From Thiobacillus sp. 0-1251 (GTDB lineage: Bacteria > Pseudomonadota > Gammaproteobacteria > Burkholderiales > Thiobacillaceae), in the NCBI GenBank assembly GCA_001899305.1, contig MKWL01000006.1, positions 1 to 41,990 of the forward strand: 41,990 nucleotides of DNA, read 5' to 3'. The notes under the pieces were generated by a model. It did no database searches and had not been told where the DNA came from. It was given only the letters and a program-made list of their open reading frames with translations. Both the position numbers and the translations under genes were made by a program. Below, piece after piece: positions 1 through 41,990 of the stretch (positions are counted from its first letter, which is position 1; every line of letters starts with the position of its first letter).

Positions 1-1
1 G

Positions 2-64
2 CTCAAGGTGAGCAAGACGGCCCTGTACACCGCGCTGCAATCCACCAGTGCAGCCGACTCCTGA
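2..64 (+). CDS. C-terminal tail of a probable serine recombinase (partial)
   Basis: An open frame enters from the left edge and ends at TGA 62-64. It encodes 20 residues, LKVSKTALYTALQSTSAADS. The stretch KVSKTALYTAL resembles the last helix-turn-helix of serine resolvases and invertases (the V-S-x-x-T-x-Y pattern). The stop lies inside the 19-bp repeat of the Tn402-like end, so the gene probably belongs to that element and may be its resolvase. Only the tail is visible, so the family call is tentative. Confidence 0.45.
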   Translation, partial: LKVSKTALYTALQSTSAADS

Positions 65-65
65 T
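47..65 (-). repeat. Inner 19-bp repeat of the Tn402-like end
   Basis: On the minus strand this reads ATCAGGAGTCGGCTGCACT. It repeats the inner half of the terminal repeat (TCAGAAGACGACTGCAC) with a few changes. Tn402/Tn5053 ends are known to carry several such 19-bp copies as TniA binding sites. It overlaps the last codons and stop of the preceding recombinase fragment. Confidence 0.6.
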
Positions 66-70
66 ATTCC

Positions 71-95
71 GTGCAGTCGTCTTCTGAAAATGACA
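71..95 (-). repeat. 25-bp terminal inverted repeat, Tn402/Tn5053 type
   Basis: On the minus strand the repeat starts with TGTC at its outer edge and ends CTGCAC. By memory it matches the IRt sequence of Tn402-class elements over its full length. The next five bases, 96-100 (aaggg), would be one copy of the 5-bp target duplication. The match is from recall, not alignment. Confidence 0.75.
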
Positions 96-139
96 AAGGG
101 CACGAGAAATCAAGGCGTTTTGGTTCTCGAAAATAGTTC

Positions 140-173
140 TTGAAATGGTATTCTCAGTCCATTACCATTTCAA
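140..173. repeat. 34-bp hyphenated inverted repeat, res-subsite-like
   Basis: The 11-bp arms ttgaaatggta (140-150) and taccatttcaa (163-173) are perfect inverted copies separated by 12 bases, 34 bp in all. That is the length of a Tn3-type res subsite II. It lies between the Tn402-like end and the mntA-hepT-tnpR operon, where a res site is expected. A related pair of half-sites, gttctcgaa (123-131) and gttcttgaa (136-144), is adjacent. It may also be the operator of the toxin-antitoxin operon. Confidence 0.5.
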
Positions 174-198
174 CGAGTTTCGATAACGAAAGGTGCCC

Positions 199-489
199 AT
201 GCGACCCTCAATCGTGCTTGACCTCAAGCGAAGCGCCGTCCGCGATGCGGTGAGCCGCTTTCGTACAGCGAACCCGCGCATCTTCGGTTCGGTATTGCAC
301 GGCACCGATCAGGATGGCAGCGACCTTGATTTGCTGGTCGATGCACTGCCCGGTGCGACGCTGTTCGATCTGGGCGGTCTGCAAGACGAGCTCGAATCAC
401 TACTCGGTGTCCATGTTGATCTGCTGACGCCGAGCGACTTGCCGCCCAAATTCCGGGCTAAAGTGCTTACAGAGGCACAGCCGGTATGA
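199..489 (+). CDS. mntA: MNT-domain nucleotidyltransferase antitoxin
   Basis: The 96-residue protein has the minimal nucleotidyltransferase fold. GS at residues 30-31 is followed by SDLDLLVD (41-48), the G-S...S-D-x-D signature that binds metal and ATP, and D74 in VHVDLL fits the third acidic residue. MntA-type antitoxins neutralise their HEPN partner by adding AMP to the toxin's active-site tyrosine. I chose ATG 199 over GTG 193 because the Shine-Dalgarno GAAAGG (188-193) is 5 bases from it and would overlap the GTG. The stop overlaps the start of hepT in ATGA, so the pair is translationally coupled. The pair sits between a res-like site and the resolvase gene, a place where Tn3-family transposons are known to carry toxin-antitoxin modules. 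Confidence 0.88.
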   Translation: MRPSIVLDLKRSAVRDAVSRFRTANPRIFGSVLHGTDQDGSDLDLLVDALPGATLFDLGGLQDELESLLGVHVDLLTPSDLPPKFRAKVLTEAQPV

Positions 490-848
490 ACGAAAACCGC
501 CTTCCCGATTACCTCGACCACATGCAACAGGCGGCAATTGATGCGTGTAGCTTCATAGAAGGCCTGAGCAAAGCTGACTTCCTGGAAGACAAGCGCAGCC
601 AGCAAGCGGTCATCATGAGCCTCATCATTATTGGAGAGGCTGCGACGAAGGTGATGGATGGCTACGCGGGATTCACGCAGGCGCACGCGCAAGTGCCGTG
701 GCGCAGCATGCGCGGCATGCGCAACCGCATCGCCCACGGCTATTTCGACATCAACCTCGATGTGGTGTGGGATACCGTTCAGACGGCGCTGCCGGAACTG
801 CTCAAGCAACTGCCCGCCGTATGCAAGGATGCCGACAAGCCATGCTGA
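486..848 (+). CDS. hepT: HEPN-domain toxin (HepT-like RNase)
   Basis: The 120-residue all-helical protein carries the HEPN ribonuclease signature R79-NRIA-H84-G-Y86 (Rx4HxY). This is the catalytic motif of HepT toxins, with Tyr86 the residue the partner antitoxin would modify. These RNases cleave RNA and stop growth when the antitoxin is lost. Length and the IGEAATKV segment (49-56) are typical of the family. The gene starts within the mntA stop (4-base overlap). Its own 3' end overlaps the resolvase start by 7 bases, so toxin, antitoxin and resolvase form one operon. Catalytic residues appear intact. Confidence 0.88.
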   Translation: MNENRLPDYLDHMQQAAIDACSFIEGLSKADFLEDKRSQQAVIMSLIIIGEAATKVMDGYAGFTQAHAQVPWRSMRGMRNRIAHGYFDINLDVVWDTVQTALPELLKQLPAVCKDADKPC

Positions 849-1399
849 TTGGCTATGCGCGAGTCTCGACACAGGATCAGAACCTGGAATTGCAGCGTGA
901 CGCGTTGGCCAGGGCCGGATGCCAGAAGGTCTATGAGGACAAGGTAAGCGGCACCCGCGCCGACCGCCCCGGTCTGGCCAAGGCGCAGGAGATGCTTCGC
1001 GAAGGCGACACGCTGGTTGTATGGAAACTGGATCGCTTGGGGCGCAGCGTCAAACAACTGGTCGATCTGGTGGGCGAGCTGCACAAACACGGCGTCCAGT
1101 TCAAGAGCCTGACAGACTCGATTGACACCGGCACGCCGTCAGGCCGCTTCTTCTTCCACGTCATGGCCAGCCTCGCGGAAATGGAGCGCGAACTGACCGT
1201 CGAGCGGACCCGTGCAGGCCTGGAGGTGGCTCGCCAACTCGGGCGCAAGGGCGGCCGCAAACCCAAGATGACCGACAGCAAGATCGAGTCGGCCAGGAAA
1301 TTGTTGGCCAGTGGTGTGCCGCCCAAGGACGTTGCGCGCGATCTCGGCGTATCGATTCCGACCCTCTATCGCTGGGTGCCCGCTTCGACCCACACCTGA
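842..1399 (+). CDS. tnpR: Serine resolvase of a Tn3-family transposon
   Basis: The 185-residue protein begins MLIGYARVSTQDQN, with catalytic Ser9. VWKLDRLGRS and the long E helix SLAEMERELTVERTRAGLE follow, then GRKGGRKPK and a C-terminal helix-turn-helix (DVARDLGVSIPTLYRWV). This is a full-length small serine recombinase that would resolve transposon cointegrates at res. ATG 842 is inside the end of hepT, implying coupling. An upstream in-frame extension was rejected because it runs through hepT and the protein begins exactly at the conserved N-terminus. Confidence 0.92.
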   Translation: MLIGYARVSTQDQNLELQRDALARAGCQKVYEDKVSGTRADRPGLAKAQEMLREGDTLVVWKLDRLGRSVKQLVDLVGELHKHGVQFKSLTDSIDTGTPSGRFFFHVMASLAEMERELTVERTRAGLEVARQLGRKGGRKPKMTDSKIESARKLLASGVPPKDVARDLGVSIPTLYRWVPASTHT

Positions 1400-1430
1400 C
1401 TAGTTTCAACCCTATTGCAAAGACCTCTGA

Positions 1431-3158
1431 ATGGATCACAACATACCGCTCATCACCACCTTGGCCGCCGGCTTTGGCATTGCCCTGATCCTGGGTTTCC
1501 TGGCCGAACGGATCAAGGTGCCGGCCCTGGTGGGCTACCTCGTGGCCGGCATCATCATCGGGCCGGGCACACCGGGTTTCGTGGCCGATGTGCATCTGGC
1601 CGCGCAGCTTTCCGAAATCGGCGTCATGCTCCTGATGTTCGGCGTCGGCCTGCATTTCTCGCTCAATGACCTACTGGCGGTCAAACGCATAGCGGTGCCC
1701 GGTGCCGTGGTGCAAATGACCTTGGCCACCGTGTTGGGAATGGCTGTGGCTTGGTGGTGGGAATGGAGTTGGGGTGCGGGCCTGTTGTTCGGGCTGTCGC
1801 TGTCGTGTGCGAGTACCGTGGTGTTGCTCAAGGCGCTGGAAGCCCGTGGCGTGCTCGAAAGCATGAATGGTCGCATCGCAGTCGGCTGGCTGGTCGTTGA
1901 AGACCTCGCCACCGTCCTGGTGCTCGTGCTTTTGCCCCCGCTCGCGGGCGTCCTGGGCGGATCGGCGGTGGCCGTGCCGGGCGCCGATCCGCTTTGGGTG
2001 ACGATTGGAAAAACCTTGCTCCAAGTGGCTGCTTTCATCGCCATCATGCTGGTGGCGGGTCGCCGCGTGCTGCCTTGGCTGTTGTGGCAGATTTCGCGCA
2101 CCGGCTCGCGCGAGCTGTTCACCCTGTCGGTGATCGCTGCAGCCATCGGCATTGCCTACGGTGCGGCCCAACTGTTCGGCGTTTCGTTCGCCCTTGGCGC
2201 GTTCTTCGCTGGCATGGTGCTGCGTGAATCGGAGTTCAGTCACCGGGCGGCCGAAGAGTCTCTGCCACTGCGCGACGCCTTCTCGGTGCTATTTTTCGTA
2301 TCCGTGGGCATGCTGTTCGAACCGACCATCTTGCTGGAGCAGCCGATACACGTCCTGGGCGTGGTGGCCATCATCATCTTCGGCAAGTCCATTGCAGCCC
2401 TGGCAATCGTGCTCGCTTTCCGCTATCCGCTGAACACGGCGCTGACCGTTTCGGCCAGCCTGGCGCAGATCGGCGAGTTTTCGTTCATCCTGGCCGGCAT
2501 GGGCCTGTCACTGGGTTTGCTGCCGGCCGAAGGCATGAGCCTGGTATTGGCCGGTGCGCTCATCTCCATTGCGCTGAATCCGGTGCTGTTCGCCGCCATT
2601 GAGCCGGTACGGCGTTGGATTCTTGAACGCTCGGACCTGGCCCGACGCCTGGAGCAGCGGACCGACCCGTATGCCGAACTGCCGATGACCACCGAGCGCA
2701 AGTACCTAGAGGGGCAAGTCGTGCTGGTCGGATTTGGCCGGGTCGGCAAGCGGATTGCCAGCGCGCTGGAGGCGCGTGGCATTCCCTACGTGGTCGCGGA
2801 ACAGAACCGTGAGCTGGTCGAGAACCTGCGCAAGAAAGGGATGGTGGCCGTATCAGGCAATGCCGCTGACCCGGCGGTGCTGATTCAGGCACACATTGCC
2901 GATGCCGCCATGTTGGTGGTGGCAACGCCCGATCCGCTCAACGTGCGCCAGATGGCCGACACGGCGCGCACCCTCAATCCCGGCATCGAGATCGTCTTGC
3001 GCACACACAGCGAGGACGAATCCCTGATGCTGCGCAAGGAAGGCATCGGCACGGTCTTCTTCGGTGAGGAAGAGTTGGCCAAGGGTATGACCGGGCATGT
3101 GCTGGAGCGTTTTTCTCCTCAAGCCAGCGGCCAGGCCCCAGCATCCGCACACACCTGA
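1431..3158 (+). CDS. YbaL/Kef-type cation:proton antiporter with TrkA-N domain
   Basis: The 575-residue inner-membrane protein belongs to the CPA2 family. Residues 1-390 form about 12 membrane segments, beginning with PLITTLAAGFGIALILGFLA and containing VGYLVAGIIIGPGTPGF and MLLMFGVGLHFSL, a pattern shared with E. coli YbaL. From about residue 425 a cytoplasmic Rossmann domain follows, with GFGRVG as the nucleotide-binding loop. Such proteins exchange K+ or other cations for protons and are gated by NAD(H) or thiol adducts. It is the first cargo gene after tnpR, 31 bases downstream, and converges on a Usp gene. Its substrate is inferred; a role in acid or electrophile tolerance is likely. Confidence 0.88.
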   Translation: MDHNIPLITTLAAGFGIALILGFLAERIKVPALVGYLVAGIIIGPGTPGFVADVHLAAQLSEIGVMLLMFGVGLHFSLNDLLAVKRIAVPGAVVQMTLATVLGMAVAWWWEWSWGAGLLFGLSLSCASTVVLLKALEARGVLESMNGRIAVGWLVVEDLATVLVLVLLPPLAGVLGGSAVAVPGADPLWVTIGKTLLQVAAFIAIMLVAGRRVLPWLLWQISRTGSRELFTLSVIAAAIGIAYGAAQLFGVSFALGAFFAGMVLRESEFSHRAAEESLPLRDAFSVLFFVSVGMLFEPTILLEQPIHVLGVVAIIIFGKSIAALAIVLAFRYPLNTALTVSASLAQIGEFSFILAGMGLSLGLLPAEGMSLVLAGALISIALNPVLFAAIEPVRRWILERSDLARRLEQRTDPYAELPMTTERKYLEGQVVLVGFGRVGKRIASALEARGIPYVVAEQNRELVENLRKKGMVAVSGNAADPAVLIQAHIADAAMLVVATPDPLNVRQMADTARTLNPGIEIVLRTHSEDESLMLRKEGIGTVFFGEEELAKGMTGHVLERFSPQASGQAPASAHT

Positions 3159-3175
3159 AGCTCGCCGATCTACCC

Positions 3176-4063
3176 TCATATCGTGTTGGTCGGCGTGCGC
3201 ACCAGCAGCGTGTCGCACGGTAGCCAGTCCAGTAGCTTGGCGGCCGTACTGCCCAGCAACAGGCTCATGATGCCACTGCGGCCGTGACTGCCCATCACCA
3301 CCAGATCGATGTCGTGCTCGCGCACGTAACGTGTCAATGTGCTTTCGATGGCACCGCACTTGACGACGGGACGCACCTTTACGTTCGGAGGAAGGGCCGT
3401 CGCCGCCATAAAGGCTGCGTACTCTGTTTCCTCGATGCCGATGCAGACACCGGGATGTGACGAGGCGTCGGCCAGCCCTGACATCGCCAGGACATGGGCG
3501 TGGTACAGGACCAGTTCGCGGCCGGGAAACAGTCGAGCAGCGGTCAGCAGGGCGTGGCGGGATGGCTCGGAAAAATCGCTGGCGACGAGAATCCGCCGGT
3601 ACGGCTCCCTCGCCCGACTGCGTACCACCAGCAAGGGCTGGGATAGCGAGCGCGCCAAGTTCTCGACGGTCGAGCCCAGCAAGAGGCGTCCCAGGGTTTC
3701 GTTGCAGGACACCCCAGTGACGACGAGGCCGGATTGTGTGCTGGCCGCCGTTTCCCGAATGGCGGCCGTGGCGTCCTCACTGCGCACCAGGCGCAGGGTT
3801 GCGGGCACATTCGCCGCCGCGAGGTCACGAGCAAGCTGTTGTCGTGCCACATGCAAAAGTTGCTCATCGCTCGCCCCACTGATCCAGGCCAGCGCCTGAT
3901 CGGGGGATGCGGCGGGGTCAAGTACGTTCAACGCCACCAGTTCGGCCTGCCACTCCCCGGCCAATTGAGCAGCCCGATCCAGCGCCCGGTCGCATCGTGC
4001 GCTCAGGTCGGTGGCCAGCAGGAGGCTGTGCGGCGTGTTGCGGGGTTCGGGAATGGCTGTCAT
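3176..4063 (-). CDS. Tandem universal stress protein (UspA x2)
   Basis: The 295-residue cytoplasmic protein has two Usp domains (about 12-145 and 155-292). The second keeps the ATP-binding pattern G-2x-G-9x-G-S (GSHGRSGIMSLLLGS). The first reads GVSCNETLGRLLLGS and lacks the second glycine, so probably only one domain binds nucleotide. The start at 4063 follows AAGGAG, 7 bases upstream; a longer in-frame opening into the ATPase gene has no such site. It lies 26 bases downstream of the P-type ATPase stop, so the two are probably co-transcribed leftward. The direct effector role is unknown. Confidence 0.88.
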   Translation of the reverse strand: MTAIPEPRNTPHSLLLATDLSARCDRALDRAAQLAGEWQAELVALNVLDPAASPDQALAWISGASDEQLLHVARQQLARDLAAANVPATLRLVRSEDATAAIRETAASTQSGLVVTGVSCNETLGRLLLGSTVENLARSLSQPLLVVRSRAREPYRRILVASDFSEPSRHALLTAARLFPGRELVLYHAHVLAMSGLADASSHPGVCIGIEETEYAAFMAATALPPNVKVRPVVKCGAIESTLTRYVREHDIDLVVMGSHGRSGIMSLLLGSTAAKLLDWLPCDTLLVRTPTNTI

Positions 4064-4089
4064 GTGATTCTCCTTGAATGGTTGCCCTG

Positions 4090-6828
4090 TCATGCAAGCA
4101 CCAATCGAGCCGCTAAGCGGGTGCGGCGCATGATGAATTTTTCCAGTTCTGCCACACTGAACACCAATAGGCCGGCGGCCAGCACCTTGCCCCACTCCGT
4201 TGGTGAAAGATCGGTCGAACCGAAGACAGCCTGCATGAACGGCGTGTGGGTATAGGCGATTTGCAGCGGGATACAGGCGGCAATGGCCAACAGCACATAA
4301 CGATTGCCGGTCAGTCCCTCCCGACTGAGGACGGATGACAGGATGAAGCGGCTGTTGATCAGGTAGAACATTTCCGCAGTAACCACGGCATTGACCGCCA
4401 TCGTCCGCGCCGTTTCGATACTGGTGCCTGCGTCCAACTCCCAGAGGAACAGGCCCAGCGCGCCGGTCATCATGAGCACCGAGACCATCAGCACCCGCCA
4501 GACGAAGAACCCCGACAGCAGCGCCTCGCCGGGCGGCCGGGGACGGCGGTTCATGATGCCGGGCTCGGCCGGCTCGAAGGCCAATGCCAGGCCCAGCGTA
4601 CTGGAGGTGACCATGTTGATCCACAGCACCTGGGCTGGGGTCAGTGGCAGGGCCAGCTCGAACAGGATGGCCGCGATGACCACCAGCGCCTCGCCGCCGT
4701 TGGTCGGCAGCATGAACAGGATGAACTTCTTCAGGTTGTCGTAGACGGCGCGGCCTTCGCGCACGGCGACGGCGATGGTGGCGAAGTTGTCGTTGGCCAG
4801 CACCATGTCGCTGGCCTCCTTGGCCGCCTCGGTGCCTTTCATGCCCATGGCCACGCCGACGTCGGCGCGCTTCAAGGCTGGTGCGTCGTTTACCCCGTCG
4901 CCGGTCATCGCCACCACCTGACCATCGTCCTGGAGTGCCTGCACCAGGCGCAGCTTGTGTTCCGGCGCGGCACGGGCAAAAACGTCCACCTCCATCGCCA
5001 CCCGGCGCAAGGCGGCATCGTCCATCATGGCCACTTCCGCGCCTGTGATGGCGGGCTTGCCGACGCCGATGGCCAGTTGCGCCCCGATGGCACGCGCTGT
5101 TTCGGCGTGGTCGCCGGTGATCATCTTGACCCGGATGCCGGCATGGTGGCACTCGCTGACAGCGCGCACCGCCTCTTCGCGCGGCGGGTCGATGATGCCG
5201 ACCAGGGCGAGCAAGACATAGCCGGACTCCGCGTCGCTGAAGCACAGGCGTTCACCCTGTGGTGCCGCCCGTTTACAGGCCAGGGTTAGCAGGCGCAGTC
5301 CTTGGGCGGCCGTGTCGGTGGCCATGCGCCGCCAGTAATCGACATCGAGCGGTCGTTCGCCATCGTGGCCCAACTGCGTGCCGCACATGTCGAGGATGCG
5401 TTCCGGGGCCCCTTTGACGAAAAGCCACGGTTCGTCGTCGCTGTCACGGTGATAGGTGGCCATGAACCGGTGCTGGGACTCGAAAGGGATGCTGTCGAGC
5501 CGGGGCCAGGCCTCGTCGCCCAGGTGCTGGGTGAAGCCGGTCTTGCCCCCGAGCACGAGCAAGGCACCTTCGGTGGGGTCGCCGTCGACCCGCCACAGGC
5601 CATCGTCTTCACGCAATGTCGCATCGTTGCACAGCACGCCAGCCCGGATTGCCATCGCCAAGGCCGGGTAGTGCTCCGAGTCGATGATGCGCCCATCGAT
5701 GCTCACGTCGCCCATCGGGGCATAGCCGACACCGCCAACATCGAACACATGCCCGGCGCTGGCCACGCGCTGCACAGTCATTTCGTTGCGGGTCAGCGTG
5801 CCGGTCTTGTCCGAACAGATCACCGTCACCGACCCCAGCGTTTCCACCGCCGGCAGACGCCGGATGATCGCGTGGCGTCGGGCCATGCGTTGCACGCCCA
5901 GCGCCAGGGTGACGGTCATGATTGCCGGCAATCCTTCGGGGATCGCCGAAGCGGCCAGAGCCACCACCAGCATGAACATTTCCGCCGGGCTGTGGTCGCG
6001 CCACAAGGTTCCGAGCACAAACGTTGCCGCCGACACGCCCAGAATGGCCAGGGCCAGGACCCGGCCGAAACGATCCACCTGACGCAGCAGGGGCGTGGTC
6101 AGGCTGCGGATGCCCGACAACATCTGATTGATCTTGCCCAGCTCGGTGGCGGTGCCGGTGGTCACGACAATACCGCTGGCCTGCCCATAGACCACCAGCG
6201 TGCCCGAGTAGGCCATGCCGTAGCGGTCGCCCAGCGGGGCATCGGTGGACACGGCTTCAGCGGATTTTTCGACCGGCAGGGACTCGCCCGTGAGGGCGGC
6301 CTCTTCGATGCGCAGCTCCCGAACATCGACCAGGCGCAAGTCGGCCGGCACCCGGTCGCCCGAGGCAAGCGACACCCGGTCGCCGGGCACCAGGTCGGCG
6401 GCGTCGATTTCGCGCCGCTGCCCGTCGCGGATCACCGTGGCATGGGGCGACAACATGGCGCGGATTGCATCGAGCGCTGATTCGGCCTTGCCTTCCTGGA
6501 TAAAACCGATGATGGCGTTGATCACCACGGCCATCATCAGAACACCTGTATCGATCCAGTGTCCGAGGAAGGCCGTGATGACGGCGGCGCCCATCATCAC
6601 GTAGAGAAGAATGTTGTGGAACTGCATCAAGAGGCGCAACAGCGGCCCGCGGCGCTTCGGCGGAGCCAACCGGTTCGGCCCGTATTCGGCCAGCCGGCGA
6701 GCGGCTTCGGCCTCTGTCAGGCCGCTTGCGCCGGTTTGTAGCATTTGCTCGACCTGCGCCTGGGGCAAGGTATGCCAATCAACGGGCGGCGGTTTTTCCA
6801 GACCTTCAGCGGTCGAGCGATTCGTCAT
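4090..6828 (-). CDS. CtpF-like P-type cation-transporting ATPase
   Basis: The 912-residue inner-membrane pump has the N-terminal cation-ATPase domain (HTLPQAQVEQMLQT), TGES of the actuator domain, IPEGLP in M4, DKTGT with the phosphorylated Asp, and the hinge MTGDGVNDAPALKRADVG. PEGLP and TNGGE in M5 match P2-type (Ca2+-like) pumps. In M6, WINMVTSSTLGLALAFEPAEP has serine where SERCA/PMCA-type pumps have the ion-binding Asp, as in mycobacterial CtpF-like proteins, so the transported ion is uncertain. Start 6828 (MTNRSTAEG) matches the family N-terminus better than the upstream ATG at 6894. It is divergent from the second Usp gene across a 170-base promoter gap. Confidence 0.88.
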   Translation of the reverse strand: MTNRSTAEGLEKPPPVDWHTLPQAQVEQMLQTGASGLTEAEAARRLAEYGPNRLAPPKRRGPLLRLLMQFHNILLYVMMGAAVITAFLGHWIDTGVLMMAVVINAIIGFIQEGKAESALDAIRAMLSPHATVIRDGQRREIDAADLVPGDRVSLASGDRVPADLRLVDVRELRIEEAALTGESLPVEKSAEAVSTDAPLGDRYGMAYSGTLVVYGQASGIVVTTGTATELGKINQMLSGIRSLTTPLLRQVDRFGRVLALAILGVSAATFVLGTLWRDHSPAEMFMLVVALAASAIPEGLPAIMTVTLALGVQRMARRHAIIRRLPAVETLGSVTVICSDKTGTLTRNEMTVQRVASAGHVFDVGGVGYAPMGDVSIDGRIIDSEHYPALAMAIRAGVLCNDATLREDDGLWRVDGDPTEGALLVLGGKTGFTQHLGDEAWPRLDSIPFESQHRFMATYHRDSDDEPWLFVKGAPERILDMCGTQLGHDGERPLDVDYWRRMATDTAAQGLRLLTLACKRAAPQGERLCFSDAESGYVLLALVGIIDPPREEAVRAVSECHHAGIRVKMITGDHAETARAIGAQLAIGVGKPAITGAEVAMMDDAALRRVAMEVDVFARAAPEHKLRLVQALQDDGQVVAMTGDGVNDAPALKRADVGVAMGMKGTEAAKEASDMVLANDNFATIAVAVREGRAVYDNLKKFILFMLPTNGGEALVVIAAILFELALPLTPAQVLWINMVTSSTLGLALAFEPAEPGIMNRRPRPPGEALLSGFFVWRVLMVSVLMMTGALGLFLWELDAGTSIETARTMAVNAVVTAEMFYLINSRFILSSVLSREGLTGNRYVLLAIAACIPLQIAYTHTPFMQAVFGSTDLSPTEWGKVLAAGLLVFSVAELEKFIMRRTRLAARLVLA

Positions 6829-6998
6829 TGATTCGGCCTCATCTTGTGCGGAGTAGCGGGAAAGTGTTTCATTGCAGATTAAGCGAAAATACATGAAAAT
6901 TTTACCTAGCGACGACGCTACCGTCCAATTGGCCAGGATTACAGCCCTTCATGCTCCGTGACTGGAACCCAATGGGCGAAACTGCTGAGGAGGGCACC

Positions 6999-7883
6999 AT
7001 GAATCCACTGAATCGCATCCTGGCGGCAACCGATCTGTCCGCGCCGGCCCGCCATGCTGTTGAACGCGCGGCTCAGGTCAGCAAAGACACAGCGGTGCCG
7101 CTCGATCTGTTGCACGTTGCCAATCTCGCACCGCTGGAGCGGCTGCGGCAGCTCATGGGGGCAACACCGGCCGACATGGAGCGGCAAGTTCTGGACACCG
7201 CAAGGCAAAAGCTTCTCGACCTCGCGGCAACGCTTCAGCAACGCTTTGGCGTCGTTGTCGGCACGCGCGTCGTCGCCGGTTCGTTGCTGGCCGAGTTGGC
7301 CAAGCAAGCCGATGGCTTGGCGGCCGGCCTGTTGGTCTGTGGGGCCAAGGGGGAAAGTCTCGTGCGGCACTTCGTGCTGGGGACGACGGCGCTGCGAATA
7401 TTGAGTACGACGATTTGCCCTGTCCTGGTGGTCAAGCAGTCCCCCCGCGAACCCTACCACCGGCTATTGGTGCCGGTGGATTTTTCGCCCTCGTCGCTGC
7501 GTGCTATCCGCCACGCACGCCGCATTGCACCCCGCGCCGACATTGTGTTGCTACACGCCTTCGATGTGCCCTTCGAGGGGCAGTTGCGCTATGCCAGCGT
7601 GGACGAGGACACCATCCATCACTATCGGATTGTGGCCAAACAGGAGGCAACTCAAAAACTCCATGCGCTGCGCGACGAAGCAGGACTCGACCGCTATGGC
7701 TCCAGCCTGGTTGTGCTGCACGGCGATCCGACCATGCGCATCATCGAGCAAGAACAGGAGTGGGACTGCGATTTGATCGTCATGGGCAAGCATGGGGAAA
7801 ACCTGCTGGAAGAGCTGCTGATCGGCAGCGTGACCAAGCACGTCTTGGCCGAATCTCAGTGCGACATATTGATTTCGGTGTGA
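6999..7883 (+). CDS. Tandem universal stress protein (UspA x2)
   Basis: The 294-residue protein has two Usp domains. Both retain the ATP-binding signature: GAKGESLVRHFVLGT in the first and GKHGENLLEELLIGS in the second. This differs from the other tandem Usp in the element, where only one is intact. ATG 6999 follows GAGGAGG with good spacing; an upstream in-frame ATG (6951) lacks a ribosome site. It is divergent from the P-type ATPase and followed after 2 bases by a small HTH gene, so three small genes probably form one rightward operon ending at the transposon's inverted repeat. Confidence 0.88.
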   Translation: MNPLNRILAATDLSAPARHAVERAAQVSKDTAVPLDLLHVANLAPLERLRQLMGATPADMERQVLDTARQKLLDLAATLQQRFGVVVGTRVVAGSLLAELAKQADGLAAGLLVCGAKGESLVRHFVLGTTALRILSTTICPVLVVKQSPREPYHRLLVPVDFSPSSLRAIRHARRIAPRADIVLLHAFDVPFEGQLRYASVDEDTIHHYRIVAKQEATQKLHALRDEAGLDRYGSSLVVLHGDPTMRIIEQEQEWDCDLIVMGKHGENLLEELLIGSVTKHVLAESQCDILISV

Positions 7884-7885
7884 CC

Positions 7886-8086
7886 ATGATCGAAGCCGGG
7901 CTGGACATCCTGACGCTGGCCGAGGTCGCCAGCTACCTGCGGGTAACGAAACGCACGTTATACCGGCTTGCCCAGGAAGGGACGTTGCCAGCGTTCAAGC
8001 TCGGCGGTACTTGGCGGTTTCGGCGCGATGAACTCAATCAGTGGATCACTGAGAACATCGGCAAACAACGGATCGGGGACCCATGA
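7886..8086 (+). CDS. Small excisionase/MerR-type helix-turn-helix protein
   Basis: The 66-residue protein is essentially one winged HTH: LTLAEVASYLRVTKRTLYRLAQEG followed by LPAFKLGGTWRFRRDELNQWI. This is the pattern of the excisionase-family DNA-binding domain (TIGR01764-like), found in small regulators and in recombination directionality factors. It starts 2 bases after the Usp stop and overlaps the next gene in ATGA. Given its place it could regulate the stress cargo or assist mobility. Neither can be decided from sequence. Confidence 0.8.
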   Translation: MIEAGLDILTLAEVASYLRVTKRTLYRLAQEGTLPAFKLGGTWRFRRDELNQWITENIGKQRIGDP

Positions 8087-8433
8087 AATCCTCACCCGAG
8101 GACACAACACACGGGCCACGCTGGATCAGTCGGCATCTACTGGCGGGTAGTGCCGTGCTGTTGTTGGTGATCGTTGTCAGTTGGCTGGCGAACGCCCCGA
8201 TTCGAAGTATCTTTCCGTATGCCTTCGCAGTCTGGTTGGTGACCTGGAAACATGGCATGACGGCCGGTTTCCTGTTTGCCGGATTGGCCACGCTCACCGC
8301 GCTGGTCACTGGCGCTTTCCCTAGCCGGGATGAACTCAGCGGGCAGGAAGTGGGGGAAGGTCTGTATACCTATCTGAAGCTGTCAGCTGTAGCGGCGGGC
8401 GTCGCACTAGGGAAGCGGGTTAGGCTCTCTTAG
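8083..8433 (+). CDS. Small membrane protein ending in the transposon repeat
   Basis: I do not recognise the family. The 116-residue frame begins with a polar leader (1-18), then about three hydrophobic segments: LLAGSAVLLLVIVVSWLA, IFPYAFAVWLVTWKHG with TAGFLFAGLATLTALVTGAF, and LKLSAVAAGVALG. The topology resembles the N-terminal membrane part of a sensor protein. Translation is coupled to the HTH gene (ATGA at 8083-8086). Its stop codon TAG (8431-8433) lies inside the 38-bp inverted repeat. The gene may therefore be a fragment cut off when the transposon end was formed, or one that adopted this stop. Confidence 0.6.
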   Translation: MKSSPEDTTHGPRWISRHLLAGSAVLLLVIVVSWLANAPIRSIFPYAFAVWLVTWKHGMTAGFLFAGLATLTALVTGAFPSRDELSGQEVGEGLYTYLKLSAVAAGVALGKRVRLS

Positions 8434-8466
8434 CGTGCTTTATTTTCCGTTTTCTGAAGCGACCCC
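8429..8466 (-). repeat. 38-bp terminal inverted repeat of a Tn3-family transposon
   Basis: On the minus strand it starts GGGGTCGCTTCAGAAAACGG and ends AAAGCACGCTAAG. This is the Tn21/Tn3-family terminal repeat pattern as I know it, including the near-invariant core and the TAAG end. GGGG at 8463-8466 is the outer edge, so the element lies to the left. The next five bases (8467-8471, ttgaa) should be one copy of the target-site duplication. Confidence 0.88.
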
Positions 8467-9162
8467 TTGAACCAGATTTTCCTGCACGCGGTTGAACGTG
8501 CTCCACAGGTCGGGCCGGTCGTCGTCCTGACGTCGAGGCCGCAGCAATTGTGTTTCCGTGATGGGCGCAGGCTTGACCGGGTCATCGTATTTCAGCGACA
8601 ACGCGGCGCGGGCAAATACCTCCGATTCGCCGTGATCCAGCGTGATGGCGCGCATACCTTCCTGACGTTCGCGCACCAGATCGAACCCATCCAGTACATC
8701 GTAGGCACCTTCGAGCACCTGGCCGATCACGTCGCCCTTGTGCGGGATGCGCAGGTCGGCCACGGTGTCGCCGCACACTAGCCCATTGCTGCACACGAAA
8801 CGGAACATTCCGGCCAGCATCTGATAGCTGCTGGTGCCATCGTGTGAATTCAGCAAAATGATTTCGTTGGCCTCTGCGCCGTTGATCTGCGCTGCGTGGC
8901 GCAACCGCAGCATGTGCTTGGTGTGTTCGCGCTTGCCGCTATCGCGCACACGCGTCTGGCATACCATGAATGGCTGGAAGCCTTCCTTGCGCAGGGCACC
9001 CAATACCTCGCCGGTCGGGATATAGGTATATCGGTCGGATCGGCTCTGGTGCTTCTCTTCCGCAAAGATGGAGGGAGCCACGCTGCGAATCTGATCATCC
9101 GATAACGGATGGTCGGCGCGCAAGAAGGGCGTAGCGTTGGCGAAACGGGAACTGAGTTGCAT
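8440..9162 (-). pseudogene. DUF932 protein, 3' end cut off by the Tn3-family insertion
   Basis: The 240-residue frame matches DUF932/plasmid-related proteins common on ICEs and plasmids: SHDGTSSYQMLAGMFRFVCSNGLVCG and a C-terminal RVQENLVQ. Native coding stops at Q232. The last eight residues GVASENGK and the TAA are read from the 38-bp transposon repeat. Intact relatives continue after QENL with about 30-40 more residues, so the C-terminus is missing. ATG 9162 has GGAG 8 bases upstream. The function of the family is unknown; some relatives are linked to DNA metabolism. Whether the truncated protein is still active is unknown. Confidence 0.85.
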
Positions 9163-9696
9163 GGTATTTCTCCAGTGGTGACAGGTTGTGGTTTCAAAGC
9201 TGACCGGATTCCAAGATTCGGAGCCCGGTGTTGGCTTCGGTGGGTTCGGCGCAATGACCTGGGCTGGTCGCCGTTGCCGCCGTCTTTCCTGAGTTCATCG
9301 CCCGCGAACAACCGGGCCGGCGAGGGACTGGCGGTCAAGGAAGAAAGCGCAGGGGGTGCGGCCCGCAGCCGCAGGCGAGGACACGGCCCTGCGCGCCTTG
9401 ACGGACAGGCACCGCCGGCTACGGTCGCGGGATTGGTGATGAAGGAGAGGGAAAGACGGATGACCGGCCTGCGGCCAGATGAGCGACGTACCCACGCCGC
9501 GCGGCGAGCGCTGCTGCGTGCCGCAGGCACGACTGCTTAAAGTGAACACAGCGCATAGCGCGTAACCGGCACTGAATGCTGGCCGATCAGGCACCGCCTG
9601 TTCGGCGGTCTTGTGTGGCGCCAAGCCTGCGCGGCGGGTTGGGCGTCAGCCGACCCCTGGAGGCAAGCGCAGCGCGCAGCGTCTTCAGGGAAACAG
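9163..9696. other. Gene-poor region upstream of the DUF932 gene
   Basis: About 530 bases with strong GC bias and no convincing gene. Open frames on both strands here have arginine-rich, low-complexity translations typical of shadows. The stretch next to 9163 must hold the promoter and leader of the DUF932 gene. GC-rich spacers like this are common between accessory genes of ICE backbones. No clear repeat or structured RNA was recognised. Confidence 0.5.
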
Positions 9697-9720
9697 CAAA
9701 AAAAAGGGGCGATGCCCCTT
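9697..9720 (-). terminator. Rho-independent terminator of radC
   Basis: Arms aaggggc (9704-9710) and gcccctt (9714-9720) form a perfect 7-bp stem with a 3-base loop. It is followed on the minus strand by an uninterrupted run of T (9697-9705). It sits 4 bases past the radC stop. Confidence 0.92.
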
Positions 9721-9724
9721 CGAC

Positions 9725-10231
9725 CTATAGCAGCCCACGTTCGGCAAACGACAGGATGGCGCTACCGGCGACGATCAGGTGATCCAGTACCCGCACGTCC
9801 ACCAGCGCCAGCGCCGATTTCAGCGTCTGCGTCAGCATCTCGTCGGCCCGCGAGGGTTCCGCCACACCCGAAGGATGGTTATGCACCAGTAGTAAAGCCG
9901 CACTGTTCATGGCCAGGGCTTCCTTGACCACCTCGCGCGGATATACCGATGTCTGGCTCACCGTGCCGCGAAACATCTCGACGTAGTCGATGACACGGTT
10001 CTGTGCGTCCAGATGGATGACGGCGAACACCTCGTGCTCCAGCGTTCCCAGCTTGACCCGCAGGAAGTCGCGCACCACCTGCGGCGAGGTCAGGGCTTCG
10101 CAGCCGCGCATCTGTCTTGCGAGAACACGCCGCGCCGCCTGCAACACCTCGTCGGCATTGGCCGGACGGTAGTCGCCCTTGACATCACGAACGAGAAGGG
10201 AAGAATCGAGAGAAAGAGAAAGTTGCAACAT
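9725..10231 (-). CDS. radC: RadC-like JAB-domain protein
   Basis: The 168-residue protein is a JAB/MPN-type metalloprotein: EHEVFAVIHLDAQNRVI, then the metal motif HNHPSG with a downstream Asp (HNHPSGVAEPSRADEMLT). It lacks the N-terminal helix-hairpin-helix part of chromosomal RadC (about 220 residues), as is usual for ICE and plasmid copies. The biochemical role is unsettled; an anti-restriction or DNA-processing role is often suggested for mobile-element copies. ATG 10231 has GGAG 7 bases upstream. The earlier in-frame start (10282) lacks one. A strong terminator follows directly. Confidence 0.9.
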   Translation of the reverse strand: MLQLSLSLDSSLLVRDVKGDYRPANADEVLQAARRVLARQMRGCEALTSPQVVRDFLRVKLGTLEHEVFAVIHLDAQNRVIDYVEMFRGTVSQTSVYPREVVKEALAMNSAALLLVHNHPSGVAEPSRADEMLTQTLKSALALVDVRVLDHLIVAGSAILSFAERGLL

Positions 10232-10683
10232 GATCGTGCTCCAGTCCGAATCGGGCGGAATTGCCCGGAACCGGAGGAACACGCCGCAGCGCAGCAGTCA
10301 GGGGTCGCAGACGGCCGCATGGACGCAAGCGATCAACCGAAGGGCAGGGCGCGCAGCCCTTGACGGCGAGAACGGCGTGGTACGTTGAAGGGAACAGCAA
10401 GGCCGCTCCTCCCACACACTCCGCTACCCACATGGCAAGCGAAGCGCGCAGGCCCGAAGGGCCGGAGGCGTCAGGGATCAAAGCCGTATGGTCGCGCCTC
10501 GGCACGAGGCGGGGCAACGCGCGTGAGCCCGACGGCGGTATACCAAACGTTCATCTGAATTTGATGCTGTCGTCCGAAATAGAACTACAATTTTCGGACA
10601 AACGAAATGTGGTACGCATCCCTCAGGGGTGTCGACTTGTGCAGTCCCGGAATAAAACCTCCACATACAACCCAACTCATACG
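10232..10683. other. Spacer between radC and abiE
   Basis: About 450 bases without a supportable gene; the open frames here are short and low-complexity. One hyphenated palindrome, tccgaaa (10573-10579) and tttcgga (10592-10598), lies about 130 bases upstream of abiEi and could be a regulator site. Both the leftward radC promoter and upstream control of abiE should be here. Confidence 0.45.
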
Positions 10684-10720
10684 CAAAAACATTGGGTTTT
10701 TGTCGGTTTTTGCATATGAT
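10684..10720 (+). promoter_or_regulatory. abiE promoter with repeat-type operator
   Basis: TATGAT (10715-10720) is a good -10 box, with TTGGGT (10692-10697) as a weak -35 at 17-base spacing. The predicted start site is about 10727, the A of the abiEi ATG, so the message is probably leaderless. An inverted pair caaaaac (10684-10690)/gtttttg (10696-10702) and a further direct copy gtttttg (10706-10712) cover the promoter. AbiEi proteins are known to bind inverted repeats in their own promoter. Confidence 0.6.
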
Positions 10721-10726
10721 CAGGGA

Positions 10727-11545
10727 ATGGCTTCCCTTGACCAATTCGTTGATGACCGGCTTCTCCATGGTCGCGCGCACTTCGACCGCGAAGAAGCGCT
10801 GGCTGCTGTCGACCTGAAACCTGCGGGCCTGACCGCCGCGATCACGCGGCTGGTAAAAAAACAGCGGCTGGCCAACCCTCGCCACGGCTTCTATTTGATC
10901 CTGCGTCCTGAGGACCAGATGACCGGCGCTCCCGATCCCGTTCGCTGGATCGATCCCTTGATGAAGCACCAGGGCCTCGACTATCGCATCTCGCTGCTGC
11001 GAGCTGCGGCCTTCCACGGTTCATCGCACCAGGCCGCCATGGTCTTTCAGGTGGTTGTGCCCAAGCAGTTGCGAGATTTCGAGATCGGTCGCCACCGCCT
11101 CCAGTTTCTCTACCAGTCCCCCAAGGCCTTCGCAAAGCTCAATCAACCCGATCAGCTCGACCGGATGAAGAGTGATGCCGGCTTTGCCCAAGTGGCCGGC
11201 GTCGAGCTGACGTTGCTGGATTGCGCACGCTACTTCCACAAAGCCGCCGGCATCAATGGGGTTGCGCAGATCGCCAAGGACATTGGGGCCAAGGCCGAGC
11301 CGCGTACGCTCGCCAAAGCAGCCGCTGCCTATGAAAACTCGTCCGTGCGCCGACTGGGCTACCTGCTCGAACGGGCAGGGCACACGCGCCAAGCCAACGC
11401 ACTGGAACCCTTCGTCAAGAAGGCCAAGACGGCGGTGCTGCTGGATCCTGCCGTCAAGCCCCTCATTGAATCCCTCTCCGAGCTTCACGAGAAAAATGCC
11501 CGGTGGAAGCTCGTGATCAATGAGCCCGTGGAGATCGACTTTTGA
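10727..11545 (+). CDS. abiEi: AbiEi antitoxin of a type IV toxin-antitoxin system
   Basis: The 272-residue protein starts with a winged-helix DNA-binding region (FDREEALAAVDLKPAGLTAAITRLVKKQRLANPRHGFYLI). The conserved AbiEi body follows, with YRISLLRAAAFHGSSHQAAMVFQVV and VELTLLDCARYFHKAAGINGVAQI. AbiEi represses its own operon and opposes the AbiEii toxin without needing to bind it. ATG 10727 was chosen because a -10 box ends 7 bases before it and the conserved N-terminus starts here. Longer in-frame openings run into the promoter. The stop overlaps the toxin start (TTGA). Confidence 0.88.
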   Translation: MASLDQFVDDRLLHGRAHFDREEALAAVDLKPAGLTAAITRLVKKQRLANPRHGFYLILRPEDQMTGAPDPVRWIDPLMKHQGLDYRISLLRAAAFHGSSHQAAMVFQVVVPKQLRDFEIGRHRLQFLYQSPKAFAKLNQPDQLDRMKSDAGFAQVAGVELTLLDCARYFHKAAGINGVAQIAKDIGAKAEPRTLAKAAAAYENSSVRRLGYLLERAGHTRQANALEPFVKKAKTAVLLDPAVKPLIESLSELHEKNARWKLVINEPVEIDF

Positions 11546-12411
11546 TTCCGAGTTCCTACATCCAGGCCTGGAGCACGAAAGCCCCTTGGCCCGACGCGCG
11601 GCAGATCGAGCAGGATCTGATCATCAGCCGCGCGCTGTGCGACCTGTTCAACGCGCCGATGCTGAAGGGCAAGATTGCTTTTCGCGGTGGCACCGCGATC
11701 AACAAACTGTTGTTCAAGCAGCCTCTGCGCTATTCGGAAGATATCGATCTGGTGCAGACGCAGGCTGAGCCCATCGGCACGACAGTTGATGCGATCCGAG
11801 AAGCCCTGTCATGGCTCGGCAAGTGCAATCGCGAGCAGGCAGGTCATTCGATGCACCTGGTGTTCAAATTCACGCCCGAGGCTGATCTGCAGACGACGCT
11901 GAAGCTCAAGGTTGAGATCAATACCCGCGAGCATGAGCATCTGCTCGGTATCAAGTCGTATCCCTTCGCAGTGGAAAGCGACTGGTATCAGGGCGAGACC
12001 GAGATCGCGTCCTTTGAGCCCGAGGAGCTATTCGGCACCAAACTACGCGCATTACTGCAGCGGCGCAAGAACCGCGACCTCTTCGATCTGCATCACGGAC
12101 TCGATCAACTCGCCATGGATCGGGACAAGCTCATCGCCTGCTTCGACCACTACCTGGCACTTGAAGGCAAACCCATCACGCGCGCCGTCGCCGAGCAGCG
12201 CATGCTGGAAAAGCTCACACGCAGCCTGATCGAAGACATCGCGCCACTACTGCCGGCTGGCGTCCGCTTCAACGACGATGATGCGATACAGGCTTTCGAG
12301 CGCGTCTGGGAGGAACTCATCGTCCGCATCAAGGGCGATGCGTGGAAGCTGACCGGCCAAGCGCTCGAAGAACTGCGTGCAAAGAAATATCCCGGCCTAT
12401 TGAGCCGGTAA
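11542..12411 (+). CDS. abiEii: AbiEii nucleotidyltransferase toxin
   Basis: The 289-residue DUF1814-type nucleotidyltransferase has all four family motifs: GGTAINKLLF (motif I), YSEDIDLV with the catalytic acids (motif I/II), a central LKVEIN segment, and KLRALLQRRKNRDLFDL (motifs III-IV). AbiEii-type toxins inhibit growth and cause abortive phage infection; related MenT toxins add nucleotides to tRNA. The start is TTG 11542, overlapping the antitoxin stop by 4 bases. No ribosome site is needed if translation is coupled. The gene appears intact. Confidence 0.9.
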   Translation: MIPSSYIQAWSTKAPWPDARQIEQDLIISRALCDLFNAPMLKGKIAFRGGTAINKLLFKQPLRYSEDIDLVQTQAEPIGTTVDAIREALSWLGKCNREQAGHSMHLVFKFTPEADLQTTLKLKVEINTREHEHLLGIKSYPFAVESDWYQGETEIASFEPEELFGTKLRALLQRRKNRDLFDLHHGLDQLAMDRDKLIACFDHYLALEGKPITRAVAEQRMLEKLTRSLIEDIAPLLPAGVRFNDDDAIQAFERVWEELIVRIKGDAWKLTGQALEELRAKKYPGLLSR

Positions 12412-12576
12412 GGGAGAACCATGTATTCGGGCTGCCTGATGATGTTTTCATGGGCAATGGCGGCAGCTTACTGATCATAAAGCTGCCGGTGGAGAGAATC
12501 TGATGTCGGCCTGCTAATCGGCCAAAGCGCCGCTGGAGCATTTACAGTCACGCCTTTCGATGGTGAAGGACAGATC
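12412..12576. other. Junction between abiE and the two-component genes
   Basis: 165 bases without a supportable gene. A short open frame after ggagaaccatg (12421-) reads only 17 codons and looks like a remnant. This is probably the junction between the ICE backbone and the metal/fluoride cargo block, and it carries the promoter of the response-regulator gene. Confidence 0.4.
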
Positions 12577-13251
12577 ATGAAAATTCTAATCGTCGAAGAC
12601 GAGCCCAAGACGGCGGCCTTCGTCCAGCGAGGCTTCGCCGAGGAAGGCTTTGTCGTCGATGTAGCCACGGACGGCGCGGACGGGCTGCATCTGGCGACGA
12701 CCGGAGACTATGACGCCATCGTGCTCGATGTCATGCTGCCGCAACGCGACGGCTGGTCGGTGCTGCAGGCGATCCGGGAACATCGCCCCGACCAGCCTGT
12801 GATCCTGCTCACGGCGCTCGATGCCGTTTCGCACCGGGTGAAGGGTCTGACCGCCGGCGCCGACGACTATCTGGTCAAGCCCTTCGCTTTTTCGGAGCTG
12901 CATGCACGGGTGCGCAATCTCCTGCGACGGACGCCGGTTCGGCGTGCGGAGGAGTTGAACTACGATGATCTCGAAATGGATCGCGCGCGGCATCGGGCGG
13001 CGAGGTCAGGGCAACCGATCGACCTCGCGCCCCAGGAGTACCGCCTGCTGGAATATCTCCTGCGCCATCCGGGCGAGGTCTTGACCCGCACGCGGCTTGC
13101 CGAGCAGGTGTGGGACATGAATTTCGACGGCGACAGCAATGTGGTCGATGTGGCCGTCCGGCGTTTGCGGCGCAAGGTGGATGATCCTTTCGAGCACAAG
13201 TTGATTCACACCATACGCGGTGTCGGGTATGTGCTCGAAAGGCGGGACTGA
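12577..13251 (+). CDS. OmpR-family response regulator (heavy-metal type)
   Basis: The 224-residue regulator has a receiver domain with acidic pocket E8-D9, phospho-acceptor D51 (VLDVMLPQRDG), the conserved T near 80 (ILLTALD) and K near 102 (YLVKPF). A winged-helix output domain follows (DLAPQEYRLLEYLLRHPGEVLTRTRL and the C-terminal IHTIRGVGYVLERRD). The sequence is closest in style to CopR/CusR/IrlR regulators. It overlaps or abuts the kinase gene. A likely target is the metal-efflux operon at 19358, which has three 11-bp repeats upstream typical of OmpR-family binding. Confidence 0.9.
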   Translation: MKILIVEDEPKTAAFVQRGFAEEGFVVDVATDGADGLHLATTGDYDAIVLDVMLPQRDGWSVLQAIREHRPDQPVILLTALDAVSHRVKGLTAGADDYLVKPFAFSELHARVRNLLRRTPVRRAEELNYDDLEMDRARHRAARSGQPIDLAPQEYRLLEYLLRHPGEVLTRTRLAEQVWDMNFDGDSNVVDVAVRRLRRKVDDPFEHKLIHTIRGVGYVLERRD

Positions 13252-14710
13252 GGCCGTGGCGGCGACAGAGGCTCGGAGCGTAGGCAAATCGGCATCGATC
13301 GCCACCCGGCTCACGCTTTGGTACGCGCTGCTCAGTATCGTGCTGATCGCTGCCGCGGGCGGCGTCATGTACTGGGTGTTGGCGGATCGCCTGCGCCAGG
13401 AAGACGACCAGTTGCTCGCCGGCCGGATTGCCGAGCTGCGGGCCATCCTGCTGCTGCACCCGACCGGCTCCGTCGAATTCAGGGAGGAAGTCCAACGCGA
13501 AGCGGCGATGTTGCCGGGCATCCAGGTCCAGGTGCTGGATTCGCAGGGGAAGATGGTCATTGAAGCCCCGGCCTCCCCGGCGGCGGTGTTCCAGCGCCGC
13601 AGTGCCGAGCGGTATCCACAAGGCGCGGAAGAGGCCCCCGGAAAGGAGTGGCTCGCCGCCGATGGTGGCGTCTATCTCGTCAAGTCGGCCCAGGTCTCGG
13701 TCGGCAGCGGCTACGCCGTGAAGGTAGCGATGAGCCGTTCCAAGGAAGAAGACCTGCTCGCCGCTTACCGGCGAATCCTGTGGTTGGCTATCTCTGCCGC
13801 TCTGGTCCTGGCTGTCGCCGCCGGCTACCTGATTGCCCGGCGCGAGATGCGGCCCGTCACCAGATTGGCGGCGATCATCGCCGACCTGGGCGCGGCGCAG
13901 CTCCATCGCCGGGTCAGCGACGACGCCTGGCCGAGGGAACTGAAACCGCTCGCCACTAACTTCGATCAACTGCTGGCGCGGCTGGAGGAATCCTTCGCGC
14001 GAATGTCCCAGTTCTCGGCCGATATCGCGCACGAATTGCGCACTCCGCTGCACATCCTACAAGGCGAAGCCGAACTGGCGTTGACCAAGGCGAGTTCAAA
14101 TGAGGCGTACCGGGCCTGCATCGAATCCGCCGCGGAGGAATATCAGCGCCTGACGCGGATGGTGGATGCGCTGCTGTTCCTCGCCCGCGCCGAACAGCCG
14201 GATGCCCAGTTGGACAGGAAGCCGTTGCAACTCGAACAGGAGGTCGCCGCCGTCTGCGATTTCTACCAAGCCATGGCGGACGAGCAGGCGGTGGCCCTGG
14301 TCGCTCGCGGCAAGGGAGAGGTCGTGGCGGATGGCGGCCTGTTGCGCCGGGCACTGGGCAACCTCATCGCCAATGCGCTGCGCCATACGCCCAGCGGGGG
14401 GCAAATCGTCGTCGAGGCGAGGCAGACAGCGGATGGTGCGGCCGAGATTGCGGTCAGTGACAGCGGAGAAGGCATCGCGGCGGATGACCTGCCCCATGTG
14501 TTCGACCGCTTCTACCGTGCCGATGGCGCCCGTTCGCGGCAGGGCGCCGGCACGGGCCTGGGCCTGGCCATCGTCAAGTTCATCATGCAGTTGCATGGCG
14601 GAACGGTGTCGATCCAAAGCGAGCTTCATCGTGGCACGACCATCACCTTGGCCTTCCCGGCGGCGACCATTCTTGGGGCGCCGCGGAACACGGAAAAAAT
14701 CATACGCTAA
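13229..14710 (+). CDS. Heavy-metal-type sensor histidine kinase
   Basis: The 493-residue inner-membrane kinase has TM1 (LTLWYALLSIVLIAAAGGVMYWVL), a periplasmic sensor region of about 130 residues, TM2 (ILWLAISAALVLAVAAGYLIA) and a HAMP domain. HisKA follows with His268 in FSADIAHELRTPL, then HATPase motifs GNLIANALRHTP, DSGEGI, FDRFYRADGARS and GTGLGLAIV. It pairs with the preceding response regulator, as CusS/CopS kinases do. The start is uncertain: ATG 13229 is used here, but GTG 13220 or GTG 13256 (just past the regulator stop) are possible. It converges with the MFS gene. Confidence 0.9.
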   Translation: MCSKGGTEAVAATEARSVGKSASIATRLTLWYALLSIVLIAAAGGVMYWVLADRLRQEDDQLLAGRIAELRAILLLHPTGSVEFREEVQREAAMLPGIQVQVLDSQGKMVIEAPASPAAVFQRRSAERYPQGAEEAPGKEWLAADGGVYLVKSAQVSVGSGYAVKVAMSRSKEEDLLAAYRRILWLAISAALVLAVAAGYLIARREMRPVTRLAAIIADLGAAQLHRRVSDDAWPRELKPLATNFDQLLARLEESFARMSQFSADIAHELRTPLHILQGEAELALTKASSNEAYRACIESAAEEYQRLTRMVDALLFLARAEQPDAQLDRKPLQLEQEVAAVCDFYQAMADEQAVALVARGKGEVVADGGLLRRALGNLIANALRHTPSGGQIVVEARQTADGAAEIAVSDSGEGIAADDLPHVFDRFYRADGARSRQGAGTGLGLAIVKFIMQLHGGTVSIQSELHRGTTITLAFPAATILGAPRNTEKIIR

Positions 14711-14789
14711 GAGCTGCGGTGCACTTTGTCGAACAGCCTGGTTACGGTGTTGCTGGCGGGTGCGACGTCCGGAGCGATTGGTGCATCGC

Positions 14790-16049
14790 TCAGTCGCCCC
14801 GGCTGCGCAGCAGGGCCAAGGTGCCCAAGGCCATCAGCGCCGCTGCCAAGCCAAAACCGGCCGTCGGGGAAACCGATGTCCACACCACACCGACCGTCGC
14901 GCTGGAGACGAACTTGGCCGCGCCGTTCACCGTGCCGAGCGCGCCGTAGCTCATGGCCAGCGTCTCCGCCCGAACCATCTCGGCCGTGACGGTGGGCTCC
15001 AGCGCTTCCTGAACGGTGACATACAAGCCGGCAACGAAGAAGACGCCCGCCAGCAGCGGCACGCTGTCGACGCCCAGCCAGAACGCGAGCGCGGTCAGTG
15101 CGGCGGTGAGCGCGCCCAGCACGTAGCCCGCGACCAGCACCGGCAGGTGGCCGATCCGATCCGCCACCGCGCCCACCGGGTAGGACATGGCGACCTGCAC
15201 AACATTGCGCCACACGTAGAGCAGACCCGCCACCTGTGCCGCCCGGATCACCCCCATCGAAGGCGTCAGCATGGTCGTGGCGGCGAGAATAAGCAAGCTG
15301 TGGGAGAAGTCGCCGATACCGAACAGACCGACCGCGCCGAGGTAGCGCTTGAAGCGCGCCGGCAAGCCGCGCAGCGAGCCGAAGAATTTCAGGGCCGGGT
15401 TCGGCGAATGCTGCGGGTCCTGAACCAGCGTCAGGAAGGCCAGCACCGCCAGCGCGCCCGGAATCACGGACCACCACAAGACCAACCGGAACGGCCCGGC
15501 TTCACCATTCCAGTGCAAGCCCTGCGCCCAACCCAGCAAAGCCACGCCCAGCAGCGGGCCGGCGACGGCGCCGATGGTGTCGGCGGCGCGGTGAAAGCCG
15601 AAGGCGCGGCCGCGTGTTTCGGGCGACACCGCCTGGATCACGATGGCATCGCGCAGCGGACCACGCAGCCCCTTGCCGAACCACGAAACAATGCGGCCGA
15701 GCAACAACAAGGGCCAGCCGGCCGCCAATGCAATCAGTGCCTGTCCGACCGGGGTCAGGCCGTAGCCGACCAGTACCAGCAGCTTGCGGTGGCCGAGCTT
15801 GTCGGCGATGTAGCCCGAGACCATCTTGGTGAAGGCGGCCACCGCATCGGCGACGCCCTCGATGAGACCCAGCGCGGCCGCCGGGATGCCGAGCACGGCC
15901 AGAAAGCCGGGCAGGATGACGGTGGTCGTCTCGTAGCAGAAGTCGCCCAGGGCGCTGGTGACCCCCGCGCCGGTGACGGTGCGGTTGAGCCATCCTTTCG
16001 GTGGTGTCCCTGTTGTGGCTGCCAATGCGGCTTCGTTGCGTTCAGTCAT
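14790..16049 (-). CDS. MFS transporter, last gene of the fluoride operon
   Basis: The 419-residue protein has about 12 membrane segments and the MFS motif A variant GYIADKLGHRKLLVLVGYGLTP between TM2 and TM3. GKGLRGPLRDAIVIQAVSPETRGRAFGFHRAADT is the conserved middle. The substrate is not evident. ATG 16049 has AAGGA 8 bases upstream. It lies 96 bases after the UspA gene in the same direction, so it may still be in the riboswitch-controlled operon, though the gap could hold its own promoter. No terminator was seen before it. Confidence 0.85.
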   Translation of the reverse strand: MTERNEAALAATTGTPPKGWLNRTVTGAGVTSALGDFCYETTTVILPGFLAVLGIPAAALGLIEGVADAVAAFTKMVSGYIADKLGHRKLLVLVGYGLTPVGQALIALAAGWPLLLLGRIVSWFGKGLRGPLRDAIVIQAVSPETRGRAFGFHRAADTIGAVAGPLLGVALLGWAQGLHWNGEAGPFRLVLWWSVIPGALAVLAFLTLVQDPQHSPNPALKFFGSLRGLPARFKRYLGAVGLFGIGDFSHSLLILAATTMLTPSMGVIRAAQVAGLLYVWRNVVQVAMSYPVGAVADRIGHLPVLVAGYVLGALTAALTALAFWLGVDSVPLLAGVFFVAGLYVTVQEALEPTVTAEMVRAETLAMSYGALGTVNGAAKFVSSATVGVVWTSVSPTAGFGLAAALMALGTLALLRSRGD

Positions 16050-16145
16050 TTACTGATTCCTTCTTGGCGACGGTTTCGCCGGTGCGCTTGCCTCCCCAGC
16101 TTGGCTGAGATCAGCCGAAAGCAGGCCGGACAAATCTGCTGGGCT

Positions 16146-16565
16146 TCAAGCACGCGGACGCACCACCGTCACCGCGCAGGGCGCATAGGCGATGACCTGG
16201 CGCGCCACCGAGCCGATCAGCCAGCGCTCGAACAGGCCGTGGCCGCGATGGCCGACGACGATGTGGTCGATGCCGTGCTCTTCCGCGTAGAGCACGATGG
16301 TCTCCGCGGGGTGCCCCACCTTCACCTCGAAATGCGAGCTCAGCTTGTCGGCACGAGCCTTCAACGGTTGCAGGATGCGGGCATGGTGGCGGCGCGATTG
16401 TTCCAGCACCGCCTCGGTTTCAACTTCCTCGCCAAACTCGGGCGGGCGGGCTACTGCGAGCACGTGAAGTTCCGCGCCGTACTTGACGGCGAGATCGAGA
16501 GCGAAATCGAAGGCGGCCTTGGACGATTCCGAACCGTCGAAGGCGATAAGCAGTTTATTGATCAT
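16146..16565 (-). CDS. Single-domain universal stress protein
   Basis: The 139-residue UspA-type protein begins MINKLLIAFDGSESS and ends with the ATP-binding signature GHRGHGLFERWLIGS (G-2x-G-9x-GS intact), followed by CAVTVVRP. Its ATG overlaps the antiporter stop by 4 bases and has GGAG 7 bases upstream, so it is coupled to that gene. Usp genes are known members of some fluoride-riboswitch operons. A sensory or regulatory link to the antiporter is inferred from coupling only. Confidence 0.9.
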   Translation of the reverse strand: MINKLLIAFDGSESSKAAFDFALDLAVKYGAELHVLAVARPPEFGEEVETEAVLEQSRRHHARILQPLKARADKLSSHFEVKVGHPAETIVLYAEEHGIDHIVVGHRGHGLFERWLIGSVARQVIAYAPCAVTVVRPRA

Positions 16566-17734
16566 GTCTGGTCTCCAGAAGCACGGGATGGCAACAGATG
16601 GTGCGGGAGGAAGAAGGCGTTGGCGATCAGCGTCGGCACCACGGCGCTGCCGACCACCGCTGCCACGATGGCCGAATACTCGGCCTGGTTGATGACCCCG
16701 TGGGACAGGCCAAACAGGGCCGAGATGGTGCCGAAGGTAAGGCCGGTGGACATCAGCAGCGTGGTGTACATGGCCTCCTGCTTCGGCGACTTGTACAACA
16801 GTGTCGCCGGATACACGCCCGCCAGCTTGGCCCCCATCTTGGTCAGCAGCAGGACCACGAAGCCCAGCGGCGCGGCGGCCAGCGCCGGCAGCGACACCAG
16901 CAAGCCGGCGCGGATGAAGTAGAACGGCGTCAGGAAGCCCAGGGTCAGGGTGCGCAGCCGCCGCACCAGGGCGTGGTCCTTGCCCACCGTGCCGGCCAGC
17001 ACCATGCCCACCAGGTAGGCAGGCAACACCGCCTCGCTGCCGGCCCAGCCGGCGAGCGCGCCCAAGCCGAACAGGCAGAGCATCAGGAACTTCGCCTCCA
17101 GTTCCGAGGGCCGGTTGCCATAGCGCTTGAAGAAACGCGGTACCACCCGGGGCAGGATGAAAGCGGCGGCGACGATCCCGGCCACGAATACCAGGGTCTT
17201 CCAGGTGAATGGCGAGAACAGCAGGCCCAGCGCGATCACGGTCGCGAGGTCGTTGACGAAGCAGGCGGCCAGCACGCCTTTGCCGTAGTCGGTGGTGTTG
17301 AGGCCGAACTCCAGCATCACCGCATAGACCACCGCCACCGAGGTGGTGGACATGGCGACGCCCGCCAGCCAGCTCTGCTGGATGCCCCAGCCGAGCAGCC
17401 AGTGGGCCGCTGCCGCGCAGATCAGAAAGGGCGCGATAAAGCCGACCAGACCAATGCCCAGGGTCGGTTTCCACTGGCGCTTGAACACCGCCGGGTCCAG
17501 TTCCGCGCCGGCCAGGAAGGTGAGCAGGATGGCCCCGGCCCCGGACAGGAACTTGATCCACGTGGCATCGCCCGCCAGCAGCGCTCCGCCAAGGGCGGCG
17601 CCGATGACGAGTTGGGCCACGGTACCCACTATGATTTCCGACAGCGCGGTGGCAACGCGCATCCAGATCGACAGCATCGTGGCCACCAGGGCCAGCCCCA
17701 GCCACAGCGCCGCCTGTGCCCAGATTGCGGTCAT
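16562..17734 (-). CDS. CPA2-family cation:proton antiporter
   Basis: The 390-residue protein has about 12 membrane segments and CPA2 sequence features: AGAILLTFLAGAELDP, WLAGVAMSTTSVAVVYAVMLEFGLN, and FVNDLATVIALGLLF with an Asp in the position of the ion-coupling acid. It lacks the TrkA-N domain of the Kef protein at 1431. ATG 17734 has AGGAG 6 bases upstream, overlapping the DUF190 stop. Such antiporters occur with fluoride riboswitches and may restore pH after HF entry. The ion (Na+ or K+) cannot be read from sequence. Confidence 0.88.
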   Translation of the reverse strand: MTAIWAQAALWLGLALVATMLSIWMRVATALSEIIVGTVAQLVIGAALGGALLAGDATWIKFLSGAGAILLTFLAGAELDPAVFKRQWKPTLGIGLVGFIAPFLICAAAAHWLLGWGIQQSWLAGVAMSTTSVAVVYAVMLEFGLNTTDYGKGVLAACFVNDLATVIALGLLFSPFTWKTLVFVAGIVAAAFILPRVVPRFFKRYGNRPSELEAKFLMLCLFGLGALAGWAGSEAVLPAYLVGMVLAGTVGKDHALVRRLRTLTLGFLTPFYFIRAGLLVSLPALAAAPLGFVVLLLTKMGAKLAGVYPATLLYKSPKQEAMYTTLLMSTGLTFGTISALFGLSHGVINQAEYSAIVAAVVGSAVVPTLIANAFFLPHHLLPSRASGDQT

Positions 17735-17743
17735 GGCGCGCTC

Positions 17744-18088
17744 CTAGCTGTTTTCCGGCGGATCGCCGGATTCGGGGTTCACCACGCCGAAGCGGGCCGG
17801 GATGTGGGCGTAGAAGGCGCGCAGCTTTTCCTTATGTAGCAGGTCCAGCAACTTTGCCGACTCCGCTTCGGTGACGACGAACTCCACCTCCACCGCGAGA
17901 TTGCCGGCCAGTTCGAAGAAATGATCCTCCATCAGATGATGGTGATGACCGAAACCGGCCATGGCGCGAAACGCCGTGCCGCCCCGGATGCCCAAGCTGT
18001 TGGCCGCATCGAGCAGCCATTCCCAAGCCAGCTTGCCGTGGCAGCGCTGATTCTCGTGCAGGTAAAACCTCAGAAAACAGCCTTCCAT
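17744..18088 (-). CDS. DUF190 protein, PII-like
   Basis: The 114-residue protein belongs to DUF190, a family with a ferredoxin-like, PII-related fold often placed beside crcB. Its characteristic parts are LRFYLHENQRCHGKLAWEWLLDAANSLGIRGGTAFRAMAGFG and the C-terminal half VEFVVTEAESAKLLDLL. The start 18088 (MEGCFLRF) follows AAGGGG 5 bases upstream and is preferred over 18103. It lies between the HIT gene (12 bases) and the antiporter (9 bases). A role as a small-molecule-responsive regulator of the channel or antiporter is plausible but unproven. Confidence 0.85.
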   Translation of the reverse strand: MEGCFLRFYLHENQRCHGKLAWEWLLDAANSLGIRGGTAFRAMAGFGHHHHLMEDHFFELAGNLAVEVEFVVTEAESAKLLDLLHKEKLRAFYAHIPARFGVVNPESGDPPENS

Positions 18089-18099
18089 TTCGACCCCTT

Positions 18100-18468
18100 T
18101 CAATAATTCTGTTTGGATGGAATCACGCCCCGTACGCCGCCGCGTGGGTTGGCCACGTCGCCCCGGTAGCGGGGGATGAGATGCAGATGGACGTGAAAGA
18201 TGGTTTGTCCCGCCATGTCGCCGACGTTGATGCCCAGGTTATAGCCGTCGGGATGAAACTCGGCGTCGAGCCATGCCTTGGCGGCGTCGGCCAGTTCGAA
18301 CATCGCCTGCCGCTCCTGCGCCGAGGTATCGAACCAGCCAGCCACGTGGCGACGGGGCAGGACGAGCAGATGGCCGGGACTGACCGGAGATTGGTCGCGG
18401 ATCACATAGGCCAGATCGTTCTCCAGCAGAACCTCCGCCGGCTGGCAGAACGGGCAAGCGGCGTTCAT
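18100..18468 (-). CDS. HIT-family hydrolase
   Basis: The 122-residue protein has an N-terminal zinc-type CPFC motif, [13 protein letters not shown], and the catalytic triad HVHLHLIPR near residue 100. HIT enzymes hydrolyse or transfer nucleotides from substrates such as dinucleoside polyphosphates or AMP-lysine. ATG 18468 overlaps the crcB stop (18465-18467) by 4 bases. The presence of a HIT enzyme in a fluoride operon is notable. One possibility is handling of fluoro-nucleotide or stalled adenylate products, but this is speculation. Confidence 0.88.
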
Positions 18469-18851
18469 GCCGCGCCTCTTGCCCAGGCCACGGTGGCGAT
18501 GCCGGCCAGGGTCATCAGCACCGAGCCGATCACGTGCGTCGCCACCGAGGCCAGCGCCCAGGATGGCCGTCCCTGTTGCAGCAGGGTGGCGATTTCGGCA
18601 GAGAAGGTGGAGAACGTCGTCAGCCCGCCGCAGAAGCCGGTCACGACGAGGAGCCGCCATTCAGGCGCGAGGCCAGGCAAGGCGGAGAAGAAAGCGAGTC
18701 CCAGGCCGATGACGTAGCCGCCGATCAGGTTGGCGGCCAGCGTGCCGGGAGGAACGGTGGGGAAGAGTGCGTTGAGCTTGAGGCCCAGCTGCCAGCGCAG
18801 CACGGCGCCGAACGCGGCGCCGAGGGCAATGGCGAAGACGGATTTCCACAT
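18465..18851 (-). CDS. crcB: CrcB/Fluc fluoride channel
   Basis: The 128-residue protein has four membrane segments and CrcB hallmarks: [25 protein letters not shown] with the conserved Asn, and [15 protein letters not shown], the phenylalanine-box region with the central sodium-site segment. Fluc channels are dual-topology dimers that export fluoride from the cytoplasm. It is the first gene of the leftward operon and lies directly downstream of a fluoride riboswitch. AAGGA is 7 bases before the ATG and can be hidden in a hairpin (18856-18889). Confidence 0.95.
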
Positions 18852-18855
18852 GCGT

Positions 18856-18889
18856 CTGTCCTTGAAAAGCGATCATTTTTCACGGACAG
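18856..18889 (-). promoter_or_regulatory. Hairpin covering the crcB ribosome-binding site
   Basis: CTGTCC (18856-18861) pairs with GGACAG (18884-18889), and inside it ttgaaaa pairs with tttttca, giving a long interrupted stem around a small loop. The minus-strand Shine-Dalgarno AAGGA (18859-18863) lies in the stem. It could let the upstream riboswitch act on translation of crcB. Confidence 0.5.
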
Positions 18890-18893
18890 CCAA

Positions 18894-18976
18894 ATGCCTA
18901 CACCGCCCGTGCCGGGTTCGTGTAGGCATCATCAGCCGGTTATCCCGGCGGTTATGAGGAGGCATGCCATCTCCTG
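18894..18976 (-). ncRNA. Fluoride riboswitch (crcB motif) with switching hairpin
   Basis: Read leftward, P1 is GGAG (18971-18974) with CUCC (18958-18961). P2 is GCCGG (18945-18949) with CCGGC (18935-18939). The conserved CUGAUG follows, and the pseudoknot strand GGCAU (18964-18968) pairs with AUGCC (18925-18929). These are the defining parts of the fluoride aptamer. The stretch 18921-18929 can instead pair with 18894-18902 in a 9-bp hairpin that takes up the pseudoknot strand, so ligand and hairpin exclude each other. The T-run after the hairpin is short (2-3), so control may be by weak termination or through the next hairpin. Confidence 0.93.
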
Positions 18977-19240
18977 TACGGGCACATTCTCCCATGCATC
19001 CGGGTGAACTGGAAAGTCTCTGTAGGGTGCTGTGTGTAGAACGGGCGTTCGATAGCGTAGGGGTGAATGTCTCTTGAGGGATGCATTTGCCGAAGGGCAA
19101 AGCAGGCATCCAACGGCTCCTTGCCGTCGTACTCTGGGGGTTAGCAAGACGTCCGGGTCTCCGGCGGCCGCGCTCCGATGCGTGACGCGGCAACAGAGGC
19201 GCTCGGACGAAGCTGTTTTGTGACGTCGAAAGATGACCAA
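18977..19240. other. Divergent spacer between crcB riboswitch and pump operon
   Basis: About 260 bases with no supportable gene. It must hold the leftward promoter of the fluoride operon. A short hairpin tttgcc/ggcaaa near 19086-19101 and other small inverted repeats are present, but I could not match them to a known RNA class. Confidence 0.4.
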
Positions 19241-19273
19241 ACGGTCAGGTTCCGGTCACGTTCCGGTTTCCCC
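19241..19273 (+). promoter_or_regulatory. Three 11-bp tandem repeats, probable OmpR-family operator
   Basis: acggtcaggtt (19241-19251), ccggtcacgtt (19252-19262) and ccggtttcccc (19263-19273) repeat with a period of exactly 11 bases; the first two agree at 9 of 11 positions. Tandem direct repeats at one helical turn are typical of OmpR/PhoB-family response regulators. They lie about 85 bases upstream of the efflux operon, whose likely controller is the regulator at 12577. Confidence 0.55.
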
Positions 19274-19357
19274 GCGTCGCTTACTCTTCTGCCGTCCGAG
19301 CCGTCGCTCTATGCGGTATCGGCTCATTCCGTATGTCTATCCGCGAAGAATGGGAAG

Positions 19358-20767
19358 ATGAAGCGCTTACCGATCACGCTCCTGGTGCTCCTCACCGGCT
19401 GCGCCAGCTATACCGCTAAACCGCTCGATCCCGGCGGACAGCAGACGGCCCTCGAAGCCCGGCGCCTGGATGCCCCGCAGGTTCGGCAATTTGTCGAGCG
19501 CAGTCTGGGGCATGAACTCGCACCCTGGCCGCCGAAAGCCTGGGATCTCGACGCGCTGACCCTGGCGGCCTATTCCTTCCATCCCGACCTGGACCGTGCC
19601 CAAGCCCAGCAACTGGTGGCCGAAGCCGCCATCGTCACGGCAGGCGCACGCCCGAATCCGACGGCCGGGGTCTCGTTTCAACGCAACATGGATGCACCGG
19701 CGGGGCAGTCGCCATGGACCAACGGCCTGGGCCTCGATATCCCGATCGAGACGGCCGGCAAGCGCGACTACCGCATCGACCAGGCACGTTATCTTGCCCA
19801 AGCCGCAAAGCTCAGGGAAGCCGAGGCCGTGTGGCAGGTGCGCAGCCGCGTGCGGGCCAGTCTCCTGGCGGCCTATCCGACCGAGGCCCTGGTGCGCCGG
19901 CAACGCGATCTGCAGGAAGGGATCGCCCGGATGCTGGAACGCCGGTTTGCCGCAGGCTTCGCGTCCCAGCCCGAACTGACACAGGCGCGCCTCACCCTCG
20001 ATCGGTCCATCCTGGCCCTGCGCGAAAACCAGAAACAGGGCGCCGAAAACCTCGCCCGGCTCGCCGCGGCCGTGGGCGTTCCCGCAGCCGCTCTCCAAGG
20101 GGTCGAGATTTCCTACGATACGTTCGAGCAGCTGCCGCCCGTCTCGGCCTTGCCGCCGGCGGAAGTGCGGCGCGCGGCCCTGCTGAGCCGGCCCGACGTG
20201 CTGGCCGCCCTCGCCGACTACGAGGCCAGCCAATCCGCGCTGCAACTGGAAATCGCCAGGCAGTATCCGGACGTCGCGCTCGGCCCCGGCTACGTTTGGG
20301 ACGCCGGCCAGGTGAAATGGTCGCTCGGTCTCTCCCTCGTGCTGCCGTTGCTCAACCGCAACGAAGGCCCCATCGCCGAGGCCAAGGCACGCCGCGAGCA
20401 GGCCGCCGCGGCCTTCCTGGCCGTCCAGGCCAAGGCAATCGCCGAAGTCGACGAGGCCCTGGCCGGCTACGGCCATGCGGTGCAGATGGTCGAAACGGCC
20501 GAAGCCCTGCTGCGCGGTCAGCAGAAAACCGAGCGCGCAGTCGCCGCGGCCTTCCGAGCGGGCGAGTCCGACCGTCTGGCCTGGCTCTCGGCGCAGTACG
20601 AAACCGCGACGGCCGAACTGGCCCGGGTCAATGCCTTGTCTCAAGCCCAGCAGACGCTGGGACGCCTGGAGGACGCGCTGCGCCGGCCGATCGGCCCCCA
20701 TGCGCTGGCCGTGACGGCGGACCAGGTCATTTCGTCGAAACCCCGTCCCTACGAGGAACAACCATGA
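19358..20767 (+). CDS. Outer-membrane efflux lipoprotein (TolC/CusC/CzcC type)
   Basis: The 469-residue protein begins MKRLPITLLVLLTGCAS, a lipoprotein signal with lipobox LTGC. Two TolC-type repeats follow: an N-terminal half from AYSFHPDLDRAQAQQLVAEA, and a second half with LLSRPDVLAALADYEASQSALQLEIARQYPDVALGPGYVWDAG. It forms the outer-membrane duct of the RND pump encoded next. ATG 19358 was chosen for the signal peptide; longer in-frame openings lack one. The ribosome site (GGGAAG) is weak. Its stop overlaps the adaptor start in ATGA. Confidence 0.88.
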   Translation: MKRLPITLLVLLTGCASYTAKPLDPGGQQTALEARRLDAPQVRQFVERSLGHELAPWPPKAWDLDALTLAAYSFHPDLDRAQAQQLVAEAAIVTAGARPNPTAGVSFQRNMDAPAGQSPWTNGLGLDIPIETAGKRDYRIDQARYLAQAAKLREAEAVWQVRSRVRASLLAAYPTEALVRRQRDLQEGIARMLERRFAAGFASQPELTQARLTLDRSILALRENQKQGAENLARLAAAVGVPAAALQGVEISYDTFEQLPPVSALPPAEVRRAALLSRPDVLAALADYEASQSALQLEIARQYPDVALGPGYVWDAGQVKWSLGLSLVLPLLNRNEGPIAEAKARREQAAAAFLAVQAKAIAEVDEALAGYGHAVQMVETAEALLRGQQKTERAVAAAFRAGESDRLAWLSAQYETATAELARVNALSQAQQTLGRLEDALRRPIGPHALAVTADQVISSKPRPYEEQP

Positions 20768-21803
20768 GAAAAAAACCATTCATCGTGATCGGTATCGGCG
20801 CGCTGGTGGCCGGCCTGGCTGTCTGGGGATTTCTGGCGGGGCGCGAGGAACTCGCTATCGAACAGAAGCGTGAGAAACCCGTCAACGCGCCGTCCCGCGT
20901 CGTCGCCCAGGACGGCGGCACGGCGCTGGTCTTCGATGCGGACACCCAGAAGCGGGCCGACATCGCCGTGGCCGCCGTGCAGCAGACCGCCCGCCGCGGA
21001 GAGATCGCGGCGCTGGCCGCGGTGCTGCCGCTCCAGGAACTCATCGATCTGCGCAACGCCTTTGTCGCCGCCACCGCCCAGTTGGAGCGGACCCGGGCAG
21101 CGATGGAGGCGTCGCGCCGCGAATTTGAGCGGATCGAGGCGCTGCACAACGATGACAGCAACGTCTCGGACAAGGTGTTGGAGGCCGCGCGAGCCACATG
21201 GCGTGGCGACGAGGCGGTAGCACGCGCGGCCGCCGAGGCGTTGGGCACCGTCGAGCGCGGCGCCCGGCAAAAATGGGGGGCTGCGTTGGTTGAGGCGATG
21301 GCAAAAGACACGCCGCTGTTCCGGGATTTGGCGGAACAACGGCAAGTGTTGCTGCGGGTCGCGGTGTCGGCGGGTAGCAGCCTGGCGAAGCCGCCCGTCA
21401 CCGTGAGGGTCGACGCTGGCGATGGCGCCTATCGAACCGGCAAGCTGATTTCCGCCGCGCCCCAGGCCGACCCGCGCACCCAGGGGCCGACTTTCTTCTA
21501 CGCCGCCTCGACAAACGGGCTGCTGCCGGGCACCACGCTCACCGCCAACCTGCCAGCGGGCGCCGAACAGCCGGGCGGCATCGTGCCGGCCGACGCCGTG
21601 GTGTGGTGGCAGGGCAAGTCCTGGGTGTATCTGCAAAGCGCGCCTGACCGTTTCGTGCGGCGCGAGTTGCCGCCGGCGATGGCCATCGACCAGGGCTGGT
21701 TCGTGCCGGGTGGGTTCCAGGGCGCGCGCCTGGTGGTGCGCGGCGCCCAGAGCCTGCTCTCGGAAGAGTTGCGCGCGCAGATTCAGGTCGGCGAGGAAGG
21801 CGA

Positions 21804-21807
<4 letters not shown>
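20764..21807 (+). CDS. Periplasmic adaptor of an HME-RND pump
   Basis: The 347-residue protein has a single N-terminal membrane anchor (PFIVIGIGALVAGLAVWGFLAG), a helical-hairpin segment (about 85-150) and C-terminal beta-barrel and membrane-proximal parts (VPADAVVWWQGKSWVYLQ). It is a short HlyD/CzcB-type adaptor joining the inner-membrane pump to the outer-membrane duct. Start and stop overlap its neighbours by 4 bases each, so the three genes are translated as a unit. No metal-binding His-rich region was seen at the N-terminus. Confidence 0.85.
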
Positions 21808-24920
<3,113 letters not shown>

Positions 24921-25185
24921 GCCAAAACGATTGCCAGCGGAATTCCATGGACTGATCGACGGCCTTCCGACTATCCATCCCGTAGAGAAAATCAGAAAGC
25001 TGCCGTTCGGTGAGGGCTTTTTGACCTACGTCCGGTAACGGACACCTAGTGGAAGTCCTCTGCTCAAATCTCCAGCGTCGCCTTCGGCCGAGAAGCGGGC
25101 CGACCGGCAAAAAGTCCCAATGGCAGGTTCGGGATCCGTTAGCTGTCGTTCTTCGCACTCGATTTTTGTGGACGCTATCTGCCCT
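24921..25185. other. Spacer with coding remnant between pump operon and integrase
   Basis: 265 bases without an intact gene. The minus strand reads VGQKALTERQLSDFLYGMDS followed by RKAVDQSMEFRWQSFW in one frame, which looks like a degraded protein rather than a shadow. It could be the remains of an earlier gene at an island junction. Confidence 0.4.
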
Positions 25186-26412
25186 TCAGCCAAGCCGGCG
25201 GGGCGTTGCTGTCCCGCAATGCTTAGCCCAGTCGTCCATCAATTTCCGACGTTTATCGAAAAGGTCACCGCGGCGGTAGGCGGCTTCCACTTTGTTGCCG
25301 ATGGTGTGAGCCAGGGCCATTTCCACCACTTCTGACGGGTAGGCTGTTTGCTCGGCTGCCCAGTCCCGGAATGATGAGCGGTAGCCGTGGACAGTCAGGT
25401 CGCCTCGGCCCATACGCTTTAATACAGCGATCAGGCTCATGTCGGACAGGGCTTTGTTATTCATGCCGGGAAACACAAGATCGGTGTCGACTCCCCGTGG
25501 GAGGGCTTTGAGAATTTTCAGGGCTTTGTTGGAAAGGGGGACACGGTGTTCCTTACCGGCTTTCATACGATCACCTGAGATGATCCAGGCGCTAGCTTGT
25601 AGATCAATTTCGGCCCATGTGGCCCCGCGTACTTCACCCGAACGGGCAGCGCACAGGATGGTGAATTCCAATGCTCTGGCACTGATGCCTTCCATCTTTG
25701 CCAACTCGGCCATGAAGCTCCCCACCTCACCGTAAGGCAGGGCGGTATGGTGTGCCACCTTCTGGATTTTAGAGGGTTGAGCCAGTAGAGTGTCCAGGTG
25801 ACCTTTCCAACGTGCCGGATTTTCACCTTGCCGATAACCGCGCACCGTCGCCCAGGACAGGACATTCTCAATGCGCCCGCGCAAACGGCTGGCGGTTTCT
25901 GTTTTTGTTTTCCAGATTGGCTCCAGAACTTTAAGCACCAGCCCTGTGTCCACACTTGCGACGTTCAAGGCGCCGATGATTGAAGTTGCGTAGGTATCCA
26001 GCGTGTTTGCCCACTGCTGGCGATGCTTGGCATTTTTCCAGCTGTCGCTATGAGCATCCAGGTAAGCTGTCACGCATTGCGAGAAGGTCATTGCCTTGGC
26101 GCGTTCTGCTGCCAGAGCGGAACGTTTGGCGCGGCGGACCTCTATCGGATCAAGCCCATGATCTACCTGTTCACGAATATGGCGCGCCTTCTCTCTAGCA
26201 CCTGCCAGAGTGACATCCGGAAAACCACCCAGACCCATATCCCGTCGTTTACCCGCAATCACCTTGCGGAGTATCCAGGAGCGTGCACCTGTACCGGATA
26301 CCTGAAGGGCCAAGCCAGCGACCCCACCGACGAAGTACAAACCCGCTTTAGTCAGCCGATTAACTTCCAAGGCGGATAATTCCTTTGCTTTTTTACCCAT
26401 CATAATACCCAT
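25186..26412 (-). CDS. P4-type tyrosine integrase (DUF4102 family)
   Basis: The 408-residue protein has the DUF4102 N-terminal arm-binding region (KELSALEVNRLTKAGLYFVGGVAGLALQVS), a core-binding middle, and a catalytic domain. The domain shows R in CAARSGEVRGATW, the HGYRSSFRDWA box (H-x-x-R) and LAHTIGNKVEAAYRRGD with the nucleophilic Tyr. It would integrate an island at a tRNA or similar site. Such genes usually have their 5' end nearest the attachment site, which would put it in 26413-26806. The start is uncertain among ATG 26412, 26403 and 26400. It may mark a nested island. Confidence 0.9.
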   Translation of the reverse strand: MGIMMGKKAKELSALEVNRLTKAGLYFVGGVAGLALQVSGTGARSWILRKVIAGKRRDMGLGGFPDVTLAGAREKARHIREQVDHGLDPIEVRRAKRSALAAERAKAMTFSQCVTAYLDAHSDSWKNAKHRQQWANTLDTYATSIIGALNVASVDTGLVLKVLEPIWKTKTETASRLRGRIENVLSWATVRGYRQGENPARWKGHLDTLLAQPSKIQKVAHHTALPYGEVGSFMAELAKMEGISARALEFTILCAARSGEVRGATWAEIDLQASAWIISGDRMKAGKEHRVPLSNKALKILKALPRGVDTDLVFPGMNNKALSDMSLIAVLKRMGRGDLTVHGYRSSFRDWAAEQTAYPSEVVEMALAHTIGNKVEAAYRRGDLFDKRRKLMDDWAKHCGTATPRRLG

Positions 26413-26806
26413 CAATTGGAGTAAGATTTGATGATAGTTCGTGAGGCGAAATGAAACAACAATTTTGACTAAATACGAATAAATACAGCTTACTACAATG
26501 ACTTATGAGATTTGTTTAGACGGCATGAAACATGGCGGAGGCAGACACCCTCTCCGCCAATTACCGTCCAGTCGCTTTAGGCGCTTGAATTTACTGGAAG
26601 TCTTGTAAATGAACGGACGGCATCAACGCGGCAGCTACTTCGGCATATTGCCCGGATTCGGCCAGCCGACGTAAAAACAACATTCCCGATATTGCCAAAA
26701 GCGCAAACCTGTGTAGGTGACGCACGCGAGAACTCGATACCGATTCGAATACTCGCGTCGTGCTGGCCCGCTCTCGACAGTTGATGTAGCCGGCAAGATG
26801 GGCGAG
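26413..26806. other. Spacer upstream of the integrase, possible attachment region
   Basis: About 390 bases with no supportable gene. It is A/T-richer next to the integrase start. An inverted repeat ggcgga/tccgcc flanks cagacaccctc around 26533-26558. The integrase promoter should be here and an att site is likely, but I saw no tRNA or tmRNA end. Confidence 0.4.
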
Positions 26807-28345
26807 TCAGACCTCGCTCACGGCTGTCATGTGCGATACCCCGTTCTGGTCCACGCTGTCGATGCGTACGGTGTAGCCCCACAGGCGGGCGACGTGGCGC
26901 AGCATCTCCGGTGTCGACTCGCCCAGAGGGCGGCGGTCGTGCATGTAGTGACGCAGACTGAGTGAGCGGTCGCCGAAAACGTCGACTTCGTAGACCTGGA
27001 TGTTCGGCTCGCGATTGCCGAGGTTGTATTGCTCGGCGAGCTGCTGGCGAACGGCGCGGTAGCCGGCGTCGTCGTGGATCGCGGTGACCTCCAGCTTCTC
27101 CTCGGTATCGTCGTCGACCATGGTAAACAGCTTGAAGTCGCGGATCAGCTTGGGCGAGAGGTACTGCGCGATGAAGCTCTCGTCCTTGAAGTTGCGCATG
27201 GCGAAATCCAGCGACTTCACCCAGTCGCTGCCAGCCAGTTCGGGGAACCAGCGGCGATCCTCCTCGGTGGGGTGCTCGCAGATACGGCGCAGATCGGTGA
27301 ACATGGCGAAGCCCAGCGCATAGGGATTGATGCCGTTGTAGTGGCGGCTGTTGTAGGGCGGCTGGTAGACCACGTTGGTGTGGCTTTGCAGGAACTCCAT
27401 CATGAAACCGTCGGTGAGCTTGCCTTCCTCGTACAGGTGGTTGAGCAGCGTGTAGTGCCAGAAGGTGGCCCAGCCCTCGTTCATGACCTGGGTCTGGCGC
27501 TGCGGGTAGAAATATTGCGCGATCTTCCTGACGATGCGGACGATCTCGCGCTGCCAGGGCTCGAGCCGCGGCGCGTTCTTTTCGATGAAATACAGCAGGT
27601 TCTCCTGCGGTTCGCTGGGGAAGCGGGCCGCGAGTTTTTCCTGCCCGGCCACCTGCCTGGTCGGCAGGGTGCGCCATAGGTCGTTGACCTGTGATTGCAG
27701 GTAGGCTTCGCGCTCGGTCTGGCGCAGCTGCTCCTTGGCCATCGACAGCCGGGCCGGGCGCTTGTAGCGGTCGACGCCGAGGTTCATCAGGGCGTGACAG
27801 GAATCGAGCAACTCCTCGACCGCTTCCTCGCCGTGACGCTGCTCGCATTCGGCGATGAAGTTGCGGGCGAACACCAGGTAGTCGAGGATGCCTTCCGCAT
27901 CGGTCCAGGTGCGGAACAGATAGTTGCCCTTGAAGAAGGAATTGTGGCCATAGGCGGCATGAGCGATCACCAGCACCTGCATGGTCATCGTGTTCTCTTC
28001 CATCAGATAGGCGATGCAGGGGCTGGAGTTGATGACGATCTCATAGGCCAGTCCCATCTGGCCGCGCTTGTAGCCGCGCTGGGTGGCGATGAATTGCTTG
28101 CCGTAGGACCAGTGGTGATAGCCCACCGGCATGCCGACCGATGAGTAGGCGTCGATCATCTGCTCGGAGGTGATGATCTCGATCTGGCTGGGGTAGGTGT
28201 CGAGGCCGTAGTGCGCGGCCACCCGCGCGATCTCTCTGTCGTAGCAGTCGAGCAGTTCGAAGCTCCACTCGGAGCCTTCGGACAGGACCTGGCGCGAAGT
28301 GGTGGGCGGGGTCGGCGCGATGTCGGATTCCATTTCGGGTTCCAT
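26807..28345 (-). CDS. spoVR: SpoVR family protein (YcgB-like)
   Basis: The 512-residue soluble protein matches E. coli YcgB/SpoVR in length and sequence, for example QIEIITSEQMIDAYSSVGMPVGYHHWSYGK, AHAAYGHNSFFKGNYLF and MNEGWATFWHYTLLNHLYEEG. The function is unknown, but the family is linked to spore cortex formation in Bacillus and to stationary-phase and stress response in enterobacteria. It starts one base after the yeaH stop (TGAGATGG), so translation is probably coupled. The yeaG-yeaH-spoVR order is conserved across proteobacteria. Confidence 0.93.
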   Translation of the reverse strand: MEPEMESDIAPTPPTTSRQVLSEGSEWSFELLDCYDREIARVAAHYGLDTYPSQIEIITSEQMIDAYSSVGMPVGYHHWSYGKQFIATQRGYKRGQMGLAYEIVINSSPCIAYLMEENTMTMQVLVIAHAAYGHNSFFKGNYLFRTWTDAEGILDYLVFARNFIAECEQRHGEEAVEELLDSCHALMNLGVDRYKRPARLSMAKEQLRQTEREAYLQSQVNDLWRTLPTRQVAGQEKLAARFPSEPQENLLYFIEKNAPRLEPWQREIVRIVRKIAQYFYPQRQTQVMNEGWATFWHYTLLNHLYEEGKLTDGFMMEFLQSHTNVVYQPPYNSRHYNGINPYALGFAMFTDLRRICEHPTEEDRRWFPELAGSDWVKSLDFAMRNFKDESFIAQYLSPKLIRDFKLFTMVDDDTEEKLEVTAIHDDAGYRAVRQQLAEQYNLGNREPNIQVYEVDVFGDRSLSLRHYMHDRRPLGESTPEMLRHVARLWGYTVRIDSVDQNGVSHMTAVSEV

Positions 28346-28346
28346 C

Positions 28347-29603
28347 TCAGGCCACCTTCTTCCTGAACAGTTCGCGGAATACCGGATAGATATCTTCCAG
28401 CGTGAGAATGCGCTGCATGGCGAAGCGCGGGCTCGCCGCCTTCACCCGCTCGTACTCGTGCCACAGGCTTTGCGGCTCCTCGGCCTCGATCTCCACATAG
28501 GCGTAGTACTGCGTCAGCGGCAGGATGCTATGCAGCAGCTCGCGGCAGCGCGGCGAGTCATCCTCCCAGTTGTCACCGTCAGAAGCCTGAGCAGCGTAGA
28601 TGTTCCAGTTGGCGCTCGGATAGCGCTCAAGGATGATGTCGCGCATCAGCTCGAGGGCGCTCGATACCACGGTGCCGCCGCTTTCGCGCGAACTGAAGAA
28701 GTCTTCCTCGTCGACTTCCTTGGCTACGGTGTGGTGGCGGATGAACACCACGTCGATGCGTTCGTAACTCTTGGTGAGAAAGAGATAGAGCAGCATGAAG
28801 AAACGCTTGGCGATGTTCTTGCGGTCCTCGTCCATCGAGCCCGACACGTCCATCAGGCAGAACATCACGGCCTGGCTGCTGGGCGTCGGCTGCTCGACCC
28901 GGTTGGCGTAACGCAGGTCCCAGGTGTCGATGAAAGGAACGGCAGCAAGCCGGGCCTTGAAGGACGCGATTTCCTCGCGCAGTTCATCGGCCTCCGCGCT
29001 CGTACCCAGCCCGTTCGCTTCCAGTTCGGCAAGTTTTTCCTCGGCCTCCCGCAGCGCGTCGCGCGGACCGGCCGCCATGGCGAGCCGGCGCCCAATGGCC
29101 TGCTTCATCGAGCGCACCACGTGCAGGTTGGACGGGTTGCCCTGGCTGACAAAGCCGGCACGGGCCTTCTTCACTTCGGGGACGGCGGCAAGCTGTTTCT
29201 TCACCAGGTCCGGCAGTGCCAGATCCTGGAAGAAATAATCCATGAACTCTTCCTTGGACAGCTCGAATACGAAGTCGTCCATGCTCTCGTCGGCCGGGCC
29301 TCCGCCGCTGCCGGTTCCCCCTCCGCCCTCGGGACGATCCACCCGGTCGCCGGTGACGAAGTCGCGATTGCCCGGCAGCACGATGTTGCGGCGCCCACCG
29401 GGACCATGATGGAAGATGGGCTCGGACAGATCCTTGGAGGGAATGGAAATCTTCTCGCCGCGTTCCATATCCGTCACCTTGCGCCCGGACACGACTTCCG
29501 ACGCAGCCTTGCGGATCTGCGCCTTGAAGCGGCGCAGGAAACGCTGCCGGTTGACGGCGCTGCGGTTCTTGCCGGAGAGACGACGGTCTACAAGCCGGTT
29601 CAT
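28347..29603 (-). CDS. yeaH: YeaH/UPF0229 protein with VWA domain
   Basis: The 418-residue protein matches the YeaH family. It has a basic N-terminus (NRLVDRRLSGKNRSAVNRQRFLRR), a glycine-rich linker (PEGGGGTGSGGGPADESMDDFVFELSKEEFMDYFF) and a C-terminal von Willebrand A-like domain with the MIDAS motif DVSGSMDE. YeaH acts with the YeaG kinase in the E. coli stress response by an unknown mechanism. The gene starts 10 bases after yeaG and is followed at once by spoVR. Confidence 0.93.
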   Translation of the reverse strand: MNRLVDRRLSGKNRSAVNRQRFLRRFKAQIRKAASEVVSGRKVTDMERGEKISIPSKDLSEPIFHHGPGGRRNIVLPGNRDFVTGDRVDRPEGGGGTGSGGGPADESMDDFVFELSKEEFMDYFFQDLALPDLVKKQLAAVPEVKKARAGFVSQGNPSNLHVVRSMKQAIGRRLAMAAGPRDALREAEEKLAELEANGLGTSAEADELREEIASFKARLAAVPFIDTWDLRYANRVEQPTPSSQAVMFCLMDVSGSMDEDRKNIAKRFFMLLYLFLTKSYERIDVVFIRHHTVAKEVDEEDFFSSRESGGTVVSSALELMRDIILERYPSANWNIYAAQASDGDNWEDDSPRCRELLHSILPLTQYYAYVEIEAEEPQSLWHEYERVKAASPRFAMQRILTLEDIYPVFRELFRKKVA

Positions 29604-29613
29604 GGCCTACCTT

Positions 29614-31533
29614 TCAGGACGCCTTTCTTGCGCGCAGATACCACTCGGCCAGCAGGCGCACCTGCTTGTCGGTGTAGCCCTTGTCGACCATGCGCTGGAC
29701 AAAGTCCTGGTGCTTTTTCTGCTCTTCGCTGGACGCCTTGGCGTTGAACGAGATCACCGGCAACAGGTCTTCGGTGCTGGAGAACATGCGTTTCTCGATC
29801 ACCGCGCGCAGTTTCTCGTAACTGGTCCAGGCCGGGTTCTTGCCATGATTCTGGGCGCGGGCACGCAGCACGAAGTTGACCACTTCATGGCGGAAGTCCT
29901 TCGGATTGGCGATGCCGGCCGGCTTCTCGATCTTCTCCAGTTCGGTATTGAGCTGCGCACGGTCGAGGATCTCGCCGGTGTCCGGGTCGCGGAATTCCTG
30001 GTCCTGGATCCACATGTCCGCGTAGGTCACGTAGCGGTCGAAGATATTCTGCCCATATTCCGAGTAGGACTCGAGGTAGGCGGTCTGCAGCTCCTTCTCG
30101 ATGTATTCGGCGTAATGCGGCGACAGATACTCCTTCAGGTAGGCGATGTAGCGCTGTTCCACCTCGGGCGGCAATTGCTCCTGCTCGATCTGCTGTTCCA
30201 GCACGTAGAGCAGGTGCACCGGGTTGGCGGCGACCTCGCTGTGGTCGAAATTGAATACGCGCGACAGGATCTTGAAGGCGAAGCGGGTCGAGATGCCGGT
30301 CATGCCTTCGTCGACACCGGCGAAGTCGCGGTACTCCTGATAGCTCTTGGCCTTGGGATCGGTGTCCTTGAGGTTTTCTCCGTCGTAGACGCGCATCTTG
30401 GAATAGATACTGGAGTTTTCAGGCTCCTTCAGGCGGGTCAGGACCGAGAATTGCGCCAGCATTTCCAGCGTGCCGGGCGCGCAGGGCGATTCCGACAGCG
30501 AGCTGTGCTGCAGGAGCTTCTCGTAGATCTTCACTTCCTCGGAGACGCGGAGGCAGTAGGGCACCTTGACGATGTAGATGCGGTCGAGGAAGGCTTCGTT
30601 GTTCTTGTTGTTGCGGAAGGTGGTCCATTCCGACTCGTTGCTGTGCGCCAGCACGACGCCGTCGAAGGGGATCGCGCCGAAACCCTCGGTACCCTTGTAG
30701 TTGCCTTCCTGGGTGGCAGTCAGGAGCGGATGCAGCACCTTGATCGGCGCCTTGAACATCTCGACGAATTCCATCAGGCCCTGGTTGGACAGGGAAAGCC
30801 CGCCCGAATAGCTGTAGGCGTCGGGATCGTCCTGCGAGTATTTTTCAAGCTTGCGGATATCTACCTTGCCGACCAGTGAGGAGATGTCCTGATTGTTCTC
30901 GTCGCCCGGCTCGGTCTTGGAAATGCCGACCTGGCCCAGCACCGAAGGCCAGCGCTTGACCACGCGAAACTTGGTGATGTCGCCGTTGTACTCGTGCAGC
31001 CGCTTCACCGCCCAAGGCGACAGGACCTTGCCGAGATAGCGGGGCGCAATGCCATATTCCTGCAACAGAATGTCACCGTCCTCGTCGGCCGAGAACAGCG
31101 ACAGCGGCGAGTCGTTCACCGGCGAGCCCTTGATGGCGTAGAACGGGGCTTTCTCCATCAGATGCTTGAGCTTCTCCGCCAGCGAGGATTTTCCGCCACC
31201 CACCGGGCCCAGTAGATAGAGGATCTGCTTCTTCTCTTCCAGGCCTTGGGCCGCATGCCGGAAATAGGACACGATCTGCTCGATCGTGTCTTCCATGCCA
31301 TAAAAATCCTTGAAGGCCGGGTAGACCTTGATGACCTTGTTGGAGAACAGGCGAGACAATCGGGGATCCTTCCGGGTATCCACCAGTTCCGGCTCGCCGA
31401 TCGCCGCCAGCATGCGTTCGGCGGAACTCGCGTAAGCCATCCGGTCCTGCTTGCAGATATCCAGGAATTCCTCGAGGGTGAATTCCTCTTCTTCTCTGCG
31501 GTAGCGTTCGATGTACTGGTTGAACAAGCTCAT
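29614..31533 (-). CDS. yeaG: YeaG/PrkA serine protein kinase
   Basis: The 639-residue protein matches YeaG/PrkA. The AAA-like N-terminal domain has Walker A GPVGGGKSS (about 107-115) and the long conserved stretch GGLSLSNQGLMEFVEMFKAPIKVLHPLLTATQEGNYKGTE. The PrkA C-terminal domain is present (ISTRFAFKILSRVFNFD). In E. coli it is a kinase needed for survival under prolonged nitrogen starvation and acts with YeaH. GGAGG is 7 bases upstream of the ATG. A sigma-54 promoter at 31581-31595 gives a leader of about 37 bases. It heads the yeaG-yeaH-spoVR operon. Confidence 0.95.
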   Translation of the reverse strand: MSLFNQYIERYRREEEEFTLEEFLDICKQDRMAYASSAERMLAAIGEPELVDTRKDPRLSRLFSNKVIKVYPAFKDFYGMEDTIEQIVSYFRHAAQGLEEKKQILYLLGPVGGGKSSLAEKLKHLMEKAPFYAIKGSPVNDSPLSLFSADEDGDILLQEYGIAPRYLGKVLSPWAVKRLHEYNGDITKFRVVKRWPSVLGQVGISKTEPGDENNQDISSLVGKVDIRKLEKYSQDDPDAYSYSGGLSLSNQGLMEFVEMFKAPIKVLHPLLTATQEGNYKGTEGFGAIPFDGVVLAHSNESEWTTFRNNKNNEAFLDRIYIVKVPYCLRVSEEVKIYEKLLQHSSLSESPCAPGTLEMLAQFSVLTRLKEPENSSIYSKMRVYDGENLKDTDPKAKSYQEYRDFAGVDEGMTGISTRFAFKILSRVFNFDHSEVAANPVHLLYVLEQQIEQEQLPPEVEQRYIAYLKEYLSPHYAEYIEKELQTAYLESYSEYGQNIFDRYVTYADMWIQDQEFRDPDTGEILDRAQLNTELEKIEKPAGIANPKDFRHEVVNFVLRARAQNHGKNPAWTSYEKLRAVIEKRMFSSTEDLLPVISFNAKASSEEQKKHQDFVQRMVDKGYTDKQVRLLAEWYLRARKAS

Positions 31534-31580
31534 GGAGTCCTCCTGTCCGGTGAATCGATGTTAGGCCTGATCCTGTTGTC

Positions 31581-31595
31581 GCAATGATCGTGCCA
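31581..31595 (-). promoter_or_regulatory. Sigma-54 promoter of the yeaG operon
   Basis: On the minus strand TGGCAC (31590-31595), five bases, TTGC (31581-31584) matches the -24/-12 consensus at every fixed position with correct spacing. Transcription would begin near 31570, 37 bases before yeaG. Sigma-54 promoters need an activator ATPase bound upstream. Confidence 0.85.
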
Positions 31596-31722
31596 TGTCC
31601 TTTTTAGCGGCCAAAAGTTCGACCGGGTTGAGCACAAATAGTGCGATGGGAGAAATGCAGGCTGATCAAAACCAGTGCATCGCCCGGAGGCCGCACAGGC
31701 ATGGGGCTTATTCCTGCCACTC

Positions 31723-31737
31723 GCACCAACTGGGCGC
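31723..31737. promoter_or_regulatory. NtrC-like enhancer site
   Basis: gcaccaactgggcgc resembles the NtrC half-site pair GCACC-N5-GGTGC, with one change (C for T) in the right arm. It is about 130-155 bases upstream of the sigma-54 promoter, a normal distance for an activator enhancer. The motif is short and could occur by chance. Confidence 0.4.
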
Positions 31738-31946
31738 ACGATCGAGCAGAAAATTGCATCTCCCGTCCTTACTACGGAGAGTAGACCAGGGTTGATTCGG
31801 TTCCAGTAGAGATCGGTTGATCTCGGCGTGAGCCGTAATGGTGTACTGCGTGGAAGGGCGGGAAACACCCTGCCTCCGCATGCTTGCGGAGTATGCAGCT
31901 TACACGTGGGCCACGGCGCATTCGACGCGAATGCCGGTGTAGGTGT

Positions 31947-31964
31947 GGCGCCAATATTGGCGCC
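31947..31964. repeat. Perfect 18-bp palindrome
   Basis: ggcgccaatattggcgcc is a perfect palindrome with no spacer. It lies between the yeaG control region and a small leftward gene. Regulator site, transcription roadblock or cleavage target are all possible. Confidence 0.6.
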
Positions 31965-31989
31965 GGCCAGGGGTTGAACGATGAACGGG

Positions 31990-32217
31990 TTATTTGGGCT
32001 TTGTTTTTTTCCTGATTTCCTGCATCCGTTCCCGCCATTCGCTCAAGGCCTCGTCCTCTATCTCCAGCTGTATCGCCACGACTTCCAGCGCGCTCAGTTT
32101 TTTATCTTCCAGTCTGCGCGTCAGTTTCTCGCGCATTCTGGACAGCAGCCGCTCGGTTTCTTCCTTGGATAGGCGTCTGGCTTTTTCAAGATAGGCTTCG
32201 GAAGGTGTCTTTCTCAT
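31990..32217 (-). CDS. Small charged helical protein, unknown
   Basis: I do not recognise this 75-residue protein. It is rich in Glu, Arg and Lys and reads as two amphipathic helices (EAYLEKARRLSKEETERLLS; VVAIQLEIEDEALSEWRERM). It has no membrane segment or cysteine. AAGGA lies 9 bases before the ATG. It is co-directional with yeaG about 450 bases upstream, and divergent from PPK2. It may be a small regulator or adaptor for the stress kinase; this is position-based only. Confidence 0.65.
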   Translation of the reverse strand: MRKTPSEAYLEKARRLSKEETERLLSRMREKLTRRLEDKKLSALEVVAIQLEIEDEALSEWRERMQEIRKKTKPK

Positions 32218-32414
32218 CGCAATTTATCCTTTTTGTGTATTGGAAACCGCTGGTTTTAATGCTACTCGTTTATACAAGCCGCTCGCTACCTTGGCGGGGA
32301 TAATAGGGAGTGGTGGTAAAGGCTGACCCAAAACCCAGCACTCGACATCGTCTGTCCAGGGTCGAAGCGGGCAGGCGAGCGGCCCGAGAACGAATGACGA
32401 CCGAAAGGACGGAG

Positions 32415-33299
32415 ATGAAAATCAAATCCAGGGATTTCCAGGTACAGGAAGGGAAGAAGGTCAACCTCAAGAAGTGGCCGACACGGGTCAAACCGCTTTA
32501 CAAATCAAAGGAACAGTACCAAAAGCTCCTTGAGGACCAAGTGTCCGAACTGAGCGCACTGCAACAACTGCACTACGCGTCCAACCGCTATGCGGTCCTG
32601 CTGATTTTTCAGGCCATGGATGCCGCCGGCAAGGATGGCGCCATCAAGCATGTGATGTCCGGAATCAATCCCCAGGGCTGCCAGGTGTTCAGTTTCAAGC
32701 ATCCGAGCGCGACCGAACTCGAGCATGATTTTCTATGGCGTACCACGCAGTCTTTGCCGGAACGCGGTCGCATCGGCATCTTCAACCGCTCCTACTACGA
32801 GGAAGTGCTGATCGTGCGGGTCCACCCGGAGATTCTCCGCAGCCAGGGAATTCCGGACGGGCTGCTCAATGAAAAAACGATCTGGAAGGAACGCTATCGT
32901 TCCATCGTCGACCTGGAAAACCATCTTCATCGGAACGGCACGCGGATCATCAAGTTCTTTCTTCACCTCTCGAAGGAAGAACAGCGGAAACGTTTCATCG
33001 ATCGCATCGACGAACCCGAGAAAAACTGGAAGTTCAGTCAGGCGGACATCGTGGAGCGGGGATTCTGGGACGAGTATATGCAGGCCTACGAAGCGTGTCT
33101 GAGCGCAACGAGCACCCAGCGTGCGCCCTGGTACGTGGTGCCCGCCGACGACAAGGAAAATGCCCGGCTGATCATTGCCCGGATTGTGGTCGATGCCTTC
33201 AAGTCACTCGGGATGCAGTACCCCCAAACGGATGCCCAACACCGGCAGGAGTTGCTGTCGATTCGCCAGCAACTGGTGAACGAAGCCCCGGATAGCTGA
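32415..33299 (+). CDS. ppk2: Polyphosphate kinase 2
   Basis: The 294-residue PPK2-family enzyme has Walker A in [15 protein letters not shown], Walker B in [19 protein letters not shown], and the lid region with [24 protein letters not shown]2 enzymes phosphorylate nucleoside mono- or diphosphates with polyphosphate, or the reverse. Class I length suggests an NDP kinase activity, but this needs testing. ATG 32415 follows AAAGGA; an upstream in-frame start (32310) would add 35 residues of low-complexity sequence. The neighbours are stress genes, which fits a role in energy balance during starvation. Confidence 0.9.
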
Positions 33300-33322
33300 G
33301 GCCTCGTCAGATTGATGGCATC

Positions 33323-33526
33323 TCAGATCCGGACGAAATAGGGGAGCGCGGTCAACGCGACCCCGATGGCGACCAGCAGGAAGGTGTTGGAAACGAAATA
33401 CGGAAAAACCATGAGCGCAAGCCCGCAGAATAACGGAACGATCGCTTGCTGCTTCTTCCCGTACAGGAAAAAGCCCAGCCCGATCGAGCCGAAAAGCAAA
33501 CCCCATAAAAGTGACGACATGCTCAT
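33323..33526 (-). CDS. Small two- or three-segment membrane protein
   Basis: The 67-residue protein is almost all hydrophobic (LLWGLLFGSIGLGFFLYG; IVPLFCGLALMVFPYFVSNTF; LLVAIGVALTALPYFVRI). I know similar small conserved proteins in proteobacteria with no assigned role. The ATG at 33526 lacks a clear ribosome site; ATG 33520 is an alternative. It converges on PPK2 with a 23-base gap. Confidence 0.6.
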   Translation of the reverse strand: MSMSSLLWGLLFGSIGLGFFLYGKKQQAIVPLFCGLALMVFPYFVSNTFLLVAIGVALTALPYFVRI

Positions 33527-33644
33527 TGTGGTCTCGCGCCCTGTCCTGGAATCGAAGCGGCTATCGGGATCGACGGCAGGTGCAACATAACATATTGAAT
33601 TAATCCGTCAGATCAGTTTGTTACGGGCCGTTCTTGATTGTGTC

Positions 33645-33923
33645 CTAGGATTTCCGGCGTGCACTCTTCTCGCGCAGGTTCCCTTGCCACTGGCATCCGG
33701 GTTGCGTGCAGCGAAATCGCCGCTGCCTGACGAAGAGGCTCAGGATGCGGTCGATGAGGCGGCGGCGAATCCGGATCAATCCGTGCTGTCCGCATAGCGG
33801 GCACCAATAGGAATCGAGTTCGATAACGCAGATTGCCTTCGGATATTGCCGGAAAGAAGAAAGAGAGCGTTCGGTCACGTCGTCGGGATACGAAACATCT
33901 ACAGCCTGGCTGATTGATGGCAT
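33645..33923 (-). CDS. Small zinc-ribbon protein
   Basis: The 92-residue protein has two CxxC-type knuckles: CPLCGQHG (about 48-55) and a distal CTQPGCQW (about 77-84), separated by an arginine-rich stretch (LIRIRRRLIDRILSLFVRQRRFRC). This looks like a single zinc ribbon with a basic linker. It begins 38 bases after the L,D-transpeptidase gene in the same direction, so it is likely co-transcribed. The longer in-frame opening (to 34391) runs through the transpeptidase gene and was rejected. Function unknown. Confidence 0.7.
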   Translation of the reverse strand: MPSISQAVDVSYPDDVTERSLSSFRQYPKAICVIELDSYWCPLCGQHGLIRIRRRLIDRILSLFVRQRRFRCTQPGCQWQGNLREKSARRKS

Positions 33924-33961
33924 TGACCCGAACGCGCGCCCCCGGTTCCGGAAATCAGGAG

Positions 33962-35035
33962 TCAGCGCGGAACATCTGGCGGCGCAGCATCGTTGGCCTC
34001 GATGCCATAGGGCTCGTAGCTGTAGTGTTCCGGCTTGATCGACGCAATGAGGCGGTCGAGACTGGGTGCGCCAATGTTGATGGGAACAGGGACGACCTGT
34101 CTGGCATCGACGACCTGCCGCACACGGTCCCAATCGATGGTTGGCCAGTCCTGGCTTCTGGACTGCGAGACAGCATCGATCGCGCGCATGAGGAGGCTGT
34201 CCTGATCGCCGGGATATTCTCCCACCGGCGCGGATACGCTGAGATAGAGTTGATGCTTGCGATATCCCACCAGCACCGGTTGGTTGATGATCCTCACCGG
34301 CGTGCCTTTGGGCACCCTGGGAAACAGGTAGGCCGCATTCTCGGGATACAGATGGACGCAGCCATGGCTGACTTCCATCCCCACGCCCCACGGCCGGTTG
34401 GTACCGTGAATGAAGATTTGCGAAAACCCGGTTTCCAGGGCGAGCATGCCCATGGGATTGTTGGGACCGGGGGGAAAGTAATCGGGGAAATTGGCTTCGC
34501 CCTGTCTATGATGCTCGGCCTGAATGTCCTTGGGAACGATCCAGGCGGGATCCTTGTATTTGGCGATGATCCGGGTGCTCCCCAGCGGCGTTGGCCAGCC
34601 GGGACGGGCGATCCCGATGGGAAAGGTGACCACCGTTGTCGCTTCATTGGCCTTGTGGCGCGGGAAATAATAAAGCCGGCGCTGGGGAATGTTCACGACG
34701 ACACCGACCCACGGCCGCGGCGGCAAGATGAATTCGGTCGGGACGACGACCGGTGTTCCCTCGCCAGGCAGCCAGACCGACATCCCCGGATTGGCGCGGG
34801 TGATTTCGTCATAGCCGAGGTCATAATGCCGAGCGATGTCCAGCAAGGTGTTGCGGGCGTCAGCCGTCACCACCTGAAGCCGGCCGACGAGGTTGCTGCC
34901 ATCGGTTGGCAGCGGAAACGTCGCGCTCCAGACTGGGGCGACCCACCACGCCAGCAGCAGGACAAGCACGTGCAGGCAGGGAACTGAACGCACGCTAGCG
35001 GTGGTCGGAGAAGGGGAGTGCACGATGCATTTCAT
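33962..35035 (-). CDS. L,D-transpeptidase with LysM-like domain
   Basis: The 357-residue exported protein has a signal segment (LHVLVLLLAWWVAPVWSA), a LysM-like domain (NTLLDIARHYDLGYDEITRANPG) and a YkuD catalytic domain ending in HGTNRPWGVGMEVSHGCVHL, with His and Cys of the active site present. Such enzymes form 3-3 cross-links or attach Lpp-type lipoproteins to meso-DAP in the periplasm. The start is uncertain: ATG 35035 is used, but it has no ribosome site, and ATG 35080 is also in frame. It is divergent from a second transpeptidase. Confidence 0.88.
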   Translation of the reverse strand: MKCIVHSPSPTTASVRSVPCLHVLVLLLAWWVAPVWSATFPLPTDGSNLVGRLQVVTADARNTLLDIARHYDLGYDEITRANPGMSVWLPGEGTPVVVPTEFILPPRPWVGVVVNIPQRRLYYFPRHKANEATTVVTFPIGIARPGWPTPLGSTRIIAKYKDPAWIVPKDIQAEHHRQGEANFPDYFPPGPNNPMGMLALETGFSQIFIHGTNRPWGVGMEVSHGCVHLYPENAAYLFPRVPKGTPVRIINQPVLVGYRKHQLYLSVSAPVGEYPGDQDSLLMRAIDAVSQSRSQDWPTIDWDRVRQVVDARQVVPVPINIGAPSLDRLIASIKPEHYSYEPYGIEANDAAPPDVPR

Positions 35036-35058
35036 GGGTTGATCAAGGAGGTCCTGAA

Positions 35059-35616
35059 TTGCGATTCTGTTTGAAAGCATTGTTGGCTGCCGTCTTGCTG
35101 GGGATATCCACGATTTCCTGGGCAGCCGGGGGAGCGGACTGGGTGCTGGTGGATACCCAGGCGTTGACCCTCACGGTGTTTTCCGCTGAAAACCATGTCC
35201 TGGCCCGCTTCCACAATATCGCGATCGGCAGCGGCGGTGTCGCCGACACCCATCGCCAGGGAGACGAAACCACGCCACGCGGCATATTCCATGTCACCTG
35301 GGTCGATCGCCACAGTCGCTTCAATACCTTCTACGGCCTCGACTACCCGTCGGCCCCTATCGCCCGCCATGCGTATGACGCCGGCACCCTCAGCCAGGCG
35401 CAATTCGACGCCATCCTGCAGGCCCTGCGACATCATCGCACCCCACCCCAGGATACGCCGCTCGGCGGCCAGATTGGAATCCATGGACTCGGTGGCGGCA
35501 ACCCCGACGTCCAACAGGCAGTCAACTGGACCAACGGCTGCGTGGCACTCACCAACCGTGACATCCGGCGGCTTGCCCAATGGATGCAGGTGGGGACGCG
35601 CGTGATCATTCGCTGA
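35059..35616 (+). CDS. Short L,D-transpeptidase
   Basis: The 185-residue exported protein has a signal peptide (residues 1-22, ISWAA) and a YkuD-type domain with GIHGLGG and WTNGCVALTN (catalytic His and Cys present). It starts at TTG 35059; AAGGAGG 7 bases upstream fixes this unusual start. It lacks the LysM domain of its divergent partner. It converges with the Lpp-like gene across two overlapping hairpins. Its substrate may be the lipoprotein encoded there. Confidence 0.85.
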   Translation: MRFCLKALLAAVLLGISTISWAAGGADWVLVDTQALTLTVFSAENHVLARFHNIAIGSGGVADTHRQGDETTPRGIFHVTWVDRHSRFNTFYGLDYPSAPIARHAYDAGTLSQAQFDAILQALRHHRTPPQDTPLGGQIGIHGLGGGNPDVQQAVNWTNGCVALTNRDIRRLAQWMQVGTRVIIR

Positions 35617-35673
35617 AATGCTCATGGCCGCGCCAACGTATTGGCCATTCAAGCCAGTCCGACTTGGTTGATG

Positions 35674-35719
35674 CCGGCGGACAGACGGTGTTCAGGCCGT
35701 CTGTCCGCCGGGCCTGAAC
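35674..35719. terminator. Two overlapping, mutually exclusive hairpins
   Basis: ccggcggacagacgg (35674-35688) pairs perfectly with ccgtctgtccgccgg (35697-35711) across an 8-base loop. Overlapping it, gttcaggcc (35690-35698) pairs with ggcctgaac (35711-35719). The two share bases, so they cannot form together. They lie between convergent genes and probably terminate both, the second hairpin serving the leftward gene. T-runs are short. Confidence 0.65.
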
Positions 35720-35722
35720 AAA

Positions 35723-36082
35723 TTATTTCTGCATCGTTTTCTTGAACATGCGGTCGATTTTCTCGGCCAGTTTGTCGACTTCCTGCATGGCCTTGTCGGC
35801 TTCGGCCTTCGCCGCATTCGCAGTGGAGTTGGCCTGGTCGGCAGTCGACTTGGCCCCGTCGGCGGTCGCGTTGGCCTGGTCAGCCTTTTGCGAAGCCTGG
35901 GCGGCGGCAGTCTTGGCAGCATTGGCGTTTGCGTTAGCCTCATCGGCTTTTTGCGACGCCTGGTCTGCCGTGGTCTGAGCCTTGTTCAGTGCGTCGGTCG
36001 TGGCGCAGCCGCCCAGCAAGGCCGCGAAAACCAATGACGTGCCGAGAAGGGATAACGTTTTGTACGAGCGTGCTTGGTTCAT
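35723..36082 (-). CDS. Lpp-like alanine-rich lipoprotein
   Basis: The 119-residue lipoprotein has signal and lipobox LLGGC, then an alanine-rich heptad/11-residue repeat region (TADQASQKADEANANANAAK repeated in variants), and ends in FKKTMQK with a C-terminal lysine. This is the plan of Lpp/OprI: trimeric coiled coil with alanine zipper, outer-membrane lipid anchor and a terminal Lys for peptidoglycan attachment. GGAG is 7 bases before the ATG. Its position beside two L,D-transpeptidases suggests it is their substrate; this is inferred. Confidence 0.85.
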   Translation of the reverse strand: MNQARSYKTLSLLGTSLVFAALLGGCATTDALNKAQTTADQASQKADEANANANAAKTAAAQASQKADQANATADGAKSTADQANSTANAAKAEADKAMQEVDKLAEKIDRMFKKTMQK

Positions 36083-36265
36083 TTTTTTGCTCCAGAATTA
36101 TTAAAGGTCTTGGAAAGCGCCGCACAAGCCAGAACGCGGCGCGACAATCAGTCGGACACTGCCGGAGCGGTGCGGCTGATGTGCTCATCTTAGAGAATGG
36201 GCAGCATGTAGAAATGAAAATCGGATTTTGGTTCCGTAATCGCCCAGCCGGAATAGGATTCCAGT

Positions 36266-37789
36266 TCAATGAGCACCACTGGCGACCGGTGCGCCCCCCC
36301 GTTTGGGCGGCCGGGCCAGCCAGACCATCAACATCAGGGCGACGAAGAAGCAGCCGGACAGCCAGAAGATGTCGTTGGTTGCCAGTAACACCGCCTGTTG
36401 ATTGATGATTCGCTCCAGCATGGCTGGGTCTGTGGCCGGATTGGCCAGGCTGCCGAGGGCGGCGGCGGCCGTCGGATCGAAAGCCGAGATGTGCGAGGTC
36501 AAGATGCTGTGGTGGAACTCGGCGCGGCGGTCCCACAGCGTGATACTGAGCGAGGTGCCAAAACTGCCGGCCAGGATGCGGGAAAAATTCGACAGGCCGG
36601 TGGCACTGGGCATCATCTGGGGCGGAATATCCGCCAGCGTAAGGGCGGTCAGCGGCACGAAAAAGCTCGCAACGCCAAAGCCCATCAGCAGGCGCGGGAG
36701 CACGATATGCTGGAAGGTGACATCGGAGTTAAAGTTGCTGTTCCAGAACGACACCGCAGCGAACACGGCGAAGCTGAAGGTGGCCCAGATGCGCAGGTCG
36801 ATTTTGTGCATGTTCTTGCCCACGAACGCGGATAGGAACACCGGCAGGATGCCGATGGGCGCGGCGGCCATGCCGGCCCAGGTGGCGGTGTAGCCCATGT
36901 TGGTCTGCAGCCACAGCGGCAGGATCACCACGTTGCCGAAGAACACCAGGTAGCCGATGCTCAGGATGACCGTGCCGACCAGGAAGTTGCGCTGGCCGAA
37001 CAGGTGGAAGTCCACCACGGGATGACGGTCGGTCAGTTCCCAGACCACCAGCACGCTCAAGGCTACCGCAGAGACGACCGCCAGGGCGGCGATAGTGCCG
37101 GATTCGAACCAGTCGAGCTCGTTACCCTTGTCCAGCAGGATCTGCAGCGCGCCCACGCCCAGCACCAGCAGGACCAGGCCCACCTTGTCGATGGGCACGA
37201 CCTGGGTCGTGCTGGAGCGCTTGCCCAGGATCGTCCAGGTCAGGAAGGCCGACAGCAGGCCGACCGGCAGGTTGATGTAGAAGATCCACGGCCAGTTGAT
37301 GTTATCGGTGATCCAGCCGCCGAGGATCGGTCCGAGGATGGGCGCGACGATCACGGTCATGGACCAGAGCGCCAGCGCGAGCCCTTTTTTTTCCGGCGGG
37401 TAATTGTTCAGCAGCAGGCTCTGCGAGAGCGGGATCATCGGCCCCGCCACGGCACCCTGCAGGACACGCGCGGCGATCAGAACCGGCAGGCTGGGGGCCA
37501 GGCCGCACAGCCACGACGCCAAGGTGAACAGCAGGGTGGACAGCACGAACAGGCGCACGTCGCCGAAGCGGCGCGACAGCCAGCCGGTCAGCGGCAGGGC
37601 GATGGCGTTGCTGACGGCGAAGGAGGTGATGACCCAGGTGCCCTGGTTCGGGCTCACCGCCAGGTCGCCGGAAATCGCCGGCAGCGAGACGTTGGCGATC
37701 GACGTGTCCAGCACCTGCATGAAGGTGCCCAGGCTCAGACCCAGTGTCAGCAGGACCAGGGTGGGACCGTGCAATGGTGGGTGGGCCAT
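36266..37789 (-). CDS. EmrB/QacA-type drug efflux permease (DHA2)
   Basis: The 507-residue inner-membrane pump has about 14 membrane segments and DHA2 motifs: LDTSIANVSLPAISGDL in TM1, WLSRRFGDVRLFVLS (motif A) and PILGPILGGWITDN (motif C). It exports hydrophobic drugs through the EmrA adaptor and an outer-membrane factor. It is last in a four-gene leftward operon and starts 4 bases after emrA. The substrate is not evident. Confidence 0.9.
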   Translation of the reverse strand: MAHPPLHGPTLVLLTLGLSLGTFMQVLDTSIANVSLPAISGDLAVSPNQGTWVITSFAVSNAIALPLTGWLSRRFGDVRLFVLSTLLFTLASWLCGLAPSLPVLIAARVLQGAVAGPMIPLSQSLLLNNYPPEKKGLALALWSMTVIVAPILGPILGGWITDNINWPWIFYINLPVGLLSAFLTWTILGKRSSTTQVVPIDKVGLVLLVLGVGALQILLDKGNELDWFESGTIAALAVVSAVALSVLVVWELTDRHPVVDFHLFGQRNFLVGTVILSIGYLVFFGNVVILPLWLQTNMGYTATWAGMAAAPIGILPVFLSAFVGKNMHKIDLRIWATFSFAVFAAVSFWNSNFNSDVTFQHIVLPRLLMGFGVASFFVPLTALTLADIPPQMMPSATGLSNFSRILAGSFGTSLSITLWDRRAEFHHSILTSHISAFDPTAAAALGSLANPATDPAMLERIINQQAVLLATNDIFWLSGCFFVALMLMVWLARPPKRGGAPVASGAH

Positions 37790-37793
37790 GGGC

Positions 37794-38936
37794 TCAGCCC
37801 GTATGGACCTGGTTCGCCCGCAGAATGGAACGGATCAGGGCATCCGCGCCGGACGCGTCTTCCGCCGGCGTGACGTAGCGGGTTGCGGGATGCGAGTCCG
37901 TCTTGCCGGCAGCGGCGGTATCCACTTCAACTTTCATCGACAGCCCGACCCGCAAAGGATGTTCGGCCAATTCCTTGGTGTCGAGCGCGATGCGTACCGG
38001 CAGGCGCTGCACGATCTTGATCCAGTTGCCGCTGGCGTTCTGTGCCGGCAGCAGCGAGAACACGCTGCCCGTGCCGGGTGACAGACCCGCTACGGTGCCA
38101 TGGAAGGTCGTGCCGCTGCCGTAGAGATCGGAAACCAGTTGCACGGGCTGACCGATGTGCATGCCCTTGAGCTGGTCTTCCTTGAAATTGGCCTCCACCC
38201 ACAGTTGGGTCATCGGAACGATGGCCATGAGCGCCATGCCGGGTGCAACCTGCTGTCCGATCTGGACCGAGCGCTTGGCCACCTGGCCATCGGCAGGCGC
38301 CCGGATTTCGCAGCGACTCAGGGCCAGCCAGGCTTCGCGCAGCCGGGCTTCGGCCTGCTTGACGGCCGGATGGGTCGCTACCGTGGTGCCGCCCACTTCA
38401 GCCTTCGAAGCGGCCAGCTGGGCGCGCGCCAGATCGAGCTCGGATCGGGCCTTGTCGCGTGCGGCGCGGGCATGCTCGGCTTCCTCGCGCGAGATCGCAT
38501 CGACGGCGACCGCCCGTTCACGCCGCACCAGATCGGCCTCGGCCTGTTCCAGGGTGCGTTGCTTCACGGCCAGATTGGCGGCCTGCTGGACGTGGGCCTC
38601 GAAGGTCTGGCTGATCCGGCGCACGATTTCCCCCAGATCGGCCTCGGCCTTGGCGAGGGCTAGCCTGGCGTCAGTATCGTCCAGCTTCACCACGACCTGA
38701 CCCTGCTTCACGAAATCGGTGTCGTCGGCCAGTACCGCCACCACCGAGCCGGCGACACGCGGCGTGGCCCGCACCAGGTTGCCGGCCACGTAGGCGTCGT
38801 CGGTACTTTCGTGTCCGCGGCTGTGCAAGAACCAGCGTACGCCCCAAATCGCCGCCGTAACGAGAAAAATCAGGGCCAGAATCGTCAGCAGACGTTTGCG
38901 CTTGGCCGGATTGGCTTCTGGAGGATCAATGGTCAT
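37794..38936 (-). CDS. EmrA-type membrane fusion protein
   Basis: The 380-residue adaptor has one N-terminal membrane anchor (LLTILALIFLVTAAIWGVRWFL), the HlyD lipoyl half ESTDDAYVAGNLVRATPRVAGSVVAVLADD, a helical hairpin (about 95-190) and the second lipoyl half IRAPADGQVAKRSVQIGQQV. It links EmrB to the outer-membrane factor. Its start overlaps the outer-membrane gene stop by 4 bases (38933-38936). Confidence 0.9.
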   Translation of the reverse strand: MTIDPPEANPAKRKRLLTILALIFLVTAAIWGVRWFLHSRGHESTDDAYVAGNLVRATPRVAGSVVAVLADDTDFVKQGQVVVKLDDTDARLALAKAEADLGEIVRRISQTFEAHVQQAANLAVKQRTLEQAEADLVRRERAVAVDAISREEAEHARAARDKARSELDLARAQLAASKAEVGGTTVATHPAVKQAEARLREAWLALSRCEIRAPADGQVAKRSVQIGQQVAPGMALMAIVPMTQLWVEANFKEDQLKGMHIGQPVQLVSDLYGSGTTFHGTVAGLSPGTGSVFSLLPAQNASGNWIKIVQRLPVRIALDTKELAEHPLRVGLSMKVEVDTAAAGKTDSHPATRYVTPAEDASGADALIRSILRANQVHTG

Positions 38937-40357
38937 GGGGCAGGGTCCTTGTGGAGGGCGTCACCGCCCAATGCCTTGAACAGCGCCACACGGGCGCGCA
39001 GGCGGGCGGCTTGGATCTCGATCTCATTCATGCGCTGAGTGAGGACGGCGCTGTTCGCTTCGAGTGCGTCGAGCGGGCTGGCCAGCCCGATTTGTTGGCG
39101 CTGTTCCGCCAGGGAACGGGTCTGTTCGGTTTCCTGCAGGGCCTGTTGCTGAGCCTGGCTTCTATGCTCCAGGCTCGTAATCAGGGCATAGGCATCGGCG
39201 GCCTGGCGGGCAGCTTCCAGGATGGTGCGGTTATAAGCCGCCACAGATGCGGCGTAATCCGCTTCGCGCATGCCGAGTTTCGCACTCAGGGTCTGGCGAT
39301 TGAAGATCGGCAGATGCAGGGCCGGACCGATCGATGCGGACAGGCTGTTGGCCTGGAACAGCTTGCTGAGGTCGAGGGTTTCCAGGCCGATCATCATGCG
39401 CAGATCCAGATTGGGATAGAAATCCGCCTTGGCCGCCGCACTCCGGTCGGAAGCGGCCTCAACCTGGCTGCGTAACGCCGCCACATCGGGTCGGCGGGCC
39501 AGCCAGTCAATCGGCAGACGGGCTGGCAGGGCTGGGAGCCTGGCGCCGAGTTCGGGCGTCGGCAGACTTGCGGCGTGGTCCGGATCGCTGCCGACCAGAG
39601 CGCTCATGCGATAGCGCAGTGCGCGTGCCAGATAGTCCAGACTGCGGGTCCGGTCCTCGTCCAGGTCCAGCTCTTTGCGCGCATCGATCAGCGGCTGTGC
39701 CGAATCCAGGCCCAGATCGAAACGTGCCTTGACCAGCGCATGCGCCTTGCGGTGGCTCTGGGTCAATGCGCGGGCGGCTGCCAGGCGCGCCTCGACATCG
39801 GCCCAGGCAAAATACGTATCGGCGACCGCTGCCGCCAGGGTCTGGCGAACGGCTTCAGCTTCGTCGCGTGCCGCCTGCTGCTCATTGCCCGCAGCCTGGA
39901 TCAGCGCCCGATTCTTGCCCCACCAGTCGAGTGTGTAGGACAGGTTCTCGGTGATATCGGTCTGGGTGAAGGTACTGCCGCCGATAGGAGGCGGAAACAG
40001 TCCATTCTTGCTCAGGTGTTCGCGGGTAACGGAAGCATTGGTTTCATAGTGCACCTGGGCATCCAGGCGAGCCAGGCGTACAGATTGATCGGCCACGCGC
40101 AGGCGCGCCTGCGCGGCAGCCAGATCAGGGGCATCCCGCAAGGCTGTGTCGATCAACCGGTCCAGGTTGGTCAATCCGAAGGATGTCCACCAGTGTTCTT
40201 GGAGAAGCGGGCTATCCGTGCCAGCGGACGGGTTGGACAAAGCCGACAGCGTGGTCGCCGTTTCGGGCGCCTTCAGCGTCGGTCGGGCAGGCAGGTCGTG
40301 CGGCAGTTCGGCACAGCCGGCAACCAACAGGAACACACCAGGCAGCAGTCGCTTCAT
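38933..40357 (-). CDS. NodT-type outer-membrane efflux lipoprotein
   Basis: The 474-residue protein begins with lipobox VAGC and has the NodT/OMF pattern: WWTSFGLTNLDRLIDTALRDAPDLAAAQARLRVADQ, LSYTLDWWGKNRA, and RLPIDWLARRPDVAALRSQVEAA. It forms the duct for the EmrAB pump, so the complete tripartite system is encoded in one operon. ATG 40357 overlaps the regulator stop by 4 bases. Confidence 0.9.
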   Translation of the reverse strand: MKRLLPGVFLLVAGCAELPHDLPARPTLKAPETATTLSALSNPSAGTDSPLLQEHWWTSFGLTNLDRLIDTALRDAPDLAAAQARLRVADQSVRLARLDAQVHYETNASVTREHLSKNGLFPPPIGGSTFTQTDITENLSYTLDWWGKNRALIQAAGNEQQAARDEAEAVRQTLAAAVADTYFAWADVEARLAAARALTQSHRKAHALVKARFDLGLDSAQPLIDARKELDLDEDRTRSLDYLARALRYRMSALVGSDPDHAASLPTPELGARLPALPARLPIDWLARRPDVAALRSQVEAASDRSAAAKADFYPNLDLRMMIGLETLDLSKLFQANSLSASIGPALHLPIFNRQTLSAKLGMREADYAASVAAYNRTILEAARQAADAYALITSLEHRSQAQQQALQETEQTRSLAEQRQQIGLASPLDALEANSAVLTQRMNEIEIQAARLRARVALFKALGGDALHKDPAP

Positions 40358-40863
40358 GAGGCCATCCTGAAGTGCCGCAGGCCTTCCAGCATCTTCCTCA
40401 GCAGGCGGTCAAACTCGGTGATCTCGGCCGGGCTGAAATCGCTCCATTGTTGCTCGATCCGTTGCCAGATGACTGGCAACACGGCCAGGATCAATTTCCG
40501 TCCTGACGGCGTCAGCGACAGTTCCACCCGTCGGCGGTCTTGCGTGCACGGTTTACGGCTGACCCAGCCGGAACCGACCAGGTCATCCGCCAATCGGGTC
40601 ACATTGGTACGGGATGCAATCAACGCGGCGCTCAAATGGCTGGGATTCAACCGGTTGTCCTCGCTGCTCAAAATCATGGCGAGCGCCAGGAAGCTCGAAC
40701 TGTTGAGCCCAAACTCTGAAAGATGTTGGTTATAAACATCGTCCAATTCTTTGAAAACATAAAAGAACAGACGGTTCAGCACAACCCGGTCCTGGGGCAT
40801 GCCAGGCAGTTGCCCAGATATGCTGCCGATACCATTCTCGAAATAGGTGAAGTCCAGGTTCAC
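40354..40863 (-). CDS. MarR-family regulator of the efflux operon
   Basis: The 169-residue regulator has the MarR winged helix: LNSSSFLALAMILSSEDNRLNPSHLSAALIASRTNVTRLADDLVGSGWV followed by the wing RKPCTQDRRRVELSLTPSGRK. This resembles EmrR/MprA, which represses emrAB and is released by drug binding. The start used is GTG 40863; an internal ATG about 60 bases on is possible. It heads the operon and likely binds the palindrome at 40911-40932. Confidence 0.88.
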   Translation of the reverse strand: MNLDFTYFENGIGSISGQLPGMPQDRVVLNRLFFYVFKELDDVYNQHLSEFGLNSSSFLALAMILSSEDNRLNPSHLSAALIASRTNVTRLADDLVGSGWVSRKPCTQDRRRVELSLTPSGRKLILAVLPVIWQRIEQQWSDFSPAEITEFDRLLRKMLEGLRHFRMAS

Positions 40864-41091
40864 GTCTTTGCCATGCTAGCCAGTGGGTTGGTTAGTATCA
40901 TAGCGCTGGAAATAGTTTCAAATGTAACTATTTTTATTATTTAACATAATATACATTCCACGAAGTTGGCCGGCATAAAACATAGCCCCAAAGGGCTGCA
41001 CAGGTTTGCCAATCATGGCCACTTCCCTGACCAACATGGTCAGCATCAAACCCAAATTCGTCTCCGTTGTCAACACCCTCGAATAATCCGC
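40864..41091. other. Spacer between emr operon and conjugation genes
   Basis: 228 bases, AT-rich in 40911-40960, holding the emr promoter. Small stems agccc/gggct (40984-40995) and ctgacca/tggtcag (41027-41043) lie after the DUF4400 stop and could be weak terminators. No gene is seen. Confidence 0.45.
40911..40932. promoter_or_regulatory. Probable MarR-type operator
   Basis: aatagtt (40911-40917) and aactatt (40926-40932) are perfect inverted 7-bp arms with an 8-base spacer, 48 bases upstream of the regulator start, in an AT-rich stretch. Size and spacing suit a MarR dimer site. A minus-strand TATGAT lies at about 40896-40901. Confidence 0.55.
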
Positions 41092-41817
41092 CTAAAAATA
41101 CTTCTTGTAAAACTGCCATTGCAGCCTTGTTGCAACAGCGAAAATCGCTGCAAGCGGCACAATGACCCAGAACGGACTGATTGCGACAGGTGTGCAAAGG
41201 TAAACCGTCACGGCTGAGGCAAAAAACATCAGCTTGGACAGCCTTCCCAGTTTGTGAATATCCGCCGATTCGCGGCCAGCACACGCGCGGCGAATGTACC
41301 GTTCGGTCAAACCATCCGCTGTAGCAACGAAATACAGCAACATGAATAGCGGCACCGACGCCATCAGGAATCCAATCCGGATCCCATAGACCTGGATCAC
41401 GTTCATGGCCAGGTAGATTTCCCGGACATTCCTGGCGACGAACTGGGTCAGATACATCTGGTCGACCTCGTTGACGCGCTGTCCGGCGATATAGGCGTAG
41501 GTGGCGTCATGTAGCGTCGTGGCCTGGAAAAATAGCCAGTACGTCCAGCGTTGGGCCACCAACGGTAGGCTTGCAAAACCCTCAGCATGGGCTCCAGACT
41601 GCAACAGTCTGGCCACGCGGGCTGACTCAGCCTGAAAAAGCGCATCGCTGGCGGTAACTGGGTCAGCCCACTGGTATTTGGCGAAAAGAAAGGCAACCGC
41701 CAGGGCGATCAGAGCCAGCAATACGTAGAGCAATACCGTCCCGAACAGCCATTTCAAAGGCCACAGGAAAGCAACCGCGACGTTGTTGTCGTAGAGGCCG
41801 ACGCGCCTAGAAGCCAC
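41092..41817 (-). CDS. DUF4400/TIGR03747-type ICE membrane protein
   Basis: The 241-residue protein has several membrane segments (WLFGTVLLYVLLALIALAVAFLFA; IRIGFLMASVPLFMLLYFVATADGL; KLMFFASAVTVYLCTPVAISPFWVIVPLAAIFAV) and RYIRRACAGRESADIHKLGRLSK. It matches the integrating-conjugative-element membrane family typically next to traD. It starts at GTG 41817, overlapping the traD stop by 11 bases, with GGAGG 9 bases upstream. It is part of the conjugation machinery; the exact role is unknown. Confidence 0.88.
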   Translation of the reverse strand: MASRRVGLYDNNVAVAFLWPLKWLFGTVLLYVLLALIALAVAFLFAKYQWADPVTASDALFQAESARVARLLQSGAHAEGFASLPLVAQRWTYWLFFQATTLHDATYAYIAGQRVNEVDQMYLTQFVARNVREIYLAMNVIQVYGIRIGFLMASVPLFMLLYFVATADGLTERYIRRACAGRESADIHKLGRLSKLMFFASAVTVYLCTPVAISPFWVIVPLAAIFAVATRLQWQFYKKYF

Positions 41818-41990
41818 TGCCCTTGCCCTCCACGACCAGGGAATCGATCTGTCCAGCCTGGCCGTCGTACTTCTGTCTCATGCTGGCCGCGATATCTTCC
41901 AGCGATGCCGGAATGGGCAAGGCCTCGTCCGGGTCGAATAGAGGCAGCCGGATCTTGTAAAGCTGGCCGCCCTCGATGAGCGCGAAAGCT
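41807..41990 (-). CDS. traD: TraD-like conjugative coupling factor, C-terminus (partial)
   Basis: A minus-strand frame enters from the right edge and ends at TAG (41807-41809), giving 60 residues: AFALIEGGQLYKIRLPLFDP, then PIPASLEDIAASMRQKYDGQ and a tail ending KGSGF. Sequence style and the neighbouring DUF4400 gene fit the C-terminus of a TraD-type ATPase that delivers DNA to the conjugation pore. Only the tail is visible, so the call rests mainly on context. Confidence 0.65.
   Translation of the reverse strand, partial: AFALIEGGQLYKIRLPLFDPDEALPIPASLEDIAASMRQKYDGQAGQIDSLVVEGKGSGF

Follow-up and report, generated by a model that had tools for sequence, protein, structure and literature searches.

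Why genes coding for a HIT-family hydrolase and an MFS transporter occur behind a fluoride riboswitch is the question raised by a locus in the window, i.e., the whole stretch of 41,990 nucleotides analyzed (contig MKWL01000006.1 of Thiobacillus sp. 0-1251). A preliminary description, made from the sequence alone, had read six genes behind a fluoride aptamer as an integrated response to fluoride, and had singled out HIT and MFS as members not usually associated with such operons. In the literature searched, no paper brings the fluoride riboswitch and the histidine triad together; HIT or MFS genes may be listed in tables of the 2012 Science paper.

Gene organization of the operon

All six genes of the set were assigned above the Pfam curated cut-offs, as follows:

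18916..18983, minus strand: fluoride riboswitch aptamer RF01734 (cmscan 54.1 bits, gathering cut-off 34, E 2.2e-12, model 1-64 complete)
18894..18929, minus strand: anti-aptamer hairpin ATGCCTACAC...GTGTAGGCAT (10/10 pairs)
18856..18889, minus strand: second leader hairpin CTGTCC...GGACAG (leader fold)
18465..18851, minus strand: crcB, Fluc-type fluoride channel, 128 aa (PF02537 CRCB, 97.5 bits, cut-off 32.9; NF010792 equivalog, 179.8, cut-off 125)
18100..18468, minus strand: HIT-family hydrolase, 122 aa (PF01230, 92.9 bits, cut-off 21.5)
17744..18088, minus strand: DUF190 protein, PII-like fold (PF02641, 68.3 bits)
16562..17734, minus strand: CPA2-like cation:proton antiporter, membrane domain only (PF00999 Na_H_Exchanger, 126.2 bits)
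16146..16565, minus strand: universal stress protein, Usp (PF00582, 125.3 bits)
14790..16049, minus strand: MFS transporter (PF07690 MFS_1, 97.8 bits)

The tight packing described earlier was confirmed. The crcB and HIT genes overlap by 4 nt (ATGA, read from the DNA), as do the antiporter and Usp genes, and spacings of 11 nt (HIT to DUF190) and 9 nt (DUF190 to antiporter) make up the other two of four close junctions; the last gap, between Usp and MFS, measures 96 nt. The DUF190 gene starts at ATG 18088, behind AAAGGGG, the TTG at 18103 being a mechanical ORF start only. Of the span first given (14790..18976), the position of the aptamer before crcB held, but the upper limit did not, as the aptamer reaches 18983. 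The spacing fits one operon of six genes, all of which would be co-transcribed. Terminator-like sites were not found between the six genes in an operon scan; the MFS gene itself contains two weak candidates, below a chance expectation of 2.8.

An internal promoter separating crcB from the other genes had been named in advance as evidence against a single fluoride-controlled unit. One promoter-like match was indeed found on the minus strand (17655-17628), inside the antiporter gene. Together with the 96-nt gap ahead of MFS, this right-strand site could mean that only crcB, and HIT through its overlap, respond to fluoride, and that an internal promoter drives the remainder as an envelope or pH stress set. 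Yet one match compares with 0.4 expected, and antiporter-Usp pairs occur directly behind riboswitches without crcB (units 5, 6, 22, and 38; loci L226 and L227); such a division of the operon is considered improbable.

Fluoride riboswitch and leader of crcB

The aptamer ahead of crcB was borne out by a full-length match above the gathering cut-off, which is the sole Rfam match in the window (Rfam scan) and the single RF01734 match across the whole 3.66 Mb genome. It belongs to the same RNA family as the crcB motif of Weinberg 2010, for which the available part of the paper already lists K+ or Cl- transport genes as partners and describes terminators that overlap the motif, but names neither HIT, DUF190, nor MFS (PMC2864571). 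The anti-aptamer hairpin takes its 5' arm from the 3' strand of the aptamer, and each structure therefore excludes the other. The computed leader fold has a minimum free energy of -54.3 kcal/mol with this hairpin and of -41.4 kcal/mol with the arm barred from pairing. With all ten pairs formed, the hairpin represents a competing expression platform in the window. At least nine of its ten pairs are kept in nine of the ten operons that contain HIT (eight pairs in genome G353); paired changes, for example CCTAC/GTAGG to CCTGC/GCAGG, occur in G439 and G466. A wide count was rejected as support, as the 43 of 85 readable loci with at least 9/10 pairs are uninformative when single-base shuffles equal the observed pairing in 32% on average. 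A T-run after the hairpin is present in G352 and absent from the window leader. The second leader hairpin encloses the GGA of the probable Shine-Dalgarno sequence of crcB, is folded in both computed leader states, and has its outer six pairs identical in four sister leaders (L150, L151, L140, and L152).

Fluoride-riboswitch control of crcB, as proposed earlier, is the natural reading of a complete RF01734 match that is followed by closely spaced genes. Without fluoride, the leader would prefer the anti-aptamer hairpin and expression would be low; bound fluoride would stabilize the aptamer and free the leader, resulting in more expression of crcB and the downstream genes. The lack of a T-run and a second hairpin that is folded in either state make this mode of switching less secure for the window. 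CrcB would then provide the exit route for fluoride. That the locus is a fluoride operon is considered very probable.

DUF190 protein, antiporter, and universal stress protein

Comparison was made with 98 mapped riboswitch loci, comprising matches over cut-off only; the phylum yielded 64 such matches, 48 among the mapped loci and 16 outside. Gene counts at these loci are lower bounds, because several loci stop at contig ends, and weak riboswitches may be missed because of the stricter Infernal filters applied in searches over 40 genomes.

The core formed by crcB, DUF190, antiporter, and Usp is ordinary. The CPA2 label of the antiporter stood in part: PF00999 was matched, but the TIGR00932 score of 111.2 bits fell short of the 238.3 cut-off, hence the wording CPA2-like; a TrkA_N domain was not found in a Pfam search of this protein. 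The PII-like nature claimed for DUF190 agrees with its predicted model (pLDDT 80), which matches best 2dcl and 1o51 and then CPII and SbtB; TM0021, a 'putative PII-like' protein, is among the matches. DUF190, antiporter, and Usp would act as a widespread accessory core against the internal effects of fluoride. Repair of pH by the antiporter and regulation by DUF190, both suggested earlier, are putative roles within this core.

The DUF190 gene immediately follows HIT in nine of the ten HIT operons, and its predicted fold matches CPII and SbtB entries with AMP, ADP, or ATP, among which the SbtB-transporter complex 7egk. This could point to a nucleotide signal pair, in which HIT sets AMP or Ap4A and DUF190 senses it and gates CrcB or the antiporter. 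DUF190 is found, however, at 32 of the 98 loci and HIT at only 10, so DUF190 works without HIT, and model residues 44-62, where the PII-like loop is expected, are poorly predicted. A signal pair is the least probable of the explanations considered and quite unlikely.

Recurrence of the HIT gene

A HIT gene lies at most 1 kb downstream of the riboswitch, on the same strand, at 10 of the 98 mapped loci, which rules out a chance neighbor in one genome. These loci cover six family codes of one order (f1, f202, f207, f208, f218, and f220), and five of the ten operons belong to one genus. None of the 59 mapped loci from the class and phylum samples had HIT, which counts against a general role. In the order sample (150 genomes; 25 HIT places at E<=1e-25), all six HIT genes with 60-100% identity to that of the window are riboswitch-linked (G000, G322, G352, G353, G363, and G303), and of the remaining 19 places 18 are without a riboswitch link and one is ambiguous (Fisher p 5.6e-6 with the ambiguous place as unlinked, the 60% line being post hoc and kinship being ignored). 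Nine other HIT genes in the class sample (274 genomes; E<=1e-40, 52-59% identity) occur in no genome with a riboswitch match. In G303, HIT is the first recognized gene after the riboswitch, and crcB was not found at that locus. An Rfam scan of 98.5 kb, covering ten HIT loci not known to be riboswitch-linked, gave no match at gathering level.

On a tree of 49 rows, the operon HITs need three label changes and may have a single origin, leaving independent recruitment unsupported. Some HITs that have no riboswitch nearby (L028, L044/L049, and L045/L046) fall among them, so that the clade is not exclusive to fluoride operons; L028, from a Thiogranum genome, is 66% identical, with neither a fluoride gene nor a riboswitch in its 12 kb. 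A general housekeeping copy was also rejected, the paralogue in the same genome (G000:C11, 51% identity) adjoining a DegT-type aminotransferase gene. Among plasmids, 152 records have a HIT match, and in the two inspected HIT adjoins an HNH endonuclease gene.

The MFS gene

MFS genes were likewise found at 10 of the 98 mapped loci, as diverged clades that follow fluoride riboswitches in genomes of the Thiobacillus type, on plasmids of Marinobacter and Caulobacter, and at other places. Plasmid pSMR5 of Marinobacter salarius, for instance, shares with the window the riboswitch, crcB, DUF190, and an MFS protein 83-85% identical to that of the window, but HIT, antiporter, and Usp were not found in that stretch. 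The MFS protein of the window is 33-34% identical to those of four sister operons and 79-85% identical to those of L123, L228, and L242, and DNA homology to the sister operons ends at the Usp stop codon. The gene is, on this sequence comparison, a diverged replacement (xenologue) of the sister-operon MFS, and an old fixed member of the operon is ruled out. It may be transcribed separately, because it was swapped in. Its subfamily occurs in four genomes, namely G000, G296, and G417 (150 genomes of the order) and G709 (398 of the phylum), and is not strictly bound to fluoride: in G296 the Usp and MFS genes are separated by other ORFs, and in G709 the 4.2 kb stretch searched gave no match to crcB, DUF190, antiporter, or Usp. 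The window MFS is also 88% identical to the one beside mcr-5, a likeness that hints at where the transporter gene next to mcr-5 came from.

These findings qualify the preliminary description. HIT and MFS are unusual in fluoride operons, as it had sensed, but not unique to this locus, and its suggested search of riboswitch-linked operons returned both genes, with a different MFS in the sisters. The idea of an integrated response survives insofar as both recur, and the sixth gene, with an MFS unlike that of the sisters at the same place, is its least secure part because it is a diverged replacement.

Both genes might instead be passengers, i.e., mobile genes for stress or resistance that became trapped in an island and were kept by chance. 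Also present in the window are genes for an integrase, for the two partners of an AbiE toxin-antitoxin system, and for heavy-metal efflux and sensor proteins, along with a sub-threshold match to a family of integrating conjugative elements; the MFS resembling that beside mcr-5 was swapped in, and similar HITs without fluoride links exist. Nevertheless, HITs of at least 60% identity are riboswitch-linked at every place in the order sample, with motif residues kept, and diverged MFS clades return behind fluoride riboswitches, plasmids included. A passenger status is judged unlikely, although it is the strongest of the competing views. The sequences establish that HIT and MFS recur in fluoride-switched sets, and both are probably extra parts of the fluoride defense, MFS as a swappable transporter that fluoride operons would recruit repeatedly. 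For HIT, functional membership in the operon is highly probable.

Putative activity of the HIT protein

The motif H92-x-H94-x-H96 is intact in the HIT protein, its histidines being invariant in 16 aligned members. The predicted model superposes on structures of Fhit and of bacterial HIT proteins, with rmsd values mostly of 1.2-2.0 A to chains of Fhit, of Ap4A phosphorylase, and of bacterial HIT proteins; most Fhit chains lie at 1.3-1.7 A (three at 2.9 to 6.9) and E. coli Hint at about 3-4. Sequence E-values to Fhit and Hint are of similar order, and NCBIfam HinT models match below cut-off. The protein shares motif and predicted fold with Fhit and bacterial HIT hydrolases but differs in its length of 122 aa and an 11-residue C-terminal stretch, and the solved relatives among the 50 listed are at most 37% identical to it.

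HIT enzymes are not known to depend on a metal. Bacterial Nudix and ApaH enzymes, in contrast, are described as metal-dependent in the available text of one paper (PMC10148737), and RppH crystals have fluoride in the place of the attacking water, according to the part available of another (PMC7144940). Asymmetric Ap4A hydrolases comprise two families, HIT and Nudix, and Schizosaccharomyces pombe has a HIT enzyme that substitutes for a Nudix one, as far as the accessible portion of the source describes (PMC7705103). An ApaH match was present in all ten genomes with a HIT operon, nine being over cut-off. Fluoride in association with Mg2+ would block the cellular Nudix and ApaH enzymes, and HIT, as a Fhit-like metal-independent nucleotidyl hydrolase, would continue to split dinucleoside polyphosphates, or AMP adducts of a related kind, under fluoride. 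This Ap4A-type substitution is a tentative assignment. If Ap4A control were a common weak point, HIT should occur more widely, which counts against this best explanation.

Fhit-type enzymes cleave adenosine 5'-phosphorofluoridate. HIT might hence remove this or another nucleotidyl fluoride, made by fluoride attack on an activated adenylate, and yield AMP plus fluoride for export by CrcB. The crcB-HIT order with its 4-nt overlap would suit coupled hydrolysis and export, and Fhit enzymes also split unusual adenylates (APS and phosphoramidate) in the available part of the literature (PMC7072326). However, cellular formation of the adduct at useful levels is hypothetical, and G303 keeps its HIT gene with no crcB found beside it. 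Adduct removal has a low probability, comparable to that of the divided operon.

Comparison with the operon of Enterobacter cloacae FRM

The six-gene operon of E. cloacae FRM likewise places crcB and uspA together under the riboswitch, and contains ppaC, eno, gpmA, and orf5249; it carries copies of enzymes hit by fluoride and sits on a genomic island, as stated in the available text, which does not name HIT, DUF190, an antiporter gene, or MFS in the operon; the paper as a whole has the word antiporter twice (PMC5533749). The window operon differs in having no enolase or pyrophosphatase copy among its six genes; the one enolase match of the genome lies on another contig. In the HIT operons of G456, a sister of the window operon, and of G303, the last gene codes for enolase, as a second copy in G456, whereas no other enolase was found in the G303 assembly; G353 has a second enolase on the riboswitch contig. 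The role of HIT would parallel that of enolase, a fluoride-sensitive enzyme, in these two operons. In the literature searched, no paper combines the fluoride riboswitch and a crcB operon with both enolase and MFS.

Significance for fluoride tolerance

We infer the induction of the operon by fluoride, the co-transcription of its genes, and the substrate of HIT. The complete statement, a fluoride-inducible resistance operon with a metal-independent HIT enzyme substituting for blocked Mg-dependent ones, stands at even chances. That a distinct HIT clade is specialized for fluoride tolerance, as a bypass that needs no metal and prevents the build-up of dinucleoside polyphosphates or fluoride-made AMP adducts under a Nudix and ApaH block, is possible but falls short of even chances; if true, fluoride poisoning would also strike alarmone control. 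The gene content of fluoride operons can be taken as an inventory of the functions that fluoride breaks, with export channels and with copies of enolase and pyrophosphatase for blocked enzymes. The recurring HIT gene suggests that nucleotide metabolism, perhaps Ap4A-type alarmones, is one more target, for which this small soluble enzyme may offer a test.

Organization of the fluoride riboswitch operon

The Rfam search of the window retrieved a single structured RNA, a fluoride aptamer (RF01734; 54.1 bits, threshold 34), and no second fluoride aptamer was found by this search across the 3.66-Mb genome. This aptamer precedes six genes.

Features of the riboswitch-led operon
18983-18916, minus strand, fluoride aptamer (Rfam, 54.1 bits)
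18851-18465, minus strand, crcB
18468-18100, minus strand, HIT hydrolase gene
18088-17744, minus strand, DUF190 gene
17734-16562, minus strand, CPA2-like antiporter gene
16565-16146, minus strand, Usp gene
16049-14790, minus strand, MFS gene

The tightly spaced order from aptamer to MFS gene claimed in the preliminary description was borne out, as two junctions are 4-nt overlaps, two are gaps of 9 and 11 nt, and the sole open gap, of 96 nt, is the last one, before the MFS gene. Its neighbours are, on one side, divergently oriented efflux genes that include an RND pump (19178-24920) and, on the other, a heavy-metal two-component system in convergent orientation (12577-14710).

A phage-type integrase (25186-26415, minus strand) and a sub-threshold match to TIGR03747, an integrating-conjugative-element family (41092-41817, minus strand), point to a possible genomic island. 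No tRNA was found in the window. In addition, the window contains an AbiEi/AbiEii toxin-antitoxin pair (10607-12411, plus strand) and, outside the operon, a second antiporter with a TrkA_N domain and a double Usp (1431-3158 and 6951-7883, both plus strand).

Gene content of fluoride riboswitch loci

In total, 98 riboswitch loci from 83 genomes were mapped, originating from the window (1) and from the class (18; 274 genomes), order (34; 150 genomes), genus (4; 56 genomes) and phylum (41; 398 genomes) samples; these samples overlap, and 48 of the 64 phylum matches above the cut-off are among the mapped loci, 16 being left out. Neighbouring genes, counted by profile search on the same strand within 6.5 kb of the riboswitch, were crcB (50 loci), DUF190 (32), antiporter (20), Usp (20), MFS (10) and HIT (10). 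These counts indicate that the crcB, DUF190, antiporter and Usp core is ordinary. HIT and MFS, which the preliminary description did not associate with such operons, are less common than this core but recurrent.

Fluoride operons that are headed by a riboswitch and contain crcB, Usp and antiporter genes are already known. No mention of HIT as a recurrent gene of such operons was found among the literature matches listed, a coverage that excludes the tables of the main 2012 paper; within the literature covered, this recurrence is probably new. The order crcB-HIT-DUF190 occurs in the window and in seven sampled genomes (G322, G352, G363, G439, G456, G462 and G466). In genome G303, HIT comes first, followed by DUF190-antiporter-Usp and enolase, and crcB was not found in this operon by profile search; in genome G353, HIT has its own riboswitch about 640 nt upstream. 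Two HIT operons contain an enolase gene; the enolase of the G456 operon is a second copy, and that of the G303 operon is the sole copy found in the assembly. The ten HIT operons span six family codes and one order only, and the 59 loci from the class and phylum samples yielded no HIT. Beyond the 98 loci, a named genome (stretch L025) combined an aptamer word match with a HIT operon.

Several loci showed further peculiarities. Most of the antiporter gene is lost, with different boundaries, in the sister operons of G439 (L140, 9120-9767) and G462 (L151, 6863-7430); one of them retains a 219-nt antiporter fragment, and the other has a shortened Usp and gave no match for the antiporter. In a sister operon, a prenyltransferase/toroid-like protein is inserted between antiporter and Usp (L150, 7981-8916, plus strand). 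Contig C44 of G353 (stretches L111 and L245) carries a fluoride island whose riboswitches form two divergent pairs. The island also contains two HIT genes, an enolase gene with an open frame and, as judged by eye, dynamin-like GTPase, phosphoglycerate-mutase-like and Nudix genes. A dynamin-family GTPase adjoins fluoride riboswitch genes in G352 (L135, 1-632, minus strand; Pfam) and G353 (L245, 589-2253, plus strand; by eye). Fluoride operons of two families encode a small HEAT-repeat protein with cysteine pairs (Pfam HEAT_2; L111, 277-702, and L121, 9758-10231, both minus strand). An Enterobacter ludwigii plasmid (L226, 5762-10911) contains a fluoride riboswitch, an antiporter 74% identical to that of the window, Usp and two MutS-annotated genes.

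Diversity of the MFS genes

Fluoride operons contain at least three MFS clades of 30-41% mutual identity, and a fourth is found on a Caulobacter plasmid. The first comprises the MFS of the window, of stretches L123 and L242 and of Marinobacter salarius plasmid pSMR5 (77-85%); the second, those of four sister operons, G363 and G134 (64-95%); and the third, those of G321, G364 and G784 (61-86%). Gene orders differ as well, namely riboswitch-crcB-DUF190-MFS in Marinobacter, riboswitch-antiporter-Usp-MFS in Caulobacter and crcB-DUF190-MFS in G417. Two cases speak against a strict tie of the MFS to fluoride genes: genome G709 has an MFS of the window clade (73%), with no fluoride genes beside it within the stretch searched, and in G296, other ORFs separate Usp and MFS. 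The MFS of the window is a replacement, since DNA homology to the sister operons ends at the Usp stop codon. Among its closest plasmid relatives is the MFS gene adjoining mcr-5 on a Cupriavidus gilardii plasmid (L229, 5341-6576); their 88% identity suggests that the mcr-5-side transporter originated among fluoride or metal resistance genes.

A predicted competing hairpin in the leader

All bases of the 3' strand of the window aptamer, ATGCCTACAC, can pair with GTGTAGGCAT, which lies 16 nt downstream. With this hairpin the computed minimum energy of the leader is -54.3 kcal/mol; holding the arm unpaired raises it to -41.4 kcal/mol. A hairpin of this type with at least 9 of 10 pairs was present in nine of the ten HIT operons. 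Over all 85 loci of a shuffle control, the pair count was not distinctive, 43 loci having at least nine pairs and single-base shuffles being equally good in 32% on average. Paired changes in the competing hairpin occur in G439 and G466. In G352, a T-run lies 3' of it, resembling an intrinsic terminator; such a T-run is absent from the window leader. There, a second hairpin, folded in both computed states, encloses the probable Shine-Dalgarno sequence of crcB.

The HIT protein and its relatives

The HIT motif histidines (H92, H94 and H96) are invariant in all 16 aligned members. The predicted model (mean pLDDT 84; poor beyond about residue 108) superposed at 1.2-2.0 Å over about 90-108 columns on bacterial HIT proteins, most Fhit chains and Ap4A phosphorylase, and less well on E. 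coli Hint (about 3-4 Å) and three Fhit or NitFhit chains (2.9-6.9 Å). Its structural matches include 7p8p, 'Fhit covalently bound to a nucleotide'.

In the order sample, 25 HIT places were found (E<=1e-25). Comparison of positions linked all six HITs of 60-100% identity to a riboswitch, and 18 of the remaining 19 (46-58% identity) had no such link. The 19th, in G353, shares its contig with four riboswitch matches, lies upstream of enolase near the contig end and lacks, by eye, some conserved residues. With this case taken as unlinked, identity and linkage were associated (Fisher's exact p 5.6e-6; 60% line post hoc, relatedness uncorrected). Nine further HITs of the class sample (E<=1e-40; 52-59%) all came from genomes without a riboswitch match. 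Exclusivity of the clade is counted against by HITs without riboswitch link (L028, L044/L049 and L045/L046) that are interspersed with operon HITs in a 49-row tree. Indeed, the Thiogranum HIT (L028) is 66% identical to that of the window, and no fluoride gene or riboswitch was found around it within its 12 kb. The operon label changes three times on this tree, with which a single origin is still compatible.

A possible role for HIT in fluoride resistance

Fluoride release is established for the CrcB family, and the CrcB of the window satisfies the equivalog model. Inside the cell, Mg-dependent phosphoryl enzymes are blocked by fluoride. HIT enzymes act via a nucleotidyl-histidine and are not known to need such a metal cluster. 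An ApaH match was found in all ten HIT-operon genomes, nine of them above the cut-off. In RppH crystals, the position of the attacking water is occupied by fluoride (excerpt of PMC7144940), and metal dependence is described for bacterial Nudix and ApaH enzymes (excerpt of PMC10148737). Combined with the block of Mg-dependent enzymes and the metal independence of HIT, this makes the HIT hydrolase a candidate natural substitute for the fluoride-blocked, metal-dependent Nudix and ApaH enzymes. Two rival explanations are live, namely that HIT acts on phosphorofluoridate or that it works in a DUF190 signal. Substitution by HIT would be paralleled by enolase in the G456 and G303 operons and by the enzyme copies of the E. 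cloacae FRM operon, which are reported to matter (excerpt of PMC5533749).
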